DNA from: a virus
Length of the DNA stretch: 64,000 bases
Virus record (IMG/VR): IMGVR_UViG_3300037231_000129
Coordinates: 1-64,000 of that record
Direction: 5' to 3' (one strand)
The position numbers were made by a program, and so were the translations under genes. Numbering within the stretch: the first letter of the stretch is position 1; each line of letters starts with the position of its first letter. The notes beneath the pieces are model-generated. The model worked only from the letters and a program-made list of their open reading frames with translations, was not told the origin of the DNA and did not search any database. Positions 1-64,000 of this stretch are shown one piece after another.

Positions 1-385
1 GTGATGGCAGGATCGAGCCGTCCTGCCGGGTGCGTCTGTCCACATCGTCGCGGAATTCATGCACCACGTACGGGTTTTCACCCGGACCGTGCAGGGGCGC
101 GAAGGGTTTCTCACCATCGACGTTGAACCATTCGCCCAGTTCATGATTTTCCACGCCGCGGCAGCATTCGAAGATCCAGCGCCGCCAGGTCTTTTCGTTG
201 TACGAGGCGGGCGGCACCGGAAAGTAATGCCGCACGGTTATCTCGTCGTCCGGATCCCTGGCGTCCGGGCCGCTGACCGCGATCACCAGGCGCAAAGCCC
301 CCTCTTCCTCAATAATGCGGAAGCTCCACGTTGGTTTGCAGCGGACTTTTGCGACCAGGTCTCTGAGCACATCGAACGTGAACAT
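1..385 (-). CDS. Conserved phage protein, cut by window edge
   Basis: An open frame runs from an ATG at 385 to the window edge, giving 128 residues with no stop. The ATG directly follows the TAA (388-386) of the gene upstream, so both belong to one transcription unit. The second half holds the pattern RRWIFECCRGVENHELGEWF followed by PFAPLHGPGENPY, an aromatic and histidine-rich module I associate with unnamed proteins of tailed phages. No function is known to me. Its place at the end of the protease and giant-protein cluster suggests a virion or assembly role, which is inference only. Confidence 0.8.
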   Translation of the reverse strand, partial: MFTFDVLRDLVAKVRCKPTWSFRIIEEEGALRLVIAVSGPDARDPDDEITVRHYFPVPPASYNEKTWRRWIFECCRGVENHELGEWFNVDGEKPFAPLHGPGENPYVVHEFRDDVDRRTRQDGSILPS

Positions 386-1915
386 TTAGCGGGCTCCGAT
401 GCTCGGCGGCACGATCGGCGTACCACCGCCCAGATGCACGATTTTCAGCATTTCCTTCGCGGCGGCTTCAGGATTGCTCTTTGCCAGCGCTTCGATCCGT
501 TGCTGCTCTTCCTCGACCCGGTTGGTGGCCTGTCCTTCGATCACGACGTCATTGCCCTTGTTGACCGCGAACAACGCGCCCTTTGGTGGGGCAGGCATCT
601 TTTGCAGCCGGGTGACAGTCGCGCGCAGCAAGCCAAGCTGGCTCTCTGCCTCGGTGAATTTCGCGGCGTCCTTTTCCAATTTTGCGAGCTTCTCCAGGGC
701 GTCCGCCACGGTCGGATGCACCGCGACCTCGCCGGAATAGATCTTCGCCAGCGGTGTATCGCCGATGTCGAAGCCGCGGGCCTGCCGCTGCAACGGCTGG
801 GTGCCTGAGTTGTCGTTGGGCATCCCGGCGGTGTTGTCGGCGCTGTTGGGATCGGTCGGATCGTCGGTCGGATCGGCGCCGGCGCCCTGTTGCAGCGAAC
901 CGGCGACGACGACAATGATGGACGCCAACCGGGTAATCATCTCAATCGGATCTTGCGGCGCATCGCCCGGGTCGGCCCCAGGATCGCCCGGATCGGACGC
1001 GTCATCCGGATCCGCGCCAGTTCCCAGTGTCTCGTCTTCCGCCTTTTCGAACAATTCCGGGTATTCCTCGACAATCGCCGCCGGCAATGCGCCCATCTTG
1101 ATCATCGGCTCGGCCATTTCCAAGGCCATGTTGGTGAGCGCGCGCGCGCCCTCGGCCCAATCCGCAACCAGGTCGACCGGATCGGTCAGGTATTCGCGGT
1201 AAGCTGGTGGCAGCGCCGTCTTCACCATCAGATCGAAGCCGTCGTAGCATTCGATCTTGTGCAGCTCGCCGGCCGCCTCGGCGCGCTCCAGGTCATCCTG
1301 CTCATCGAGTTCCTCGGCGGTGTCGTTGACCATGGATTGCAGCGTGGTGACGCCCAGCCGCAGAAACAGGTCCATCTTGCTCTTGGCGCCGTCGCTGACT
1401 TCTTCGGGCGCCATTCCATCGCTGTTCGACATCCAGCTTGGCCGGCCGGTTTTGATCGCCTGTACCGTGCGGTCGAGATCGCGCAGCGCGTTGGCGAACA
1501 TCGAGACGTGGTTCAGCCCTTTCTCCAGGGTTTCCTCGGTGGCGCCGCTGATGAAGAACGGCTCCAACTTCTCCATCAGCGCGTCTCGGAACTCGGAGAG
1601 CGTCTGATGCAGCAGCGTTTCCTGGTTTTCCGCCCCGCCGGCGGCGATGCCGATCAGGCTTTTTTCCAGAAGGCCGAAGACGTCGTCGGTGAGGTGGTCC
1701 GTACCCTTAGCCATCTTGTCTCCTTTACGCCGGCGCGTGCCGGGTTTGATGAGCCATGAAGTGTTCAGCAGAGGCACCGGACGGCGCTTGCGCCGGCGCG
1801 GCCGCAGATCCGTGTTCGTCAGGCCCGAGAAAGCGTCCGGCGATTGCCAGAAGCCGCCGCCATGGCCGTAGCTGGCATCACCGCCGGCACCTGCGCCTGC
1901 GCCGCCATCGCTCAT
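386..1915 (-). CDS. Acidic structural-cluster protein of unknown function
   Basis: A 509-residue frame whose ATG (1915) overlaps the stop of the giant gene upstream as TGATG and is preceded by an AGGAGG ribosome site. An in-frame ATG at 1714 has its own good site (AAAGGAG), so a shorter 442-residue product starting MAKGTDHLTDD is possible; the first 67 residues are Gly-rich then very basic (RPRRRKRR, GTRRRKGDK) and differ in character from the rest. The body is acidic and helical, with a low-complexity DPDDASDPGDPGADPGDAP-type linker near residue 300 and a charged helical C-terminus. I recognise no domain. Context points to a head or internal virion protein. Confidence 0.75.
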   Translation of the reverse strand: MSDGGAGAGAGGDASYGHGGGFWQSPDAFSGLTNTDLRPRRRKRRPVPLLNTSWLIKPGTRRRKGDKMAKGTDHLTDDVFGLLEKSLIGIAAGGAENQETLLHQTLSEFRDALMEKLEPFFISGATEETLEKGLNHVSMFANALRDLDRTVQAIKTGRPSWMSNSDGMAPEEVSDGAKSKMDLFLRLGVTTLQSMVNDTAEELDEQDDLERAEAAGELHKIECYDGFDLMVKTALPPAYREYLTDPVDLVADWAEGARALTNMALEMAEPMIKMGALPAAIVEEYPELFEKAEDETLGTGADPDDASDPGDPGADPGDAPQDPIEMITRLASIIVVVAGSLQQGAGADPTDDPTDPNSADNTAGMPNDNSGTQPLQRQARGFDIGDTPLAKIYSGEVAVHPTVADALEKLAKLEKDAAKFTEAESQLGLLRATVTRLQKMPAPPKGALFAVNKGNDVVIEGQATNRVEEEQQRIEALAKSNPEAAAKEMLKIVHLGGGTPIVPPSIGAR

Positions 1916-4900
1916 CAGAAGCCTCCTGCGGCGGGTTGCGCTGGAGCCGCCGGCGTGATCGAGGCGGCGTGGCGGGCACGCGTTGCAGGCGGGACGCCCA
2001 GCGTCGCGGCCGCCTGGTTGGCGACGTGCGGGCCGTAACCGGACAGCGCACGATACAGCGCGCTGATCCCCTCGTCGGCCAGATAGCCGGCGCCGGCGCC
2101 GATCGCGCCGCCAATCGCGGTACCGGCGACGTTGCCCGCCAGCGTGCCGCCACCAGGCTCCACGGCTGTCCCGGCAATGTCACCCGCGACACCGCCGACA
2201 TCCTCGCCGGCCGCCGCGCCGGCGCGTTGGAAGAAGCCCCCGGTCAGACGGGTCGCGGCACCGGCGATCTTGCTGCCGACCGCCTTGACGCTTTGACCAA
2301 CCGAAGATCCGGCGATCTTGCTGCCGAGGCCGGGCAAATTCGCGGTGTTCTGCGCATTGGCGATCGCCCCGCCAATCTTCTGGCCGACACCGGTCTGCGC
2401 GAAACGGTTGGCCGCGCCGGAAATCGCCTGTCCGGCACCGGTCTGGCCGAATTTATCGATCGCAGCCTGCGCCAGTTGCTTGCCCGGCTTGGTCGCCAAA
2501 CTTGTGGCTCCGGCACCCACGACGAGGCCGCCAAGCGACCCTGCGGTTGGGTGGTTGGGATTGAGGGCACCGGATTGGCCGACTTGGCCGCCGACAATGC
2601 CACCCACAGCAGGGGCCAGCGCGCGCAAACCCGTCGAGATCAGACCACCGCCTGGAATGAAATTGGAGGCGGCATTCGCCAGCTGAAATCCGGCTTCGCC
2701 ACCGGCATAGGAACCGCCAAGAGTGCCGCGGAATGCATTGTGCAATCGGCCGCGTTGCGGACCGGCCGCACCAGGTGCAGCGGTCGCAGCCGCGCCGGCG
2801 ATCGCCGGTGGTTTCGCGGGGGCCGTCTCGCCAGGAACATCGCCATTCGCCGCGGCCGCGCCGGCGATCGCCGGCGTCTTCGGCAATTGGATGGCATCCG
2901 ACGCGCCAGACCAGGACAGGAACTTGCGCAGGCCGTCCAGCGGCTCCTGCTTCATCACGTTCCTGTCGATCCAGCTGTTCAGCTTACGTGCGGCCACGTG
3001 ATGGATGTCCTCGTCGGATGCGAGAGGTGTCTGCTCGCGTGCCCGGCGGATCTCGCCACGGAACATCTTGTCGATGGTGTCGCGGAATTCCTCGTTGGTG
3101 CGCCATTCCTCGGGACGATGGCTTTCCGGGATTTCTTCAGTCAGCCGCTCTTGCAAATCACGCAAGTATTCGTCGGTGGTCTTCGCGGCTGCTGATGCTT
3201 TGCCGGTCGGCGGCGTGGCGGCGGTGGCATTCGTGTAGGCCTTGTCGACGGCCTCGGTGAGCTCTGACTGCATGATCGCCGGCAGACTGTAATGCTGCGC
3301 GATCAACCATATCGCCCGCTGTATCTGCTTATGTTCGTCGGCATTTGTGGGCGTATAGACGGCGATCTGCTTGCGCAGCTGGCCCAGCACGCGGCCTTTG
3401 TCGCTGGTTGCGGACTCACCGTAAACGTTGTCGGGATTGCCGAAGATGCCGCGTTTCGTGGCGTTTCCTACGAGCAGTTCGGCACGCTGGTTCTGATCGA
3501 GAACCTCCGTGCCGTGCGACTCGAACAGGTCCTTCAGGGAATTCCAGTAACTGACCGGCTTATTAGTCGTGGCGTGTTTGTATTTGGGACCGATGAATGC
3601 CAAGTGTTTTTTGAACAAGCCATCGACCATGTCCTGATCAGCTTTTCCAGGACTACCGCCGCGACGTTCGCGAAACTGCGCATTGGCAGGGCCGGTGCTG
3701 ACGATGTGGTTTTCACGCCGCAGCTTATCGACGGTCTCGTTGAGCGACTTTGGATCGGCGACCTCGATGGTGGATGCCTTCACCTGGTTCTGACTACCAC
3801 TGCCCTGCTGGTTGTCGCGGTTGCGCACCTCGTTCCGGATTTGCTCGACGTTTGATCCGAAGGGGATCTGCACCGCGGCAGACGCACCAGGTTCGTCCTT
3901 CTTCGGGAAGACATGGTGGCCATACATGAAGACCTGTTGGTTCTCAGCATTCCGGTAAGACAAGCCCATGAGCCGCTCACCACGTCGATTGAGGCCGCCA
4001 ACCGGTTCATTGATAACTCGGATATCCTTTGGCCTCTTCCATTTCTTGGTATTGATCTGGAACGGCCTGGTGGGTGAGCTGGCGTCGATCACGCCGATCG
4101 ACGTCGCGAGGCCCAGCGCGGTGCTCAGCTTACCCGAATTTTGGAGGGCAAACGCGCCGACTTTCTTCGCCTTGGCGGCTGCGCTGGCACCCACACGCTG
4201 GGCTGTCTCACCGGCCGTCTTCCAGTTCGTGTTGGCGTGCAGGAAATCGTAAATGTCCTTCAGCGTGCCTTTCAGCGAGCCGCGATGAGCAGCCACCAGG
4301 GCTTCGTAATCGACCGCCGCCTGTTGCATGCGCCCAGCGAGTTCCGGGACGTGGCGTTCGAAAGCAGTTCCGAGTAGCCCGTGCTTCGGAATCCCGGCTT
4401 CCAGTGCCGCCTGCTGGACCGCGATGAGCGTGTTGAGATGGTCGGCGGCGACCCGCGCATGGATGTTGGAGTCGTGGAGGAAATCCCGGCTGGCCTTGGT
4501 TTTAACCTCTGCCTCTTTGGCGTCGAAATTCGGCACCGGGGCAAAATATTCAGGCTTTTTGGAGAACGGATTGCGTATTGCCACTCGCTCGGCGTCCGTC
4601 AAATCTTTCGATTCGGAGCCACGGGCATACTGCAGTGCAGGCTCGCCAAGCTTCATCTCGTCCGCGATGAAGCCGAGCTCGGCATTCACTTTGACTTCCC
4701 AATCATTGTGAACGTTTTCCAGCTCTTCCAACGCCGCCTTGCGGGTTTTTGCGACAAGGTCGTGACCCATCCGGGTCTTCGCAAAGGTGCGGATCGAGGC
4801 CAGTGAGGTGTCATCATGGTCGAAATCGGATAGCCGGTCAGGGACCGCCGTCAGGTCACGCTGCAGTCCATTCCGTCTGGTTTCAAGCTCCTTGATGAGG

Positions 4901-6888
4901 CTGCCGACCTTCTGAGTTTCCGCGGCCCGCTCGATGTGGATTTTTTCGAAACTCGCCAGCGCGGCTTTCCGGTGCTTCACCAGGTCAGTCCACAGCAGCA
5001 GCTGCTTTGGATTCAGTTTCTCTTCATCCAAGGTGTTGATCAGATTCCCTTGGACGGCGCGGCCGGTCTTATCGAGCAACGGCAATCTTTTGCCCTTGGC
5101 GTCGAGATCCGCCACCGCGCGCAGAGATAATGGGCCTTGCGTGCTCATGGCGGCCTTGTCTAAGGCCACATCGATCTGGTGCGGATACCAGCTCCGCGCG
5201 CCATCCCGAATTGCCGCCCCTTCGCCGAGCGACCACTTGTTCACCGCGTTGCGTTCCAACGCTTCCTTGACGAGTTGATGGGTCGGCGTAGTGACAAAAG
5301 CGGGATGATTGGCCGCTACTCCGGGCGCAAAATGGCCAATTTCCTTATGCTCATCGATGTAGGTTTTGGCATGCACCTCACGCGCGGCCAGCGTGGCGCG
5401 GTCGTGCATGCCCGTCGCAGCGGCTCCAAGACGGGCCAGGGCCGCGCGCAGCAGGGCGGTATGACCTTCGCGTGCCGCGACAACGCCGGCGACCACGCCG
5501 GCACCAATGCCGACGGCCGCGCCGATCTTGGCGCCGAGGCGCGCGTGCTGACCGCTACGCGCAAAGCGGCCACCTTCGCCACGCGGATGCTCGGTGGGGT
5601 CGAAGTGATCGTAGGCCGCGCCGGCGATCGCGCCGACACCTGCGCCGGCAGCGCCGAGGACAGCGGCATGCTTGGCGGTGTAGCGAATACCACCGCCGCG
5701 CCTGACGCCAAACTCCTCGGCCATCTTGGCCTGGCCGAGCCAGGGGATGCCCACCTGCTCGCCGATGCTGTGACTGGCGACGCTGGGCCACAGCGTGGCG
5801 ATAACCCGCCTGGCGCCCGCCACAGCCCCCCGGAAATTAGCTTTTTGGAGGAGGTCAGCCTGCTTGGCGAGCACCTCGGGCGCTTCCAGCATGGGCCCGG
5901 CGATCTTGCGCACCCGCCGCGGAAACGCCGCGTCGACATAAGGCCCGACAGCCGATTGCAAATGGAACAACGAAGATCCGTAAGCGAGGCCAGGCACCCC
6001 AGCCCCAACCACCGCGCCAGCGAGAATCCCGGCAGCTCGGCCAGCGCCGGTGCCAAAACGTGGTGTGATCAAGGCACGCGCCAAACGTTTGCCTGTTGCC
6101 GGGAACACGTTGGCCGCATAACTCACGAACTCGCCCGCGCCGTGTCCAAGCGCCCGACCCGCTGCACCGCCAATGCGCTCGGCGGAATCGAGCAGTGCGT
6201 CGCCTGCCGTTGCGGAAGGCCGCGCATACGTCGTTCCATAGGTTCGATTGATTGCGCCGATCGCGCCGCGTGCCACCATGCGCCCTGCCACGACCGGCGC
6301 ACGAACAACCGCTCGGCCTGTCAGCTGACCAAGTTTTCCGCCGGCCCACCCCAAGGCGCGGGTTTGCGCATGATCCAACCGGCCACCGCCGAATTTCGCC
6401 GACGCGCCGGCGATCGCGCCAACGCCTATCCCGGCGGCGCCGGCGATCGGCGGTCCGAAGACGGAATACCGGGTTTCCGGGATGATCTGGGTTTGCGATG
6501 CGTCATACCCGGCGTTGCTGTCGGCGAGGTTCTGGTGATCCTCCGGCCGGGCGACGTCGCCGAAGAAGCCGTGTTGACCGCTGTCCGGTGGTGACCCACC
6601 ACCGCCTGATCCACCACCCGACGAGAACCGACCGCGTTCATCACGCCCCTCGACCTTGGCCAGCACGCGATCGCGTAGGCGCTCGAGGTGAGCGTCGATA
6701 TGCATCAAGGCATGCTGATGCGGATCGGCACCGTTGTAGAACCGCTTATACAAATCCTTCAAACTCGTCAGTTTTGTCAGAGCCGTTTCACGTTTAGCCG
6801 ACGCGCCGGCGCTCTTCAGCAGCTCGTTGTGCTCGATCACACGACGACGCAACTCGGCGATGACGGGTGGGGAGAAGGCAACCTTCAC
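1915..6888 (-). CDS. Giant Gly/Ala-rich virion-cluster protein (1657 aa)
   Basis: The longest gene of the window. It starts at an ATG (6888) overlapping the stop of the protease gene. Residues 1-80 are helical and charged, then a RDERGRF motif (about 82-88) and a Gly/Ser linker lead into alternating Gly/Ala-rich hydrophobic stretches (for example GAAGIGVGAIAGAS, GAKIGAAVGIGAGVV) that could insert in membranes as glycine-zipper helices. A second motif of the same kind (GEGGRF) lies near residue 440. The middle (about 500-1230) is soluble and helix-rich; the end returns to Gly/Ala repeats. The peptide PAIAGAA or PPIAGAA recurs. Such architecture fits an ejected internal virion protein that helps DNA cross the cell envelope; that is inference, as no catalytic domain is visible. 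Confidence 0.8.
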   Translation of the reverse strand: MKVAFSPPVIAELRRRVIEHNELLKSAGASAKRETALTKLTSLKDLYKRFYNGADPHQHALMHIDAHLERLRDRVLAKVEGRDERGRFSSGGGSGGGGSPPDSGQHGFFGDVARPEDHQNLADSNAGYDASQTQIIPETRYSVFGPPIAGAAGIGVGAIAGASAKFGGGRLDHAQTRALGWAGGKLGQLTGRAVVRAPVVAGRMVARGAIGAINRTYGTTYARPSATAGDALLDSAERIGGAAGRALGHGAGEFVSYAANVFPATGKRLARALITPRFGTGAGRAAGILAGAVVGAGVPGLAYGSSLFHLQSAVGPYVDAAFPRRVRKIAGPMLEAPEVLAKQADLLQKANFRGAVAGARRVIATLWPSVASHSIGEQVGIPWLGQAKMAEEFGVRRGGGIRYTAKHAAVLGAAGAGVGAIAGAAYDHFDPTEHPRGEGGRFARSGQHARLGAKIGAAVGIGAGVVAGVVAAREGHTALLRAALARLGAAATGMHDRATLAAREVHAKTYIDEHKEIGHFAPGVAANHPAFVTTPTHQLVKEALERNAVNKWSLGEGAAIRDGARSWYPHQIDVALDKAAMSTQGPLSLRAVADLDAKGKRLPLLDKTGRAVQGNLINTLDEEKLNPKQLLLWTDLVKHRKAALASFEKIHIERAAETQKVGSLIKELETRRNGLQRDLTAVPDRLSDFDHDDTSLASIRTFAKTRMGHDLVAKTRKAALEELENVHNDWEVKVNAELGFIADEMKLGEPALQYARGSESKDLTDAERVAIRNPFSKKPEYFAPVPNFDAKEAEVKTKASRDFLHDSNIHARVAADHLNTLIAVQQAALEAGIPKHGLLGTAFERHVPELAGRMQQAAVDYEALVAAHRGSLKGTLKDIYDFLHANTNWKTAGETAQRVGASAAAKAKKVGAFALQNSGKLSTALGLATSIGVIDASSPTRPFQINTKKWKRPKDIRVINEPVGGLNRRGERLMGLSYRNAENQQVFMYGHHVFPKKDEPGASAAVQIPFGSNVEQIRNEVRNRDNQQGSGSQNQVKASTIEVADPKSLNETVDKLRRENHIVSTGPANAQFRERRGGSPGKADQDMVDGLFKKHLAFIGPKYKHATTNKPVSYWNSLKDLFESHGTEVLDQNQRAELLVGNATKRGIFGNPDNVYGESATSDKGRVLGQLRKQIAVYTPTNADEHKQIQRAIWLIAQHYSLPAIMQSELTEAVDKAYTNATAATPPTGKASAAAKTTDEYLRDLQERLTEEIPESHRPEEWRTNEEFRDTIDKMFRGEIRRAREQTPLASDEDIHHVAARKLNSWIDRNVMKQEPLDGLRKFLSWSGASDAIQLPKTPAIAGAAAANGDVPGETAPAKPPAIAGAAATAAPGAAGPQRGRLHNAFRGTLGGSYAGGEAGFQLANAASNFIPGGGLISTGLRALAPAVGGIVGGQVGQSGALNPNHPTAGSLGGLVVGAGATSLATKPGKQLAQAAIDKFGQTGAGQAISGAANRFAQTGVGQKIGGAIANAQNTANLPGLGSKIAGSSVGQSVKAVGSKIAGAATRLTGGFFQRAGAAAGEDVGGVAGDIAGTAVEPGGGTLAGNVAGTAIGGAIGAGAGYLADEGISALYRALSGYGPHVANQAAATLGVPPATRARHAASITPAAPAQPAAGGF

Positions 6889-9326
6889 GCGGCGACCTTC
6901 CGCGGTTCAAGGATCTCGCGGATATGCGTGATCAGGCCACGCGGCGCCATTTTCGCTACCGCAGGCGCAGCTTTGCCGTGTTTCTTGATCCAGTCATCCG
7001 CCTCGGCCGGATGCAGCACGTAGAGCGGGTTTGACGGGGCGCCGTCATGGCCGAAATGCTTCTCGCCAACGCCTTCGGGGTTGTGCAGCAGGCCTGCCGC
7101 GTGTGAGACCTCCATCATCAGGTTGGCGTGCTTCGGCAGGTGTGGCCGCACCTTGTCGTAGGCGCCCTGGGCGTCGCCAACGGCGTGCCAGGTGTTCCGC
7201 CGCTGCTGGTCGACCGCGGCGACCTTGTTCTTGCGGCCGAGCACGGCTTTGCCGGCATGGGTCCGCATGCTGTCGAACTGGTCGTCTAGGTCGTGATGAC
7301 CTTCCTTCAGCCACCGGGCTTTCGCCGCAGCGATACGCTGATCGTGTTCTTTCTCGGAAAGGTTGCTGTGTGCGACGGCTTGCTGACCAACGGCTGCCTG
7401 AGCACCAGTGACTGCCAATTTTTGCATGTAGTTCGGCTTGGCGAGTTCGCTGTCCGGCTTCTTTTTGCCAGACAAAGCACGCCCCGCTGCAAGCCCGGTG
7501 ACGGCACCGCCAACTCCGCCAGCAATACGGCCAGCCTGACGACCCTGAACCGCGCCTTGTACCGCATCATCCAAGCCCATGTCGCCAGCCTCGTAGGCTT
7601 TTTGGCCAAGATGAGCCATTGTGTCCAAACCGACCTTTCGACCGAGTTTAGCGCCCAAATAACCGCCGGCTGCCGCTCCCAACAGACCAAGCACTTTGTT
7701 CATGGGCTGCTGGCGTTTCGCCAATCGCTCATCCAACGCCTCGAGCACCGCGCTGTCGGCCGACTTCATGTAATTGGCCATCCTCAACCTCTCCGCATCC
7801 GGTTGCTTCATCGGATCTACCGTGTGCATCGGGCGCAGCTGCCCATCCGTGTCGAGATGCAGGCCCGCCGCGGTCAGCTCATCCTCGGTCATTTCGTCGG
7901 CGTGCTTGCCGGTCTGGCCCTGCGTCCGGCCGTCAGCGTCGCGGCCGCGTTTGGCCAGCTCCCAGAGGATCGCCTTGTCGGCGCTGTTCGCCAGCGGATC
8001 CGTCGAGCCGGGCCCGGTCCCGCCCATTGACCCAACCTGCGCCTGGCGCAGACCGCCGACGCTCATGTTCTGCGGCTTCGAGCTCGGGCCGTAGACGAAG
8101 CTTTTCGCGCCCATGATACTGCCGATCTCACCACCGTCGCCGCCGGCGCCGTATTCCGGTTTGCCGGTGTCTACGGTGGTGACGTCCTTGCGCAGGCGCT
8201 GCTCGAGGGCGACGAGAACAGGCTCGGTTTTACCAAGCCGGCCGGCCTGACTGAGGGCGATGGCGATAGCCTGTTTGCGATCGGTCACTATCGGCCCCCT
8301 TCGCGGTTTGCCCGAGCGCGGATTCGTCCCGCGCCAGGAGCGCAGCGTGCCAACCTTGTGCTCGTGCATCGTCTGAGCGATCGATGCGCGCTTGGCTTCT
8401 TCGGTGGCCGCAACCTCTGCATCGGCTTTTGCCAGATCGAAAACGATTGGTTTACCGGCCATTTTCTTGAATCCGGGCTCAGTGCTGCGGCTGGTGAACG
8501 TCTTGCCCCGGCTCGTGACCGTCGTCGCCGTACCGGGATCCACCTGGCGGCTCATCGGTTTGTTGCCCCTCACTGTCGTGTAAGCCCAACTCGGCAGGAC
8601 CTTCTTCGTCGGGTTCTGACCGCTGAATGTCTTGCCGCGGCTGACGTAGTTGCCCGCCAACGAGGCTTCGTGCTCGCTGGCCTCGGCCGGCAAATGCGGG
8701 AGCATCCCGACCACGCGCCGGACATCGATCTTGAGCAAATCCGCGAAGGTCGGCGGTGGCAGCATCTGCGCGAACGTGCGCGGCGTGCCCTTCAGCATCA
8801 CCTCCTCGACCGAACCATCCGATTTCTGCAATTCGAGGAATCGCGCGCCGTGCATGCAAGGGCTGTCGACCAGGCTGATTTCGCCGATCCGCGGCGTGTA
8901 GCGGGTGCAGCCTTTATGGATGGGATCAGCCCATTTCTTAGCGTAGCCGCCGCCGATCGACAGCCCGGTGTAGCCGCCCTCCTCGACCTTTAGCCAGTCG
9001 ATGGGGTCGAGGATTTTGAGGCAAACCCGAACCCTTTTCGCCTCATCGTCGAATTCCATCTTCTCGACTTTGCCGGCCAGGTGCTTCGGATTGTGCATGG
9101 CGCGCACGTTGCCGAGGCTCTTGCCGCTGGTCGCGTCGGAGAACTGTTTCGACCATGCCTTGAACATCGGCACGGCCGTGGCGTAGTCCATCACCTCACG
9201 CGATTTGTCCGGCTCCTCGAGCGCCGCCACTGCCCAAATCGTCTGGGTTGCCGCGTCAGCCTTGAACAGAATCGCCGCGTCCGGCTTGAACAACAGCGGG
9301 AACGGCGTTTCACCGCCGATCGCCAT
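6885..9326 (-). CDS. XkdF-like capsid maturation protease with C-terminal extension
   Basis: I take the ATG at 9326 (MAIGGETPF), two bases from the upstream stop; a GTG at 9368 is possible but lies inside the upstream gene. The first 160 residues fit the XkdF-type putative phage serine protease family: LGNVRAMHNPKHLAGKV, EFDDEAKRVRVCLKILDP, YTGLSIGGGYAKKW and IGEISLVDSP. H78 and S123 are the likely catalytic pair. Around 310-370 is a short module resembling DUF6496 (MHEHKVGTLRSW, RKQAIAIALSQAG). The C-terminal 300 residues carry a Gly/Ala-rich hydrophobic stretch (GLLGAAAGGYLGAKLG) and a charged helical end. At 813 residues it is far longer than a plain prohead protease, so the tail part may be a virion cargo released by self-cleavage. 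Confidence 0.85.
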   Translation of the reverse strand: MAIGGETPFPLLFKPDAAILFKADAATQTIWAVAALEEPDKSREVMDYATAVPMFKAWSKQFSDATSGKSLGNVRAMHNPKHLAGKVEKMEFDDEAKRVRVCLKILDPIDWLKVEEGGYTGLSIGGGYAKKWADPIHKGCTRYTPRIGEISLVDSPCMHGARFLELQKSDGSVEEVMLKGTPRTFAQMLPPPTFADLLKIDVRRVVGMLPHLPAEASEHEASLAGNYVSRGKTFSGQNPTKKVLPSWAYTTVRGNKPMSRQVDPGTATTVTSRGKTFTSRSTEPGFKKMAGKPIVFDLAKADAEVAATEEAKRASIAQTMHEHKVGTLRSWRGTNPRSGKPRRGPIVTDRKQAIAIALSQAGRLGKTEPVLVALEQRLRKDVTTVDTGKPEYGAGGDGGEIGSIMGAKSFVYGPSSKPQNMSVGGLRQAQVGSMGGTGPGSTDPLANSADKAILWELAKRGRDADGRTQGQTGKHADEMTEDELTAAGLHLDTDGQLRPMHTVDPMKQPDAERLRMANYMKSADSAVLEALDERLAKRQQPMNKVLGLLGAAAGGYLGAKLGRKVGLDTMAHLGQKAYEAGDMGLDDAVQGAVQGRQAGRIAGGVGGAVTGLAAGRALSGKKKPDSELAKPNYMQKLAVTGAQAAVGQQAVAHSNLSEKEHDQRIAAAKARWLKEGHHDLDDQFDSMRTHAGKAVLGRKNKVAAVDQQRRNTWHAVGDAQGAYDKVRPHLPKHANLMMEVSHAAGLLHNPEGVGEKHFGHDGAPSNPLYVLHPAEADDWIKKHGKAAPAVAKMAPRGLITHIREILEPRKVAA

Positions 9327-9327
9327 C

Positions 9328-10812
9328 TCAGGCCGCCGTCGCGAAGCGTTGCCGCAAGCGCACCCCACCAGCAGGTTCAGCTGCCGCCCGGGGCGGTTCC
9401 CAACCCATGATCGCCTTGGCCAGCGGCAACGGGATCTCCTCGGCCGTCGCCAGCGCCTCCGCGACCCACTTCTTCAGCTGGATGGTGTTGGCGTCTTCCT
9501 GCAACCATGCGGTGATCGCGCCGTCGAGTGCTACCTTCTGCAACTTGTCGCCGGCTTGCATCGACCAAGCCATCAGATCGGCGGCATGCTGCGCGCCCAC
9601 TCGCATCACCTCGACCCGTGATTCCGGCTCCAACGTGTTCAGCGCCTTGCACATCTCCAGCGGTGCGATCTTCACCAGCTCGACCGCCAGGTCGCCGCCC
9701 TTGTCCATCTTCTTCTTCGGGCGCTTCTTGCCGGTGGCCGGATCGACGCTGTCGGCGTCATTGGCCTCGGTCAGCGGTCCATCGCCCTCCGAGCCCGCCA
9801 CGCTGCCCAGGCCGCCCGTGGCGCCCTTGCGGCGGATCTTCAACGTCGGATTGATCTCGCCGCCGCCGCCATCATTGGGACCGCTGCCGGGGGTTGGGCT
9901 TGTGCCGTCCGTCTGATTCGGCATTGCCGTTGAACCGGGCATCCGCTTGCCCGCGCCTTCGCCGCTGCCCTGCCGGGTGTAACCCAAGCGTGAATCGTGC
10001 GTCGCGCCCAGCTTCGATCCCACGTGGCTGGCGGCGTTCCCGGCATTGCTGTGCGCCGGAACCTCATCCTGCTCCTCGGCCTTCCGCAACGCGCGCTGGC
10101 GTACCAAAATTTCCGCGACCGCCTTTTTCAGCTGCTTGTGGCTGCCGTCGCCACCGTTGATGAACTCGGCGATCGCGGCTTCCCGATCGGCATCGGAAGT
10201 CTTGTAGACGTCCATCTTGGCCAGTGCGTTGTCAAAATGCGCGGTGTAATTGCCCACATGCTGCGCCAGCCTGGCCTGCTCGCGTGGCGTCGGCAGAGCA
10301 TCGAACATCTTCTGCAGCTCGAATTCCGGGCCAACGTCAGGCGCAGCCTTGGCCAGCGCCGGGAACTCCTCACTGCCGGACTCGGAATTGACCAGCGCCT
10401 TCTTCAGCGGGCCGTCGCCGGCCTCGAACCACTCCTCGAGGACCTGCTTGGCCATGTCCTCGTCGGCGTCGCGGATCATCGGCATGTAGTGGCCGAGTTC
10501 AGTGCGATACGAGCCGATCTTGATCAGCATCGCCGCCTTTCTTTCCGGCGTCGGCTGCTCATCAACGAATTTCACCAGTGCCGCATCCAAGCTGGCGCGG
10601 GTTTCGTCGAGCGTTGGATTTTGCGTGCTCACGGAAGACTCCTGTTTACCGAAAAGGCTTTGAAAAAAGCTCGGGGCTTTGGTCTTTGGCGTTTTGGGCG
10701 GTGGCGTGTCGGCGGCGTTCGTCTCATTGGAGTTGATCGCGATTTTGCTGCCGATTTCGAGGGCATCGGGCGCGGCCATGCTGACGAAACGCCCCAGGGT
10801 GCTGCCGCTCAT
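9328..10812 (-). CDS. Possible scaffold-like or head-assembly protein
   Basis: 494 residues from an ATG at 10812 that overlaps the gpF-like gene stop (ATGA). It is mostly charged helix with a Pro/Lys segment at the start (PPPKTPKTKAPSFF), a disordered Gly/Ser/Asn middle (about 255-320) and a basic stretch KKRPKKKMDKG. A helical unit seems to occur twice (PERKAAMLIKIGSYRTELGH and PREQARLAQHVGNYTAHFDN), each about 80 residues long, so an internal duplication is likely. I recognise no family. Its position between the gpF-like protein and the capsid protease is where scaffold proteins often sit, which is the only reason for that suggestion. Confidence 0.7.
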   Translation of the reverse strand: MSGSTLGRFVSMAAPDALEIGSKIAINSNETNAADTPPPKTPKTKAPSFFQSLFGKQESSVSTQNPTLDETRASLDAALVKFVDEQPTPERKAAMLIKIGSYRTELGHYMPMIRDADEDMAKQVLEEWFEAGDGPLKKALVNSESGSEEFPALAKAAPDVGPEFELQKMFDALPTPREQARLAQHVGNYTAHFDNALAKMDVYKTSDADREAAIAEFINGGDGSHKQLKKAVAEILVRQRALRKAEEQDEVPAHSNAGNAASHVGSKLGATHDSRLGYTRQGSGEGAGKRMPGSTAMPNQTDGTSPTPGSGPNDGGGGEINPTLKIRRKGATGGLGSVAGSEGDGPLTEANDADSVDPATGKKRPKKKMDKGGDLAVELVKIAPLEMCKALNTLEPESRVEVMRVGAQHAADLMAWSMQAGDKLQKVALDGAITAWLQEDANTIQLKKWVAEALATAEEIPLPLAKAIMGWEPPRAAAEPAGGVRLRQRFATAA

Positions 10813-12680
10813 GACGCCACCAGCGCTGATCGGATCATGGTGCCCCTCGGGATGAATTTGAAACCGCAGCTGCAACGGCAATTGATGACGTTGTCAGCGG
10901 TGGCCTGTTCGTCGCAGGGCCAGCGAATCGGCCCCAGGATCGACTGGAATGGCGTCTCGATCCCCTGCACTTCCTGGCCGCCCAGCTCGACGTGGGCTTC
11001 GCGGGTGCGTTCGTCGTCGGTGTCGATCCAATGCTTGATCACGTCCAGGTTTGGGTGCGTGTCCAGCACGTCCTGGGCGCGCGCCACCGCGCCGTAGGAG
11101 GTCGCGCGGATCGATTCCGTCCGGGCGATCGTCTGGGCCCGCAGTGCCAGCATCCGCCGATGGTAGGCGTCCACCATCGGGTTGATCTGCTCGGGGGTCA
11201 GCGCCTTGTCCTCGCGGATCGCGCGCTCGATCGTCTTGTCGTAGCGCTTGTCGCGCAGCTTCATCTCGAAAACGCTGGAATCGAGGTTCTCAAGCTTGCG
11301 GCGGAAGCTGTTCACCACGTTGGTCTGATAGGCGGTCAGGCCGATCGACTGCTTGATCGTGCGCGCAACCTCCAGCGGGCCGATCCCCTGCAGGACGGAC
11401 TGGTCCATCAGCGTCTTGCGGATCGTGTCGCGTTGCTGGGTCGAAATTTCGGCGATCCGGTCGAGTGCATAGGTGGCCATGTGCCGGCGGACCGCCGGGT
11501 TGATGAGATCAAAGTCGGTGTCGATCCGATAGCGCGGGTCGCTGCCGTCCGGCTGTTCGGTGGGTGGTTGCGTCGCGCCGTCGGCGTAGGACTCGAAGAT
11601 CCCCGGGCCCAGCGCCGCAATCAGGTCGTCGCCGATGTTGATCGGCTTGTCGCTGTTGCCCAGCAGCCGATCCATCCACTGGCGATAGGTCTCGGCCATG
11701 TTGGTGGCCATGCCCTGTTCAGTGGCCTTGGTCGCCTTGCTCAGCTTGCCCTTACGCTCGGCCGCCGCCACCAGGTGGTGTGCCAGCAGGGTGATGCCGG
11801 CCGCCGTCAGGCCGATGCCGGCGCCGATCAGCGCGCCTCGGCCGCCGGCGCGGTTCATGTGGATGTGCAGGAGCGCCTCGGTCTCGTTGACCACGCGGAC
11901 TCGCGTGCTCTCGCGCAGCTCGGCCGTGCGACGTTCCAGCGTACTCAGCAGTGAGGCGCCATGCGCTTTGACCCCGCGTTGGGCAGCGCTGATGCGTTCA
12001 ATGATCTTTTTTTTCGTCTCGCCACCAACCCACGCATGCATGACATGAGCTTTGACGGGATGCTTCTGGCCGAGACCGGTTTCCAGATCGTCGCGGTGCA
12101 TCTCCATTCTGACCATGTCAGGGGTGAGGCCGAACATCTCCATGTCAGCCATCGACTGATCGAGATTTTTCAGGTCACGGGCGAGTTTCGCGCGATTGAG
12201 GACACGCTCGGTCGGCGCCCGTACAGTGGCTTTCGGCGGTTTGCCTTTGAGCGTCTGGAGCTGTTTGATTCCGTCCTGAAGCGCCTTGAGCTTCTCAGGA
12301 TCAGTTGTGTTCCCGATCAGCTGGTTCAACGCCGCGACCTGGAAGTCGTAAACCGCCCGGTTCTTCGGGGTGCCGATATACGGCGCCTCCGGTCGCGCAG
12401 GATTCGGCGTGCCGCGCAGACTTTGCTTCATTTCCTCGACAATCGCCGATCGCTGCGCTTCAGCGTCCGTGACAACGCCCTGGTCAGCCGCGTGGACGGC
12501 GTCGGCCATTTTCCGGGGTGCAGCTCGGGCCACGTTGTATCGACCTGCCTCAGCGCCGATTACAGCGCCGGCGACGGCACCGCCCGCGAGAAGACTCCAC
12601 CGGGAATGGGCCGCGTTACGCCGTTGGCGTAGTTCCGCTGGGCTGAGCGGGTCGCCAACGATGTGTTTTGCGAGCTCCAT
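10809..12680 (-). CDS. Mu gpF-like / SPP1 gp7-like head morphogenesis protein
   Basis: 623 residues. The C-terminal domain has the family signature: ARTESIRATSYGAVARAQ, then HWIDTDDERTREAHVELGGQ, PFQSILGPIRWPCDEQ and NVINCRCS close to the end, where the NxxNCRC pattern and the preceding His region define the Mu F family of minor head proteins made in few copies and needed to start capsid assembly or DNA ejection. The N-terminal 300 residues are an extra: a Gly/Ala hydrophobic stretch (LLAGGAVAGAVIGAEAG), charged coils, and another hydrophobic Gly-rich helix near 280-300. It heads the minus-strand cluster that runs to the left edge and faces a divergent plus-strand gene. Confidence 0.88.
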   Translation of the reverse strand: MELAKHIVGDPLSPAELRQRRNAAHSRWSLLAGGAVAGAVIGAEAGRYNVARAAPRKMADAVHAADQGVVTDAEAQRSAIVEEMKQSLRGTPNPARPEAPYIGTPKNRAVYDFQVAALNQLIGNTTDPEKLKALQDGIKQLQTLKGKPPKATVRAPTERVLNRAKLARDLKNLDQSMADMEMFGLTPDMVRMEMHRDDLETGLGQKHPVKAHVMHAWVGGETKKKIIERISAAQRGVKAHGASLLSTLERRTAELRESTRVRVVNETEALLHIHMNRAGGRGALIGAGIGLTAAGITLLAHHLVAAAERKGKLSKATKATEQGMATNMAETYRQWMDRLLGNSDKPINIGDDLIAALGPGIFESYADGATQPPTEQPDGSDPRYRIDTDFDLINPAVRRHMATYALDRIAEISTQQRDTIRKTLMDQSVLQGIGPLEVARTIKQSIGLTAYQTNVVNSFRRKLENLDSSVFEMKLRDKRYDKTIERAIREDKALTPEQINPMVDAYHRRMLALRAQTIARTESIRATSYGAVARAQDVLDTHPNLDVIKHWIDTDDERTREAHVELGGQEVQGIETPFQSILGPIRWPCDEQATADNVINCRCSCGFKFIPRGTMIRSALVAS

Positions 12681-12845
12681 GAGCGTCCATAAAAAAAGGG
12701 TGCAGCCTTGATTCTGGCCGTACCCACGATGTCAAGGATTGCTTATCCCCACCGAAATTACAACAGCAATCAATGAAATCAAAAGTTTAGGACACTCCGA
12801 TGTGACTTTCCCGGCCATGGAGGCCGATCACGTCTTGAGTGGTCT
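12681..12845. promoter_or_regulatory. Divergent intergenic region with likely promoters
   Basis: This 165-base gap separates the divergent head operon and the methyltransferase operon and is more AT-rich than its surroundings. On the minus strand a TTGACA box (complement of 12731-12736) lies about 55 bases before the head-gene start, but the matching -10 (ATCAAG at 17 bases) is poor. No clear sigma70-type pair is visible for the plus strand. A phage- or activator-dependent promoter is possible. Confidence 0.4.
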
Positions 12846-13985
12846 ATGAGACTGGACAACTCCGAGATGCCGGCGCTACGGTGTTTGGCACAGAGTCATG
12901 GACCAAAAACAATGGCGCGAAACCTGCGAAAATTGCTTGCTGGAACCGAAGTAGCAGAATTCACACCGCCAGGCGTGCCGGGTGGTTTCGCCTCATCCAC
13001 CGAATTGCTGCTCAACACCGTCCTCGCGGCATGGAAAGATGGGAGCCCAGCCGAAAGCGAGACGGATGTGCGTGAATGGGCGTCCTATGGAATGGCGCTG
13101 GGCCAGGCCGACAGACGGGTGCGCTGGGAAATCGGCGACTGGTGGAACCGCGGCGAACGCTACGGCGAGCGCGTCGATATCGTCAGCCATCCCGACTGGA
13201 AAGGCCCCTCCTACGGCACGTGTCGCACGTATGGATCGATCGCGGCGAAGTTTGATCTGTCTACGCGCATGTACAATCTCGATTTTGAGCATCACCGCCA
13301 AGTGGCCAAAATACCCGCCGATAATGCAATTCGTATCCTCCGGGATGCCAGCGCACAGGCCACGGAAACAGGGAAAGTCCCGCCGGCGCGTCAGCTTGGT
13401 CAGCAGGCGAAAAAGGAGAAGCGGGCGACAAGGGAAGAAGAGCTTGATGAAGCCGCCCAACGGCAATCCTCGCGGCTTGGCACGAAAGTCTATCCGGTAA
13501 TTTTGGCCGATCCGCCGTGGCGCTTCAAAGTCTGGGGCGAAAAGACCGGCATGGATCGCGCGGCCGACAATCATTATCCGACCATGGCACTCGAGGATAT
13601 CTGCACGCTGCAGGTCCCGGCCGCCGACGATTGCGTGCTCTTCCTGTGGCGAACTGGCTCGACCTCACGCAAGGCTCACCAGGTCATCGATGCCTGGGGT
13701 TTCGAATGCAAAAGCGAGTTCGTATGGGGCAAAGACCGCATCGGGAACGGCTACTGGGTGCGTGACAAGCATGAGGTGCTGATGATCGCGACCCGCGGGA
13801 ATCCGCCAGCCCCGGCGCCGGGCGAGAATCACGACTCCCTGCAGCTTCTGCCCAAGGGCAAGCACAGCGCCAAGCCCGAGCGGTTTTACGAGATCATCGA
13901 AAAATGGTTCCCGAGTTGCGACAAGCTCGAGATGTTCGCGCGCGCGCCGCGGGATGGCTGGGACAGCTGGGGGAACGAGCTATGA
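12846..13985 (+). CDS. MT-A70-type adenine methyltransferase fused to LmbU-like DNA-binding domain
   Basis: 379 residues if the first ATG is used; no strong ribosome site marks it, and starts further in (ATG at 12912) are possible. Residues about 80-170 read RWEIGDWWNRGERYGERV, then FDLSTRMYNLDFEHHRQVAK, matching the layout of an LmbU or ParB-related helical domain with its HH..VA core (H149, H150). A charged linker follows. Residues 213-379 are an MT-A70 domain: ILADPPW (DPPW at 222-225), LFLWRTGSTSRKAHQVI, GYWVRDKHEVLMIATRG and the terminal PRDGWDSWGNEL. These enzymes make N6-methyladenine, here probably in phage DNA as protection from host restriction. It leads an operon of tightly overlapping genes. 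Confidence 0.9.
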   Translation: MRLDNSEMPALRCLAQSHGPKTMARNLRKLLAGTEVAEFTPPGVPGGFASSTELLLNTVLAAWKDGSPAESETDVREWASYGMALGQADRRVRWEIGDWWNRGERYGERVDIVSHPDWKGPSYGTCRTYGSIAAKFDLSTRMYNLDFEHHRQVAKIPADNAIRILRDASAQATETGKVPPARQLGQQAKKEKRATREEELDEAAQRQSSRLGTKVYPVILADPPWRFKVWGEKTGMDRAADNHYPTMALEDICTLQVPAADDCVLFLWRTGSTSRKAHQVIDAWGFECKSEFVWGKDRIGNGYWVRDKHEVLMIATRGNPPAPAPGENHDSLQLLPKGKHSAKPERFYEIIEKWFPSCDKLEMFARAPRDGWDSWGNEL

Positions 13986-14368
13986 GCGATCCCGAATTGA
14001 CGCAGGCGCCCGCGACACGCGCCGAGCTGATTTCGCTTGGGCTGGATGAACTTTCAACGTTGGAGGAAATCAGACTTGCTCGCGAAGCTAGAGCCAAGAC
14101 GTACTCCAGCGTTGAACAGGCTATCCGATCTGAGCAACGGAGAACCGATGAAAGACGGGAAGAACGGAAGCGGACCGGCGAAACAGTAGACCAACAAAAT
14201 AAACGCAGACGCGCCCAAATATTAACCCTTCGAGCGCAGGGAATGACTTTTGCCGTCATTGGCAAAACTCTCGGTATAAGCACGAGCAGAGCCGCACAAG
14301 TCGCGGAAAGTGAGAAACGGCGTGAGAGGCGTCGTAAACAGAATCGCCCAGAGGGAATCGAATCATGA
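13982..14368 (+). CDS. Small helix-turn-helix protein
   Basis: 128 residues, starting in an ATGA overlap with the methyltransferase. The N-terminal two thirds is highly charged helix, probably coiled coil (EERKRTGETVDQQNKRRRAQ). The C-terminal part ILTLRAQGMTFAVIGKTLGI followed by STSRAAQVAESEKRR is a sigma-region-4-like helix-turn-helix, with the recognition helix at STSRAAQVAE. It is likely a transcription regulator or a DNA-targeting partner of the methyltransferase; the family is not identified. Confidence 0.8.
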   Translation: MSDPELTQAPATRAELISLGLDELSTLEEIRLAREARAKTYSSVEQAIRSEQRRTDERREERKRTGETVDQQNKRRRAQILTLRAQGMTFAVIGKTLGISTSRAAQVAESEKRRERRRKQNRPEGIES

Positions 14369-14664
14369 GCGTCGATCAAGCAAGCAACAGAGCCGTGCCG
14401 AAGGCATGGAACGGTGGTTCACCACCGCCGCCGCGCAAACTGGGCCGCTGGGCCATGACACCGAACGTCGACGTCGCGCTGGAAGCCGGCGAAAAGCTGG
14501 TGGTGCAGGTTGTCGACGGCAAGGTCAAGGCGTACCGCGGAATCAACCCCGTCGGGATCTTCGCTGATCCCCTGCTGGTGCTGGTGCTGAAGAAGAACTC
14601 CGAGATCGCCAATGGCGAGATCACACGCTGCTTTCCGGATCGGATGGAGGTGGAACTGACATGA
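14365..14664 (+). CDS. Small hypothetical protein
   Basis: 99 residues, ATGA overlap with the HTH gene. The first 30 residues are Pro-rich and probably disordered; the rest looks like a small beta-rich fold (KLVVQVVDGKVKAYRGINPV). No family recognised. It is placed in the methyltransferase operon. Confidence 0.65.
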   Translation: MSVDQASNRAVPKAWNGGSPPPPRKLGRWAMTPNVDVALEAGEKLVVQVVDGKVKAYRGINPVGIFADPLLVLVLKKNSEIANGEITRCFPDRMEVELT

Positions 14665-14819
14665 CCGGGAACTTCTCTGCGTTCTTCATGGGTATGCTTT
14701 TTATGTCCGGCATTATATTTTCCAACCGGAAGGAATGGGGAGCCGTGATTGCGGTCTTCGTCATGCTGATCCTGCTCCTGGTCACGACGACACGACCGGA
14801 AGGCTGGGCTCTCCCATGA
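14661..14819 (+). CDS. Tiny two-span membrane protein
   Basis: 52 residues, starting in an ATGA overlap and ending in another. It has two hydrophobic stretches, FSAFFMGMLFMSGIIFS and AVIAVFVMLILLLVTTT, joined by the basic turn NRKEWG. That is the build of a small inner-membrane protein, and a class II holin is one option because an endolysin lies about 4 kb downstream in the same strand block. There is no sequence proof of that role. Confidence 0.65.
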   Translation: MTGNFSAFFMGMLFMSGIIFSNRKEWGAVIAVFVMLILLLVTTTRPEGWALP

Positions 14820-15259
14820 CCGATCTCATCGCCGACGCACCACGAACCTGCCGCACCTGTGGCTGTACGGATTTGGACTGCTCGCAGTGCATCACTAAGA
14901 CCGGCCGGCCCTGCTCCTGGGTCGAAGTCGATTTGTGCAGCGCCTGTTGCACAATCGACCTCGAGGCCATCGAGCCCAGCATCCACGCCATCCACCAGAT
15001 GTTCGGCCTGTCCTACGCCCGTTATCTGGTGGTGCCGCGCAGCGTCCTGCAATCGATGCCGGCACACTGGCAGGGCAAGATGGTCGTCTTGCTCGAAGAG
15101 ATGCGGGTCGCCTGCGCCCAGGTCGGGATCGAGCTGCCGACGTACGTCGTCGATAACAGCGGTGGCGAGAAACGGGACAAGCTGATGCGAGCGTGGTTGC
15201 ACGACTACGAGCGCGGCCGGCGGAACGTCTTTGCCGAGGGAAAAGTCCGTGTCGGATAG
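14816..15259 (+). CDS. Cys-rich N-terminal protein, conserved in phages
   Basis: 147 residues, ATGA overlap with the membrane protein. The first 55 residues hold a cysteine cluster (CRTCGCTDLDCSQC, then C...WVEVDLCSACC) that probably binds zinc. The second half (YLVVPRSVLQSMPAHWQGKM and LLEEMRVAC) is a helical module I have seen downstream of similar Cys clusters in phage and prophage proteins. The function is unknown. Confidence 0.75.
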   Translation: MTDLIADAPRTCRTCGCTDLDCSQCITKTGRPCSWVEVDLCSACCTIDLEAIEPSIHAIHQMFGLSYARYLVVPRSVLQSMPAHWQGKMVVLLEEMRVACAQVGIELPTYVVDNSGGEKRDKLMRAWLHDYERGRRNVFAEGKVRVG

Positions 15260-15449
15260 GGATAAGGGCCTCGGCGTCGCCGCCCTGATGCATGGGTTGC
15301 TGGGTCTCAGCCGGCCGGTCAACCGCGTTGCCGAGCACCTCCTGCGCTGGGATCTGCACGAGACCAGCGCCTACGCCTCGCGCTACCCGGAGGCCGTCAC
15401 ACCCGATGACGACAGAGGGATCGGAGGGACCGGTGTCGAACCTGTTTGA
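15249..15449 (+). CDS. Small hypothetical protein, GTG start
   Basis: 66 residues from a GTG at 15249, 8 bases after a GAGGGA ribosome site and overlapping the previous gene; a TTG at 15231 is an alternative. It is helical (LGVAALMHGLLGLSRPVNRV). No family is recognised. Confidence 0.5.
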   Translation: MSDRDKGLGVAALMHGLLGLSRPVNRVAEHLLRWDLHETSAYASRYPEAVTPDDDRGIGGTGVEPV

Positions 15450-15714
15450 AGACTGGAAATTCTGGGCGGCCGTTCTCGCCGGTTTCATTCTCGGACAGCT
15501 CAACAGGCGGTGGCTTCACTGGCGTTTTCCGAATTGGAAAAGCATCCACAAGAAATTCGAATGGAATAGCGGCGAGCATGTTTACGTTAACGATCGGGAA
15601 GTCTTCGGCGAAGAAGCCGAGCGCGTGAAAGCGGATCTTGAAGGTGCTCACGAGCGCATGCGCGAAGCTCTCGCACGGATGCTTAATAAAACGAAGGTAA
15701 AGGCCGACAAATGA
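15433..15714 (+). CDS. Membrane-anchored small protein
   Basis: 93 residues from a GTG at 15433 preceded by GGAGGG. A single N-terminal span (WAAVLAGFILGQL) is followed by an aromatic-basic stretch and a charged helical domain (GEEAERVKADLEGAHERM). The build is that of a type I or II anchored protein with a cytoplasmic coiled coil, resembling Rz-like or inhibitor proteins only in outline. Confidence 0.6.
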   Translation: MSNLFEDWKFWAAVLAGFILGQLNRRWLHWRFPNWKSIHKKFEWNSGEHVYVNDREVFGEEAERVKADLEGAHERMREALARMLNKTKVKADK

Positions 15715-16166
15715 GCGCTCTTGTCATCACCTCTGAAACCATCGAGGCGTTGCGGCAACTGGCCATCACCGCCGCCGCGGCGCCTGTCGACATGAACGTC
15801 CTCACCTCGGCGATCCGAACGCCCGAGGGTAAGGTCAAGCACATGGAGCAGATGACGGCGCAAAGCCTCGAGCTTCTCGGATCACGGCCGTATTTCGTCA
15901 CCTTCTCGATCGAGACAGGCCATCCCTGCGGCACCAGCCGCCACATGAGCATGAGCGTCGATCGCGCCGGCTTCATGCCCAACGATTACGCGGTGTGGAT
16001 GGTGGCCGAATTGCTCGGCTTTTTGGGTACGCTCCGCGGGAACTGTCACATCTGGTGGGAAGACATCGAGGATGGCCAGAAGGCCGTCAACATCCTGCAG
16101 CCGATCGAGAATCCGCTGACCTGGCGGGACAGGAGGCATGGAGTCGTCCCATGGATCCTGGCATGA
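15711..16166 (+). CDS. Conserved phage protein of unknown function
   Basis: 151 residues, ATGA overlap upstream and downstream. It is a mixed alpha/beta sequence with a conserved-looking centre (FVTFSIETGHPCGTSRHMSM) and an aromatic C-terminal part (GNCHIWWEDIEDGQKAVNIL). I do not recognise an enzyme motif. Confidence 0.7.
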   Translation: MSALVITSETIEALRQLAITAAAAPVDMNVLTSAIRTPEGKVKHMEQMTAQSLELLGSRPYFVTFSIETGHPCGTSRHMSMSVDRAGFMPNDYAVWMVAELLGFLGTLRGNCHIWWEDIEDGQKAVNILQPIENPLTWRDRRHGVVPWILA

Positions 16167-16327
16167 AGCTCCAGATTACGCTCGACGAGAACAAGGTCGG
16201 GATAACGATGATCTACCCAGATCGCTATGCCGCGATCGAAGAATACGATCGATTGGTTGAGATGTTGAGCCGCCAAAGCGGAGAAACTGTCACCCTCGAA
16301 ATAAAAGGAGCACGTCGTGTGGAATAA
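16163..16327 (+). CDS. Tiny hypothetical protein (54 aa)
   Basis: Starts in the ATGA overlap at 16163 (an ATG at 16151 is less likely). Beta strands at both ends with an acidic amphipathic helix between (AAIEEYDRLVEML). It ends inside the next gene. Function unknown. Confidence 0.6.
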   Translation: MKLQITLDENKVGITMIYPDRYAAIEEYDRLVEMLSRQSGETVTLEIKGARRVE

Positions 16328-17009
16328 ATCCGCCTACAACGCTTCGATCCGAGACATCGAGATGCCGGATCGGATCAAGAAACTGCCGGTTTCGCCGAAG
16401 GGATTCTCGGTGCCATGGTTCGTCGCGTTCATCGACGGCGTGCCGGATTTCCGGGTTGTCCGTGAGAACGGCATCGCGATTGCCCATAACCGCAAGCTCT
16501 GCTGGGTCTGCGGCGAGCCGATGGGTCGCATGAAGGCAATCTCGCTGGGCCCCATGTGCATCATCAACCGAGTGATCAGTGAGCCGCCGTCGCATCGCGA
16601 ATGCGCGGTCTATAGCTGCTTGGCCTGTCCGTTTCTATCGAACCCGCGCATGCAGCGGCACGCCGCCAATCTACCGGAGAACATCGGCGCCGCCGGCGTC
16701 GCGATCCTGCGCAACCCGGGCGTCATGGCGGTCTGGATCACGCGGCACTACGAGCCGTTCGGCACCGATGGCCAGGGCATCGGCCGCGCCGGCGTGCTGT
16801 TTACCTTCGACGATGCGGAGGAGATCCTGTGGTTCGCCGAGGGTCGCGCCGCGACGCGGGCCGAGATCATGGCCTCGATCGACAGCGGTTTTCCGCTGCT
16901 GGAGGAGGCTGCGGCGAAGCAGGACCAGCATTACAAGCAGGGCGACGCGGCGATGAAGCAACTGATGAAACAGCGCGAGGCCGCGCTCCGCCTCCTGCCG
17001 GAGGCATGA
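16317..17009 (+). CDS. Zinc-binding conserved phage protein
   Basis: 230 residues from a GTG at 16317, seven bases after AAGGAG. Cysteines occur as CWVCGEP near residue 60 and C...CLACPF near 100, with a histidine-rich segment between (PSHRECAVYS), so one or two zinc sites are likely. The region after residue 110 has a beta-rich middle and a helical Gln/Lys-rich end. I know this protein type from rhizobial genomes and phages but not what it does. Confidence 0.75.
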   Translation: MWNKSAYNASIRDIEMPDRIKKLPVSPKGFSVPWFVAFIDGVPDFRVVRENGIAIAHNRKLCWVCGEPMGRMKAISLGPMCIINRVISEPPSHRECAVYSCLACPFLSNPRMQRHAANLPENIGAAGVAILRNPGVMAVWITRHYEPFGTDGQGIGRAGVLFTFDDAEEILWFAEGRAATRAEIMASIDSGFPLLEEAAAKQDQHYKQGDAAMKQLMKQREAALRLLPEA

Positions 17010-17239
17010 CAATGGCTAGAGGTGGCAAGATCACGGTCACAACCTATTCCTATCAGCAAATCGTCGCCGCGGTTCTGCGGGAACTCGGAATTTCGGAAGG
17101 TCGAGATTCCGTCAAGATTATGCCTCAACCGGAAAACGAACCCAGAATCGAGATCGTCTCGATCAACGGCGGTAAGCCATCTGTCATGATGCTGACCAAG
17201 GACATGACGCTGCACGACGTGCTTCGGATAGGGCTCTGA
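17006..17239 (+). CDS. Small hypothetical protein
   Basis: 77 residues starting in an ATGA overlap (17006); a second ATG at 17012 is possible. It has a helical start (YSYQQIVAAVLRELGI) and a beta hairpin (RIEIVSINGGKPSVMM). Unknown function. Confidence 0.6.
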   Translation: MTMARGGKITVTTYSYQQIVAAVLRELGISEGRDSVKIMPQPENEPRIEIVSINGGKPSVMMLTKDMTLHDVLRIGL

Positions 17240-17241
17240 CC

Positions 17242-17511
17242 ATGCCGGTGACGCTTCAGCCACGACCTGGATTCAATTGGCTCCAGGTCAGCTGGGGCGG
17301 TCCGTACGAGGTGCGGACCCTCAAGTGCTCGTATTGCGAAGCGCCGATCAACGATGACGACGATGACGACGACGATATCCCCCTGATTGTGTGGAACAAC
17401 GCAGGCTGGTGCGCCGAATTCTGCCGAGATTGCCAGGTGACCTGGTGGGGATTTTCGCCGCTCGCTCCACCTCCTGACGATGAACTTGACTGGGAGCGAC
17501 GCGACACATGA
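17242..17511 (+). CDS. Zinc-ribbon protein with an eight-Asp run
   Basis: 89 residues. Two CxxC pairs (CSYCEAP and CRDCQ) frame a run of eight aspartates encoded by GAC/GAT triplets, a site prone to length change by slippage. Trp is frequent. A single rubredoxin-like zinc ribbon is the best structural guess; the role is unknown. Confidence 0.7.
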   Translation: MPVTLQPRPGFNWLQVSWGGPYEVRTLKCSYCEAPINDDDDDDDDIPLIVWNNAGWCAEFCRDCQVTWWGFSPLAPPPDDELDWERRDT

Positions 17512-17795
17512 GCGGTCCACAAAATGGGTTTGGCTATCACCCCATAGTACCCCGCTACTGGACGGCCGAAACCAGTGGGCGGCTGCGGCCGGCGGTGATG
17601 GCCTACTTGGAAAACAAGCCCATGGACGATCGCCAGATCGCCGCCATGCGGGCTTATCTGCGGCAATGGATGGCATGTGACTGGAAAGGTCCGATGATCG
17701 ACGTGTTGCGAACGCAAGTCGAGGATTTGACAACGAAAGAAGATATCACCCGATGGCTCGACCGCGCGCGGACCATGAGCATCGACCCGCTCTGA
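17508..17795 (+). CDS. Small helical phage protein
   Basis: 95 residues, ATGA overlap. All-helical C-terminal part (DRQIAAMRAYLRQWMACDW). This short family (YLENKPMDDRQIAAMRAYLRQ) is familiar from phages and rhizobial genomes, without a known function. Confidence 0.7.
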   Translation: MSGPQNGFGYHPIVPRYWTAETSGRLRPAVMAYLENKPMDDRQIAAMRAYLRQWMACDWKGPMIDVLRTQVEDLTTKEDITRWLDRARTMSIDPL

Positions 17796-17809
17796 GAAAG
17801 GACAAGCAA

Positions 17810-17971
17810 ATGCATTGTCCACCAAGCGATTTTTTGTTTGGCGTTTACTGTGGGGCCACCATGATTGGTTTTCCGCTGTTCTGCGTTATTGTGGTGATGT
17901 GGCGTTTTCCCTCGGGAAAGGCTGCAAATTGCAAGACATGTAAACAGCCGCCACGCCGCCGGTCATTCTGA
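17810..17971 (+). CDS. Single-span small membrane protein
   Basis: 53 residues from the ATG at 17810, ten bases after GAAAGGA. One long hydrophobic span (FGVYCGATMIGFPLFCVIVV) is followed by a basic Cys-containing tail (CKTCKQPPRRRS), so the tail should face the cytoplasm. It lies 0.9 kb before the endolysin and is a holin candidate by position only. Confidence 0.6.
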   Translation: MHCPPSDFLFGVYCGATMIGFPLFCVIVVMWRFPSGKAANCKTCKQPPRRRSF

Positions 17972-18189
17972 TGAGCCGTCGCCAGTTCAGCCTCCTGCCG
18001 CCCTGCGCGCGACTGCCGCGGCTACACCGCATGCACGTTGCCGACATGGGCGAAGGCGGGAGATCCATCATTGCCCTCTTCGAATGCCGGCGTTGCCACC
18101 AGAAATCAGACTGGGTCGAGATTGACGGTCTGACCGCCGCCCGCAAGGGCATTCCGTGCCCGACCTGCAACAAGGATCTGCCCTCATGA
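17971..18189 (+). CDS. Small zinc-ribbon protein
   Basis: 72 residues, TGATG overlap with the membrane-protein gene. CRRCH and CPTCN form a classic zinc ribbon 25 residues apart, after a basic N-terminus with a His and Met cluster (LPRLHRMHVADM). One of a series of tiny zinc ribbons in this phage. Confidence 0.7.
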   Translation: MSRRQFSLLPPCARLPRLHRMHVADMGEGGRSIIALFECRRCHQKSDWVEIDGLTAARKGIPCPTCNKDLPS

Positions 18190-18707
18190 GCGAAACCGAG
18201 AGCCGAATCGCGAAGGCCAAGATGCCGGTCGCCTTCGAGATGACCATGCTGATTGCCCAGGAACCGTGGTTCCAGGACGCCATGACCAAAGCCGAGCAGG
18301 CCGTCGACGTCCTTGAAAAGCATGACGTTGTCGGCACGCTGGCGCTCAGCAACGGTAGCCTGCAGGTCGGCCTGCTGATCAGCCTGAAAGAGCAGAAGAA
18401 GCTCGAGGAGGCGACGTCCGTCAGTGACTGGATGCGTCGTGATTCGGTGGACATGCTGCGCCGGGGTGCCACGTCGCCCTTTGACTCGTCCGATGCTTTC
18501 CGCAAGGGCCGCGCGCCCACGGTGCCGGATCCGGCGATCGACTGGGCGCATGCCGCCGCGCGCGGCGTGATGGAGCTGCTCGCCACCGATAAGCGCTTGA
18601 GCTTCGAGCTGGGAAAACTGCGATACGAGCATCGGCGGGATCTGGTGCAGCGTGCCACGGCGATTGTCCGCCAGGCCGACGCGTGGCGTCGAACAGGAGA
18701 AGAGTGA
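18186..18707 (+). CDS. Helical hypothetical protein before endolysin
   Basis: 173 residues, ATGA overlap. All-helical, acidic and basic residues alternating (EKAEQA-type and SLKEQKKLEEA stretches). No cysteine clusters and no membrane span. It overlaps the endolysin gene start by one base, so both are co-translated; a partner role in lysis is possible but unsupported. Confidence 0.65.
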   Translation: MSETESRIAKAKMPVAFEMTMLIAQEPWFQDAMTKAEQAVDVLEKHDVVGTLALSNGSLQVGLLISLKEQKKLEEATSVSDWMRRDSVDMLRRGATSPFDSSDAFRKGRAPTVPDPAIDWAHAAARGVMELLATDKRLSFELGKLRYEHRRDLVQRATAIVRQADAWRRTGEE

Positions 18708-19429
18708 TGAGCAGCCCCGGATTTGATCGAGCAACCGGTATGCCGATAGCGGGCAAGAACAGCCTCCTCGTTGGCGGTGGCCGCGTAGACGCTGCGACCA
18801 CCGCCCCAGTCCCTTCGTTGCCGGCGGGGGGTTATGGGAAAGTGCAGACCGCATTATGGGCGTTTATCGCCAGCCAGGAAAGCGGGAAATTGTCGCTGGA
18901 CCCGAAGGACTCGGGCAATTGGAACTCGGGGATCTGCGGCATCGGCATTCTTGTCGGGTCGAAATGGGGAATTTCCGCCGCGGCGTTTCCGTCGGTGGAT
19001 ATTCAGAACGTGACGTTTGAGAGTGCCCAAGCGATTTGCATGCGGCAATATTGGCCGACGGTGAAAGCCAGCATGTTATGCGACAAAGGCGCCGCAGCAC
19101 TGGCTATGCTCCTTGTCGATGCGGCCTGGGGCAGTGGTCCGACTCCGGCGATAGTAGCGCTCCAGCGTGCCGTTGGGGTAGCGGCGGACGGAGAGTGGGG
19201 TTCCATAACCGACGCGGCGATCGACCGCGCCATCGGTGCGCCACCGCTGTGGGGACTACCAACCGGGCTCCACTGTCTGATCGCGGACTACGTCGCTGAA
19301 CGGATCCTGTTTGAGAGCAAGCTGGGCACCTGGGGCAACTACGAAGGCGGGTGGGTGCATCGGCTGACTCGAATCGAGTCGCTTTGCCACTCGTTCCTGC
19401 CGGTGCCTCCCCCGCAATTCGTCGCTTAA
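18707..19429 (+). CDS. GH108 endolysin (N-acetylmuramidase) with C-terminal peptidoglycan-binding domain
   Basis: 240 residues; ATG at 18707 overlaps the previous stop and follows AGGAGA. After a 45-residue Gly/Pro leader comes a GH108 lysozyme-like domain: IASQESGKLSLDPKDSGNW, with E58 as the expected catalytic glutamate, and the GSKWGISA element. The C-terminal half has the peptidoglycan-binding motif of this family (AIVALQRAVGVAADGEWG). The enzyme would cut the glycan backbone of murein at lysis. It has no signal peptide, so it would need a holin; several tiny membrane proteins lie upstream on the same strand. Confidence 0.88.
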   Translation: MSSPGFDRATGMPIAGKNSLLVGGGRVDAATTAPVPSLPAGGYGKVQTALWAFIASQESGKLSLDPKDSGNWNSGICGIGILVGSKWGISAAAFPSVDIQNVTFESAQAICMRQYWPTVKASMLCDKGAAALAMLLVDAAWGSGPTPAIVALQRAVGVAADGEWGSITDAAIDRAIGAPPLWGLPTGLHCLIADYVAERILFESKLGTWGNYEGGWVHRLTRIESLCHSFLPVPPPQFVA

Positions 19430-19445
19430 CCCCACGGAGGAACCC

Positions 19446-20057
19446 ATGTCCGATTCCGCGTTCCCTTCCACGGCCCACTGGCCGGAATACACCTCGCACA
19501 AGATCGTCCGCGCCGCGCCGATCGTCGACATCAAGCGTGGGGAAGGGGGTCGTTCGAAAATCTTCATCTACGTTCAGCCGACACCGGACGCCGTCATAGA
19601 GGTCTTCGAAACGACTGTTCCGGCGATGAAGGACAAGGCCGCGATCGGCGGCTACGGGGTGGTTTACGAGGACGGGTTTCACTCGATTTCGCCGAAAGAG
19701 GCATTCGAGAACGGCTACACGCTTCGGAAGAAGAAGCCACTCGATCCGGCGGATGAGCCTGGCGCTGTCCCGCTCACCTGGCCGAAATACCGATGCAACG
19801 ACGACGGCCATGTCGTCTATGCGGCTTGCATCGTGAATGCATGGACCCACTACCAGAACGCCGCTGCCGCACCTTCAAAAGTCGTGATCACCGTACAACC
19901 GCGTGGCGCCGACAGCGTCGAACTCATCAGCCTGTCCAACCCTGATCTGTGGGAAAATGCAGTCACCGGTGCGTATGCTGTTTGCGACGAGGCGGGCAAA
20001 AAGGAGATCGTCCCAGGCGATCTATTCGTTTTCAATTTCACAGGGATCCCGACCTAA
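19446..20057 (+). CDS. Conserved phage protein after endolysin
   Basis: 203 residues, good site GGAGGA before ATG 19446. Beta-rich, with two similar segments: GGYGVVYEDGFHSISPKEAF near residue 70 and GAYAVCDEAGKKEIVPGDLF near 180, suggesting an internal duplication. Related proteins occur in other phages without known function. It is the last gene of the plus-strand island and ends before the terminator at 20209. Confidence 0.7.
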   Translation: MSDSAFPSTAHWPEYTSHKIVRAAPIVDIKRGEGGRSKIFIYVQPTPDAVIEVFETTVPAMKDKAAIGGYGVVYEDGFHSISPKEAFENGYTLRKKKPLDPADEPGAVPLTWPKYRCNDDGHVVYAACIVNAWTHYQNAAAAPSKVVITVQPRGADSVELISLSNPDLWENAVTGAYAVCDEAGKKEIVPGDLFVFNFTGIPT

Positions 20058-20208
20058 TCTACGCTGCCCAGGTGCAGTGACGCGAGTTGGAGCGACCGAG
20101 CACCCAAACGGGCAAGCCTTCAATCGGTAAGACGGGCGACACCGGTCAGACGAAGGCCTGAGACCCGCGACTTCGCCGGAGGGAGAGAATCTGGCACCTT
20201 TCAATTAC

Positions 20209-20244
20209 AAAACAGCCGATTTCGACGTAGAAACCGGCTGTTTT
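20209..20244. terminator. Bidirectional rho-independent terminator
   Basis: AAAACAGCCG pairs perfectly with CGGCTGTTTT around a 16-base loop; A and T runs on the two sides let it work on both strands. It sits between the convergent genes ending at 20057 and 20312. The 150 bases before it hold no gene I can support. Confidence 0.85.
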
Positions 20245-20311
20245 CGTGAAGCCGCTTGATATTGCGGCAAACAATTCCCGCATTCAGGGCTTTATGCGCC
20301 CATTCAGTGCT

Positions 20312-21775
20312 TTATGCGCCGGTGCCTGGAATGTTCCCCTCACGCCGTTGCCGCCTGGCTTCCCGATCGGCGTCGGTCTCCGGATCGGAGCCAGCGCCCG
20401 TGCCCGCCGTAGCCGCATCGCCGATCGTCGCCATCGTGCCGAGATCGCGGCGCTGATCAAGTTCCGAGGCCTGCTCCGGGCTCAGTTTCCTCGACGCGTC
20501 CTTTTGGCTTTGGCTTGTCATCCCGGCGTCCTGATGCTCGCCAGGCGCCGCACCGGCCCTGTCGTCTTCGGCTCTGTCGTAATCGCCAGCGGCGATCCGC
20601 TCCGCTTTCGGTCGATTGGCGTCAAAATCAGCCCGGTCACCCCGATAGCTTTCGCCGAGATCCACCGACCCCGTGCTTGCCATGTCACGCCGATAGCTTT
20701 CGCCGAGATCCACCGACCCCGTGCTTGCCATCGTGTTCGTGTTCGGGATGTCCACCGTGCCGTTGTTCGAGATCCCGCCCGTGTTCGCCGAGGCGCTTCT
20801 CACCTCGCCAACATGATCGTCGATAGAGTCCGTGCTCCTGATCTCCCTTTCACCGTTGTCCGTTCCATCGACATCAGTGTCCTCGCGCTGAACGATGCCC
20901 ACCGATTTGGTCTGCGGGTGCGGATCCGCGATCCGATTGTCCATCGATCTCTTCGCGCGCAGCTGGTCCGCCGGCATGATCGGCGTCGGGCTGTGCAGGG
21001 CGGCCGACGACGCATCCAGAGCTGGGGTCTCCTCGATACCCTCGACGTCCTCAGCATCCTGTGGACCGCTCGCCAAGGCCTCGAAATCCGCCTTGATCTT
21101 GTCGATCGTGTCGCGCGCGGCCGGAACCAGCGTTGCGCCGGCGTCAAGCAGCGCCTGTTCGTAGATGCTGACGATGTGCATCGCCGAGGCTGCCATCTGA
21201 CGCAACTGGAAATACTCGGGCGGCGGCACGAATTTGGCTTTGTCGACGCCATCCTCGGGCACCTCGCGGCCAAGCGTTACCGCCATATTCCGCGATTGAC
21301 GCCGCGCATTCAGATCCCGGAAGAACTGCGCGACAACGGCCAGCTCACCGGTCACTGGATGCGGGAAATCTTGAATCCAGTTGCGGAAATCACCGGTTAT
21401 TTTGCGAAATGCGGAGGTCGCGGCGACCTGCGTCATTTGCGAGGGACTGTTGCGCAGGGTGTCGCTGGTGACCGTCTCATAGGCTGGCGCCGGCATCGCC
21501 AGATCCACGGTTCTCCGACTTTGAGCACCAGGATTGTAGTCGTAGTGCTCGGGTCGCAGGACCATGCCAGCGGGCTGGGCAACGCGAGCCGGTGCAGAAT
21601 AGTCCGCATCGCCCGGGCGGGGCCCGGTGACTACGGCCGCGCGCGCGACGGGATCGGTGACCACCGGTTCACGGGCTTTCGCGCGGTCGTCTTTTGGATC
21701 AACCCCATAGTCACGGCCGTCATTTTGGTCGAGGCTCCCTCCAGCCGGAGGGTCGTCTTGCCTGATATCGGACAT
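20312..21775 (-). CDS. Low-complexity protein of virion cluster with tandem 16-residue repeat
   Basis: 487 residues, acidic and mostly disordered at both ends; the centre (about 100-230) is helical (FRKITGDFRNWIQDFPHPV and MAASAMHIVSIYEQALLD). Residues near 345-376 hold two near-identical copies of MASTGSVDLGESYR. It is transcribed after the polyvalent protein gene and likely shares its fate. No domain recognised. Confidence 0.7.
   Translation of the reverse strand: MSDIRQDDPPAGGSLDQNDGRDYGVDPKDDRAKAREPVVTDPVARAAVVTGPRPGDADYSAPARVAQPAGMVLRPEHYDYNPGAQSRRTVDLAMPAPAYETVTSDTLRNSPSQMTQVAATSAFRKITGDFRNWIQDFPHPVTGELAVVAQFFRDLNARRQSRNMAVTLGREVPEDGVDKAKFVPPPEYFQLRQMAASAMHIVSIYEQALLDAGATLVPAARDTIDKIKADFEALASGPQDAEDVEGIEETPALDASSAALHSPTPIMPADQLRAKRSMDNRIADPHPQTKSVGIVQREDTDVDGTDNGEREIRSTDSIDDHVGEVRSASANTGGISNNGTVDIPNTNTMASTGSVDLGESYRRDMASTGSVDLGESYRGDRADFDANRPKAERIAAGDYDRAEDDRAGAAPGEHQDAGMTSQSQKDASRKLSPEQASELDQRRDLGTMATIGDAATAGTGAGSDPETDADREARRQRREGNIPGTGA
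20644..20731 (-). repeat. 48-base tandem duplication inside a coding region
   Basis: Two copies with a 48-base period (20644 and 20692 start points), identical over at least 40 bases. The length is a multiple of three, so the frame is kept and a 16-residue peptide is duplicated. It is a recent expansion. Confidence 0.9.
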
Positions 21776-21785
21776 AAGTGTCTCC

Positions 21786-24700
21786 TCATTGTTGCGGGAC
21801 AGACGAGTCAGAAGGCTGATCGCCAGCGGCTTGGTAGAGCGGTGGAGCTGTGTAACGTGTACCCGATGATGCTGCTATGGCAGCTCCTCCTGCGGCCGCG
21901 CCCGCAATCGTTCTCGATGCGGGGCGGATCCCAGCCATTCCGGTCTTACGGGCGAGCTGGGCATGCTGTAACGCGGCTTTCTTGCCGGCGGTCATGGCTT
22001 TGCGAGCAGCGGTTTGCATCAGTGGCGAAGGACTACCGCCGTCGAGAACACGGACGTGCTCGCGGAGTGCCTCGTGCAGGCCATGCCGGTACAGGCTTTG
22101 GGTGGCGCCGCGCACCCCACGGACAGCGCGCCCATGGGTCAGCAGCGCGGCAGCGCCGCCGGCAATAGCCCCGCCGGCGATCGCGCGTGCCATCGGGTGG
22201 TTCGCCAACTCCTCTTTGACCTTCGGCGCCACCAGCGCAGCGCCAGCGCCGGCGCCGACGCCCATGCCGATTTTCAGCTTGGTGCTCGATGAAGCAAAGC
22301 GACGTCCCAGGCTGGCGCCCATGCTGGCGAAGCTCTTCCCAAGTTCGCCTTTGCTGGGGAAATCGGCGCCATATTTGTCGCGCCATTCCTTCTTGCAACT
22401 GGAACATAGACCGGGGCCACCGCAGCGAGCCTTGATTCCGTGCGGATGCGGGGTGACGTGGCCATGGCCGTATGCGCCTCCGAGCGGGATGAACGCCTTT
22501 GTCAGCGGCTTTTTCTCCTTGCCGCGGAACGCCCATGCGCCGGCGGCCGCGAGTCCACCGTAAATCAACGCACCCGGCAGACGCCCGGCGAGCCGGCCTG
22601 CATGGAACGATGGACTGAGCAGGCGCCGGCCGACACCCCGCCGCAACGCGGCTTTCTCGTCTTGCTCAACCAGCGATGCGAAGACGATCCTGTGGCCTTC
22701 CCTGGTATGGCGGATTTTGTCGACGCGGATCTTGCTGCCCGCGCCAAGTGCTACTTCCGCCTGCGGACCCTGAAGCGGATTGGCGCCTTCGACGTCCCAC
22801 ATGTGCGTTTTGTTGTTCAAGCCGCGCAGATGCACCCGCACCTTTTTCTCGCCGGCCTTTGTATTCGCGCCGCCCACTGCCGCCGTTAACCTAGATCCCG
22901 CTCGACTTGCGGGACCTTTCTCTGTTTCCGCGACTTCCTTCGGCGTGCCGGTTTTGCTTGCGTAATCGAAGTGGGTGAAATGGCTTCCAATGCTAGAATC
23001 ACGCGTCCAGGAGTTCGGCGCGTTCATGGTGATGTGGTCGCCTTCCTTGGCATTGAGAAATGCCTCGGCGCCTTTGCCGTGCATCCCGCGCCACAGGTGC
23101 TTCGGTGGCGGCTTTAGAGCCGGAGTGCCAAACAATCCTTTCAGCGCTTCATGCAGGCCAAAAGGATCGTGACGCGGCCTCTTTTCCCCACCAAACCCGG
23201 TGCGCTCGGCGCCGGCTTCGTTGATATGACGGATATTGTCGTGTGATCCGACCATTCCGGCGGCAAATCGCTGCTTGGACGATCCTTCGCCGTAAGCGCC
23301 CTGAACATGGGCATGCACAACGCCCTGACGCCAACCACCCAAAGCCGCCGCTTGCCGCATGCGCCGCACCGTTGGATGAACTCCGAGGAGCCCCTTGGGC
23401 GCAGCCCCGGTGGCTGCACTGTAGGCGTCGCCACCGTAGCGGATGCCGAGCGAACCGCCGGCGATGGCCCCACCGGTCACAGCGCCGATTTTACCGGCGC
23501 TCCACCGGCCGCCCTGGTCACGCTTGTGCTTGGATTCCTCGTAGGCCTTCGCCAGCGGACCGCTGGTGTCGCAATTGTCGGCCCAATGCTTGAAGGTCGA
23601 AAAAGTCATCGTATGCACGGCGTTGCGCCGATCGGGGCCGCGGCCGTCGGAGAACGCCTGGTCATAGGTGGTCACCGCTTGTCCACGGGTGACGAACCCC
23701 AGGAAACTCTTGTGTTCGTCGAACGCCTTGGCGCCATGCGTCTTGTGCTGGTCGATGACGAAAACGGGGTGCTGGTCGGCATGATGCGCGTCGGGGCCGA
23801 GATAGACGTCCAGGTGGTCACCATCGGCGCCGACGGTCTTCTTGATGTAGCCGTAGTGCGCCGGCATGCGGACCGACCAGGCCTTACCGCTAGGGCCGAC
23901 CCCGCGCCGCATCGCGCCCTTCGGTGTCTCGATCGAGATATCGAGGCCGCCAACGAACAGGTGGCCCATGCGATAATTACCGGCCTTGGCTTGCGCGGGG
24001 CTTGGACTCTGTGTGCGCCTGGCGGCCGCGCGGACGTCGGACTCGGTCACCAGCCGCTTGCCGAGAGGTTGACGTTCCACGCCAATCTGTTGACGTTCAA
24101 CACTAATTTGTTCACGTTTTGCGCCGCGCTGTTGACGAATGGCCGGAAATTTCGGGTTTTGTTGACGTTCGTTATTTGCAACAGCCTGCTTCCCCATCGG
24201 CCCGAACTGCCAGCGCTCCTGCCGCGTGACGCCGCCGTTCAGCTGGCGATGCAGATCCCGCTGGGTGTTCAGCCGTAGCCGCAGCGCATTGCGTCGCATG
24301 CGTGGATGAATTGCGCGCTGTAGTTGGCGTTTCGGATCGGTGGTGAAATCCGAGCCCAGCCGGAAGCCGTAATCCATCTTCTCGAGGTCGCCCACGGGCT
24401 GGATCCGGTAGAGTCCAGTGACGTCGTCGTAGACGGTCGAGCCGCCGATCGTCGGCACGCCGAAGTGCGATTCAACCGATGCGGCCTGGTCCGTCATCGA
24501 GGACGCGCCGGAGATCGGTGGCAAGCCGCCAGGCGGCATGGGAATAGCTTTCCCAGCTCTGCCAGCGGCGATCGCCAGCGCCGCGAGCTCCAGCGGGTTG
24601 CTCGGCGCCGATGACTCGCCGCCGGCGCCGGCCGAGGCCTGTGGCGCGGTTCCGAAGCCGCTCATCAGGCTGTAGCTGCTGTAGCGACGACCGAGAGCCT

Positions 24701-25940
24701 GTGCCTGCGGCTGGATCGGCGCCGTCGGCACCTGGCCGGACGTATCCTGGCTGTTGCCCGGCTGCGCCACCGCGGCGCCGGCGATCGGTGGCGTGTTTGT
24801 CAAATGAACAGCCGCCGATCCTTGGGACTTTTCTCCGAAATTTCGGGACTTTTCTCCGAAATTTCGGGGTCGCCCTGGCTTCCCTTTCAAAGGGGCAACG
24901 GGGGGCACGCGAGGCGCTGGCAAAGGCCCACGTGCGCCTGTCGCGGGCGTCGCCGGCGGCCGCGGATGAACATTCGGGCCGCCGGCACCCGGTTCCGACT
25001 GATTTGGCGGGATTGCGCCTGGTTGCGGATGATTTGGCGGCGGCGTCTTCTTGCCGTGCAAATTTGCAAGGTTGAACGCCTTGGTCATCTCCTCGTCGCT
25101 CAGATTGCCGAGGTTCAGCTTGATGAACTGCTCATGCGTGCGCATCCGCATCCGCTCGTGACCCGTCAGCTTGCCGAATTTCTTCTGCCGGTAGAGCGTG
25201 CCGAATTCGTCGCGGAACGGCTGCCAGCTGCCCTTCAAGCCGCCCTGGTTCAGATGGTCGAATACCCGGCGCGCGGCATAGCGCATGAACGGCACCAACG
25301 GCTTGAACTCGGCCTTGGCAGCCTCATCCATGTGCGTGTCGTAGTCGCCCAGGCCCGCCTTGTGCATGGCGCGCAGCGCGGCATGCTTGTAGGCGCGCAC
25401 CACCGTGTCATGGCGCGTGCTTGCCGGAATCAGACCTCTTGCGTGCCCCTGCTCGATCGCGGCCGTCTGGTGGTCGCGCACCACCGCGCCGACCTGGGTG
25501 ACCAGCGCGCGCATCTTCGGATGCTGCTGCGCCATCGCGACCTGGCCCGGGTTGGTGATCACGACGTCCTGGTGTGCACCGCCCTTCGCCCGAGCCAGCG
25601 CGCGCGCCATCGAGCGGCGGCTCAGCGCCGGCAACGCCGCAACGGCGCCGTCCTGGTATGCCTTAGGCAGGTGGAAGGTGAACTTGCCGTTGACACTGCC
25701 TACGGGCGCTTCGGTGGCCCTGGTGTCCCACACGCTCCGCACGCTTGTCGAAGGGCGGCTTTGGCCTTGACGAAACAGCCCAATCGCTTGACGCGAAGGC
25801 GCTCCACTGGATCCCTGTTTAACGCTGGGGGACGTTTCCGCACGGTGGCTTGCATCTCGCCCTGACTCGCCCGATGCGGTCCAGCGGCCTCCCTCGTCCC
25901 GCATTTCGGCTTGCGTCAGGTAGCGTTTGCCGAGAATCAC
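21786..25940 (-). CDS. Polyvalent protein: InPase-like domain plus ADP-ribosyltransferase-like domain
   Basis: 1384 residues from a GTG at 25940 (GTGA overlap); ATG 25904 is an alternative. N-terminal RDEGGRW motif, helical region, then a Pro-rich linker with many Gln. Residues about 645-790 match the inorganic-pyrophosphatase-like domain of phage polyvalent proteins: AGNYRMGHLFVGGLDISIE, HYGYIKKTVGADGDHLDVYL, VFVIDQHKTHGAKAFDEHK. A second RDQGGRW motif near 808 precedes a Gly-rich segment. Residues about 945-1080 look like an R-S-E class ADP-ribosyltransferase: HLWRGMHGKG (R951), NSWTRDSSIGSHFTHFDY (S977), QAEVALGAGSKIRVDKI (Q1060, E1062). A CxxC pair (CGGPGLCSSC) lies at about 1165-1185, followed by Gly/Ala hydrophobic repeats to the end. 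Polyvalent proteins are injected with DNA; an early effector role is inference. Confidence 0.8.
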   Translation of the reverse strand: MILGKRYLTQAEMRDEGGRWTASGESGRDASHRAETSPSVKQGSSGAPSRQAIGLFRQGQSRPSTSVRSVWDTRATEAPVGSVNGKFTFHLPKAYQDGAVAALPALSRRSMARALARAKGGAHQDVVITNPGQVAMAQQHPKMRALVTQVGAVVRDHQTAAIEQGHARGLIPASTRHDTVVRAYKHAALRAMHKAGLGDYDTHMDEAAKAEFKPLVPFMRYAARRVFDHLNQGGLKGSWQPFRDEFGTLYRQKKFGKLTGHERMRMRTHEQFIKLNLGNLSDEEMTKAFNLANLHGKKTPPPNHPQPGAIPPNQSEPGAGGPNVHPRPPATPATGARGPLPAPRVPPVAPLKGKPGRPRNFGEKSRNFGEKSQGSAAVHLTNTPPIAGAAVAQPGNSQDTSGQVPTAPIQPQAQALGRRYSSYSLMSGFGTAPQASAGAGGESSAPSNPLELAALAIAAGRAGKAIPMPPGGLPPISGASSMTDQAASVESHFGVPTIGGSTVYDDVTGLYRIQPVGDLEKMDYGFRLGSDFTTDPKRQLQRAIHPRMRRNALRLRLNTQRDLHRQLNGGVTRQERWQFGPMGKQAVANNERQQNPKFPAIRQQRGAKREQISVERQQIGVERQPLGKRLVTESDVRAAARRTQSPSPAQAKAGNYRMGHLFVGGLDISIETPKGAMRRGVGPSGKAWSVRMPAHYGYIKKTVGADGDHLDVYLGPDAHHADQHPVFVIDQHKTHGAKAFDEHKSFLGFVTRGQAVTTYDQAFSDGRGPDRRNAVHTMTFSTFKHWADNCDTSGPLAKAYEESKHKRDQGGRWSAGKIGAVTGGAIAGGSLGIRYGGDAYSAATGAAPKGLLGVHPTVRRMRQAAALGGWRQGVVHAHVQGAYGEGSSKQRFAAGMVGSHDNIRHINEAGAERTGFGGEKRPRHDPFGLHEALKGLFGTPALKPPPKHLWRGMHGKGAEAFLNAKEGDHITMNAPNSWTRDSSIGSHFTHFDYASKTGTPKEVAETEKGPASRAGSRLTAAVGGANTKAGEKKVRVHLRGLNNKTHMWDVEGANPLQGPQAEVALGAGSKIRVDKIRHTREGHRIVFASLVEQDEKAALRRGVGRRLLSPSFHAGRLAGRLPGALIYGGLAAAGAWAFRGKEKKPLTKAFIPLGGAYGHGHVTPHPHGIKARCGGPGLCSSCKKEWRDKYGADFPSKGELGKSFASMGASLGRRFASSSTKLKIGMGVGAGAGAALVAPKVKEELANHPMARAIAGGAIAGGAAALLTHGRAVRGVRGATQSLYRHGLHEALREHVRVLDGGSPSPLMQTAARKAMTAGKKAALQHAQLARKTGMAGIRPASRTIAGAAAGGAAIAASSGTRYTAPPLYQAAGDQPSDSSVPQQ
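24822..24863 (-). repeat. 21-base tandem repeat in the polyvalent gene
   Basis: Two identical 21-base units (24822-24842, 24843-24863) encode SRNFGEK-type peptide twice within the Pro-rich linker. Frame is preserved. Confidence 0.85.
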
Positions 25941-26410
25941 GGGTTTTTCCTTATCTCAGTGAACAAGGTGTCCAGGCTTTGGCGGATCTGCGCCGACACT
26001 CCTCCGGGATCATCGGAAATTACGTGCAGGCGCATTCGCGAGTTAACCCGGCGCGCGCTCTCCTGCAGGATCACGTCGCGTAGACAGGCCATCGTGATGA
26101 CCAGGTCGCGAGGATCAACCATGCCGAGCAGGATCATGGCTTCGCGGGCACGGTGCAACGCCGCCTGGATTTCAGGGTCCGGATAGGCGACCAGGCGCAA
26201 CATAATGCCTAATCCGCGCAATCGGACGTTCATGTCCCGATCGCCGTAGTCGAGCGAGACCATCGTCTCGCTGGCATGCGCCGAACGCGCGAAATAGCCC
26301 GGATCGTTGGTTCGAATTTGGCGCACGATGTTGGCGATCTCGCTGTCATTCTCTTTCGTATCGAGAGATTCCAGCAGGCGCGGCAGCAGCCGGGCGACAT
26401 GGTCGCTCAT
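25937..26410 (-). CDS. Helical hypothetical protein
   Basis: 157 residues starting in an ATGA overlap at 26410. All-helical and charged (ARLLPRLLESLDTKENDSEI; REAMILLGMVDPRDLVITMA). No family recognised. It lies between the paralogous pair downstream of the portal and the polyvalent gene. Confidence 0.65.
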   Translation of the reverse strand: MSDHVARLLPRLLESLDTKENDSEIANIVRQIRTNDPGYFARSAHASETMVSLDYGDRDMNVRLRGLGIMLRLVAYPDPEIQAALHRAREAMILLGMVDPRDLVITMACLRDVILQESARRVNSRMRLHVISDDPGGVSAQIRQSLDTLFTEIRKNP

Positions 26411-26610
26411 CTGTAATCCTTGGCGTCTATCAGCATTTCTGTCGGAGAAATGCCCATGACCACGCTTCTGAGGGCCAACCCGCACAGATTACGCTGGGCG
26501 TCTACCACGAGCGCCGCATCTTCCTCGGGAAACGGGAAATCAGCGAGCATTCGAATAACAAGCGGATCCTGCCACAGCGGTCCTCCCCACCGGAGATCGC
26601 GGTCGCTCAT
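26407..26610 (-). CDS. Small protein, paralogue of its upstream neighbour
   Basis: 67 residues, ATGA overlap at both ends. The core LVIRMLADFPFPEEDAALVV aligns with LLCRMLVKFPYAYEDVVMII of the next gene upstream, and the following VDAQRNLCGLAL with IDKQGEIIGLAH. The two are a tandem duplication. Unknown function. Confidence 0.7.
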   Translation of the reverse strand: MSDRDLRWGGPLWQDPLVIRMLADFPFPEEDAALVVDAQRNLCGLALRSVVMGISPTEMLIDAKDYR

Positions 26611-26906
26611 GTGAAATCCCGCGCCCAGACGCGGATGTTGGGCCTTTCTCCGGGCGCGCATTCATCCTTGTGCGCCAGGCCGATGATCTCACCCTGCTTA
26701 TCGATGATCATGACCACGTCTTCGTAGGCATACGGGAATTTCACCAGCATCCGGCACAGCAGCCGCTCCTGTTCAACCACGGCTCGGTAGAAATGCGAAA
26801 AGACCGGATCGTGCGGCAGTGTTTCCTGATTCGCTGTTTCGTTTGACCATGGAGGCAGCACTGGCAACCCAAGGAATTTGCTGACCTCTGCTTCGAAACG
26901 GGGCAT
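26607..26906 (-). CDS. Small protein after portal, one of a paralogous pair
   Basis: 99 residues; ATG follows the portal stop directly (TAA then ATG). A longer version of the 67-residue neighbour, with the shared core near residues 55-80. The placement right after portal would suit a head-linked accessory protein, unproven. Confidence 0.7.
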   Translation of the reverse strand: MPRFEAEVSKFLGLPVLPPWSNETANQETLPHDPVFSHFYRAVVEQERLLCRMLVKFPYAYEDVVMIIDKQGEIIGLAHKDECAPGERPNIRVWARDFT

Positions 26907-28766
26907 TTACTTTGCTCCCCCCATGCGGGCTGCGAGGACCTTGGCATGCGCCTCGCCCACCTTCAGCGCAGCCTGGACCTTCGGATGAAGGTGGAGCGGC
27001 ACGACGTTGCTGCCGCCGGCGGGTCCGCCGAAGGGTGGTTTGCCAGCGGCAGGCTTGCCGAAGGCCGGTTTACCGGCGGGCCCACCGTTGTCCGGCACCG
27101 AATTACCGGGCGTCGTCTGGCGCTTGATGTTGAGCGGACCGCCCGCCGTGACGCCAGGCGCTTCCGGTGGCGTCGGCGTTACCCCGAGTGCTTCGAGGAC
27201 CTCGGGTGGCAGCCCATTGAGCGGATCGCCATCCTGGCCGCTGCCGAGCAGCTGCGCGGGGTCCTGGCCGGGCATCATCTCGCCGCCGGATCCCATCATC
27301 GGCATCTGTGGCTGCGGCATCCCGGTCAGGTCCCAGCCGTTGGCGATCGCCTTGATCATCGCTGCCACGCTCATGAACCCAAGCGGCCCGATGCCCTGCA
27401 CCACCGGCCCGATACCCAGCGGCTCGATGCCGCGCTCGCTGCGCATGTCGTCGCGCGAGATGATACCGCCCTCCACCAACGGCAGATCCCGCTTTTCCTT
27501 CTCGGCGGGATCCGTCTTCTTAATGTCGTCCCAGACCATCTCAATGTTTTTGAAGCCGAACCAACGAACAATGATGTCGTCGATGATGTTCTTGACCCAC
27601 ATCATCAGTGGTTGCAGGCCTTCGTCTTGCGACTCCTCGTAGGAACTCTCCGAGGTGGCGCGATTCATCATTCTCACCAACGGAGTTGGTGGCAAACTGA
27701 AACAATATTGGACAATTCTAGCTAGCCATTCGTCGAACTGGTCGGTCAGCGCGGTGTCATTCCTCGTCGGAACGAATTGCACGCCGCCAGGAATGAACTT
27801 CAGCTTGCGGCGGTTGACCGCGTCATTGACCACGGTGTCCCAGTGGTCCTGCCACTCCTGAATGCGTTGGGTGCTCCAGTCGGCCGGCACCTGGGCGATC
27901 GCGTCGGGCACGGTGCCGTCGGTGAAATACCCGAGCTGTGAGGCCTGCCGGCGCATGCCGATATTGGCGGTGACGATGACTTGTTCGACGCAGCTGTAGC
28001 CGTATGCCTTGTGAACACGCGGGTTCCGCGGCGCATAGATCAGTTCGTCGGCCGTGTAGTGGACGGCGCCGAGGCCCTTCAGGTTCTGCACATAGGCCGG
28101 TCCGCTCTCCGGGCGCCGGCCGTCGTAACTCAGGATCGGCTTGATCAGCGCGCCGTCCAGCAGCTCGAGCTTGGCGATCTCGCCGCCAACCGTCTTATGG
28201 CAGTAGATCGTCGCCGCATCGATCGAGAGATGTTCCTCGACCAGCATGCGTACCCAGTCAGCCCAGCTGTGCTGGCCGTCCGGCCGGCGCAGGAAACTCT
28301 CGACCTTCTCGCAATCAGGATCGCTTTTCGGCCGCAGCTGCTGGTTCGCCGGCTTCCGCGGCAACACCGAATAGGTGAGCTTCGACATCTGATCCTTGCG
28401 CGTCTCCATCGCGAGACGGATCAGGTCCCAGCCGCCGACAGACGGATCGCAGATCGCGCGCAAGGTGTCGAAGTCGACCGGCTCGTAGGAGCGGGCGCGC
28501 AGCGTGGCGTTGTAATTGGTCGGGTAATCGAAGCGGCGTCCGATCGCGCCCTGGGCGATCGGCGGCATCGGAATGCCAGGCGGGAAAAACGGTAATTCAC
28601 TTGAGCCAGGACCGGTGGTCATCCCGAGCCATGACCGGACGCCCGACGTCACCTGGCGGATGATGCCGGGATCGATCGGTTGGGCGTTGGCATTGGTGCG
28701 GCTGAGACCCGCTACATTCTGCGGTCGACCGTTGTTCCAGCCGTTGGCGGTGACCGCCTTGGCCAT
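26907..28766 (-). CDS. Phage portal protein
   Basis: 619 residues. The central part fits the HK97-type portal family: FDTLRAICDPSVGGWDLIRL, the ring-stem segment VHYTADELIYAPRNPRVHKA with YGYSCVEQVI, the IQEWQDHWD helix, and LIRMMNRATSESSYEESQDE-like segment near 355 that is typical of the crown-proximal helix. The C-terminal 130 residues are Pro/Gly-rich (MPQPQMPMMGSGGEMMPG) and probably disordered. Portals form the dodecameric DNA gate at one capsid vertex and bind TerL. Gene order TerL then portal agrees, although small genes lie between. Confidence 0.9.
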   Translation of the reverse strand: MAKAVTANGWNNGRPQNVAGLSRTNANAQPIDPGIIRQVTSGVRSWLGMTTGPGSSELPFFPPGIPMPPIAQGAIGRRFDYPTNYNATLRARSYEPVDFDTLRAICDPSVGGWDLIRLAMETRKDQMSKLTYSVLPRKPANQQLRPKSDPDCEKVESFLRRPDGQHSWADWVRMLVEEHLSIDAATIYCHKTVGGEIAKLELLDGALIKPILSYDGRRPESGPAYVQNLKGLGAVHYTADELIYAPRNPRVHKAYGYSCVEQVIVTANIGMRRQASQLGYFTDGTVPDAIAQVPADWSTQRIQEWQDHWDTVVNDAVNRRKLKFIPGGVQFVPTRNDTALTDQFDEWLARIVQYCFSLPPTPLVRMMNRATSESSYEESQDEGLQPLMMWVKNIIDDIIVRWFGFKNIEMVWDDIKKTDPAEKEKRDLPLVEGGIISRDDMRSERGIEPLGIGPVVQGIGPLGFMSVAAMIKAIANGWDLTGMPQPQMPMMGSGGEMMPGQDPAQLLGSGQDGDPLNGLPPEVLEALGVTPTPPEAPGVTAGGPLNIKRQTTPGNSVPDNGGPAGKPAFGKPAAGKPPFGGPAGGSNVVPLHLHPKVQAALKVGEAHAKVLAARMGGAK

Positions 28767-28767
28767 C

Positions 28768-29043
28768 TCAGTCGAGACCCATCAAGGTTGCCACGGTGCC
28801 CATGTGGAGCATGGATAAGGCGTAGGGATAGTAGACGCCGGCGACCACCGGGAAGCTGACCGGCGGGCCGCCACGCATGTCCTTAAAGGTCGCGACGACA
28901 ACGCCGTCGGTGAGGGCGTGGATGCCGCTGGTGTACGGTTGCGGCTTACCGTTGGATTGCATCGGTCCCTGAATGGTCTGGATATCCGACGGGACCAGCA
29001 GGTAGGCGATGGTTCGCCTGGCACTGTAAAGCGGATCGGGCAT
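28768..29043 (-). CDS. Small virion-cluster protein before portal
   Basis: 91 residues, good beta content, ending FPVVAGVYYPYALSMLHMGT. The end pattern (G.YYP....V..TGT) resembles short proteins found next to portal genes in other phages and thought to be structural. ATG 29043 is preceded by GGAG. Confidence 0.65.
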   Translation of the reverse strand: MPDPLYSARRTIAYLLVPSDIQTIQGPMQSNGKPQPYTSGIHALTDGVVVATFKDMRGGPPVSFPVVAGVYYPYALSMLHMGTVATLMGLD

Positions 29044-29058
29044 CTGGATCTCCTGGGG

Positions 29059-29238
29059 TCAGAAACGGCCGCTGCCGAACCCGCCAAACAGCATGAAAAG
29101 CACGATGACCACGACAACGAGGACGAAGCCACCACCCATGTAGTGGGCGCCTCCATAGCCACCGTAGCCTTGGCGATAACTATATGCGCCGCCGCCAAAG
29201 ATCAGGAAAAGCACGACAATCAAAAGGATTACGCCCAT
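29059..29238 (-). CDS. Tiny Gly/Tyr-rich protein with two membrane spans
   Basis: 59 residues from an ATG at 29238 with a GGAGG site. Spans MGVILLIVVLFLIFGGG and FVLVVVVIVLFMLFGG flank a YRQGYGGYGGAHY linker. It recalls DUF3309-type small membrane proteins. Membrane location is clear; function is not. Confidence 0.7.
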   Translation of the reverse strand: MGVILLIVVLFLIFGGGAYSYRQGYGGYGGAHYMGGGFVLVVVVIVLFMLFGGFGSGRF

Positions 29239-29250
29239 GGTCGATCCTCC

Positions 29251-29547
29251 TTAAGGGCCAACACCGTTCTGTGTCATCGCCCAGAGTTCAGCAGCCAGCG
29301 GCTGTGGATCGATTTCGTGTTCAGACCACCATTGAGCCTCGTCGCCTGCTGCTTCGATTATGAGATGATGCGCCCGACAGACCGGCACCGTCCACTGATC
29401 TCCCGATTTCAGGCTGCGCGCGCGGAGTTGTGCGAACTTCAAGTGGTGCGGATCACATGGTTGGCGCCCACAAATGATACAGCGTAGTGTGCTGACGAAC
29501 GTCAGGTGTGCTCTGGACCGGTGGCGCTCGGGATGCGGAGGGATCAT
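29251..29547 (-). CDS. HNH-like / DUF968-type putative nuclease
   Basis: 98 residues (ATG 29547). The pattern RCIICGRQPCDPHHLKFAQ, SGDQWTVPVCRAHH and GDEAQWWSEHEID fits the DUF968/HNH-type fold: two zinc-binding CxxC-like pairs and a HH metal centre. Proteins of this kind are DNA nucleases or recombination-associated. Its start codon overlaps head-to-head with that of the plus-strand gene at 29546 (shared CATG). Confidence 0.75.
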   Translation of the reverse strand: MIPPHPERHRSRAHLTFVSTLRCIICGRQPCDPHHLKFAQLRARSLKSGDQWTVPVCRAHHLIIEAAGDEAQWWSEHEIDPQPLAAELWAMTQNGVGP

Positions 29548-29788
29548 GAAAACCGCTGACTGGAACAAAGATGGCTATGACATGCGGGCCTGCTACGACG
29601 AAGAATCCCAGATCCTGATCATGGGGCTCGTGCCGCAGGGACGGCGCAGATTCCCACAAGGCTATGCTTTTCCCCGTTACACTGGACCTGGTGGTCGCTC
29701 GGAGTATGGCATCGACCTGGCGGCCGCCACGGCGATCATCGTCGAGCAGGGCGGAGCCTGGAATGAACAGGGAAGAGAGCCAGCATGA
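29546..29788 (+). CDS. Small hypothetical protein
   Basis: 80 residues; GGAGGG lies four bases before ATG 29546. Aromatic and basic (MRACYDEESQILIMGL; GYAFPRYTGPGGR). It opens a two-gene plus-strand island. No family recognised. Confidence 0.6.
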   Translation: MKTADWNKDGYDMRACYDEESQILIMGLVPQGRRRFPQGYAFPRYTGPGGRSEYGIDLAAATAIIVEQGGAWNEQGREPA

Positions 29789-30258
29789 GCAACGCGCGTG
29801 GACGCATACGGCTGATATCGACGGATGGCACGACGCGATCCGTCAAAGTGCTGGACGCCGCCGGCGACGAGATCAAATGGGGCGAGACAGGGCTCCTGGG
29901 AGTCGAAGTCGAACCGTTGGAACCCAATGGCTTCGTCAACATAAGGCTGGAGCTGAGCCGCGTTGACCTCGATCTCGAGGGGACCGTGTATGTGGCAGGA
30001 AACGACCTCACCCGCGAAGCACTCAGGGTTACCGATGGTGAGGAAGGTCTTCAGCCCCTGCTGCGATACATGAACTCGATTCCAGAGATGATGCCATGGG
30101 ACGACGTGCCGGAAGAATGCCGCATCGTTTTCTGGGGGCGGTGGCGTCTGTCGACGGGCGATAAAACCCCGTTCGACGAGTGGGATGCGGCAAAGGGCGT
30201 CCAGGACAAGGCCAAATACGGCCAGATGCGCGCACAAGCCGCGAAGCCTGATATTTAG
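29785..30258 (+). CDS. Hypothetical protein
   Basis: 157 residues, ATGA overlap. N-terminal beta-rich half (RIRLISTDGTTRSVKVLDAA; NIRLELSRVDLDLEG), C-terminal helical half with WDDVPEE and WGRWRLS. Unknown function. The island ends at the terminator at 30522. The intervening 260 bases are AT-richer and hold no gene. Confidence 0.65.
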   Translation: MSNARGRIRLISTDGTTRSVKVLDAAGDEIKWGETGLLGVEVEPLEPNGFVNIRLELSRVDLDLEGTVYVAGNDLTREALRVTDGEEGLQPLLRYMNSIPEMMPWDDVPEECRIVFWGRWRLSTGDKTPFDEWDAAKGVQDKAKYGQMRAQAAKPDI

Positions 30259-30521
30259 GCGCCGCATCACCCGCTCACCGGCAGTTTCCCGTGTCGCGTA
30301 CATAATTTCAGGAATAATTTGGCGCGGTTTTCGGCGTCGAAATAACCGCAATTTCCGCAGCGCTTTTAGGTGGACATTTAGCCACGCGCCTAATTGGGCC
30401 TCATTTCCGCGCACTTGCGTGTGAAGCGGCACAGGGTCTAAGACCGTCAGCGCTAGAATTCAAAACAGGTCTCCTGAGACGGCGGCCGACCGCATCTGCA
30501 TCCTGCTGTAGGTCGCTCGAG

Positions 30522-30554
30522 AAACGCCGGTTCGGCCTCCCCGACCGGCGTTTT
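30522..30554. terminator. Bidirectional rho-independent terminator
   Basis: AAACGCCGG pairs with CCGGCGTTT across a 14-base loop, with A run before and T run after. It separates convergent genes ending at 30258 (plus) and 30556 (minus). Confidence 0.85.
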
Positions 30555-30555
30555 C

Positions 30556-30804
30556 TCACCAGCGACGATCCCAGACGATCCAATGCACCACCGCGTCAGG
30601 CTGATCGATCGCCGCCCGGCCGACACGCTCCACCGTCAAAACCAGCAGAATATGCGGTTCGCCCGTCTGTTTATGCATGCGGACGCCTCGATTGTTCACG
30701 CCGAGAATGAGATATGCGCCGCGGCCGCGGGCGGAGGCGACGTAGTGCGCGTGCATTGGCATCTCGGCATCAGGCCCATTCCAGCGCATGCGGATCTTCT
30801 TCAT
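30556..30804 (-). CDS. Small hypothetical protein
   Basis: 82 residues from the ATG at 30804 (ATGA overlap). Beta-rich: HAHYVASARGRGAYLILGVN and EPHILLVLTVERVGR. Unknown. Confidence 0.65.
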   Translation of the reverse strand: MKKIRMRWNGPDAEMPMHAHYVASARGRGAYLILGVNNRGVRMHKQTGEPHILLVLTVERVGRAAIDQPDAVVHWIVWDRRW

Positions 30805-31268
30805 GCCTTTGTCTTCAGCGCCCAGTAATCCAGTTTCTGCGACGCCAGCACGCAAAGACCATCGGACATCGGTTCGTAGGTCCTGCACAAGCCCGGCCGG
30901 TGGGCATGGTCGCCGCAGCGGCCCTCGCGGGTCAACACCGGGCACCAGAACAGCCACCGGCCGTCCGGACGCCGCCACAGCGGCATGATCGGGCCGGCAT
31001 TATTTGTCGACGTGCCGTCACCATCGAACGATCGTGCGAGCCTGACATAGACCTCCAGCAGCGTCAGCGGTCGCTCGACCCTTGCGCAATGGGAAAGCGG
31101 CCCCTGTAGCTCCAACCGATCGGAGAAGTCACCCCAGTCCCAGGGCCAATCCGACGACACTGCGGGATGTTCGATGAAATCGAAGGTACTACCGGGCCAG
31201 CTTCCACTGTTGATCATCATGCCGCTGCAGCAGCGGCCGGGAGCATGACATTGGTCGCAAATGGACAT
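30801..31268 (-). CDS. YkgJ-family (UPF0153-like) metal cluster protein
   Basis: 155 residues from ATG 31268, which has a GGAGG site. The N-terminal CDQCHAPGRCC and the distal CPVLTREGRCGDHAHRPGLC form the Cys set of the YkgJ family, thought to bind a zinc or iron-sulfur cluster; the HRPGLCRTYEP ending is characteristic. Its biochemical role is unknown even in the family. Confidence 0.8.
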   Translation of the reverse strand: MSICDQCHAPGRCCSGMMINSGSWPGSTFDFIEHPAVSSDWPWDWGDFSDRLELQGPLSHCARVERPLTLLEVYVRLARSFDGDGTSTNNAGPIMPLWRRPDGRWLFWCPVLTREGRCGDHAHRPGLCRTYEPMSDGLCVLASQKLDYWALKTKA

Positions 31269-31289
31269 CGGCCGGCCTCCAAAGATTTT

Positions 31290-31319
31290 TTCACAGAAAA
31301 ACCGAAGAGTGCCTATAAA
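31290..31319 (+). promoter_or_regulatory. Sigma70-like promoter
   Basis: TTCACA (31290-31295) and TATAAA (31314-31319) with an 18-base spacer, 31 bases before the ATG at 31351 and in an AT-rich gap between divergent genes. Confidence 0.55.
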
Positions 31320-31350
31320 CGGAGCACTTTTAACACAAAGAAACATTCGT

Positions 31351-32169
31351 ATGCCCGTCGCAACCAGGCGATCCGAGCGTTATGACCAGCAGGCCAACAT
31401 CCCCAGTCCCGATCCCTCGCTACGAACGACCGAGGAATTGCGACATGGGCTGAACTCGCTTCGCGAGCTGGTCGAAACACGATTTACCGCTATGGACAAG
31501 GCTTCGGTTTTGTTCAACGAGAACCTGAGTCGAACCCCGACCGAAATCGATAAGCAAGTCACTCATCTACGATCACTACTTGAGAGCCGCATTTCCACCG
31601 TTGACCATTTGATCAAGCTGATCACTGACGACGTAAAACAGTTTCCCGCTGAAATCGGCCGCTTCGTGGAAAACTTGCGGCAGTTGCACGATGAGAAATT
31701 CACCAGCATCCAGACCCAGTTTCTAGAGCGTGACGTACGAGCCACGGCCAGCGAAGACGCCGCGAAGATCGCGGTGAACGCCGCGTTGCAGGCGCAGAAA
31801 GAAGCCGCCGCAGCGCAGAATCAGGCTAACTCCGAGGCGATCACCAAGAGCGAAGCGGCGACCGCCAAGCAGATCGACGCCATTCAGGCGCTCATCACCA
31901 CCAACAACAAAGCGAACGACGAGAAAATCGGCTCGGTGCTGACGCTGATCGCCGCCAACAACAAGGCGATCGATGAAAAGATCGCTTTGCTCAATGCTCG
32001 GCAGAATATTGGCGAAGGGGGCACCAGCGCTCGTTCGACCCAGAACACCATGATGATCGCGGTGATCGCCGTGCTGGTCTCGATCGTGGTCGGTGGATTT
32101 GCGATCATGCACAGCGGCAACACCATTCCGACTGCGATGCCCGCCTACAACATGACCAACCCGCACTGA
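31351..32169 (+). CDS. Coiled-coil protein with C-terminal membrane anchor
   Basis: 272 residues from ATG 31351; an in-frame upstream start at 31261 would place the gene over the promoter and lacks a ribosome site. Long heptad-rich region with repeated units (VETRFTAMDKASVLFNENLS, THLRSLLESRISTVDHL, LITTNNKANDEKIG and LIAANNKAIDEKIA), then the membrane span MMIAVIAVLVSIVVGGFAIM near the C-terminus. I recognise this as a widespread phage family of unknown function. It is alone in its plus-strand island with its own promoter. Confidence 0.8.
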   Translation: MPVATRRSERYDQQANIPSPDPSLRTTEELRHGLNSLRELVETRFTAMDKASVLFNENLSRTPTEIDKQVTHLRSLLESRISTVDHLIKLITDDVKQFPAEIGRFVENLRQLHDEKFTSIQTQFLERDVRATASEDAAKIAVNAALQAQKEAAAAQNQANSEAITKSEAATAKQIDAIQALITTNNKANDEKIGSVLTLIAANNKAIDEKIALLNARQNIGEGGTSARSTQNTMMIAVIAVLVSIVVGGFAIMHSGNTIPTAMPAYNMTNPH

Positions 32170-32171
32170 CA

Positions 32172-32690
32172 TCAGGCGGCTTTCCGCTTCCTGGCCGTTC
32201 CCCAAAATGCGTCGGCCGACCCGTACCGCAGAATACTCGCTCGAGCTGCAATGTGCGGGTAACGGTATTTGAACTTCGCCTCCTGGCTGATTGCGAATTT
32301 CCGGATATCCTCGGCTTCCTCTTGCAGAATCGCGGCCTTCACAAAGGCGATGATGCGCTTAGAGGTTTTCTTCCTCGGCGTGTTGCGTGCGACAAAAGCG
32401 GCGATCGGCACCGGATCAAAGGTCACCGTGATTTCGTGCAGGGTCCGCCGGATCTCCTGTGGCAATGCGTCGAAGCGCCGGAAAACACTGCGATGGGTGA
32501 CCTGGAGCGTCGTCCACTGGTCGCCGGTATCGAAGCCCGGTTCCGGTGGCCCCTCGACGATCGCCGGCAGCGCCAGCAGAAGCTGGCGGCGCTGCACCAA
32601 GGACAATTGCCGCTTGCGACGTCCCGGCCGCCTGTGAACAGCGTGGACCCTGGTGATCGCCTTTTCGAAGGCCTCACTCTCGAAGGCCAC
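32172..32690 (-). CDS. Basic hypothetical protein
   Basis: 172 residues, strongly basic, all-alpha outline (RKRQLSLVQRRQLLLALPAI; KRIIAFVKAAILQEEAEDIR). It ends three bases from the convergent coiled-coil gene. A nucleic-acid-binding role would fit the charge; nothing more can be said. Confidence 0.6.
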   Translation of the reverse strand: MAFESEAFEKAITRVHAVHRRPGRRKRQLSLVQRRQLLLALPAIVEGPPEPGFDTGDQWTTLQVTHRSVFRRFDALPQEIRRTLHEITVTFDPVPIAAFVARNTPRKKTSKRIIAFVKAAILQEEAEDIRKFAISQEAKFKYRYPHIAARASILRYGSADAFWGTARKRKAA

Positions 32691-32697
32691 AGGATCC

Positions 32698-32997
32698 TCA
32701 CTCGCGAGCAGGTTTGTAGCCTTTCAGCGTTAGGTGAAACTGACCGCCCATGGTTTGGAGGATCTCCCATTCGAAAGCCTTGGGGATGATTTTCTCCGCG
32801 GCGCCGCGGGTCCAGCACAGCCGCTCTGATTCCGGTCGGCCACCTCGCTCGCCGATACCGCTTTCGTCCTGGACGACTTTCTGGATGTCGTAGGCGAAGG
32901 CCTGCTTCGGATCTTCCATGATCGCGTCGACCACGTCCATCACCTGGCTATGGTATCTTCGCCAGCTGGCGGCGATCGCGTCGTCGTTCATCGGCAT
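32698..32997 (-). CDS. Small hypothetical protein
   Basis: 99 residues, ATG 32997 overlapping the stop of the gene upstream. Acidic helical N-terminus (SQVMDVVDAIMEDPKQAFAY) and a small beta C-terminus. Unknown. Confidence 0.6.
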   Translation of the reverse strand: MPMNDDAIAASWRRYHSQVMDVVDAIMEDPKQAFAYDIQKVVQDESGIGERGGRPESERLCWTRGAAEKIIPKAFEWEILQTMGGQFHLTLKGYKPARE

Positions 32998-33446
32998 CAG
33001 ACGTCCCTCCGTTCCAGGTAATTGTCGAGCATCTCGATGATCTCGGCCTTGGCATATCCCTCGCCGACTTGGTGCGTCTGCGCCAAATCATACACCGCCG
33101 TCTTGAGCCGGGCGATCGTGTTGCGGCGCACACCCTCGGCCAGCGCCGCCACCTGGTCGCTGGTCAGCAGAAACGACGGTGGTTCCCGCGGCGCCGGCGC
33201 ACCGACAAGCCCGAGCAGCTGCAGCCACCGCGCCATCGCCTCCGCCAACTTCGCGATGCCCTGGAACTCGCCGAGGGTGCAAATGGTGCGATAACCGTCG
33301 TCGGCGCGGAACCACACCCGAGTTCGGGTATTGACGAGCTCGGTTTCCTTGATCACCAGGGCGATCGTCCGATCCGAGTTGGTCTTACCGAAGGCGGCGA
33401 TCGGCCCGACGAACAGCTCCTGCAGCGTGATGCCCTGCTCGTTCAT
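32997..33446 (-). CDS. Hypothetical protein
   Basis: 149 residues from ATG 33446 (ATGA overlap). Beta-rich first 80 residues (DRTIALVIKETELVNTRTRV; YRTICTLGEFQGIAKLAEAM), then a helical C-terminus resembling a winged-helix arm (TSDQVAALAEGVRRNTIARL). No family assigned. Confidence 0.6.
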   Translation of the reverse strand: MNEQGITLQELFVGPIAAFGKTNSDRTIALVIKETELVNTRTRVWFRADDGYRTICTLGEFQGIAKLAEAMARWLQLLGLVGAPAPREPPSFLLTSDQVAALAEGVRRNTIARLKTAVYDLAQTHQVGEGYAKAEIIEMLDNYLERRDV

Positions 33447-33886
33447 CGGATGGTGAGCCCTGAACTTGGCGGCTGCTCGGTGGCGCGGAGGCCTGCGATC
33501 TTGCGCATGTCCTCCAGGTGGTAACGTAGCGCGGTGATCTCGGCGCTCCGATCCTTCTCGCCACTGGGCATCATGCCGAGCCGGTGGCCTAAATCGATGA
33601 AGGCCTGGAGAACCTCCAACACGCCGCGACCGCCGCCGGGCTCGTAACCCACTGCTGACAGGAACGGTTCTCGGGCCCACTCGCCCTCTGGTATTGCCTG
33701 CCAGATCGCCGGACAGAGCTCGAGATCCGGCGTGCGTGTCAGAGTACCATCAACCTCCCGGTGATGAGTATTCGGCGGTCGATAGAACACCCGTAGCTCG
33801 AGCCGGCGGGTTTGCATCGGCATCAGGAATGCCGATACCCCGACCTTTGGTTCGTATGGCGATCCAAGCCCAATGGTGAACGACAT
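33443..33886 (-). CDS. Hypothetical protein
   Basis: 147 residues. Mixed fold with a helical end (LRYHLEDMRKIAGLRATEQP). Part of the run of small minus-strand genes between TerL and the coiled-coil island. Confidence 0.6.
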   Translation of the reverse strand: MSFTIGLGSPYEPKVGVSAFLMPMQTRRLELRVFYRPPNTHHREVDGTLTRTPDLELCPAIWQAIPEGEWAREPFLSAVGYEPGGGRGVLEVLQAFIDLGHRLGMMPSGEKDRSAEITALRYHLEDMRKIAGLRATEQPPSSGLTIR

Positions 33887-33898
33887 AGCAGAAGCCTC

Positions 33899-34279
33899 CT
33901 ATTCGTCCGCGTGCACCAGCTTGCGGATCATCGCATCCGTCACCGGCGTTTCGCCGGCCAGATGGAAATCGATGATGTCGGCCACCGCGATCTTGCTGGT
34001 GAATGGCTGCGGTGCGCCCAGCGTCTGCTCCGGCGCCTCGATCTCGAGCACCTGGTTCTCCAGTCGGACCGCCCGGCCAACCGTGATCGTCATCATGCCG
34101 GTCCCCAGGGACTTCAGCGCTGGATCCTTCGCGTCGATCGGTTTCCACCACTTCACGATGATCCAACCCCGTTTCGCTGCCATTTCGGGTATCAGATAGA
34201 GTTTTGCCGCCATATCCGGCGGTGACAACGGCCGCTGGTTGGTGTGAAGCACGGGAGTCCTCGATTTATGCTCGGCCAT
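33899..34279 (-). CDS. Hypothetical protein
   Basis: 126 residues. I choose ATG 34279, eight bases after AGGAAG, over a GTG at 34288 that lies too close to that site. Beta-rich centre (TITVGRAVRLENQVLEIEAP) and a C-terminal helical motif. Unknown. Confidence 0.6.
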   Translation of the reverse strand: MAEHKSRTPVLHTNQRPLSPPDMAAKLYLIPEMAAKRGWIIVKWWKPIDAKDPALKSLGTGMMTITVGRAVRLENQVLEIEAPEQTLGAPQPFTSKIAVADIIDFHLAGETPVTDAMIRKLVHADE

Positions 34280-34284
34280 GACGG

Positions 34285-34578
34285 TCACTTCCTTTGCGGG
34301 TAAAGCGGTTGGATATCGATGATGCAGGCAATCGGGATGATCGTCCTGCGCTGGGGGTTGAGACGCATCTGGATGACGTTCATGCGCACCTCTTCCGGCA
34401 ATCCCGTTGCCCGCCAGACCTCGGTGAAGACGGCGTTCAGATAGGTCACCACGACGGGGCGACGATGCGGGATGGTGAGCCGGAACCGTTCGACCAGTCG
34501 CCGCTGTACGTTCGGCGCGGCGGCCGGCGGCGGCAGCATATCGAGCCTGGCCTGCTCAGGAGTATCAGCCGGGCTCAT
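34285..34578 (-). CDS. Hypothetical protein
   Basis: 97 residues, ATG 34578 inside the end of the preceding gene. Pro-rich start, then LTIPHRRPVVVTYLNAVFTE and a beta tail (RRTIIPIACIIDIQPLYP). Unknown. Confidence 0.6.
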   Translation of the reverse strand: MSPADTPEQARLDMLPPPAAAPNVQRRLVERFRLTIPHRRPVVVTYLNAVFTEVWRATGLPEEVRMNVIQMRLNPQRRTIIPIACIIDIQPLYPQRK

Positions 34579-34942
34579 CAGACCGCTCGCCAGTGAACGT
34601 ACCCGCCTCGATGTCGCCTTTCTCCCGGATGATGCTGGCGAGGTAGCCGACAGCGATGGCGTTGCCGTGTTTGGCCTCCGTGTTCAGTACATCCCAGAGT
34701 TCGATCAAGCACATCCCGCGCAGCTCGTTGTCGCGGTCCGCCGGCAGATTTTTCGCATAGCTCAGCATCTGGCTACGAAAGCGCTGCACGCCGGCCGCCC
34801 GGCGCCAGTCATCCAATTGGGCCGCGGTTTCGCGAAGAATTTCCGCCAACGGCTTATCCCCCAAAACCCGAGCAGCGGTTCGCAAAAAATCTGTCGTCGG
34901 CCACCACGGCTGTGGAAAACGAGATGGGTTCTTGCGCGTCAT
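34565..34942 (-). CDS. Helical hypothetical protein
   Basis: 125 residues, ATGA overlap with the kinase gene. All-helical, containing the conserved-looking PWWPTTDFLRTAARVLGDK and a nucleotide-neutral core (FRSQMLSYAKNLPADRDNEL). Unknown. Confidence 0.6.
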   Translation of the reverse strand: MTRKNPSRFPQPWWPTTDFLRTAARVLGDKPLAEILRETAAQLDDWRRAAGVQRFRSQMLSYAKNLPADRDNELRGMCLIELWDVLNTEAKHGNAIAVGYLASIIREKGDIEAGTFTGERSDEPG

Positions 34943-35409
34943 CGCCAGCTCAGCACGATGCGCGGGAAGAACAGCGCGATCTCGCGCCTAGCCGCGGTGG
35001 CATCCTCCGAGCCATGCGCGACGTTCTCGGCCACCAGGTTGACGTTGCCGTATTCCGCCCGCAGCGTACCTTTGTCGGCGAAGCCTGGATCCGTGGCGCC
35101 CAACACCCCGCGCCACGCTTTCACTGCATCGCGGCCGCCGATCACCATGGCGACCACCGGGCCCGACACGCTGTCGACCAGCTGCGGCCAGTAGCGTTTT
35201 TTCCTGTGCTCGGAGTACAGATCGAGGATCTGCTCGCTGGTGAGCGTCGCCGCCACCGCGGTCATGATGATCAGCTTTTCCCGCAGGATACGAGAGAGCA
35301 CGAGGCCGACCAGATTGGCCCTGACGGCATGGCTTTTGATCAGGGCGAAGGTGGTTTCCAGAGCAGCTTCACCGGCCGGCGGCTGCGGGATAAGCAGGTT
35401 TGGGATCAT
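34939..35409 (-). CDS. ndk: Nucleoside diphosphate kinase
   Basis: 156 residues from ATG 35409 (AAGGAA seven bases before); a TTG at 35430 is unlikely. The family signature is complete: TTFALIKSHAVRANLVG (catalytic-pocket K25), YSEHRKKRYWPQLVD, SGPVVAMVIGGRDAV, GATDPGFADKGTLRAEYG (Arg of the phosphate site) and NVAHGSED with the phosphorylated histidine H132. Length matches cellular NDKs (about 140-155). It moves the gamma phosphate from ATP to dNDPs and would raise dNTP supply for phage DNA synthesis. NDKs are uncommon in phages; this one sits among small unknown genes with no other nucleotide-metabolism gene in the window. Confidence 0.92.
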   Translation of the reverse strand: MIPNLLIPQPPAGEAALETTFALIKSHAVRANLVGLVLSRILREKLIIMTAVAATLTSEQILDLYSEHRKKRYWPQLVDSVSGPVVAMVIGGRDAVKAWRGVLGATDPGFADKGTLRAEYGNVNLVAENVAHGSEDATAARREIALFFPRIVLSWR

Positions 35410-35675
35410 GACGATTTCCTTATGACGCAACGGCAGTTGGGAGGGGTAGAGGCGGTGGGGTCGACCAGGATCGCGAGATACAGCGGCCCTTCGTCAACGA
35501 ATGGCCGGGGCATCGGCGCACCGGTTCGATCATCGCGCCAGACCTTGCCGATCCCGCCGCAGGGATCACACCGCTTGGCCGATAACCGATCCCAGTTGCG
35601 GAGCAGGCGCATAGACTCAGGAACGAAGGCACCGAGGCCTTGGCAGACCGGGCAGACGAAGACCGCGACGTTCAT
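35406..35675 (-). CDS. DnaJ-like zinc-ribbon protein
   Basis: 89 residues. CPVCQGLGAF and CDPCGGIGKV are two half-sites of a DnaJ-type CxxCxGxG zinc ribbon. A basic Arg/Asp tail and a C-terminal CRC follow. Chaperone-like adaptor or nucleic-acid binding are both possible. Confidence 0.7.
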   Translation of the reverse strand: MNVAVFVCPVCQGLGAFVPESMRLLRNWDRLSAKRCDPCGGIGKVWRDDRTGAPMPRPFVDEGPLYLAILVDPTASTPPNCRCVIRKSS

Positions 35676-35863
35676 GTTCCGTAGATCTCTTTGAGCCGCT
35701 TTTCGCTGTAATTGTCCGGATGCTCGCGGTTCAGTTCTTTCAGCTCTGCGACCGATTTGTTGACGACCCCGGCTATGTCCGCGTCGTCGCACATGAAGTC
35801 CCCATGCCAGCAGCATGCACACAAACACCTTGAGCATACGATCACCATTCGGTCGTCGTTCAT
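35672..35863 (-). CDS. Cys-rich small protein, conserved family
   Basis: 63 residues from ATG 35863. The start VCSRCLCACCWHGDFMCDDA with following AGVVNKSVAELKELNREHP is a short family I recognise from phages and alphaproteobacterial genomes. Four to six cysteines likely bind metal. Function unknown. Confidence 0.75.
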   Translation of the reverse strand: MNDDRMVIVCSRCLCACCWHGDFMCDDADIAGVVNKSVAELKELNREHPDNYSEKRLKEIYGT

Positions 35864-36150
35864 CGCCGGAATTGCTCCGGAATCGGGGTGCCGTCGGGCA
35901 TCTGCCCGTTGCGGTACCAATCAGGGGTTTTGTTGGTGGATTCCAGCCGGCCGGGCGGGTAGCCCGCCTGGGTCAGGCGCCTGTTAAAATCGCCCATTTG
36001 CTCGCTTTGGTTCTGGAACACCCAGGCGACCTCGTTGCGGAATTGCTCGTAACGAGCAGTCAGCTTGAACAGCATGACGATCAGGAGGGTCTCGAGCATG
36101 ACGGACGCGACGATGACAGCGATCAGGACGATCCAATCGAATAAGGTCAT
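35860..36150 (-). CDS. Membrane-anchored coiled-coil protein
   Basis: 96 residues. N-terminal span IVLIAVIVASVMLETLLIVM, then a charged helix (ARYEQFRNEVAWVFQNQSEQ) and a Pro/Arg tail. The build fits a spanin i-type or superinfection-exclusion protein, but there is no specific motif. Confidence 0.65.
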   Translation of the reverse strand: MTLFDWIVLIAVIVASVMLETLLIVMLFKLTARYEQFRNEVAWVFQNQSEQMGDFNRRLTQAGYPPGRLESTNKTPDWYRNGQMPDGTPIPEQFRR

Positions 36151-36151
36151 G

Positions 36152-36370
36152 TCACACCCCCTGTGCTGTGCTGATCTGCGGGCAATCGATCACGATCGGC
36201 GCCGGCCGGCCGAGGCAAGGCGCGTTGCCCTCGGTTGACCAGGGTCGCTCGTAGCAGCGCATGCACCGTCCCATGTAGCTGTGCAAATCGCCCCATAAAT
36301 GGCCGCTTTTGTCGGACGTTAGGGCGACAGGGAACCGGGGAAACTCGGACGCGAGTGAATCTTGGCTCAT
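36152..36370 (-). CDS. Small Cys-containing protein
   Basis: 72 residues, TGATG overlap. CMRCYERPWSTEG and CPQIS give a possible zinc site: the pattern H..MGRCMRCYERPW...G..PC is known from small phage proteins without function. Confidence 0.6.
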   Translation of the reverse strand: MSQDSLASEFPRFPVALTSDKSGHLWGDLHSYMGRCMRCYERPWSTEGNAPCLGRPAPIVIDCPQISTAQGV

Positions 36371-36633
36371 CACCCGCTGACCCTTGTCTGATTGTGGTAG
36401 ATATCGAGCCTGATCTGATTTGCCGCGATCTGCTCTTCGAGGTTGGTTATCGCCCGCTCAAGCCGCTCCACGATTGCTGGGAAATAACCGATAAGCTTAA
36501 CGCCATCGCAGATCGTTTGCAGATCGATCAGCACCAGGTGGTCTTCCATGATCTGGAATGTGAGATCACGGATCATCCGGAATCGCCACATTTCGTCTGC
36601 GCGAGCGCTGTGTGGGTAGAGCTGAGTGACCAT
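36370..36633 (-). CDS. Small helical hypothetical protein
   Basis: 87 residues, TGATG overlap with the zinc-ribbon gene. A long amphipathic helix with heptads (VERLERAITNLEEQIAANQI). Unknown. Confidence 0.6.
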   Translation of the reverse strand: MVTQLYPHSARADEMWRFRMIRDLTFQIMEDHLVLIDLQTICDGVKLIGYFPAIVERLERAITNLEEQIAANQIRLDIYHNQTRVSG

Positions 36634-36857
36634 CAACCCGTGACCTCTTCCGGGGCGTCGTCATCGATGTGGCGCTCATTCCAAGTTGTGCGCCCCAACG
36701 CCAACGTTTCAGCAGCTACGTGAGGTGCTACCAAGCAAAAATCCGCCACACACGAAACCATGACCTTCTCTGGACCACCCCCATGCCAGGATTCGACCTG
36801 GGGAATTTCACCGCACCAGGGACACCCTTTGAAGCCTTCGACGACGAAGATCGCCAT
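36633..36857 (-). CDS. Lar-like zinc-ribbon protein
   Basis: 74 residues from ATG 36857 with a GGAG site. GCPWCGEIPQVESWHGGG, a VMVSCVADFC pair and the terminal TTWNERH match the layout of Lar-type proteins (CPxCG...C..C...WN.R). E. coli Lar alleviates type I restriction; a similar role is possible but unproven for this weak match. Confidence 0.7.
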   Translation of the reverse strand: MAIFVVEGFKGCPWCGEIPQVESWHGGGPEKVMVSCVADFCLVAPHVAAETLALGRTTWNERHIDDDAPEEVTG

Positions 36858-36911
36858 GTCACTCTCCTGCCTTGAACGGCACACGGTCATAGACACCTTT
36901 TCGAACCCGGG

Positions 36912-38447
36912 TCAACGGTTGCCCCGCGGGCCAGTGACCGGCGCCAGCCCCATCGCCTGCCGCAACGCGTTCTCCGATTCCAGCACCTTCTCGGCCTGCG
37001 CCTTCAGGAATTCAAACAGTCCGTCGGTGCCGTTGATGAACATCGCGAAGCCGGACGCGACCGCGTCGACCTGGTCGTCATGCGCGCCGGTGGGGAAGCT
37101 CTGGATTTCTTCCAGGAAGTCCTCGTTCCAGCCCGCCCGGTAGTAGAAGACATTGCCGGCGGAGGCCTGCGACGCCAGCGGCGAGGCGCGAACCGACTTC
37201 GAGCCGGTCGCCGGTTCCCATTTCACGGTGTAGCCGGCGAGCTGCTTGACCAGGTAAGCGATCTGGTATTTGCCCGCCTGCGCCGGATCCTGCGGAATGA
37301 AGATCGGGATCGATTTACCATCCTGCGCGGCGGTGGTGCTGATCAAGGTCTCGACGCCGCCGGGATCAAACCGTTCCCGAGTAATGTGGCCGATGATGTA
37401 GGTCTTGGTCGCCGGATGAAAACCGAACTTGCAGCCCACCGTCCAGTCCGGATCGGCGCTGCCCATCTTCTCGGTCGCCGCGAGATCCCATGCCCGTACC
37501 CAGATAACGCCGTGCGGGATCGCCTCGAGCGGCTTGAACCAGGCCCGCTTGAATAGACCACCCTCACGCGGCTGCGGCCGCTGCTGCTGCTGTCCGGCCA
37601 CCGCATAGCCGTCCTGGCCGCCCAGGTTCTTCCACAGGCCGTCCAGCACCACCTCTGAGAACTTCTCCGGCCACAACGGCTCGCCCTCGGTGGTGCGCCA
37701 GTCGAATTCATGGCGATTGGGGTGCTTGAGCTCAAATCGCGCCGGCAGCACGACGGTGTAGTAACCGCGGCGGATGCACTCGCCGGCGACGTCTTTGTCA
37801 TTGATCCGCTGCTGCACCACCATCGACACGCCGCGCTCGGGGGCGTTGAACCGGCCCGACATGGTTTCAAACCAGAAAATCCGCGCCATGGTGATTTCGG
37901 CGGGGCTATCTCCCGAAGTGATGTCGTGCGGATCATCGAAGATATTGAAATCGCTACCATGTCCGGTTACACCGGTGCCGGGCGACCCTACGAAACGAAC
38001 CCCGCCTTCGGTGGTCTGGTAGTGCGTCTTGGTGTTCTGATCGCGCCGGAATCGCACTTCCGGCCATCGGGCCTGATACCAGGGGCTTTCGATCAACCGC
38101 CGCGACGCGCTGGCATCCCGGGTGGCGAGCGGCTGGGCGTAGCTCGCGGTGATGAACTTCGCGGACGGCCACCAGGTCCATACCCAGGCGGGAAACGCCA
38201 CGCTGCAAAGCAGGGACTTCGAATAGCGTGGCGGGATGCAGATGACGATTTGCTGGATGTCGCGACGGGCGGCACGCTGCAGGTGGTAGCAAATGACCCG
38301 GATATGCCGGCCGTCTTTGAACGGCTCTGGATCCATAATGGGCCACGCCATCTTGTAGAAATCGATGAACGATCGTCGGCCGAGCTCGCGTTCGACGTCG
38401 ATCCGATGGCTCAGGAAATCGATGGTGTCATTGTCAGTGGCGAGCAT
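36912..38447 (-). CDS. terL: Terminase large subunit
   Basis: 511 residues from ATG 38447 (a TTG at 38483 would add 12). Packaging ATPase: IPPRYSKSLL with Walker A lysine K77 (PPRYSKS at 72-78), Walker B FNIFDDPHD (D171, D172) and a motif III-like region. Nuclease half: VRAWDLAATEK (D321), SADPDWTVG (D332/D334), PQDPAQAG and the closing GAHDDQVDAVA (D457, D458). This enzyme cuts concatemers and pumps DNA into the prohead through the portal. Unusually, the gene is separated from its candidate small subunit by about 7 kb including a plus-strand island, and faces a divergent gene 36 bases away. Confidence 0.94.
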   Translation of the reverse strand: MLATDNDTIDFLSHRIDVERELGRRSFIDFYKMAWPIMDPEPFKDGRHIRVICYHLQRAARRDIQQIVICIPPRYSKSLLCSVAFPAWVWTWWPSAKFITASYAQPLATRDASASRRLIESPWYQARWPEVRFRRDQNTKTHYQTTEGGVRFVGSPGTGVTGHGSDFNIFDDPHDITSGDSPAEITMARIFWFETMSGRFNAPERGVSMVVQQRINDKDVAGECIRRGYYTVVLPARFELKHPNRHEFDWRTTEGEPLWPEKFSEVVLDGLWKNLGGQDGYAVAGQQQQRPQPREGGLFKRAWFKPLEAIPHGVIWVRAWDLAATEKMGSADPDWTVGCKFGFHPATKTYIIGHITRERFDPGGVETLISTTAAQDGKSIPIFIPQDPAQAGKYQIAYLVKQLAGYTVKWEPATGSKSVRASPLASQASAGNVFYYRAGWNEDFLEEIQSFPTGAHDDQVDAVASGFAMFINGTDGLFEFLKAQAEKVLESENALRQAMGLAPVTGPRGNR

Positions 38448-38483
38448 TGGGTCTACGGTAATGGACCAAAGAGGGGTATCCAA

Positions 38484-38996
38484 ATGTCACACTATACCGG
38501 TCCTAATCCGGCGGCGATTAAGTTCGTGGAAAACGTCCCCGATGAATTTGCGGAGATGTGCCGTATTTCCAATGGGATACTGTATTTGCACATTTGGGTG
38601 CCCGGACCGGATTCTGAGAAGCGATTTGCCGACACAACCGATCGAGATGCTCAAGTGGACCGCTATCTCGTTGAAACCTTCTTCAAATCTCTCGCCAGCC
38701 ACGAAAACCCGTTCTGTATGCTTTGCGACACCCGTTTCCATATCGCGGCACCATCGCTTGAACCACCGCCGCTCGTAAATCCGAACATCTATCCCGTCGC
38801 CATTGCGATTTTGCGACCCGATCTCGATGTCGGAAAGAAGCATCGTGAAATGCCCGCCATTATCAGTGGGATATGCGACGATTGTGCCGGGCGTCATCCC
38901 GACCTCTACCAGACTCTGGCCCTTTTTTATGGTCGCTATTACCTTGATGGGGTCCGGCTGATCGACCGCTCGACACACGAGCCCGGTCATGCCTGA
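38484..38996 (+). CDS. Zinc-binding hypothetical protein
   Basis: 170 residues; GAGGGG ends six bases before ATG 38484. FCMLCDTRF near residue 75 and ICDDCAGRH near 130 form a probable zinc site. Beta-rich middle. First gene of an eight-gene plus-strand island. I prefer this over an antisense frame covering the same span because of the ribosome site, the Cys pairs and the overlapping next gene. Confidence 0.75.
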   Translation: MSHYTGPNPAAIKFVENVPDEFAEMCRISNGILYLHIWVPGPDSEKRFADTTDRDAQVDRYLVETFFKSLASHENPFCMLCDTRFHIAAPSLEPPPLVNPNIYPVAIAILRPDLDVGKKHREMPAIISGICDDCAGRHPDLYQTLALFYGRYYLDGVRLIDRSTHEPGHA

Positions 38997-39243
38997 TTCA
39001 CCTATCCGCACAACACAAGAGACGATCGCGATCTACGAGCAAGATTGGCGGGATACGCTTGGCCGCGAAATGACCTTCGAAACATACGTTCAGGGAAGGG
39101 TCGATCAAACGATGCTCGATCTTCAAAAAATCCAGGAAATCCTGAAATGGCTGAGAGCAGGCCCATCAAAGCGATCGCGTATCGAGCACGAAAACAGGCT
39201 ATTTAGCCGCCACATCGTATTTCCCGAGGTGAACGATGGCTGA
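38989..39243 (+). CDS. Small hypothetical protein
   Basis: 84 residues, overlapping the previous gene by eight bases. Acidic helical (TFETYVQGRVDQTMLDLQKI), no cysteines. Unknown. Confidence 0.65.
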   Translation: MPDSPIRTTQETIAIYEQDWRDTLGREMTFETYVQGRVDQTMLDLQKIQEILKWLRAGPSKRSRIEHENRLFSRHIVFPEVNDG

Positions 39244-39538
39244 CCGACAATTCTTAGAACAGCTGACCAAACAACTCGCCAACGATGGCAAGCTGATCGA
39301 ATCCGGCTACGTCGCGATGCGGCTTCACTGCATGGATCGGGACGCGCCGCCCGACCAGGTGCGGGAAATGCGCATGGCGTTCATGGCCGGCGCGCAACAT
39401 CTGTTCAGCAGCCTCATGGTTACGCTGGATCCCGAGCATGAGCCGACGGAGGCGGATATGCGGCGGATGGACCTGATCGACAAAGAGCTTCGCGCGTTCA
39501 TCCCAGAGTTGAACAAGTGGGTGGCCGCTCATGGCTAA
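39236..39538 (+). CDS. Conserved helical phage protein
   Basis: 100 residues. The pattern LANDGKLIESGYVAMRL, MRMAFMAGAQHLFSSLM and TEADMRRMDLI identifies a short family common in phages of many hosts, with no assigned function. Confidence 0.75.
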   Translation: MADRQFLEQLTKQLANDGKLIESGYVAMRLHCMDRDAPPDQVREMRMAFMAGAQHLFSSLMVTLDPEHEPTEADMRRMDLIDKELRAFIPELNKWVAAHG

Positions 39539-39755
39539 ATTTGGGAGCATCTTCGATTACGCTGAGCAGGTCACAATCGATGGCGACCACAGTCTCAAAG
39601 CGGTGGTAACTGGCTTTCACTTCGGTCCGCCGGGCTACGAGATGATCGATGTAGCCTGGATTCACAACGGCGAGCAGAAGACCGCGACGGTCCATGCCTG
39701 CCGATTGAAATCGACGCTCAATAAGCCGCTGCCGCCGGGATACCTCAAGCCATGA
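39531..39755 (+). CDS. Small hypothetical protein
   Basis: 74 residues, beta-rich (YAEQVTIDGDHSLKAVVTGF; MIDVAWIHNGEQKTATVHAC). Unknown. Confidence 0.65.
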   Translation: MAKFGSIFDYAEQVTIDGDHSLKAVVTGFHFGPPGYEMIDVAWIHNGEQKTATVHACRLKSTLNKPLPPGYLKP

Positions 39756-40027
39756 ACGAACCCCTCTACGGCTGGTTCGACAAGGCTGACGCACCACCGG
39801 TCTACGAGCCGCCCCTCGACACGCCCTGCCCCTATTGCGGGCTTCCCTGCACGGACGACGATGTCCGCACCCACAGCTTCGTCAGCCTGGAGCGCCGCGC
39901 CGGCAGACGGTCGTATTTCTACCGCACGCACCAGACCTGCGACGACCAGGCCTCGGAGGGAGAGCAGGAATCCATTTTCAACGGCGTGGTCGAGCAGATC
40001 GCCGTGATCGAGGGCGAAGAGCCATGA
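39752..40027 (+). CDS. Zinc-ribbon hypothetical protein
   Basis: 91 residues, ATGA overlap. CPYCGLPCTDDD pairs with a distal H..C (YRTHQTCDDQ) in a likely treble-clef or ribbon site. Acidic C-terminal helix. Confidence 0.65.
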   Translation: MNEPLYGWFDKADAPPVYEPPLDTPCPYCGLPCTDDDVRTHSFVSLERRAGRRSYFYRTHQTCDDQASEGEQESIFNGVVEQIAVIEGEEP

Positions 40028-40203
40028 CGCAATCCATTCCTCCCGCAAGGCCGGCCAACAACAACGATCGGATTCCCAAGAATTTCATAAGCTTCAGCGA
40101 TCTCGCGACAGGCATGGGACTAGATGAAGACGTTCTTCTGCAACGGCTCGCAAAGATTTTCAGCAAGCGAGACATCCCTGCAGCCGAGGGTGAACCGCCG
40201 TAA
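40024..40203 (+). CDS. Tiny hypothetical protein
   Basis: 59 residues, ATGA overlap. The second half (FISFSDLATGMGLDEDVLLQ) looks like a single winged or homeodomain-like helical unit. Unknown. Confidence 0.55.
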   Translation: MTQSIPPARPANNNDRIPKNFISFSDLATGMGLDEDVLLQRLAKIFSKRDIPAAEGEPP

Positions 40204-40222
40204 CCGAACAGGAGACAAACCC

Positions 40223-40432
40223 ATGGATTACACGGCCTCCCAGCAGCTTGTCGTCGATGAACGCAACGCGCTGGAAGCAAAGATGACGACGCTGGTGGAG
40301 TACATCGCGAACTCGGAAGAATTCGCGCTGCTGCCTGTCGAAGACCGCGGCCGGCTGCGGATCCAGCTGTCGATCATGCGCCAGTACAGCGACATTCTGT
40401 TCGTCCGGATTGACCATTTCGCCAAGCCATGA
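40223..40432 (+). CDS. Widespread small coiled phage protein
   Basis: 69 residues; AGGAGA precedes ATG 40223. QQLVVDERNALEAKMTTLVE followed by MRQYSDILFVRIDHF is the signature of a short helical family found in very many phages, often annotated only as hypothetical. Confidence 0.75.
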   Translation: MDYTASQQLVVDERNALEAKMTTLVEYIANSEEFALLPVEDRGRLRIQLSIMRQYSDILFVRIDHFAKP

Positions 40433-40695
40433 GCCGCGCATCTCACCCTGAAGCCACCGCCGACGAAGTCTTCATCGGCAACATCTGGCGCAGCGATTTC
40501 TCGAAGATCGGTTGGAAAACCAAGCGACTTGGCCGGATCGCTTATGCGAGCGATGGCCGGGAAATTCCCAAGCACCAGGCATTCTCGCCTGTCTTCGCGA
40601 GTCGCGAAGAGGTTGAGGCCGCTGGTGTGGCAATCCCCGATACCGGCGTCATCGATCACTGTTGGCACGGCAAACTGAACTCTCGACCCCTCTGA
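40429..40695 (+). CDS. Small hypothetical protein
   Basis: 88 residues, ATGA overlap. Basic (FSKIGWKTKRLGRIAYASDG). Last gene of the island; its end overlaps 40 bases with a convergent minus-strand frame. Confidence 0.65.
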   Translation: MSRASHPEATADEVFIGNIWRSDFSKIGWKTKRLGRIAYASDGREIPKHQAFSPVFASREEVEAAGVAIPDTGVIDHCWHGKLNSRPL

Positions 40696-40934
40696 AACGG
40701 CACGCGGGGATGACGCTGATCACGCCTGCGACGACGCGCCATCTGATTGCCGAGCTGCGCGCTCAGTGCCGGGAAATGCCGGCGCTGGCGTAGCCGGAAT
40801 GGGCGTAAGCGGTTCATCGCGCGCCATGTGGCCGTGTCGACCACGACCATCGTTTCCGGCCATGGGACCTTCCACTGATCCCAGAACGCGTGCAGCGCCG
40901 CGTCGATCTCGATGATCATCTGGCTATCTGGCAT
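40656..40934 (-). CDS. Small hypothetical protein, uncertain
   Basis: 92 residues (ATG 40934 or 40919). The first 45 residues are plausible (IIEIDAALHAFWDQWKVPWP) and the rest is unusually Arg-rich, so the true stop may have been altered by a frameshift, or this may be a remnant. It overlaps the convergent gene by 40 bases. The preceding spacer contains a short imperfect repeat of GCCAGATAGCCAGA. Confidence 0.4.
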   Translation of the reverse strand: MPDSQMIIEIDAALHAFWDQWKVPWPETMVVVDTATWRAMNRLRPFRLRQRRHFPALSAQLGNQMARRRRRDQRHPRVPFQRGREFSLPCQQ

Positions 40935-40956
40935 TCTGGCTATCTGGCTTTCCGTC

Positions 40957-41151
40957 TCAATGGTTCATCGACGGCCGCGCAGCGCGTCCTGTCGGCGTCA
41001 GGCGCACCATTGGTCGCGGCCAGTTAGAGACCTCGATCAAGCTGTTCATGAGAAGCTCCTGGAACGATCTCCACTCAATAAGCCCATAATCGATGGGCTG
41101 CCATTCCGGCGTGATCAGCGCCAGCACGCGACGCCCCGCCGGCGAGATCAA
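40957..41151 (-). CDS. Small possible winged-helix protein
   Basis: 64 residues. ALITPEWQPIDYGLIEWRSF with MVRLTPTGRAARPS resembles the last helix and wing of a small winged-helix fold. Low information; found between two minus-strand genes of the same run. Confidence 0.5.
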   Translation of the reverse strand: MISPAGRRVLALITPEWQPIDYGLIEWRSFQELLMNSLIEVSNWPRPMVRLTPTGRAARPSMNH

Positions 41152-41164
41152 ATCTTGCGATGAC

Positions 41165-41692
41165 TTAGGTGTCAGCTTTGCTCACGGGAAGCAGAGACAC
41201 TGACATAGAATCGATCCCGTAGGCCTTGAGCGTCGTGCGTGCCTCGATCAGCTGCTCGACCACATCCCGCATCTGGTTGTCGGTCCATTCAGGCCGCGTA
41301 TCAGCGCCAGGCCGGTCTTTCGGCCCACAGCTTTGCAGCAAGTCTTCCAGCTCGGCGGAGGTAGCCCGCGGTAGCCGCCAATTGAGCCGCGATCGCCGGC
41401 GCGAAGTTTCCCTGCTTGCCGCCATGCGCCGCAGCTTGATGAGCTGCTCGAGCACGTCCCTCATTTGACCATCGAGCAGCTCTAGGTCGAGTAGTCTGCG
41501 GAGTGTTCGGGCATAACAGAGCCACGTGTCGCGACTGATGTGCAACGGCACCTCGAGGCGGGAATTGACCGCGAAATGCCAGAGCAGGAACTGAGGATTG
41601 TCGAGTTCTGATGGTCTGCCTGCGTTCTCGGCTTCGATCTGCCAGTGCTCGGCCCCGTCGGTGATATTGGGAACGTGCAAATTGTCGCTCAT
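41165..41692 (-). CDS. Hypothetical protein
   Basis: 175 residues from ATG 41692 (ATGA overlap). Two similar helices, QMRDVLEQLIKLRRMAASRE and QMRDVVEQLIEARTTLKAYG, lie about 70 residues apart and suggest an internal duplication. Unknown function. Confidence 0.6.
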   Translation of the reverse strand: MSDNLHVPNITDGAEHWQIEAENAGRPSELDNPQFLLWHFAVNSRLEVPLHISRDTWLCYARTLRRLLDLELLDGQMRDVLEQLIKLRRMAASRETSRRRSRLNWRLPRATSAELEDLLQSCGPKDRPGADTRPEWTDNQMRDVVEQLIEARTTLKAYGIDSMSVSLLPVSKADT

Positions 41693-42069
41693 GTGAGCGG
41701 CCACGCGAGGCCCAGCGCGGCCGCGACCTCCATCGACGTGATCTCCCATCCCTCCTCGGTGTCGCCCTCCTGGCGCATGACGTGAAACGCCGGCAGGGCG
41801 TCCTCAGGAAACAGGTCGGCGGCGATCGGCGTCTCGTCCACCACCTCGACACCGCCATGAAAGCCTTCCACGGGCTCGACGGTGATCGGCGCGTCGTCAC
41901 CGTTGGGATTGTGGACGATGTGGCGCAGCTCGCCGCTGAGCAGCGTGACGTCGAACGGTGGTGGCCCGAAGCCGCCCAGCATGAGCGTCACTTTCGGAAT
42001 TTCGCGCCAGGTGCCGTTTTCGATCCAGCCCCAGGCGCGCCCGTCGTCGAGATTGTCGAACTTGGCCAT
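41689..42069 (-). CDS. Hypothetical protein
   Basis: 126 residues, acidic, beta-rich (KVTLMLGGFGPPPFDVTLLS). ATG 42069 follows the previous stop. No family. Confidence 0.6.
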   Translation of the reverse strand: MAKFDNLDDGRAWGWIENGTWREIPKVTLMLGGFGPPPFDVTLLSGELRHIVHNPNGDDAPITVEPVEGFHGGVEVVDETPIAADLFPEDALPAFHVMRQEGDTEEGWEITSMEVAAALGLAWPLT

Positions 42070-42306
42070 TTAGCGCTCCAGCCCTTTAGCGTCGGGCACC
42101 TCCAGCCGAAAGTTGATGATCGTGCCGAGGACAGCCTCGACTGGCTGCATAACAAGAACCACAGGCGCCAACCGATTACAGGCTACCCACCCAGACAAAA
42201 ATGCCCGGCGATGCATGCCTTCCTCGCGCACGGTCAGGGTTCCAAGGTGTTGCCGATAGGCCGCATAATCTGCGTACATGGCTTTACGCTTTTCGTCATC
42301 AGTCAT
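42070..42306 (-). CDS. Small hypothetical protein
   Basis: 78 residues from ATG 42306; AGGA precedes it by about seven bases. Helical N-terminus (DDEKRKAMYADYAAYRQHLG) with hydrophobic C-terminal beta segment. Unknown. Confidence 0.55.
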   Translation of the reverse strand: MTDDEKRKAMYADYAAYRQHLGTLTVREEGMHRRAFLSGWVACNRLAPVVLVMQPVEAVLGTIINFRLEVPDAKGLER

Positions 42307-42571
42307 GAGGAAGATCCTGCCAAGCATGTTCGACAGCTTCGACCCGCTGCCATCCTTCGAAGTGGATCAGCGTCTCGGCATCGACCTTGCGCGCGAAACG
42401 GAGAGCCTTGCTTGCGTCGTTCGTCCACAAATCGGGCGTCACCAGCGCTTGCTGCCATTCCCATCGCGACGCCGGCCCAGCTGCATACCAGGACGGTGAT
42501 CCTACTCCTCGTCGCTCGATGAGCCAGCCGGTTTCAGCAACCGCTGGCGTCGTCTTGCCGAGATCCCCCAT
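42299..42571 (-). CDS. Conserved small phage protein
   Basis: 90 residues. GWLIERRGVGSPSWYAAG, then TPDLWTNDASKALRFARKVD and an acidic end fit a short family frequent in phages, in which the D..KA..FA...DA motif is typical. No function is known. Confidence 0.7.
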   Translation of the reverse strand: MGDLGKTTPAVAETGWLIERRGVGSPSWYAAGPASRWEWQQALVTPDLWTNDASKALRFARKVDAETLIHFEGWQRVEAVEHAWQDLPHD

Positions 42572-42628
42572 GACGCACCGCTTTCCAGTTGCGGCGGCCC
42601 CCGAGCAGCAACGCGAGGGCCGCGTTGA

Positions 42629-44209
42629 TCATGCCGCGGCTGCGATGGCCCCGGTGACCGTCGCAAACCCGCTGATCGTCGGCGCCACGGTTCCCTTATG
42701 GGTGCAACCAACCAACACCAGTTTCGAAGTCGGCATATAGCTGCCAGCCTGGATTTCACCAGCAACACCACCGCCGTCGAAAATGACATCTGTCATTGTA
42801 ACAGTGGCACCCGTCGCCTGGTTTAAGGCGCTCTCCATGCTGTATCCGAAGAACAGCGTATTCGCCGCATTGGCTCGCAGCGCGATCGTGGTTCCGGTGA
42901 TCGACACCAGGCCACCGTCAGGGATGTCGACGACACTTCCGGAAACCGCGCCGCCGTCGGCCGCGCCGCCCGTCAGCACGCCGCCGGTGATGGTCGTTGT
43001 TCCCGCCCGTGATTTGACCGCGTGTGTGGAAAGCGGACCGGTCGATACAGTCGATGTCCCCAGCACGAATTTTGTGGTCGGACTGCCGCCGACATACATC
43101 TCGTGCGTGTAACCATCGCCAGCACCATTGCCGTGGATGTTGCTGCCGTTGACCGTGATGTTGCTGGCGAAGGTCAGAATTCCGTCCTGACAGCCGGTGA
43201 TCTCGACATCGGTCAGCGTGAAGCCGATCCCGGCCGCGCCGTCTCGCACTCCCGCCGCGTTGTTGCCCAAGGACGCTGGCACCGCCGCACCTTGAATCGT
43301 CAGCTTCTCGATCGTCACGCCGGCCACCGTTGGGACCAAGACGGCCTTGTTCTCATATGGCGGCAAATCGGTGGCGTTGATCGTTGTCACCCCCGTCCCG
43401 GCGCCAGTCACGATCCCGGCCACATTGATCGCGCCGGTACCGACAAACGTCCCGGCGCCCAAGGTCAGCGTCTGGCCTGTCGCCAGATCCGTTAGAAGCG
43501 TGGCAAGCGTTCCCGATTTGGCGACACCAGCGATTGTGCCGGCGACGGTGGTCAGCGCGGGCGCAGGCACCGGGATCGGAGCCGCTGGGACGGCACTTTG
43601 AGGCAGGAACGTCATATTCGAGCCGTTCGAGTTGAAAATCGACGTGGCATACGAAGCACTCCCGGTGCCCCGCGAGTTCGCCGCGTCCTGATTACACCAC
43701 CACGGGATCAGGCCGACGGTTGCCGCGTTGATCCACAGTCCATTCAAGCCTGGCCCGGTTGCATTGATCTCGAAGCCGGTCATGCCCGTGAAATCGCCGT
43801 TGATAGTGAAAACCTGCGATCCGGTCATGGTCTCGCCAACGTCCGAGGTCACGGTCAGGGGGCCGGCGAGCGCCGTTTGCTCGGTTCCCTGATTCATGAT
43901 GAGCACGAATTCGCAGCTGCCCGCCGTGCCCGGGTTGTTCGAAAGGGTGAGCTGGATGCTGTTGGGGCCTTTGCCGAGAGTGACTGGCGCTCCGGCTGCA
44001 ATTCCCGTCGGCATTGCGAGGGGATAAGCGTTGGTGCTGCCGGTGACGACCGGCGTCGTGCCGCCTCCCGTGGTGCCACCTCCCGTGGTACCGCCTCCCG
44101 TGCCCGTCCCGCTGCCTGTTACGCTGGCACCGCCGCCTGTTAAGACGGTGGTCTCGACGGTGGTCGATGAAAGGGTCGTGGTCTTCGTGGTGGTGTTGTT
44201 GCCGCTCAT
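42629..44209 (-). CDS. Right-handed beta-helix protein, spike-like
   Basis: 526 residues; AGAGGAG precedes ATG 44209. A Thr/Gly-rich N-terminus with 15-base DNA repeats (GGGTT units) leads to a domain with rhythmic Gly/Thr/Asn short strands: INVAGIVTGAGTGVTTINAT, VTIEKLTIQGAAV, TLTDVEITGCQDGILTFASN, NITVNGSNIHGNG. That is the pectate-lyase-like parallel beta helix used by tailspikes and surface adhesins. No lyase catalytic set is obvious. Host recognition is likely. Confidence 0.7.
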   Translation of the reverse strand: MSGNNTTTKTTTLSSTTVETTVLTGGGASVTGSGTGTGGGTTGGGTTGGGTTPVVTGSTNAYPLAMPTGIAAGAPVTLGKGPNSIQLTLSNNPGTAGSCEFVLIMNQGTEQTALAGPLTVTSDVGETMTGSQVFTINGDFTGMTGFEINATGPGLNGLWINAATVGLIPWWCNQDAANSRGTGSASYATSIFNSNGSNMTFLPQSAVPAAPIPVPAPALTTVAGTIAGVAKSGTLATLLTDLATGQTLTLGAGTFVGTGAINVAGIVTGAGTGVTTINATDLPPYENKAVLVPTVAGVTIEKLTIQGAAVPASLGNNAAGVRDGAAGIGFTLTDVEITGCQDGILTFASNITVNGSNIHGNGAGDGYTHEMYVGGSPTTKFVLGTSTVSTGPLSTHAVKSRAGTTTITGGVLTGGAADGGAVSGSVVDIPDGGLVSITGTTIALRANAANTLFFGYSMESALNQATGATVTMTDVIFDGGGVAGEIQAGSYMPTSKLVLVGCTHKGTVAPTISGFATVTGAIAAAA

Positions 44210-44243
44210 GGGTGTCTCCTCTGAAATCATAGAAAAATTGCAA

Positions 44244-44480
44244 TTATTCAGTCGGCGTCGCGATCTGGCCCTTGACCATATCGAGTAGAAACTTGTTTAG
44301 CCTGTTTTGAGCTATCACGGCTGGACCAATTAAAGTGTTGACCTCGGCCTGCGCCGCATCGAGCCGCATGCGAGCGGCCCTTAGCTTCGCCTGATATCGC
44401 GCGGCGTCAGCGACCAACGTACGGATCTGAGCAAGATCATCGTCAGCCACGACGAACGGCGCGCCGCAGAGCTGCTTCAC
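44244..44480 (-). CDS. Small coiled-coil protein
   Basis: 78 residues; helical heptads AQIRTLVADAARYQAKLRAA and RMRLDAAQAEVNTLIG. It overlaps the preceding gene by 38 bases. Unknown. Confidence 0.6.
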   Translation of the reverse strand: MKQLCGAPFVVADDDLAQIRTLVADAARYQAKLRAARMRLDAAQAEVNTLIGPAVIAQNRLNKFLLDMVKGQIATPTE

Positions 44481-45429
44481 GTTGGAGACGCTCCGCCGCG
44501 TTTTTCAACTGCTCGACCTGGCCGGGCGTGACTCGAGCATGCACCAAATCGTCGAGAACCTCGTCGACGCGTTTGGCGACCTTACGAGCCGCTTCGATTT
44601 CCTCGGCCTTTTCCACGGCTGCCCGCGCGACGACGATCTCGCCAGCGACGGATCTGAGTCGTTCTCGACCTGATTGCTGGAGGACCAGTGCGGGATCGTT
44701 GTAGATCCCCTCCTGCATGGGATGACCTCCCATCGGCACGATCCCGACGCTTTTGCCGTCCGGCGCCATCTCGGCGTGCGTCCCATAAAGGTCACCCGCG
44801 CGCAACATACGTTCCGCCTCCGCGATCATTTCGTCGGAGAAAGCCTTATCGGTCTCGGAATTACCGAAACGACCGAAACCCTTGCACGATATCGAGTATC
44901 TCGGCACAGCGTCAGTGCTCGGCGGAAGCCGCGCCACCGGATGATCGCTCGCCAGGAAACGTCGTTCGCAGCGCAGCCACGCCTCCGCCGGCTTCGGACT
45001 GGGTTTCTGGGACGTGATTCCCGGTCCAAATGGGTCTGCCGAGGCGATCTGCGACGTTTGGCCGGCGAGAGGCTTGGTGATGACGGCTTCGATCTGCGCC
45101 CGCAGCTTCGTCTCCTCATCCTCGAGATCGTCGAAGATCATCATGCTCGCGCTCAAGCCTGTTAGGCTCGCCGCCGGCGATATCTTCGTCGTCTTCCAAC
45201 GATACCCGACCGGGATTGGCACCGTATTGTCCTCTGGGTGAAACACGGAAACGGGCCCATGCTCGAGGCCGACCTCGACGTCTGCGACTCGGAACACGGG
45301 CTCGAGCGCTTCCAGTGGGATGCGAAAATTCTTCCGCAAAACACCGAATCCCTGCGATTTCCCACAATTTAACAAAGCCTGCATCTCGGCCAAAGTCGGG
45401 AGAACCTTCGGTGGATCGCCGCATGCCAT
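44443..45429 (-). CDS. Hypothetical protein with charged coiled C-terminus
   Basis: 328 residues, ATG 45429. N-terminal third has beta segments (GPVSVFHPEDNTVPIPVGYR); the C-terminal 90 residues are a long charged helix (AVEKAEEIEAARKVAKRVDE). No family recognised. Directly after the two tRNA genes on the same strand. Confidence 0.65.
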   Translation of the reverse strand: MACGDPPKVLPTLAEMQALLNCGKSQGFGVLRKNFRIPLEALEPVFRVADVEVGLEHGPVSVFHPEDNTVPIPVGYRWKTTKISPAASLTGLSASMMIFDDLEDEETKLRAQIEAVITKPLAGQTSQIASADPFGPGITSQKPSPKPAEAWLRCERRFLASDHPVARLPPSTDAVPRYSISCKGFGRFGNSETDKAFSDEMIAEAERMLRAGDLYGTHAEMAPDGKSVGIVPMGGHPMQEGIYNDPALVLQQSGRERLRSVAGEIVVARAAVEKAEEIEAARKVAKRVDEVLDDLVHARVTPGQVEQLKNAAERLQREAALRRAVRRG

Positions 45430-45469
45430 TTGCCTGCCTCCATTCCTGATCCCAGCATCATAGGCGCAT

Positions 45470-45545
45470 TGGTGCCCAGGGATGGAATCGAACCACCGAC
45501 TCCCGCGTTTTCGGCGCGGAGCTCTACCAACTGAGCTACCCGGGC
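45470..45545 (-). tRNA. tRNA-Phe (GAA) with C at position 33
   Basis: Reads GCCCGGG (acceptor), GCTC AGTTGGTA GAGC (D arm), CCGCG CCGAAAA CGCGG (anticodon arm, GAA), variable GAGTC, GGTGG TTCGATT CCATC (T arm), CCTGGGC, A73 and an encoded CCA (45472-45470). All stems pair, with G-U pairs in acceptor and T stems. The base before the anticodon is C where almost every tRNA has U33. Confidence 0.9.
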
Positions 45546-45549
45546 AACG

Positions 45550-45649
45550 AGCCTGGTGAGGGATTCGAACCCCCGACCTCTCTACAGTCCCACAGCCGTG
45601 AAGCTGACCCTGCTTGAGTGCTCTGACCGAATAACTGAGCTACCCAGAC
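45550..45649 (-). tRNA. Non-canonical tRNA-like gene with enlarged anticodon region
   Basis: 100 bases, four bases before the tRNA-Phe. Acceptor GTCTGGG with ACCAGGC (one mismatch next to the core), D arm GCTC...GAGC with an insert in its loop, T arm GGGGG TTCGAAT CCCTC: all clearly tRNA. Between D and T arms are 45 bases instead of about 22, with no normal 5+7+5 anticodon arm. A stem CTCAA/TAGAG could frame a 29-base loop that contains its own hairpin (CAGC TTCACG GCTG). It may be an intron-bearing, damaged or novel tRNA-like RNA. Isotype not assigned; no CCA encoded. Confidence 0.65.
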
Positions 45650-45682
45650 CCGACGCAACCTTGATCGGCCCATGATCGTGTG

Positions 45683-46807
45683 TCAATCAGGCTTCGGCAC
45701 TTCCTCCTCCGGATCCATAACTCGCCGCAGATCCTCAAGACTGTCCGGCGGCGGCGGCCGCGGCGGCTCACTCTCGCGCCGCACCTCGCCGGCGAGCAGC
45801 AACTGCCCCGCGCGCACGATGCGCAGCTCGTCGCTGCGCAGCTTCGACATATCCGCCTGTGGCAGCAACGCCGGATCCGCCGGCGGCACCGTGGGCCCGC
45901 GACCACCACCCCCGCCCAGCGCCAGGCCGGCGATCGCGCGTTCCAGAGTGATTGTGTCCTTCAGCGAGTTGGTGAGCGCCCGCAGCGTCCCCGCCAGCGT
46001 GTCGCCCTCGGTCGGCAGCAATAGCGTCAGCGCAGCCCGCTGCACCTTCAACAGCTTCTCCTGCGCGTCCTCCTCCTCAAGGCCCTCGGTTTTCACGTAA
46101 TCATGCGGCGTCAGGTAAACCGACAATAAATGCGTCACTTCCGCCAAGATCCGCTTATGTCGCTCCACCTGCTGGAGCTGCTGCAGCGACATCATCCCGC
46201 GCAGCGTTGAAAGGTGAACCTGGAGCTCCGCTTGCTCCTCTTTCGACCGCGTTGGGAATATAGTCGCTTCGGGTGGTTTAGGCGGTGGTTTCGCTCCCGG
46301 AAACGGGATTACGTGCGCACCCGGCGCTTTGCCGGCCTTCGCTGGCTTGGCGGAATCCCCGACGGGCTTGGCTGGTTCTTCGGGAGGGGTCTGCTGGGGT
46401 GCCGGCGGAACGGGGGGTGGGAATGGCGTCCCAGGCCGAACAGCCGGTGGCCCATGCGGCCCTGCCTGCCGCTTTGCGATCCGCTGGGCCTTCTTTGGCA
46501 TGGGTGGACCGCCGAGGCTCTTGGCCAGCCCCTGCGCCAGGACTTCGTCGTGCGCCTCCGCCGCGGCATCCTTCACCTGGCGATCGAATTCCGCGGCCTG
46601 CTGCTTGGTGAGCTTCTTCATCTCGCCGGGAGAGGTGTATTTGAGCCAGCCGCCGACCTCGATCCAGTACTCGATGGCCCCCCGGTGAACACCATATTTC
46701 CTAGCCAGGTAGCGCTGGGAGCAGGCGGAGTTTTCGTATTCCCAGCGGCAGGCTGCCAGGTGTGCGTCGGTTAACTTCCGGACAATCCGGGTTGGATGCT
46801 TAGCCAT
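45683..46807 (-). CDS. Candidate small terminase subunit
   Basis: 374 residues. The N-terminal WEYENSACSQRYLARKYGVH then RGAIEYWIEVGGWLKY matches the helix-turn-helix layout of small terminases (AC.. YLARKYGV....YWI..GGW). A long Pro-rich linker with repeats of PPK/PPP follows and the last 150 residues are helical and charged (LQQLQQVERHKRILAEVTHL), suited to ring formation. It lies upstream of TerL, as expected, although separated by about 7 kb. No good ribosome site precedes the ATG. Confidence 0.6.
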   Translation of the reverse strand: MAKHPTRIVRKLTDAHLAACRWEYENSACSQRYLARKYGVHRGAIEYWIEVGGWLKYTSPGEMKKLTKQQAAEFDRQVKDAAAEAHDEVLAQGLAKSLGGPPMPKKAQRIAKRQAGPHGPPAVRPGTPFPPPVPPAPQQTPPEEPAKPVGDSAKPAKAGKAPGAHVIPFPGAKPPPKPPEATIFPTRSKEEQAELQVHLSTLRGMMSLQQLQQVERHKRILAEVTHLLSVYLTPHDYVKTEGLEEEDAQEKLLKVQRAALTLLLPTEGDTLAGTLRALTNSLKDTITLERAIAGLALGGGGGRGPTVPPADPALLPQADMSKLRSDELRIVRAGQLLLAGEVRRESEPPRPPPPDSLEDLRRVMDPEEEVPKPD

Positions 46808-46861
46808 GGCAACAATTCAACATTTTTGTAAGAAAAACGCAACGAGACCTTGAAATTATCA

Positions 46862-46891
46862 TTGATTTTGCACCGAAAAACACCACATACT
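46862..46891 (+). promoter_or_regulatory. Candidate promoter of first leader array
   Basis: TTGATT (46862-46867) and CATACT (46886-46891) are 18 bases apart in the AT-rich gap between the divergent terminase-like gene and the plus-strand array. The following transcript would start before the first hairpin leader. Confidence 0.45.
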
Positions 46892-46914
46892 TATAGACCG
46901 AAACGCTCGGTCGG

Positions 46915-46967
46915 CCCAGCCGGGACACCCCCGTTGCTGGGTCTTTGCATATCTAAGGAACACCACC
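46915..46967 (+). promoter_or_regulatory. Leader element before gene at 46968
   Basis: A hairpin CCCAGC (46915-46920) / GCTGGG (46936-46941) is followed by CTAAGGAACACCACC and ATG. The SD box resembles the second leader family (59.4-64 kb), so this is a single-hairpin relative of the elements downstream. Confidence 0.6.
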
Positions 46968-47333
46968 ATGTTCAAAAAGTTCTTCCGCAAAATCGTCCCG
47001 GCAGTTCCTGGCTCCCCAAGGGGTCCTTTGGTTCTTGTCGTGACACCTCCGACGGCTCTTGCCGAGCCTGTCGTCGATTTCCTGACCCCGTTCATCCAGT
47101 TCTCTCGGATGCGGATCAATTCGCTTCGGATGTCCAGTTGCTGTCCCACCTCTGTGGTGGCACGGAAGCTGCGAAGGATCGAAGCAAAAATCGATAATTT
47201 CCAAAGACTGGTTATCTGCCCAACCGGTCTCGATCTTGAACTCTCGATCATCATGGTCGTCGAGCTCATCAACGGGATTACCGCCGATTTGGACCAGGTC
47301 GTCAGTGAAATGGGAGTTGTCGAAACCGTCTAG
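46968..47333 (+). CDS. Hypothetical protein, first in array
   Basis: 121 residues, SD AAGGA before ATG. Basic N-terminus (FKKFFRKIVPAVPG), a hydrophobic segment and a helical C-terminus (LELSIIMVVELINGITADLD). No family recognised. Confidence 0.65.
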   Translation: MFKKFFRKIVPAVPGSPRGPLVLVVTPPTALAEPVVDFLTPFIQFSRMRINSLRMSSCCPTSVVARKLRRIEAKIDNFQRLVICPTGLDLELSIIMVVELINGITADLDQVVSEMGVVETV

Positions 47334-47411
47334 CGCCGCGTGAGCGGCGTGCCTTCCCTGTGATCAAGCAGGGCAGAGAGCTGGCTGCGCTCCAGCGAAA
47401 GGCACACCCCA
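47334..47411 (+). promoter_or_regulatory. Hairpin leader element (family A)
   Basis: Directly after the TAG: hairpin GCCGC gtga GCGGC, then CCCTG/CAGGG (47356-47373), CAGAGAG (47374-47380), CTGG/CCAG (47381-47395) and CGAAAGGCACACCCCA leading into ATG 47412. Confidence 0.8.
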
Positions 47412-47780
47412 ATGTTCAACGCAATCCTCCCCGTCGTTCGTCCCGTCGCCATTGCTGGCGCCCGGGTTGCCGGCGGCATCGCCATTGACGTGACCAAGAC
47501 CGCTGCCGGCGTCGTTGTCGGTATCGCGCTCGCGGTCGGTCTGGTTCGTGGTCTCAACAAAATCGAAACCACGTATCAGACGGTCAAGACCCGCCGCCAG
47601 GCGCGGCAGATCGCCAAATCGGTGGCTCAGGAAATCGCAAAACGCAATCTCCTGGCCTCCAACGGCTTTCTGCACCGCGACCAAGTGGCTCCTCAGCTGC
47701 ACGCTGAGATCCAACGGATGATCGACAATGGCCGTCTGGTCCTTGTCGCCGATCCGATCTCCGATGAGCTCGCCGCGTAA
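47412..47780 (+). CDS. Small protein with hydrophobic segment
   Basis: 122 residues. Ala/Val/Gly-rich span AIDVTKTAAGVVVGIALAVG at residues 25-45 suggests a membrane anchor; the rest is a basic helix (TRRQARQIAKSVAQEIAKRN). Its stop codon lies inside a hairpin (next element). Unknown. Confidence 0.65.
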   Translation: MFNAILPVVRPVAIAGARVAGGIAIDVTKTAAGVVVGIALAVGLVRGLNKIETTYQTVKTRRQARQIAKSVAQEIAKRNLLASNGFLHRDQVAPQLHAEIQRMIDNGRLVLVADPISDELAA

Positions 47781-47892
47781 GCGGCGTGCCTTCGGGCCTC
47801 CTAAGACCACGCCGCACCATGCGGCGTGCCTATCCAGCACCGCTGGACAGAGAGCCGAGACCTGTCCGTCTCGGCGAAAGGCACACCCCAAT
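47781..47892 (+). promoter_or_regulatory. Hairpin leader element (family A)
   Basis: CGCCGC gtaa GCGGCG places the upstream TAA in a loop. Also GCGGCGTG/CACGCCGC (47781-47788, 47808-47815), TCCAGC acc GCTGGA (47833-47847), ACAGAGAG, GCCGAGAC/GTCTCGGC (47854-47861, 47868-47875) and GAAAGGCACACCCC before ATG. Confidence 0.85.
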
Positions 47893-48162
47893 ATGCCCAC
47901 CCCCACAGAAGAAATCCTCGATCCCTCCGATGAAGAGCTGGTCGAGACCCTACGCTGCATCAACAGCCTGGCTCGGCTCCGTGAAATCATGGGCGGCCGC
48001 CTCGGCAGCTCTGATCCAACGGTCGCACTCTTGGTAGCGGTCATCTTCCGTCTCGAGCGCGACTACCAAACGGATTCGAGCGAGGCTCAGCGTGACGAAA
48101 TCAGACGCCTGGTGGCTTCGGAAAAAAGACACGAAATCACCAGCCTGCTGAATTCGCTATAA
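47893..48162 (+). CDS. Small helical acidic protein
   Basis: 89 residues. Helices EELVETLRCINSLARLREIM and QRDEIRRLVASEKRHEI. ATG 47893; the SD GAAAGG is in the leader element. Unknown function. Confidence 0.65.
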   Translation: MPTPTEEILDPSDEELVETLRCINSLARLREIMGGRLGSSDPTVALLVAVIFRLERDYQTDSSEAQRDEIRRLVASEKRHEITSLLNSL

Positions 48163-48244
48163 GAACCTGGCGCAAGCCAGGGCCTTCCCCACCCCGTGGG
48201 GCAGAGAGCCGGGACCTGTCAGTTCTGGCGAAAGGCACACCCCA
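48163..48244 (+). promoter_or_regulatory. Hairpin leader element (family A)
   Basis: CCTGGC gcaa GCCAGG (48166-48181), CCCCAC ccc GTGGGG (48187-48201), CAGAGAG (48202-48208), then CCGGGAC/GTTCTGG (48209-48215, 48222-48228; pairing kept by wobbles) and CGAAAGGCACACCCCA. Confidence 0.85.
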
Positions 48245-48565
48245 ATGACTTTCAAATCCTTCCTGTCGGCGACCGGCAGCGCGATCGGTGCCACGGCAAA
48301 GATCATGAACGACGTCGCCATGACCAATGCACGTGGCAATCTCCTGTTGAGGCTTCCGACCGAGATCGACAAGATCGATACCGCATTCGGAACCTTGACA
48401 ACCGATCTTCACATGCTCGCCGCCTACGGCAAACCGAGCTCTTCCGAGCAGCTTCGCGCTACGCGGGAGATCTCTGACAAACTGGCAGCTTTGGCCGCCA
48501 AGCTTGTCGCAACATCCTCCGAACTCGCGGCTTTGGCCGGGGCCAAGAAGATGAGCCCCGCATGA
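48245..48565 (+). CDS. Small helical hypothetical protein
   Basis: 106 residues, all-helical (REISDKLAALAAKLVATSSE). ATG follows the leader element. The stop codon is in the loop of the next hairpin. Unknown. Confidence 0.65.
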   Translation: MTFKSFLSATGSAIGATAKIMNDVAMTNARGNLLLRLPTEIDKIDTAFGTLTTDLHMLAAYGKPSSSEQLRATREISDKLAALAAKLVATSSELAALAGAKKMSPA

Positions 48566-48632
48566 CGGGGCGCCTTTCCAGCACCGCTGGACAGAGAGCC
48601 GAGACCTGTCGTCTCGGCGAAAGGCACACCCA
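48566..48632 (+). promoter_or_regulatory. Hairpin leader element (family A)
   Basis: GCCCCG catga CGGGGC (48555-48571) has the upstream TGA in its loop. Then CCAGC acc GCTGG, ACAGAGA, GCCGAGAC/GTCTCGGC (nearly the same as at 47.85 kb) and GAAAGGCACACCC before ATG 48633. Confidence 0.85.
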
Positions 48633-48755
48633 ATGCTCAAAACTCTTACCCGAAAACTCCTGGTCACAGGCGTTGCGCTCCTATCGGGCGCCACGGTGGC
48701 CGGGATCACTCTCGCGATCATCTCCGTCAAGGGCGCGAAAGGCGCACCCGAATAA
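48633..48755 (+). CDS. Tiny membrane peptide (40 aa)
   Basis: Met at 48633 after the leader element. Basic start MLKTLTRKLL, one hydrophobic span (VTGVALLSGATVAGITLAII) and a basic end. Supported by the leader and by the stop placed before the next element. Confidence 0.6.
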   Translation: MLKTLTRKLLVTGVALLSGATVAGITLAIISVKGAKGAPE

Positions 48756-48839
48756 CCAAACTGCCCCTCTCGTAGGGGCGCCTTCCCCGCACCGCGGGGC
48801 AGAGAGCATCCCTGCAATGGATGCGAAAGGCACACCCCA
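48756..48839 (+). promoter_or_regulatory. Hairpin leader element (family A)
   Basis: GCCCCT ctcgt AGGGGC, CCCCGC acc GCGGGG, CAGAGA, then GCATCC ctgcaat GGATGC: a stem of wholly different sequence in the same place as GCCGAGAC elsewhere. GAAAGGCACACCCCA precedes ATG 48840. Confidence 0.85.
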
Positions 48840-49226
48840 ATGAGTTTTGCTTCATCCTTCGGCCAGCCGCTCGCGCGTACTGGCCTTAATTTGCTTCGTG
48901 GGTCCACGATCCAGGCCATCGCCCGCACTGTGGGCGTTGTCGCTGCCGCGGGTCTCCTCGGAGCAGTCTACCACGTCGTCAACGACGAGGCCCGCAACGT
49001 CGTCCAGCTCGCCCGCTTGCGAGGCCAGTACCGCCGGCACCGCCACGATCGAATACTCGTAGCGACGCTCGGCACGGCTCTGGATCCGCAGCTGCAATAC
49101 CAGCTGCTCTCGTCGCGGGATGCATTCAAACGCATCACACGCCTGCTGGTCGATCCGGCCGTCGACGACGTCTCACGTAACCAGCTGCGCCAAGCCATTG
49201 TCATGGCCTGCTCGCAGCCGGTTTAG
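48840..49226 (+). CDS. Small protein with one hydrophobic span
   Basis: 128 residues. IARTVGVVAAAGLLGAVYHV is a probable membrane segment; a basic stretch (RGQYRRHRHDRILVATLG) and helical end (SRNQLRQAIVMACSQPV) follow. It resembles the 122-residue protein at 47.4 kb in layout. Confidence 0.65.
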   Translation: MSFASSFGQPLARTGLNLLRGSTIQAIARTVGVVAAAGLLGAVYHVVNDEARNVVQLARLRGQYRRHRHDRILVATLGTALDPQLQYQLLSSRDAFKRITRLLVDPAVDDVSRNQLRQAIVMACSQPV

Positions 49227-49353
49227 AACGGGTATCATACCCTTTCTCGTTCCCGCTTTGGTCCACCAAAGCGGGCGGGATACCCTCTCGACTGAGAGGG
49301 GAGTCCAGCCGGCCGCTCTGAAAGCGCCGACGAAATCCCGAAAGGCACACCCA
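49227..49353 (+). promoter_or_regulatory. Hairpin leader element (family A, divergent)
   Basis: Contains CCGCTTTGG tcc ACCAAAGCGG and CTCTCGACTGAGAG stems, ends in CCCGAAAGGCACACCCA before ATG 49354. The SD box is conserved though the hairpins are not those of its siblings. Confidence 0.75.
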
Positions 49354-49770
49354 ATGGCCAAATCCAAGCTGTCCGAACGCATGCTTCCTGTGCGAGGTTC
49401 CAAGCAATCACATGAATTGCTGATAGAGCTGGTCGCCGAACTTAAAATGGCGGCCGAAGAAGGCACTGTCTTGCATTATGCGCCTGTTTTGGACGCTTAC
49501 GTGTCAAAGCGTAAAGCCAAACAGATAAACAAATGCTTTGAGGAAATGCTCGACGAAGTTTTGCTTCGAAAATTGACGACCCTCGAATTTTTGTTTGTTG
49601 CGGCTAGACTCTGGCATTTCGCCAAGCTAGAAACAAATATGACGATGCCGATCCAAGCACGTCCATACTTACCCAAGCTGTTCGATCTCGCCGAAGAATT
49701 CGGCGTCGCGGCAGCGGATATCGCACAAATCGAAATCGACCATGTCGTGAACCCGCCGCCCGATGATTGA
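49354..49770 (+). CDS. Hypothetical protein
   Basis: 138 residues, helical (SHELLIELVAELKMAAEEGT; KQINKCFEEMLDEVLLRKL). ATG after the leader. Its stop is in the loop of the next hairpin. Unknown. Confidence 0.65.
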   Translation: MAKSKLSERMLPVRGSKQSHELLIELVAELKMAAEEGTVLHYAPVLDAYVSKRKAKQINKCFEEMLDEVLLRKLTTLEFLFVAARLWHFAKLETNMTMPIQARPYLPKLFDLAEEFGVAAADIAQIEIDHVVNPPPDD

Positions 49771-49840
49771 TCGGGCGGGCCTTCCCCGCACCGCGGGGCA
49801 GAGAGCCGAGACCTGCACGTCCCGGCGAAAGGCACACAAA
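49771..49840 (+). promoter_or_regulatory. Hairpin leader element (family A)
   Basis: CCGCCCGAT gattg ATCGGGCGG encloses the upstream TGA; CCCCGC acc GCGGGG, CAGAGA, GCCGAGAC/GTCCCGGC (one mismatch) and GCGAAAGGCACACAAA before ATG 49841. Confidence 0.85.
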
Positions 49841-49966
49841 ATGCCGTTCCTCCTCGCCCTGGCATTCATTTACCTGCCGGGTTGGGTCTGGCCCGCGCTC
49901 ATCATTTTCGCGTTGATCGCGCTGCTAGTGCCCGGCCTTGCACCCCCCAGAACCGGCGGTAAGTAA
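49841..49966 (+). CDS. Tiny membrane peptide (41 aa)
   Basis: Hydrophobic throughout: MPFLLALAFIYLPG and VWPALIIFALIALLVPGL, ending PPRTGGK. Likely one or two membrane passes. Start supported by the leader element. Confidence 0.65.
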   Translation: MPFLLALAFIYLPGWVWPALIIFALIALLVPGLAPPRTGGK

Positions 49967-50008
49967 CCGCCGGCGCCGGCATTCAACCGGCTTGAGAAAG
50001 GGACAACC
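49967..50008 (+). promoter_or_regulatory. Short hairpin leader element
   Basis: CCGGCGGT aagta ACCGCCGG straddles the upstream TAA; then GCCGG cattcaa CCGGC and TTGAGAAAGGGACAACC before ATG 50009. A shorter form lying between families A and B. Confidence 0.75.
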
Positions 50009-50284
50009 ATGACCATAGACCCCAACCTCCTCCGACCTGGTCATCGTCTGCGGTTCACCCAATCGCTGGACGTCTTCACCCTGGACCACATCTTTCCCAA
50101 AGGTGCGGCGGGCACGATCGAAGACGCCGAACTCGACGCCCTCCCGGGTCTGCCAATCCTGTATCTGCGCATGGATGACGTCTTTCCCTGCTTGAGCAGC
50201 TTCAAGAATGTTCTGCAGATCTTCCGGTCTAATGACCTGGGTGCGGAGGTGACCGACGCTGAATTCGAACCATGCGGCTTCTAA
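50009..50284 (+). CDS. Hypothetical protein
   Basis: 91 residues, beta-rich (RPGHRLRFTQSLDVFTLDHI; GLPILYLRMDDVFPCLSSF). SD AGAAAGGG. Its stop TAA is in the next hairpin. Unknown. Confidence 0.65.
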   Translation: MTIDPNLLRPGHRLRFTQSLDVFTLDHIFPKGAAGTIEDAELDALPGLPILYLRMDDVFPCLSSFKNVLQIFRSNDLGAEVTDAEFEPCGF

Positions 50285-50328
50285 GCCGCCTGGTGCCAGG
50301 ACACCCCTGGCTTGATAAGGACATCCAC
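50285..50328 (+). promoter_or_regulatory. Short hairpin leader element
   Basis: GCGGCTT ct AAGCCGC encloses the upstream TAA; CCAGG acac CCCTGG follows, then CTTGATAAGGACATCCAC and ATG 50329. Confidence 0.7.
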
Positions 50329-50934
50329 ATGTTACTCACCGACGACCAGGCCACACGCATCAACGGCCTTCTCCGTGCCACGCGGCCGTTCGCCAAATTG
50401 CCGGCGACGAACCAGCGACCCATGAACACCACGTGGCAAGCACTGAACGACACGTTGATGTCGATGCGGCTCCCCCTCTATCACAGATCCCTGCGCAAGC
50501 CGGTTCCCACGGAGAAGGTCTACGAGGCCGCCGTGCAGAATGGGCTTGCACTCCTCGGCGCGTTCGCGGCGACGCTTGGCACCAAACAGGCCATCGTCAG
50601 CAGCCGCGGCCGCTGGATCGACCGCATCAGCTTTCAGCCCCGTCCCGACGGGATGAACTGGAATGCGGCGCATGCCATCTCCCCGGAGTATCTGGTCCAA
50701 AAACGGGCCAGTGATCCGAACCAAGCTGTCTCGTTGGAGGATTTCCTGTTCATGGCCGCCAAGACTACCTACGTGGTAGCCCGGCGGTCCGCAGGCGCGA
50801 TCCCCGACATTACCGCTACCTTCGCCTTCGACGTCGCCTCCGATGGTGCGCCGACGGTCGATGGGGTGGTGCGAGAACACGGCGCCCAGACGCATAACGC
50901 GAGCTTGCTGCCGCTTTCTCCTTTCCGCCTTTGA
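50329..50934 (+). CDS. Hypothetical protein
   Basis: 201 residues from ATG 50329. Helical N-terminus, then beta segments (TKQAIVSSRGRWIDRISFQP; FMAAKTTYVVARRSAGAIP). No domain known. Last gene of the array. Confidence 0.65.
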   Translation: MLLTDDQATRINGLLRATRPFAKLPATNQRPMNTTWQALNDTLMSMRLPLYHRSLRKPVPTEKVYEAAVQNGLALLGAFAATLGTKQAIVSSRGRWIDRISFQPRPDGMNWNAAHAISPEYLVQKRASDPNQAVSLEDFLFMAAKTTYVVARRSAGAIPDITATFAFDVASDGAPTVDGVVREHGAQTHNASLLPLSPFRL

Positions 50935-51393
50935 GAAAGGCGCGCCCTTCGGGGCCGCTTATCCATGCACATCATCATGGACTGAAGACTTGATTTCCCG
51001 CCTGATCATTACCATATCAGTTGGGTCATTAAAATCCGAATGATCTGGGCCCGGTTAGCGCCCTAGAGTGCGGCGCTTCTGCGCGGCTTGAGACGATCCT
51101 GGTGCGACGGTCGCACTTGCAATTTAGCAGGCGAGATGTTGAGGAAGACATCAATAGAGATTCCGCATCGTTGTGGTACTTGCAAGAACGCGGAAAAGGC
51201 CAATGCTCGACTGTAAGGCCAGTTGGGATTTGAGTACGGCAGCACTTGTAACCCTGCCCGAACACGGGGGCGCCACCCTCCAAGCCTAAACCTCTTCTAT
51301 TTCGTCCAATGAGTATCGACCAAAATGGCTCCGCTATAGTCCATCGGCATGCCGGTCATCCGGATTGATGCCAGTTAGAATGCGGTTCCGAGT
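50935..51393. other. Non-coding stretch, little recognisable
   Basis: About 460 bases without a supported gene. A short hairpin (GCCTTT gag AAAGGC) follows the stop of the last array gene. Short frames exist on both strands but lack ribosome sites. A weak promoter-like pair TTGATT ... CATATC lies at 50.99-51.02 kb, reading toward the structured region. Confidence 0.5.
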
Positions 51394-51839
51394 GCCTGGG
51401 GTCTATGGCCCCCAGGCCGCCATGAGTAGTCGAGCCATCCGTAGTGGTAGAAGTTGGTTTGACTATGGAAATCAAACTGATGGAATTCACCGCGGAGATC
51501 CTATCCGGCAAGCCATTGGCGACCGCAAGGGCGCCGAGAATGCCGAGAGTTCATGCAGGCCCATGAGCAGGATAGGATCTGGTTTCCGTCGCATAACGCG
51601 GCGGGCTGAGAACTCGCCCGGGGCCTGGTCGCAATCCAGTAGCCAGAGCCCCCGGGCGGCAGAAACCAGATATCATTCCCATAGCATAGCGGTCCGAGTA
51701 GCTTAGTGCGCTCGACTGCTAAGGCCGGCAGCTTCTGCTGTGTTTCGAAAGGAACCCGCGTTGGGTGTGCGCGGCGGCCGGCATCTCACCCACCACCCAA
51801 CTTCCCCCCTGACAGGACCCCCTGTCAGGGGGTTTTTTT
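51394..51839 (+). ncRNA. Candidate structured phage RNA ending in a strong terminator
   Basis: No convincing gene here, but dense perfect inverted repeats: GCCTGGGG/CCCCAGGC (51394-51401, 51410-51417); GATCCTATCC/GGATAGGATC (51497-51506, 51570-51579); GTTCATG/CATGAGC hairpin (51549-51568); ATCTGGTTTC/GAAACCAGAT (51577-51586, 51662-51671), which encloses GCCCGGGG/CCCCGGGC (51616-51623, 51650-51657); GTTGGGTG/CACCCAAC (51760-51767, 51794-51801). A plus-strand terminator closes it. I do not recognise tmRNA, RNase P, 6S or a group I intron. Confidence 0.55.
51805..51839 (+). terminator. Strong rho-independent terminator
   Basis: CCCCCTGACAGG pairs with CCTGTCAGGGGG (12 perfect pairs, four-base loop ACCC), followed by seven T. 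The T run is on the plus strand only, so it ends a plus-strand transcript; the convergent gene stops inside it. Confidence 0.92.
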
Positions 51840-52262
51840 GTGCCTTTGACGCCAGCTCGCCAGTCCGTGCAACGCGGCGCGGAGTAATGGCTGCTGGGTG
51901 GCCGTGGGCGGGTTTTCCCACACCACGCAATTTACCAGCACATTCCAGGAATCCGGGCCGATCGCGTCGTAGGCATGCGCCAGCTGGTGCAACGCGGCTG
52001 CCTGCTCAGACGCGCGCGTTGCGTCTGCTTCAGTGAACGAGGAGCGGCTCAACCGCCCGCGGAGGTTGCCTGTCGTCGCCATTTCGCCAAACCAGGCGGC
52101 CGCGCCCAGCAGTTTGGCGACCTCGTCGCCCAGCTCGCCGGCGTGCGCCATCACCTCGAGCGGTGTGAGCATGCGGCCCGGAATGACGGTTTTCACGACC
52201 ATCCGGCCATCTTTGATCGTGACGTCGGCGAATGCCGCCTTGACACGATGTTGATACGCCAT
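51825..52262 (-). CDS. Hypothetical protein
   Basis: 145 residues; GAGGGG precedes ATG 52262. Mixed fold with a helical C-terminus (LLRAALHGLASWRQRHKKTP), last codons inside the terminator stem. No family recognised. Confidence 0.65.
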   Translation of the reverse strand: MAYQHRVKAAFADVTIKDGRMVVKTVIPGRMLTPLEVMAHAGELGDEVAKLLGAAAWFGEMATTGNLRGRLSRSSFTEADATRASEQAAALHQLAHAYDAIGPDSWNVLVNCVVWENPPTATQQPLLRAALHGLASWRQRHKKTP

Positions 52263-52328
52263 GGAAAACCCCTCTATCGTGGACCATGATCTTGCCTACG
52301 ACTCTAGGAAAGCGGTTAACATCCGGCC

Positions 52329-52865
52329 ATGAAAGCCCCGACCAGCCTCCCCGTTCTGCCATTAAAAGCCGATATCACGAGCGAGGTGGGTCAGATCGCG
52401 ATCGCGATCCCACTGGCCACGACGTATCTGCTTTCACTGATCGATCCGGCCGACAAGAAAGGTAAACGGCATCTGTATAATCAGCGGCACTTGCGAAATT
52501 TGACCGGCGGTGGCGACAAGAATGGCAAAGGCGGCAACGAAGAAGACCGGCTGCACAAGAATTCGATCCTGAAAATCTGGGACCTGCGCAAGATATGGGC
52601 GGTCCCTCAGCCAATAAATCCCACTTTGGGGAGAGCCTATCGAAAAGCATGCTCAGTGGCTGGTGGTACGCCCACCATGAAGAAACCGAAAATGCACTGG
52701 ATCGAGGCGAAAGAGGGTGCATCCGGCTTCATGGGCGAAAGCGGGCGCTACCAATGGCTGTGGAACCCTGAGGTTTCCACCTTCGAGAAGCTGGAGCTGA
52801 TCCTCGCTGAAGCCCGCCGGCGGGGGTTTGACGCCGAGGTGGTCAAGATGCGGCAAGCGGCGTGA
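52329..52865 (+). CDS. Hypothetical protein
   Basis: 178 residues. A hydrophobic stretch (SEVGQIAIAIPLATTYLLSL) is followed by a basic, Gly-rich middle (NLTGGGDKNGKGGNEEDRLH). Unknown function; overlaps the next zinc-protein frame by four bases. Confidence 0.6.
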   Translation: MKAPTSLPVLPLKADITSEVGQIAIAIPLATTYLLSLIDPADKKGKRHLYNQRHLRNLTGGGDKNGKGGNEEDRLHKNSILKIWDLRKIWAVPQPINPTLGRAYRKACSVAGGTPTMKKPKMHWIEAKEGASGFMGESGRYQWLWNPEVSTFEKLELILAEARRRGFDAEVVKMRQAA

Positions 52866-53161
52866 GGGATCCCCCGCGTGAGCCCCGAAAACGCCCCATC
52901 CTCGCTCACCATCCCTGTTGCGTCTGCGCCTCTCGATTTGCTCCCTACGGCGTCGGAAAAAGCTTTCCTTGGATCTTCAGTCAGGACTGGGAAACCTACT
53001 TCAAATCCATGCTCTGGTACTGTCCGAAGCACAATCCAGACACCGCGGCGTCGCAACCATTACGAACGCCGGCTGCAAATCTACCTCGTGCGTCAGTTCC
53101 GCCGCCTGGTCGATCCACTGGACGCGAGCCTGATCGCGATCGAGAACGGCGAAGACCGTAG
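52862..53161 (+). CDS. Zinc-binding small protein in an overlapping frame
   Basis: 99 residues from GTG 52862 (GTGA overlap). The first 60 residues look real: HHPCCVCASRFAPYGVGKSF and WYCPKHNPD give a C-x2-C...C-x2-H zinc site of a kind common in small phage proteins. The rest is Pro/Arg-rich and lies over the start of the nuclease in another frame, so the product may be shorter in evolutionary origin or fused to the nuclease by a shift. Confidence 0.55.
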   Translation: MRDPPREPRKRPILAHHPCCVCASRFAPYGVGKSFPWIFSQDWETYFKSMLWYCPKHNPDTAASQPLRTPAANLPRASVPPPGRSTGREPDRDRERRRP

Positions 53162-53501
53162 CCCGGAGACGCTCGAGCTGCTCGATGCCATGGGGTTGGA
53201 GGCCGGTATCACCGACCTGGTGCTGCTCGCCACAGGCGCACGGGCGCACTGGATCGAGATCAAGCTGGCCAAGACGGATCTGCATGCAGCGACCGACGTG
53301 CGGCCCAACCAGCAGGTGATCCACAACCTGCTCCGCTATTATCGCTTCCAGGTCAGCGTGGTGCGGACGGCGGACGAATTCTGGGCAATCGTGGATGCGA
53401 TGCAGATCCACCATTTGCCGCGGCCGCCGGTGCATGAGCAGCTGCACCTGCCGGTGATGCGCCGGCGGCGGCTGAAGCGCCCGACGGCCGAGGCGGCCTA
53501 G
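52878..53501 (+). CDS. VRR-NUC domain nuclease
   Basis: The domain lies in residues about 60-180: HYERRLQIYLVRQFRRLV, then LIAIENGED, GLEAGITDLVLLA and HWIEIKLAKTDL with the IEIK catalytic motif and a Q in PNQQVIHNL. VRR-NUC proteins are PD-(D/E)xK nucleases acting on structured DNA, often next to phage replication genes. The only in-frame start upstream of the domain is a GTG at 52878, giving a 60-residue low-complexity N-terminus that overlaps the zinc frame. An alternative is a frameshift joining both frames. Confidence 0.8.
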   Translation: MSPENAPSSLTIPVASAPLDLLPTASEKAFLGSSVRTGKPTSNPCSGTVRSTIQTPRRRNHYERRLQIYLVRQFRRLVDPLDASLIAIENGEDRSPETLELLDAMGLEAGITDLVLLATGARAHWIEIKLAKTDLHAATDVRPNQQVIHNLLRYYRFQVSVVRTADEFWAIVDAMQIHHLPRPPVHEQLHLPVMRRRRLKRPTAEAA

Positions 53502-53532
53502 CCGATCGGCTTAGCCGGCGGCCGCGATTCCA

Positions 53533-53763
53533 TCAGTTGTCCCGTTTTTCCATGCGAGAGAGTCGGCCGGGACGGTTTCCCCTGAGCCTGCGGCCTGCAT
53601 CCGTCAGCCAAAGCAACCGGTTCTCCGTCCTGGTGACGAGGCCGGCTGACGTCGCGGCGGCGACGATCGCCCGGTCATCCGGCAGGCTACGCGATTCCCA
53701 CCATTCGGCGAACAGCGTGCTGTCAGCGATGACGGCCTGGGGCGTCGGATCTTGCGTCATCAT
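53533..53763 (-). CDS. Small winged-helix-like protein
   Basis: 76 residues starting at ATG 53763 (ATGA overlap) rather than an upstream start at 53859 that would overlap the neighbour. DDRAIVAAATSAGLVTRTEN then RLLWLTDAGRRLRGNRPGR is a typical last half of a winged helix with wing. Basic; probably DNA-binding. Confidence 0.65.
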   Translation of the reverse strand: MMTQDPTPQAVIADSTLFAEWWESRSLPDDRAIVAAATSAGLVTRTENRLLWLTDAGRRLRGNRPGRLSRMEKRDN

Positions 53764-53996
53764 GGCAAATCCGTATTCGAGGCGCTGGACAGCGAGCACC
53801 ATCCGTCCCACTCGGTCATCGTCGACGTCGTCCAGAGCATGCAGCCATCCGCCAGACACCGTGTCGCGACGATGACGTTCGCCGTCTGTTGGCTGCTCAT
53901 CGTCGGTCCTGGCCGGTTGATGGCTGGCCCCTCATCCTGCATCGACAGGGTGCGCGACCATGGGCACCATTTCTTCTTTGCTTCGTCGGGGCTCAT
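53760..53996 (-). CDS. Conserved small Cys protein
   Basis: 78 residues. KKKWCPWSRT, then NVIVATRCLADGCMLW is the pattern of a short family (WCP....C..S.CM.W) common in phages and proteobacterial genomes; function unknown. Overlaps both neighbours by four bases. Confidence 0.75.
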   Translation of the reverse strand: MSPDEAKKKWCPWSRTLSMQDEGPAINRPGPTMSSQQTANVIVATRCLADGCMLWTTSTMTEWDGWCSLSSASNTDLP

Positions 53997-54544
53997 TCTT
54001 CGGTTTCCTCTGGTTCTGGAGCGTCGGCGGCGAGCACCTCTTCAGGGTGCTTTTGCGCCATGTGGGCACTGAGATCAGCGAAGCTGGTATCGCAGTGCAG
54101 GCAGATGCCGTGAGCCGCCTGCTTCTCCGCTCGCCGCAGCGCCTTGTTGGCGTCGCGGGCCTTGCGACGCGCCCGATCGCGCGCCTCGATCGCCACGCTG
54201 AAGGCTTCTACCGCGCGGAATTGGCGGCCCTGCGCCTCGGTCGCAATTCGCTGGAGGCGCTCGATCTCTTCCGCCTGGCGGGCGGTCTCCTGCTTCAGCC
54301 GATCACGCTCGCGGCGCGTCATCTCGTCCTGGCAGTTGTCTTTGTCCCAGCCCCAGCCGTGCCCATTCGGACAGTAATTGTAGCCGCCCTTGTTGTGCCG
54401 GTGGTCATAAACCTTGATCGGAACGACATAGAGAACGCCACAGCTGCCGCATTCGGTGATCCGGTAGGACTGGTCGCGGATCTCGATCAGGTCGCAGCTA
54501 AGAGATCGTGTCGGCGGGATCACCGCCAGATTTTGCCGTCCCAT
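53993..54544 (-). CDS. Zinc-finger and coiled-coil protein
   Basis: 183 residues; an excellent site (GGGAGGT) precedes ATG 54544. CGSCGVLYVVP with CPNGHGWGW makes an N-terminal zinc ribbon; residues 70-140 are coiled coil (RERDRLKQETARQAEEIERL); the C-terminus has a C2H2-like finger CLHCDTSFADLSAHMAQKH. It starts 47 bases inside the DUF1643 gene. Confidence 0.7.
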   Translation of the reverse strand: MGRQNLAVIPPTRSLSCDLIEIRDQSYRITECGSCGVLYVVPIKVYDHRHNKGGYNYCPNGHGWGWDKDNCQDEMTRRERDRLKQETARQAEEIERLQRIATEAQGRQFRAVEAFSVAIEARDRARRKARDANKALRRAEKQAAHGICLHCDTSFADLSAHMAQKHPEEVLAADAPEPEETEE

Positions 54545-55247
54545 ATTGCACCTCCCTGGTGATCGGGAATGTCTGCCACCGCTGGAGCGTCACATGCTCG
54601 GGCGGCGCGGTGCGGCCGCGCCCAGCCGGCGGCAGGGGCCACCCTTCATCGGTGCAGCCGATACAGTACCACCGCGTCTTGCGCCGCTTGCGCGCGGTGC
54701 GGAACCACGCAAGCCAGTCGTCGAAATCGCTGACCTCCGCATCAGTCAGCGGGCCGGTAGCGACAACGATATCGGTGCAGTGGGTGTTTTTCGAGGCCAC
54801 CCCAGCGAGAGTGGCCGCGTTTACCACCAAGTTCCACATATTGGGGCCACTGGCCCGCCAAACCTGCACGTGGCCACGATCTGGCATCATCACCGGATAG
54901 AGGCTGACGATCATCAGGCCGCCGTAGCCCAGCCGATAACTCCACCGAATCATACGCTTGACCGCCAAATTACTGACGTCAGCGGTCGACGGGTCGGCGT
55001 TGTAGGTAACCCAGCAAAGCTTCGGACCTGACCCCCAGGTATGGATCAACAGCTCGCGCCAGCGGGTCATATCGCTATCGTCCCAGCGTGGCTCCTCGTT
55101 GTCGTCACGCCACCGTCTCATGCCACCACCATGAAATACCACGTGGCGCATCACTGGCTTGACCGGCCTATCGCGAGAACGAACCACGGGCGGCAACGTC
55201 ACGCCGCTGCGTTTCAGCATTTCCTCGATGTCAACGATCGCGTCCAT
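54498..55247 (-). CDS. DUF1643-type protein
   Basis: 249 residues from ATG 55247, which has AGGAGG four bases ahead; starts at 55280, 55274 or a TTG at 55310 are less likely. CWVTYNADPSTADVS, KRMIRWSYRLGYGGLMIVSL and the ending TRWYCIGCTDEGWPLPP follow the DUF1643 layout (NPSTAD; GYGG; LG.T..G.P). The family is widespread in bacteria and phages with no known activity. Directly downstream of the helicase. Confidence 0.78.
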   Translation of the reverse strand: MDAIVDIEEMLKRSGVTLPPVVRSRDRPVKPVMRHVVFHGGGMRRWRDDNEEPRWDDSDMTRWRELLIHTWGSGPKLCWVTYNADPSTADVSNLAVKRMIRWSYRLGYGGLMIVSLYPVMMPDRGHVQVWRASGPNMWNLVVNAATLAGVASKNTHCTDIVVATGPLTDAEVSDFDDWLAWFRTARKRRKTRWYCIGCTDEGWPLPPAGRGRTAPPEHVTLQRWQTFPITREVQYGTAKSGGDPADTIS

Positions 55248-55306
55248 GCCGCCTCCTGCCACGGATGTGTCCATGATCATAGACCAAAAATCCGGATGGT
55301 CCAGCC

Positions 55307-57238
55307 TCAATCATCGTAGCGATCCTGCCATGACTGCCCCACCGGCTCGCGGAGAGCGTCAACCGACACCAGCTGCGGCGTGATCCGGGTATTGCTGAGG
55401 TTGTAGCGCATCATCGTGTCGCCCACGGTCACGTAGTAAGACTCCTTTGACTTCCAGCTTCGCACCAGCATGTCGGAGTTTTCAAAGTTCGGGCGATGAA
55501 TTGTCAGGCCGAAATCGCAGCGCGAATAGAAATTCTGTCCCCCACCGATGTCGTAACCGACGGGCACCGGATAACTGCCATCCTTGTTTTTCTCGCGCAT
55601 GGTATGCGGGTGCACGATCAATACGATATTAGTGCGAAGCTCTACCGCGAGCCCGACGCAGCCTTGCAAGACAACGCCCAGCCAATCGGTTTGCGTCTTG
55701 CGCCAGCCCTGTGGCATTTCGTCGTCGATTTCCTGCCACGGATCCCAGATTACCAGCTTGGCCCCGGTGCGCTTCACCGCTGAGCGTGTTGTTTCTTTCA
55801 ACCAGGTGAGCGGGGCCGGTTTGCCGCGTTCCGGCCATGCGATGAAGCTCCAATATTTGTGGACCCATTCCTGATTGGTCATCAACGCGGTGGCGCGATC
55901 CATACGCTCGAGATGGGCATTGCTGAAAAATGGCTGTTGGGTGCGTTGGGAAATCAAATCGACGCTGACGCGTTTGTTGCTGACCTCGGCCGAGAACATG
56001 ATCGTGTGAAACGGCCGGGCGAATTGATTGACCTGCATCTGATCAATCGCATGTTCGGTCACCATGGTGCTGTAGGCTGTCCAGAATGCCGATTTGCCAT
56101 GGCCTGGAATCCCCGTAGTGACCCAAAAACGTCCGTCGTCCGCCAGACTTATCCGTTGATCCAACGCCGCAACCCCGGTGATGAACCGCCCGCGTCCGAT
56201 CCCGTCGTAGAGATTGCCGACTTCCTCGTCGGTGACGACTTCGATGCCCTCAAGCGGGTAAGGCTCGGCATGGTCGATCGCGAACCGCACGGCGTCACGG
56301 CCACGCTTGGACAAGGTATCCTTGGCGTCCTTGCAGCCTTCGGGCCAGCGGACCAGCCAACAGCGCTCCTTGCCCAGCCGGCGGGCGATCTCCTCGTGAT
56401 GATTGGATCCGGCCAAATCCATGTCACCAGCGAGAATGATCTGCTTGAGGCGCTTCAGCTTTTGGTTGCTATGGAGGCAAATATACCTCTGATCGTCATC
56501 CGTGACCGGATCGTAGACCTTCGACAGCTTCGCCGGGCTGCCGTCTGGCAAACTCGTGGTCTGGCGAAAGCCGGCCTCGACGCATGCCGCAACGTCGTCC
56601 TCGCCCTCCACGATGATACCGGTTTCATCGCTGACGAAGCTGTCGACATTGTAGAGCGATTGCTCGGCGTCCGGTTCCTGGCTGAACCGCTTCACCCCGC
56701 TGCTGTACACCGCCTTGTATTTGACGTTCAGCAACGCGCCATCTTCGCGGTAGGGATAGGCGATCACCGGGCGCATGCGGCCGGCGCCGTCGATCTGCTT
56801 GCCGGCCTTGTCGATCGCCGGCATGAAGCGCTGGCTCCGGTAGATGCCGAGCATCTGCACGGTAGCCTCGGAGATCCCGAACTTCGCGAACCAGGTCAGC
56901 AGCGATGCCGGGCGATCGATATCTTCCGGTGGTACCGGCCGCCGATAGACCTTCGGGGCCTGCTGGCGGCGCGGTGGTGATCCGGAGAGCCGGCGGCCGC
57001 CGGTGATGCCGCAGTTGTTCGCCCGGTGGCATACCCAGGTGAAGCCCTGCCCATCATCGTCGATCCGGACGTAGAAATTCTTCTCCCGCTGCTTGCCACC
57101 ACCGCATTCGGGGCAGAACAGCTTGGAGCGACCACCGCCGTGGTTCTTGCCGGGTCGCGGCGCTTCGTGAAGCTCGATCCGCTCATCGTCGAGTAGCTCC
57201 TGCAGCGTTTCGCACGGCTGCTCGCCCTTCCGCGCCAC
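55307..57238 (-). CDS. Primase-helicase of the T7 gp4 type
   Basis: 643 residues. Zinc ribbon CPECGG...WVCHRANNCG (C42, C45, C70, C76), a Toprim domain with IIVEGEDDVAACVEAGF (E211) and LAGDMDLAG (D272, D274), and a RecA-like helicase with Walker A TTGIPGHGKSAF (376-383) and Walker B KLVIWDPWQEID (D499). It should both prime the lagging strand and unwind DNA at the phage fork. No DNA polymerase is in the window. ATG 57238 follows the stop of the winged-helix gene by three bases. Confidence 0.93.
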   Translation of the reverse strand: MARKGEQPCETLQELLDDERIELHEAPRPGKNHGGGRSKLFCPECGGGKQREKNFYVRIDDDGQGFTWVCHRANNCGITGGRRLSGSPPRRQQAPKVYRRPVPPEDIDRPASLLTWFAKFGISEATVQMLGIYRSQRFMPAIDKAGKQIDGAGRMRPVIAYPYREDGALLNVKYKAVYSSGVKRFSQEPDAEQSLYNVDSFVSDETGIIVEGEDDVAACVEAGFRQTTSLPDGSPAKLSKVYDPVTDDDQRYICLHSNQKLKRLKQIILAGDMDLAGSNHHEEIARRLGKERCWLVRWPEGCKDAKDTLSKRGRDAVRFAIDHAEPYPLEGIEVVTDEEVGNLYDGIGRGRFITGVAALDQRISLADDGRFWVTTGIPGHGKSAFWTAYSTMVTEHAIDQMQVNQFARPFHTIMFSAEVSNKRVSVDLISQRTQQPFFSNAHLERMDRATALMTNQEWVHKYWSFIAWPERGKPAPLTWLKETTRSAVKRTGAKLVIWDPWQEIDDEMPQGWRKTQTDWLGVVLQGCVGLAVELRTNIVLIVHPHTMREKNKDGSYPVPVGYDIGGGQNFYSRCDFGLTIHRPNFENSDMLVRSWKSKESYYVTVGDTMMRYNLSNTRITPQLVSVDALREPVGQSWQDRYDD

Positions 57239-57241
57239 CGG

Positions 57242-58561
57242 TTAGAACTCGGATCCCGCCCAGTCTGGAGGAGGATCCCCGGCATTGCCGCTATGCCCGT
57301 TATTTTGCCCGTACAGCGGGTCTGGCGTTTTCCCCACCTGCTGACCGGCGAAATCGTCGGACCGTGCTGAGGCGCCAAAAATCTCTGCCCGCAGAACCGG
57401 ATCACGCTCGACCGCCTGCCACATAAACGAGCCTGGTTTGCTGGGATCGTATCCCCAAGCCTCTTTGAGGGCGGCATTCTGATCACTGACGAACGTGATC
57501 TTCACCATCGAGAAATCGCTGCAATGAAGGGGATCAATGCCCGGCGGTATGTCAACCAGGATCGCTGGATTACGCGAAAGATCGACCAGGTTGGCGTAAT
57601 TGTCGCGGATCAGAGCGTAGAGATCGAGCTGGCGCAGCCGTTCCTCCGACACGTTGGCCAATGTTTTCAGCGGCAAGCTGGCCCACCACCGGCTGATGTT
57701 TTCGCTGGTGGCGATTTGGCGAATTGACGCTGGATAGCCGCCTCGACGATCGCCGCGGAAGAATGGGTCCTTCGCAGCCCAGCGACAGCAGCGTGCCCAA
57801 CGATCAAGCTTGTTCTCGATGCTGGTATGTTTCATCGCCTGCTGGAGCATGATGCACTCGCCGCGGGTCGGCGTTCCCACCATCGGGATCAGCGGCGATC
57901 CTGCGATTTCGCGATTCCAGACTTCGATGATCTCGGCCGGGCTCGGCATGCGGGGTGCTGGAGGTGGCGGCTCGACCCCCGGCAGCGACGGCTCGGCGAT
58001 CGGAGCGGTGGTCGCATCCACCGGCGCTGGGCGCGCCCCCTGCCCGTCCGATGGATCGACAGGCCCTTCATGCACGAAGGAGCTCTTCGGGGGGGCCGCC
58101 GGCGAAGCCGGTGGCGGCGCGGTGGCGCAGTCCGGATCGGCCTCGAAAATTGGTCGCGCGCTCTCTTTCTCTTTCTTGTTTATTTCCTTGATTGATTCGT
58201 AGGACTCTGTGACCGGTGCAAACGTCGTTCGAGTCCAGTCGGTCCTGTCGTCGGAGTCCGTTTTCACCGGCCGGGACGTAAACCCGACGATTTGGTAAGT
58301 GCTGGCAGTGCGGCGTCCCTGCCCACTGACCAGAATTCGTAGCAGACCCATTTCGACCAATTGATCGATGGTGCGCCGGACGCTGCGCTCGTTGGCATGG
58401 ACCATCTCGGCCAGCCGGTTGATCGTTGGATAACTGATGCCCTGGCAATTGGCGTGCTGACCAAAGGCTTGCAGGAGGTAACCTTGCAGCTGTGTTCGCA
58501 CCTGTTGTGCCCATGCCCATTGAGCGCCCGCTACGTTGACGTAAGTCGTGGTGCAGCTCAT
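57242..58561 (-). CDS. Replication initiator or helicase-loader-like winged-helix protein
   Basis: 439 residues. Residues about 40-105 form a winged helix (YPTINRLAEMVHANERSVRR, TIDQLVEMGLLRILVSGQGR). A Pro-rich disordered linker follows, then a helical C-terminal domain from about 205 (SPAEIIEVWNREIAGSPLIP). This N-wHTH plus C-helical plan is seen in phage replication proteins that precede helicase genes. ATGA-type overlap with the gene upstream. Confidence 0.75.
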   Translation of the reverse strand: MSCTTTYVNVAGAQWAWAQQVRTQLQGYLLQAFGQHANCQGISYPTINRLAEMVHANERSVRRTIDQLVEMGLLRILVSGQGRRTASTYQIVGFTSRPVKTDSDDRTDWTRTTFAPVTESYESIKEINKKEKESARPIFEADPDCATAPPPASPAAPPKSSFVHEGPVDPSDGQGARPAPVDATTAPIAEPSLPGVEPPPPAPRMPSPAEIIEVWNREIAGSPLIPMVGTPTRGECIMLQQAMKHTSIENKLDRWARCCRWAAKDPFFRGDRRGGYPASIRQIATSENISRWWASLPLKTLANVSEERLRQLDLYALIRDNYANLVDLSRNPAILVDIPPGIDPLHCSDFSMVKITFVSDQNAALKEAWGYDPSKPGSFMWQAVERDPVLRAEIFGASARSDDFAGQQVGKTPDPLYGQNNGHSGNAGDPPPDWAGSEF

Positions 58562-58911
58562 GGGACGAGCTCCTCGCTTGAGGAGTCGGGTGGAAAACCG
58601 ATTATTTGGTAGATGATGATTTGCTCCGCGTCGCCGCGGCGCTCACCCGTATCGGCAATAAAGTTGCCGGCTATGAGACGTTCTGGAATTCTGGTGAGAG
58701 TTTTCTCGCTCACATTTGTGACGCTGCCTAGCATCTGGTTTTTATCCGGTGCGCTGATGCCATTTTCATCGGCCCAAGAAGCGAGGCTGAAAAGGATGAA
58801 TTTTTCCTTGTGATTGCCCGGTTGCTTGGGAATTACGTATGCTATCGCATCTGCGTTGATCGGACGTTCCTTAGCAGGGAGTGCCAAAATGGCTGTTTGG
58901 TCCACGTTCAT
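58558..58911 (-). CDS. Winged-helix replication-associated protein
   Basis: 117 residues from ATG 58911 (AAGGGG seven bases before) rather than GTG 58929. FSLASWADENGISAPDKNQM then SVTNVSEKTLTRIPERLIAG resembles a DnaD- or Rep-like helix-turn-helix with conserved DNA-binding helix. First gene of the replication operon. Confidence 0.7.
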   Translation of the reverse strand: MNVDQTAILALPAKERPINADAIAYVIPKQPGNHKEKFILFSLASWADENGISAPDKNQMLGSVTNVSEKTLTRIPERLIAGNFIADTGERRGDAEQIIIYQIIGFPPDSSSEELVP

Positions 58912-59436
58912 GTTCCGCCCCTTCATCACAATCGATTTGCGACGCGGCGTGAAACTGAAACGAGGGCTTGCAGCCCAGACATATAACCACTAATTTGCCA
59001 GACGAGGTCATGGCAGACCAGGTGCTTCAACGCGGACGAGGGCCCGCGAAGTGTCTGAGCGTCGAATCCGTCGCCACGGTTTCCCGCTTCGTCAGTCAAG
59101 TCAGGGGCGGTCGGGTTAGCTGGCCGACCGCCCCACCTCTTCATCAAACTCCAGACTGTAATCAGCGAGTCCCAATCACGCAATATCCATGATTCCAGCT
59201 GCGACACATTTGCTGTATTTTCAATACCTAAACGATTCCAGTCGCTTGATCGCCAGAGTCGGCATCACCATATCTATTGGGCAATAACCACACGCAAAAA
59301 TTTACCACCGGGACTCGGTTTTTTGTGCCGATCCATAGAACGGCCGGTCTGCATGCACGCATGCGAATCGTCTGTGTTCCCGTTTTGAACGTGGTTTTCA
59401 TATCCGAAACCGCTCCGTGGCCGTGCCTCCCTCCCA
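58912..59436. promoter_or_regulatory. Divergent control region, possible origin
   Basis: About 525 bases between the replication operon and the right-hand array. No gene is well supported; a 93-residue minus frame at 58926-59207 lacks a ribosome site. AT-richer stretches at 59.21-59.31 kb and the place directly upstream of the initiator-like genes make it a reasonable place for divergent promoters and an origin. A small hairpin ACCG ggact CGGT with a T run is at about 59.31 kb. Confidence 0.4.
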
Positions 59437-59488
59437 TGACCACGGGACGATCCGCCGGCGATCAAGCCGGCACTGATGAGGATACCCC
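59437..59488 (+). promoter_or_regulatory. Hairpin leader element (family B)
   Basis: GCCGGC gatcaa GCCGGC followed by ACTGATGAGGATACCCC and ATG 59489. An outer stem CCGTGG/CCACGG lies just upstream. First element of the right-hand array. Confidence 0.8.
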
Positions 59489-59722
59489 ATGACAACACGC
59501 ATCCCGCAGGTCGTTCTGGACGCTTACGTCGCGCGTTGGTCGCATCTCGGGATATTGGCCGGGAAGGTCAATGATCCTGCTGTCACCGGCCTGCGCGCCG
59601 CACGCACATTCGCCCAGACGGTTTGCTGTCTCGAATCACCTCCCACGGTCACCATCAACCAGGTTCGCGGGCTTGCCCGCGTGGCCAATGGCGAACCCTG
59701 GGAAGCGATCCCCGACGTTTGA
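59489..59722 (+). CDS. Hypothetical protein
   Basis: 77 residues; SD GAGGA in the leader. Helical (RIPQVVLDAYVARWSHLGIL). No family recognised. Confidence 0.65.
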   Translation: MTTRIPQVVLDAYVARWSHLGILAGKVNDPAVTGLRAARTFAQTVCCLESPPTVTINQVRGLARVANGEPWEAIPDV

Positions 59723-59780
59723 AACCCCGGCCCGCCGGGTTCCCGGCGCAATCTGGCGCCGGACTGATGAGGAACACCCC
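59723..59780 (+). promoter_or_regulatory. Hairpin leader element (family B)
   Basis: AACCC...GGGTT stem right after the TGA, then CCGGCGC aatctg GCGCCGG and ACTGATGAGGAACACCCC before ATG 59781. Confidence 0.85.
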
Positions 59781-60026
59781 ATGCCACCAAGAAGACGCGT
59801 TGAATGGCTCGCGGCGAAAGCCGAGGGTCAATGCAACGACGTGCCCTACGACACCGAGCTGGTGAACAGCAACGGCGTCTCCATCCATTTTTGGCTGGGC
59901 GACCGTGAACCCACCGACGAACTGCTCGACGATCTCTCACGACGTGCCTGCAATCGGCGGGACATCGTGCGGATCCAATTCTCCGAGGGTCAGCCCACCG
60001 GCTTCTGGGCTCACTCCGATTTCTGA
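59781..60026 (+). CDS. Hypothetical protein
   Basis: 81 residues. Basic N-terminus, acidic centre with GDREPTDELLDDLSRRACNR. Unknown. Confidence 0.65.
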   Translation: MPPRRRVEWLAAKAEGQCNDVPYDTELVNSNGVSIHFWLGDREPTDELLDDLSRRACNRRDIVRIQFSEGQPTGFWAHSDF

Positions 60027-60088
60027 CGAAACCCCGGCTCAGCCGGGTTTCCGGCGCAATCCTGCGTCGGGCTGATGAAAGGAATCAC
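60027..60088 (+). promoter_or_regulatory. Hairpin leader element (family B)
   Basis: AACCCCGGC tca GCCGGGTT-type stem, then CCGGCGCA atcc TGCGTCGG with a wobble pair, and GCTGATGAAAGGAATCAC before ATG 60089. Confidence 0.8.
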
Positions 60089-60601
60089 ATGCCCCTTACC
60101 GTCCTTCGCGACGGTGCAGCACCGGTCATTCTTTCCAACCGGACTGTCTTTGATCAACTTCCCGACGAGATTGACGTAGCCGAGCTGATGAGCTCGATCC
60201 GCGCCGGCGACACCGTGCCCGTTACCTTACGGGAGATCGGTGCTGTCCGGCTGACGTCGCCAGGCATGGTGCCAACGCTGGATTACAATCCGCCCCAGCA
60301 ATCGTTGGCTCTGTCCACGGCGCATCCCATGCCCGTGGATCGGCCGTTCGAACTCGAATGCCGGATCCTGGTTCCAATCGATGCCATGATCAATTGCCAT
60401 GCCCCCTCCAAAAAGGAGGCTATGGAATTGGCCAACAAGGTTTTCGATGGTGTCAGGCAGGCGCCTTCGAGTTTCCAGGTGGTGGTGAACCGCGATGATA
60501 TAGCGGAAATCTTCCACGATCTGGAGAACGGCATGTCGCGCAGACGCTTCGACCTGATTGGCGCCCACAACCTGGTGGTCAATCGAACGGAAGAACGATG
60601 A
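60089..60601 (+). CDS. Hypothetical protein
   Basis: 170 residues, beta-rich first half (DTVPVTLREIGAVRLTSPGM) and helical second half (KKEAMELANKVFDGVRQ). No domain known. Confidence 0.65.
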   Translation: MPLTVLRDGAAPVILSNRTVFDQLPDEIDVAELMSSIRAGDTVPVTLREIGAVRLTSPGMVPTLDYNPPQQSLALSTAHPMPVDRPFELECRILVPIDAMINCHAPSKKEAMELANKVFDGVRQAPSSFQVVVNRDDIAEIFHDLENGMSRRRFDLIGAHNLVVNRTEER

Positions 60602-60614
60602 AAGAATCCAGCCC

Positions 60615-61190
60615 ATGGCAAATCTGACTGTTTACCGCCAGCAAGAGCCACCGTTTTCAATGACGATGGCCAACTGCCTGGCGGCCGCTGCCACCCAGGA
60701 AGACACCGATCTGATTGCCCTGTCCATGCGCACCAAGCGCCCTGCTCTGGTGGGCCTCGACAGCCGGTCGTCGATCATTCTACCCGGTGGAGACCTCGAC
60801 GGACGTACCACGTTCGAAGATCTCTACGACACCTGCCTGACATTGGTCGACCTGCAGCACATGCGGGAGGCCAATGTTAGCAACCCTGAGGATGTGCCAC
60901 TGCGAGCCTACAGGCTCGAAGTGTTGTTTGCGATCGATGGCACCTGCCAAATACCGATTGCTCTTCTCGCCAGTTCTATCGGCGATGCACGCCCCCGTTT
61001 GCGTACTCTCCTCGCCAAGGATGTTATGTTCCGCGAAGCCCTGTTTGACGCTGTCATTCAGGCTATCGACCGGAACTTTCGGGCTGAGGAGGATATCGTA
61101 TTCCGGGTGCGGGAGAGCAGCATGGACGATCGCTCCATCATCCCGCCCCTGCTCCCAGGGGCCGGGCCAGAGTGGCGCATTCTTGAGTAA
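60615..61190 (+). CDS. Hypothetical protein
   Basis: 191 residues from ATG 60615, 13 bases after the previous stop, without a hairpin element or a strong SD. Mixed fold (MANLTVYRQQEPPFSMTMAN; LEVLFAIDGTCQIPIALLAS). It may be translationally coupled to the gene before. Unknown. Confidence 0.6.
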   Translation: MANLTVYRQQEPPFSMTMANCLAAAATQEDTDLIALSMRTKRPALVGLDSRSSIILPGGDLDGRTTFEDLYDTCLTLVDLQHMREANVSNPEDVPLRAYRLEVLFAIDGTCQIPIALLASSIGDARPRLRTLLAKDVMFREALFDAVIQAIDRNFRAEEDIVFRVRESSMDDRSIIPPLLPGAGPEWRILE

Positions 61191-61263
61191 GTGAAAACCC
61201 CGTAGCGGATACCGCCGCGGGGTTTTGCTTGCATTCAGCAAGCATTGATAAGGAACACACCCA
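61191..61263 (+). promoter_or_regulatory. Hairpin leader element (family B) with terminator-like first hairpin
   Basis: AACCCCG/CGGGGTT with inner GCGG ata CCGC and a T run could act as terminator or attenuator. Then GCTTGC attca GCAAGC and ATTGATAAGGAACACACCCA before ATG 61264. Confidence 0.8.
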
Positions 61264-61506
61264 ATGTCTGACGAACCCAAGATCCTTGACGGGATCGCTA
61301 TGCCCCCGATCCACCCCTCGATCACCATGGACTTGGTTCTCGAAGCCATGGATCGCTCACCAAGCGAGACAGACGCCCTCGGCTTCTGCCTGGCGTGTGG
61401 CGAGAGCGTGCGAGAGATCGCTACGAGCACCAGGCGCGAGACATGCGGCTTCTGCGGTTGCCCTGCCGTCTTCGGCGCCGAGGAAATCATGTTCATTCTC
61501 GCCTGA
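61264..61506 (+). CDS. Zinc-ribbon protein, paralogue 1
   Basis: 80 residues. MPPIHPSITMDLVLEAMDRS, GFCLACGESV and CGFCGCPAVFGAEEIMF give a four-Cys zinc ribbon of a family found in phages and bacteria. The next gene is a clear duplicate. Confidence 0.78.
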   Translation: MSDEPKILDGIAMPPIHPSITMDLVLEAMDRSPSETDALGFCLACGESVREIATSTRRETCGFCGCPAVFGAEEIMFILA

Positions 61507-61564
61507 TCCGAACCTGGGCCACGCCCGGGCGCGGGCATTTCGCCCGCTTGAAAAGGAACACCCC
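61507..61564 (+). promoter_or_regulatory. Hairpin leader element (family B)
   Basis: CCTGGGC cac GCCCGGG, then GCGGGC atttc GCCCGC and TTGAAAAGGAACACCCC before ATG 61565. Confidence 0.85.
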
Positions 61565-61810
61565 ATGTCGAAAACCGCTCAGGAGATCCTGGATGCCCTG
61601 CCCCTGCCGCCGATCCATTCGAGCGTCACGCCCGAGCGGCTCACCGAGGCGCTCACCCGCTATCAGCAGACCTTGGATAACCCAGGGTTTTGTTTGAGTT
61701 GCGGCGCCGAGGCCGAGGGCTGCGAACCCGATGCCCGTCGCTACCACTGCGACGAGTGCGGACAGCCCGCCGTCTTCGGCGCCGAGGAACTCGTGCTGAT
61801 GACGATGTAG
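61565..61810 (+). CDS. Zinc-ribbon protein, paralogue 2
   Basis: 81 residues. LPPIHSSVTPERLTEALTRY, GFCLSCGAEA and CDECGQPAVFGAEELVL align with paralogue 1 throughout. Tandem duplication with both copies intact. Confidence 0.78.
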   Translation: MSKTAQEILDALPLPPIHSSVTPERLTEALTRYQQTLDNPGFCLSCGAEAEGCEPDARRYHCDECGQPAVFGAEELVLMTM

Positions 61811-61819
61811 GAGGCAGCC

Positions 61820-62041
61820 ATGGCAGCGCGTCTCTGGAATCCTCACATTGGCACCCTGAAAGGCGGCCTACATCATAGTGTGGCCTACATCATTCAGATG
61901 CGGGTGCCACGCGATGAAGGCTATGGCTCGCCCATGGTCGCCCTGTCCGATTACACCACTTCCCGCCGTACGGCGGATAGCTGGTTGGCGGATGCTCGGG
62001 TGAAGGCCGGCCGCTATCTCAGGGATACCCGAAACAAATAA
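61820..62041 (+). CDS. Small hypothetical protein
   Basis: 73 residues; AGGAGG six bases before ATG 61820, no hairpin element. Contains VAYIIQMRVPRDEGYGSPMV and a basic end. Unknown. Confidence 0.65.
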   Translation: MAARLWNPHIGTLKGGLHHSVAYIIQMRVPRDEGYGSPMVALSDYTTSRRTADSWLADARVKAGRYLRDTRNK

Positions 62042-62099
62042 CCGAACCCGGGCTACACCCGGGTGCGAGCATCCCGCTCGCTTGAAAAGGAAACACCCC
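62042..62099 (+). promoter_or_regulatory. Hairpin leader element (family B)
   Basis: ACCCGGG ctaca CCCGGGT, then GCGAGC atccc GCTCGC and TTGAAAAGGAAACACCCC before ATG 62100. Confidence 0.88.
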
Positions 62100-62693
62100 A
62101 TGGCTTCCTATCGTGAACTCGCGGCCGCCATCGAGGCGCTCTGCCGCGCTATTCGTGCTCGAACGATATCGCCTGCCTCGGCGTTGCTCACGTCATGTGA
62201 AGCGCTTGCCGCGGCCGCTCGCCGTGGCATCGTTGCTCAATCGCCCTGGACGCCCTTCGAGCCAGCGACAGCGCCGCCGATCTCCGAACGGGCACTGCAG
62301 CTCACCGCTGAAAGACTGAACCTGCCCCTTGAGGACGTCCGTCGTGAGTTGACCGACGAAATCCAGGGACCGCAGATCTTCATCAACAGCCGCTACCAGG
62401 TCGCCATGCGGCTTTGGGAACCCGGCGTCATGTATCTGTCGATCAAGCGTCTGGACCAGCAACCCATCCGGTCCTGGCGCGACCTGCAGCGGATCAAGAC
62501 CGAACTGGTTGGCCCCGAAAACGAAGGGGTCGAACTGTTCCCCGCGGAATCGCGGCTCATCGATCGGGCCAACCAGTTCCACCTGTTCATTTTGACCGAT
62601 CCAGCGGCGCGGTTCCCGTTCGGTTACAAGCACACCCGCGACGTCGGCCCTCCCGTTGGCCTTGGCGAGGCGCAGGAACCATTCGAGGCATAA
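62100..62693 (+). CDS. DUF7694-type conserved phage protein
   Basis: 197 residues. The C-terminal 105 residues carry the family pattern IFINSRYQVAMRL, MYLSIKRLDQQPIRSWRDLQ, RIKTELVGPENEGVELFPAE, SRLIDRANQFHLFIL and FPFGYKHTRDVGPPVG. This domain is very common in phages and prophages but has no known function. The N-terminus is helical. Confidence 0.8.
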   Translation: MASYRELAAAIEALCRAIRARTISPASALLTSCEALAAAARRGIVAQSPWTPFEPATAPPISERALQLTAERLNLPLEDVRRELTDEIQGPQIFINSRYQVAMRLWEPGVMYLSIKRLDQQPIRSWRDLQRIKTELVGPENEGVELFPAESRLIDRANQFHLFILTDPAARFPFGYKHTRDVGPPVGLGEAQEPFEA

Positions 62694-62747
62694 TCCGAAC
62701 CCCTTCGGGGGTGCGAGCAATCAAGCTCGCTTGAAAAGGCTACACCC
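62694..62747 (+). promoter_or_regulatory. Hairpin leader element (family B)
   Basis: ACCCC ttc GGGGGT, then GCGAGC aatcaa GCTCGC and TTGAAAAGGCTACACCC before ATG 62748. Confidence 0.85.
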
Positions 62748-62950
62748 ATGTCGAGGCACCCTCAATTCAGAATGGGATTTAAGACCGGCAACAATGCTTT
62801 CGATTACGGTCTGGGCATCCTGGAATCCATCGCATTTTGACCGAGATCAACGCCAAAATCGCTGATGGCGATCGAATAGGTAAGATCATGGACAGCAACG
62901 GCAATTCCATCGGCCAGTGGTCACTGGAATTGCCGGACGATAAAGATTGA
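62748..62950 (+). pseudogene. Frameshifted small phage gene
   Basis: A good leader precedes ATG 62748 but the frame stops after 30 residues (GFKTGNNAFDYGLGILESIA). The -1 frame continues with HRILTEINAKIADGDRIGKI and MDSNGNSIGQWSLELPDDKD to a TGA at 62950. Together they match a short phage family (F.TGN.AF...E..RIL..I...I..G...G...D.NGN..G.W.L). One lost A in the GGAA run near 62827 would explain the break (LEIHRIL). It is a real lesion, an assembly error or, less likely, programmed shifting. Confidence 0.65.
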
Positions 62951-63012
62951 GCCGAACCCGCGGCGCAAGCCCGGGCGCGAGCGATCAAGCTCGCTTGATA
63001 AGGAAACACCCA
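62951..63012 (+). promoter_or_regulatory. Hairpin leader element (family B)
   Basis: A first imperfect stem CCCG...CGGG, then GCGAGC gatcaa GCTCGC and TTGATAAGGAAACACCCA before ATG 63013. It follows the stop of the shifted frame, which supports the gene ending at 62950. Confidence 0.8.
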
Positions 63013-63447
63013 ATGGGATACACACATTTTTGGTTTGCACCCGAAGCAATCAGACCCCGCATCTGGTGGGTCGTGATGGCCGACGCGCTTAAGTTGGTGG
63101 AAGCATTCCCAGGCCCTGGTGGCCTCTGCATGGGCATCGAGAACCAAGCCCAGCGAGCCTTCGTCTCACGCGAGGAAATCCGCTTCAATGGCGGACCAGG
63201 CGCGCAGGCGGAGGATTTCAGGCTCACCCGGGAAGCCGGCAAACGGTATAGCTCCTGCAAGACCCAGCATCAGCCCTATGAACGGCTGGTCTGTGCTATA
63301 CTTGCCTCCACCGCTGATCGTACTCGGCTCATTCGCGTCACCAGCGATGGCAATCATCACGATTGGTTACCATATATAGAGTGGGCGTCCACGGTGTTGC
63401 GGCGTCCACTCCCGATGCCGATCCATACCAACGAAATCACAGGGTAA
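63013..63447 (+). CDS. Conserved phage protein (MGYTHFW family)
   Basis: 144 residues. The start MGYTHFWFAPEAIRP, followed by MGIENQAQRAFVSREEIRFN, is a familiar short family of phages and bacteria. Aromatic, His-rich; function unknown. Confidence 0.75.
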   Translation: MGYTHFWFAPEAIRPRIWWVVMADALKLVEAFPGPGGLCMGIENQAQRAFVSREEIRFNGGPGAQAEDFRLTREAGKRYSSCKTQHQPYERLVCAILASTADRTRLIRVTSDGNHHDWLPYIEWASTVLRRPLPMPIHTNEITG

Positions 63448-63505
63448 CGAACCCCACCGCCCGGTGGGGACGCCGGCGATCAAGCCGGCACTGAGGAGTA
63501 ACCCT
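63448..63505 (+). promoter_or_regulatory. Hairpin leader element (family B)
   Basis: CCCCACC gcc GGTGGGG-like stem, then GCCGGC gatcaa GCCGGC (as at 59.44 kb) and ACTGAGGAGTAACCCT before ATG 63506. Confidence 0.85.
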
Positions 63506-64000
63506 ATGGCAGATCTCGACATTATCGAACTCATGCGGAGCCCGCTGACCCAAAGCGGGAAATCCTCGAACTTCCTGCGCCTGGTGCTGTCCGAAGCCGC
63601 AAGCTACGGCATGCCGGCGCAGGTGGTTGCTACACTCGACGACATAGCGGCGATGCTCGGCTACTACCGGCCCCTGCCAGAGGGGCAGGCCGTGCATCTG
63701 GCGGGTCCTCTTGTGCAATGGCGTACCGACCGGCAACAGCCGGTGCTGGAACGCATCACGGAAATCGAAGGCCTGGCGCTCAAACAGCGTGCCCTCGTTG
63801 CTTTCGGCGGCGCACCACCCGACCACCGGGTAGGCACCGCGGAGATCATCGTCGCGCTGTCCAACTGCCATAAGAGCTTCATGCCAAAGCCCTATTATGA
63901 GATTTGGGCATGGGCTTGTACCACCGTCATGGCGCATCTGACCGGCGAAAACCCCGAGAAGATCCGCAAGACGAATGAGTGGCCGCAAGTTTTCGACAAC
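63506..64000 (+). CDS. Hypothetical protein, cut by window edge
   Basis: 165 residues to the right edge with no stop. Helical (SNFLRLVLSEAASYGMPAQV; VATLDDIAAMLGYYR), aromatic C-terminal part (KPYYEIWAWACTTVMAHLTG). SD GAGGAG before the ATG. No family recognised. Confidence 0.7.
   Translation, partial: MADLDIIELMRSPLTQSGKSSNFLRLVLSEAASYGMPAQVVATLDDIAAMLGYYRPLPEGQAVHLAGPLVQWRTDRQQPVLERITEIEGLALKQRALVAFGGAPPDHRVGTAEIIVALSNCHKSFMPKPYYEIWAWACTTVMAHLTGENPEKIRKTNEWPQVFDN

What the first reader, a model, noticed from the sequence alone, without database searches (positions are those of the whole stretch)
1915..6888. Giant Gly/Ala-zipper protein with repeated RDExGR(F/W) motifs
Motifs of the RDExGR(F/W) type occur at residues 82-88 and about 440 here and at 14-20 and about 808 of the polyvalent protein, each time next to a change from soluble to Gly/Ala-rich hydrophobic sequence. 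They could be cleavage sites for the virion protease or recognition tags for packaging in the capsid.
Basis: partly seen in the sequence, partly recalled or inferred. Interest (0 to 1): 0.55.

Follow-up and report, generated by a model that had tools for sequence, protein, structure and literature searches.

The report
Shared tag on phage head proteins
A giant protein of an uncultivated bacterial virus carries two copies of a short sequence that recurs, across many unrelated bacterial viruses, at the front edge of proteins probably carried inside the virus head and injected into bacteria; it looks like a loading label or a cutting mark, and it could be tested directly.

Summary
The motifs are real: two copies in the 1657-aa giant (aa 82-88, 436-442) and two in the 1384-aa polyvalent protein, in no other of 103 predicted proteins; 1000 shuffles never gave four. 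Nine distinct giant homologues keep both sites. The motif belongs to a widespread phage element, "tag A": [FW]-[DENT]-[EP]-x-x-HPRDxxGR[FW], with looser variants. A strict pattern gave 63 hits in viral contigs, 0 reversed. Tagged proteins carry effector domains (ADP-ribosyltransferase 12 of 85, Zeta toxin, NUDIX, RelA/SpoT) not seen in 85 control ORFs. It sits near the N-terminus or follows MuF or portal domains. An unrelated motif, "tag B" (W[IV]T[IV]NGxHV), takes the same positions in other phages, never in the same loci. Best reading: a portable label for loading cargo into the head, like T4 and P1 capsid-targeting sequences but modular and widespread; a protease cut there is possible. Neither loading nor cutting is shown. 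The giant has no Pfam match; internal ejection protein is inference.

The parts
1915..6888 (-). Giant 1657-aa protein, no Pfam match, carries two tag A copies
6649..6888 (-). N-terminal helical domain of the giant (aa 1-80), conserved in nine homologues, the only part of aa 1-600 folded with confidence
6625..6645 (-). Tag A site 1 of the giant, RDERGRF, aa 82-88, in a low-confidence (probably unstructured) linker
5563..5583 (-). Tag A site 2 of the giant, RGEGGRF, aa 436-442, in coil between two Gly/Ala-rich helices
5611..5667 (-). Gly/Ala-rich hydrophobic stretch aa 408-426 before site 2
5476..5532 (-). Gly/Ala-rich hydrophobic stretch aa 453-471 after site 2
21786..25940 (-). 1384-aa polyvalent protein with inorganic pyrophosphatase domain, carries two tag A copies
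25881..25901 (-). Tag A, W form, RDEGGRW, aa 14-20 of the polyvalent protein; HPRDxxGRF or HKRDxxGRF in three homologues
23502..23522 (-). Tag A, W form, KRDQGGRW, aa 807-813, just after the pyrophosphatase domain (aa 649-787)
6885..9326 (-). Protein of about 813 aa with a region like phrog_21715 (protease-like N-terminal part) and DUF6496; possible processing enzyme
386..1915 (-). 509-aa protein between giant and predicted capsid gene, conserved with it; no tag
10809..12680 (-). MuF minor head protein, no tag here

Best explanation
The repeated motif is a portable recognition tag (tag A) that marks the front edge of proteins or domains meant for the inside of the phage head. SHOWN by sequence: it is a real, conserved short motif, in the giant lying in low-confidence coil; it recurs in many otherwise unrelated phage proteins, often several times per genome; it stands near the N-terminus of free proteins, or after MuF or portal domains in fusions; and a second unrelated motif (tag B) replaces it in other phages. 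INFERRED: during prohead assembly a head component (scaffold, protease-scaffold, capsid interior or portal ring) binds the tag and so loads the tagged protein, as the N-terminal capsid-targeting sequences of T4 internal proteins and P1 DarB do; after loading, a prohead protease may cut at or beside the tag, which would also free effectors fused to portal or MuF. The 1657-aa giant, encoded between a protease-like protein and the predicted major capsid protein, would then be an internal head cargo, probably an ejection protein whose Gly/Ala-rich helical ends insert in the cell envelope (weakest step). The pyrophosphatase polyvalent protein would be injected cargo loaded through the same tag.
For: Chance excluded: 4 copies in 103 proteins, 0 of 1000 shuffles reach 4; strict pattern in viral contigs 63 hits, reversed 0. 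Conservation: both sites in 9 of 9 distinct giants; 7 of 40 invariant columns fall in 16 motif positions (hypergeometric P 6e-5); polyvalent N-terminal copy in 4 of 4. Positions not used for selection are conserved too: aromatic at -5 in 60 of 84 copies, background 6%. Cargo identity: of 85 tagged fragments, ART 12, Zeta toxin 3, MuF 3, NUDIX 2, and one each of portal, RelA/SpoT, PBECR2, ART-PolyVal and others; of 85 untagged control ORFs from the same loci, ART, Zeta, NUDIX and RelA are not among the 25 families shown of 27. Position: 47 of 84 within the first 80 aa; MuF-tag order in 5 of 5 Pfam-mapped fusions, tag 24-58 aa after MuF, e.g. MuF 187-266, tag 294, Zeta toxin 409-583; portal 100-453, tag 527-535, ART 545-681 in isolate phage Orimi01. 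Copies within one genome share flanks: 38% identity, label shuffles mean 18%, 0 of 2000 as high, although codons agree only 50% against 40% expected. Substitutability: ARTs 54% identical to Orimi01's carry tag B in the same place; tag B marks the same kinds of protein, is within the first 80 aa in 53 of 80, and A and B never share a locus in the loci scanned. Precedent: P1 DarB residues 1-30 suffice for head targeting (PMC9024508, section 3.3 read); T4 internal proteins are diverse with only a conserved targeting sequence (PMC3012670, passage).
Against: No binding partner, virion proteomics or processing data. A loading tag should be needless in proteins already fused to portal or MuF, yet it is kept there, and several proteins hold 3 or 4 copies, which suits cut sites as well or better. 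Of five ART loci found without using the motif, one (L214) has neither tag, and L211-L213, which share the same tag region, should count as one. Some in-frame copies lie in cellular genomes (18 stretches in 257 Gb, about half look genuine) and may not all be prophage. P1 Dar proteins, which are known head cargo, have neither tag. That the giant is in the virion rests on gene position only; its middle domain has no confident structural match.
Confidence: 0.55

Rival explanations
1. The motif is mainly a cleavage site: a prohead protease cuts at it and releases effectors from MuF, portal, protease or each other, like a polyprotein. No loading role.
For: Tag between MuF or portal and a downstream effector; three or four copies in one polypeptide at spaced positions (L071, L032, L166); an XkdF-type peptidase with tags upstream in the same ORF (L171); T4 and SPN3US proteases cut targeting propeptides (PMC7411985, passages).
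Against: Predicted major capsid protein and 509-aa protein of this phage have no motif; no capsid family among the families matched by the tagged fragments; the conserved element spans about 14-17 residues, long for a cut site; many free proteins have it within a few residues of the N-terminus.
Confidence: 0.22
2. The motif is a flexible linker or unfolding and ejection element between domains, kept for passage through portal and tail, without a dedicated receptor or protease.
For: Lies in very low-confidence coil of the model; Gly-rich residues follow.
Against: Several invariant residues, a conserved aromatic at -5 and flank agreement within genomes are more than a linker needs; an alternative sequence class exists.
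Confidence: 0.1
3. The motif is a recombination seam: DNA homology at the tag lets phages swap effector modules.
For: Same tag before unrelated domains; several copies per genome.
Against: Codons for the same residues agree in only 50% of pair-sites against about 40% expected, so DNA identity is not what is kept.
Confidence: 0.05
4. The giant itself is not head cargo but a scaffold or core protein of the prohead; its motifs bind the effectors' receptor for assembly reasons.
For: Gene lies between the protease-like gene and the predicted capsid gene, a usual place for scaffolds.
Against: A 509-aa conserved protein already lies next to the capsid gene; 1657 aa with hydrophobic Gly/Ala-rich ends is unlike a usual scaffold (established knowledge, not tested).
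Confidence: 0.15

Closest known systems
Capsid-targeting sequence of phage T4 internal proteins IPI-III and Alt
   Same: Diverse head-packaged host-directed proteins share only a short N-terminal sequence (PMC3012670 and PMC7411985, passages); Alt is a ribosyltransferase, and ART is the commonest tagged domain here
   Different: T4's is about 10-20 aa at the extreme N-terminus; tag A also occurs inside proteins, in several copies, and after portal or MuF domains. Sequences of the T4 targeting peptide were not compared here. No packaging or cutting shown for tag A
Capsid-targeting sequence of phage P1 DarB
   Same: N-terminal 30 residues of a 250-kDa head protein suffice to load a reporter (PMC9024508, section 3.3 read)
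   Different: P1 DarB, DarA, DdrA and DdrB have neither tag A nor B, and the authors found no consensus shared by Dar proteins
Polyvalent proteins and MuF/portal/peptidase fusions of Iyer, Aravind and colleagues
   Same: Many tagged proteins with a Pfam match belong to this class (InPase, ART, Zeta, NUDIX, RelA/SpoT, 2H-type, PBECR); the authors state fusions to MuF, portal and capsid-processing peptidase (PMC9503650, passages)
   Different: The string GRF is absent from the main text of PMC5512222 and of PMC9503650; the joint motif is not mentioned in the passages seen
Cargo-loading peptides of encapsulins (recalled, not tested)
   Same: A short peptide directs cargo into a shell with the capsid fold of tailed phages
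   Different: Recalled to be mostly C-terminal and of different sequence; no comparison was made here

Membership tests
Phage capsid-targeting sequence (functional class) | Short sequence sufficient to direct a protein into the head | not testable with these tools
   Needs a packaging experiment
Phage capsid-targeting sequence (functional class) | Shared by otherwise unrelated cargo of one phage | tested here: met
   46 contigs hold two or more relaxed copies; flanks agree within genomes although the neighbouring 110-130 aa are unrelated in 65 of 69 pairs. That the proteins are cargo is inferred
Phage capsid-targeting sequence (functional class) | At or near the N-terminus of the cargo | tested here: inconclusive
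   Within the first 80 aa in 47 of 84 tag A copies and 53 of 80 tag B copies; the rest are internal
Phage capsid-targeting sequence (functional class) | Removed by the prohead protease (T4) | not testable with these tools
   Needs N-terminal proteomics of virions
P1 DarB targeting sequence (by sequence) | Presence of tag A or B in the P1 Dar proteins | tested here: not met
   No tag A or B in DarB, DdrB, DdrA, DarA, Prt or Pro; Hdf not examined
General maturation-protease cleavage site | Present in the capsid protein or scaffold of the same phage | tested here: not met
   Only the giant and the polyvalent protein carry it among 103 predicted proteins
General maturation-protease cleavage site | Cut observed at the motif | not testable with these tools
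   No proteomics
Polyvalent protein: the 1384-aa protein | Polyvalent-type enzymatic domain, large, encoded with head genes | tested here: met
   InPase 1.7e-42, near the portal gene
Polyvalent protein: the 1657-aa giant | At least one recognised polyvalent domain | tested here: not met
   No Pfam match in 6 of 6 family members scanned
Ejection / internal virion protein: the giant | Present inside the head and injected | not testable with these tools
   Inferred from gene position beside protease-like and capsid genes and from Gly/Ala-rich ends
Tape measure protein: the giant | The phage's tape measure gene | tested here: not met
   A separate 1629-aa protein matches tape measure phrog_1716, 1.8e-20

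The most novel reading that the evidence does not exclude
Tailed phages of many kinds of bacteria share a general cargo-loading code for the virion: at least two unrelated, mutually exclusive short tags (A: [FW]xxxxHPRDxxGR[FW]; B: W[IV]T[IV]NGxHV) that stand in front of a protein and load it into the head, each read by its own head component, so that injected effectors of very many phages could be listed from sequence alone.
Probability: 0.4. Interest if true: 0.88.

Novelty: new variant of a known kind. Interest (0 to 1): 0.7.

Why it matters
How phages choose which proteins to carry inside the head and inject is, as far as I know, worked out at the sequence level for very few systems (T4, P1). 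A short signature recognisable by sequence would turn many 'hypothetical' head-cluster proteins into a list of predicted injected effectors, including counter-defence proteins, and would make the loading question directly testable: fuse the tag to a reporter, or change it in a phage of a laboratory host. The two exclusive tag classes also give a built-in specificity control and a handle for finding the receptor by comparing head genes of A and B phages. For this window it gives the giant protein and the pyrophosphatase polyvalent protein a common predicted fate.

Tried and rejected
Led nowhere: tblastn of the giant in named phages and an exact-peptide scan of viral contigs found no relative; the way in was the predicted major capsid protein, then a profile. 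Structure search of the giant's middle part (aa 880-1400) gave no confident match: best viral E 0.02 with TM about 0.1, best PDB E 0.33, best VIA Z 5.0 over 55 residues; a profile against PDB sequences gave only chance-level hits. The model of aa 1-600 was of low confidence except aa 1-80 and was not searched.

Rejected or weakened: tape measure (a separate gene); link of the motif to Gly/Ala zippers as a general rule (1 of 82); DNA recombination seam; general capsid-maturation site. The label 'capsid maturation protease' on Mycobacterium phage Damien gp10, which carries tag A at its N-terminus, was not taken as evidence: the protein is small, looks very basic, and has no Pfam match.

L127 and L128 are identical. 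In one search the aligner places a 3-residue gap at site 1 of the window; without the gap R82, G86 and F88 match. In one search, four of 69 pairs with similar neighbours were dropped. Expected codon identity comes from all long open frames and is probably somewhat too low. In one search the group of loci without a gene-like hit includes some true copies on short fragments. The control family table shows 25 of 27 families.

Full report
WHAT WAS CHECKED. The ORF at 1915-6888 on the minus strand codes for 1657 aa. A six-frame scan of the window finds RDERGRF at aa 82-88 and RGEGGRF at aa 436-442 of it, and RDEGGRW (aa 14-20) and RDQGGRW (aa 807-813) in the 1384-aa protein at 21786-25940, which has an inorganic pyrophosphatase domain. 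No other gene among 103 predicted ones of the 98-kb record has R[DG]xxGR[FW]; shuffled proteins give 0.087 copies on average and never four in 1000 trials. The claim that each copy borders a Gly/Ala-rich hydrophobic stretch holds for about two of four.

THE PHAGE. The window is bases 1-64000 of an uncultivated virus record of 98,024 bases. On the minus strand lie a terminase, portal, the pyrophosphatase polyvalent protein, a MuF minor head protein, a 517-aa protein, a protein of about 813 aa whose N-terminal part resembles phrog_21715 (and, locally, peptidase-bearing loci), the giant, and a 509-aa protein. I call the 813-aa protein protease-like on weak evidence: a marginal match to a head maturation protease family (E 0.14) and recruitment, by the iterated profile built from it, of an ORF that Pfam names XkdF peptidase (L171). 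The far end of the record carries a protein of phrog_13692 that I take as the major capsid protein (relatives in named phages are annotated as such) and a separate tape measure protein. In four distinct related contigs the giant and the 509-aa protein sit just upstream of that capsid gene, so the record is probably cut inside the head cluster.

THE GIANT FAMILY. Relatives were found through the capsid protein, through the motif scan (L122), and by profile: nine distinct giants with the window's. Over the first 600 residues they are 28-44% identical to it. Both motif sites are present in all nine, in fuller form than in the window, for example FDPGRHPRGRGGRF at site 1 and HPRDPRGRF at site 2. 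A third copy occurs in L127 and, degenerate, in L122 and L204. Of 40 columns invariant over aa 1-520, seven fall in the 16 motif positions (P 6e-5). AlphaFold2 folds aa 1-80 with fair confidence; both motifs lie in coil of very low confidence. The family has no Pfam match (6 of 6 scanned), and the folded middle part has no confident structural relative.

In the 80 loci first listed, the relaxed motif R[DGNSEQ]xxG[RQK][FWY] occurs 98 times in gene-like ORFs and reversed 3 times; leaving out the selecting string, 29 against 3. A stricter pattern gives 63 stretches in viral contigs, 0 when the peptide is reversed, and 18 in 257 Gb of bacterial and archaeal genomes, where about half look genuine. 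Over 84 non-redundant copies an aromatic residue stands five before the H in 60 (background 6%), then [DENT], [EP], x, [LK]; Gly is frequent four and five residues after the core.

WHAT CARRIES IT. Of 85 non-redundant tagged fragments, 12 match ADP-ribosyltransferase, 3 Zeta toxin, 3 MuF, 2 NUDIX, and one each portal, RelA/SpoT, mCpol, ART-PolyVal, PBECR2 and others. Of 85 control ORFs of at least 250 aa from the same loci without the motif, the listed families (25 of 27 shown) are portal, terminase, MuF and others, and none of ART, Zeta, NUDIX or RelA. These effector domains are among those described for polyvalent proteins and for fusions to MuF, portal and the capsid-processing peptidase (PMC5512222 and PMC9503650, passages read). 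NCBIfam, too, has no model of the motif among the families shown (25 of 44).

WHERE IT SITS. 47 of 84 copies lie within the first 80 residues. In fusions mapped by Pfam, MuF comes first and the tag 24-58 residues later in 5 of 5 (L011, L019, L049, L156, L190), followed in L049 by a Zeta toxin and in L190 by a 2'-5' RNA ligase domain; two more MuF fusions, L165 and L186, were seen only by a local profile. Portal domains precede the tag in L091, L188, Xanthomonas phage PhiXhv-5 and Pseudomonas phage Orimi01; in Orimi01 an ART begins some ten residues after it. In L171 two tags stand before an XkdF peptidase domain. Streptomyces phage Gilgamesh gp48, about 4600 aa, has it near its N-terminus, in the second gene after a portal-MuF fusion. 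The polyvalent protein of the window has it at its N-terminus, as do three homologues. Several proteins hold three or four copies.

COPIES WITHIN A GENOME. 46 contigs hold two or more relaxed copies. In the 19 contigs examined first, copies of one contig share 38% of the variable flank positions against 18% in label shuffles (0 of 2000 as high), after dropping 4 of 69 pairs with similar neighbours. Shared host and base composition may add to this. Codons for identical residues agree in 50% of cases against about 40% expected, so the conserved thing is the peptide.

A SECOND TAG. ARTs about 54% identical to Orimi01's carry, in place of tag A, the sequence WITINGAHV (L211-L213); one 60% identical carries tag A in a 778-aa ORF (L210); one 35% identical has neither (L214). 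A scan for W[IV]T[IV]NGxHV also stopped at 120 stretches. 80 non-redundant copies in ORFs were collected: 53 lie within the first 80 residues. Pfam matches of the 80 fragments include ART 4, three portal families (3, 2 and 1 members), Zeta 2, MuF 2, DUF2213 2, and one each of S78 protease, NUDIX, 2'-5' RNA ligase and polyvalent kinase. The MuF region ends at about 263 and the tag stands at 287 in L284; portal precedes it in L253 and L302. No tag B was found in tag A loci and no tag A (HPR[DG]xxG[RQK]F) in tag B loci. Host range and GC content may explain part of this exclusion. The reversed tag B was likewise not found in either set, but no reversed-pattern scan of the collection was made for B.

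READING. The pattern, unrelated cargo sharing only a short front element, is what T4 internal proteins show with their capsid-targeting sequence (PMC3012670, PMC7411985, passages) and what P1 DarB shows with its first 30 residues (PMC9024508, section 3.3). I therefore think a loading tag the best explanation (0.55), with a cut at or near it possible. The strongest argument against loading alone is that tags persist inside fusions to portal or MuF and in several copies per protein; this favours processing (0.22). The strongest arguments against processing alone are the length of the conserved element and its absence from the predicted capsid protein and the 509-aa protein of the same phage. P1's own Dar proteins have neither tag, so if the reading is right there are more tag classes.

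LITERATURE. Full-text string searches for twelve spellings of tag A and six of tag B found no paper in the held library of 5.39 million open papers; searches by topic listed no paper whose title or abstract start described such a motif. Subscription papers and preprints are not covered.

NOVELTY AND WEIGHT. As a kind of thing it is a variant of the capsid-targeting sequence: modular, internal as well as N-terminal, spread over many phage lineages, in at least two exclusive classes. It has not been shown to work as one.

Noticed in passing
L211-L213 and L215-L334: Second junction motif W[IV]T[IV]NGxHV[PLF][IV] (tag B) in the same places as tag A on the same kinds of effector, never in the same loci.
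   Followed up: partly
L214, upstream of the ART at about aa 285: Possible third kind of junction element, reading KYKKTAPGVWEKM, where tags A and B stand in relatives.
   Followed up: no
window 6885-9368 (-): DUF6496 short domain at aa 328-380 of the longer reading of this ORF; PF20223 (DUF6582), another family of unknown function, matched 4 of 85 control ORFs. They may be further short elements of head proteins.
   Followed up: no
L335:3995-4768 and L336:3992-4702: Genes named 'capsid maturation protease' in Mycobacterium phage Damien and Nocardia phage P3.1 code for small, basic-looking proteins with tag A (W form) in the first 20 residues and no Pfam match; the label looks doubtful.
   Followed up: partly
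window 12846-13985 (+): Plus-strand gene between the MuF and polyvalent genes with a DPPW sequence, recalled as typical of MT-A70-like adenine methyltransferases; not tested.
   Followed up: no
G000 ends (window 1-386 and record 95719-98024): The record starts within the head cluster, and the predicted capsid gene lies at the other end, as expected for a circularly permuted genome cut there.
   Followed up: partly
L137, L148, L149: Small proteins of about 160-170 aa in Treponema genomes carry tag A near residue 13-19; whether they are prophage genes was not checked.
   Followed up: no
L166, L161, L191, L064/L056: Loci with five to ten relaxed tag A copies, good candidates for testing.
   Followed up: partly
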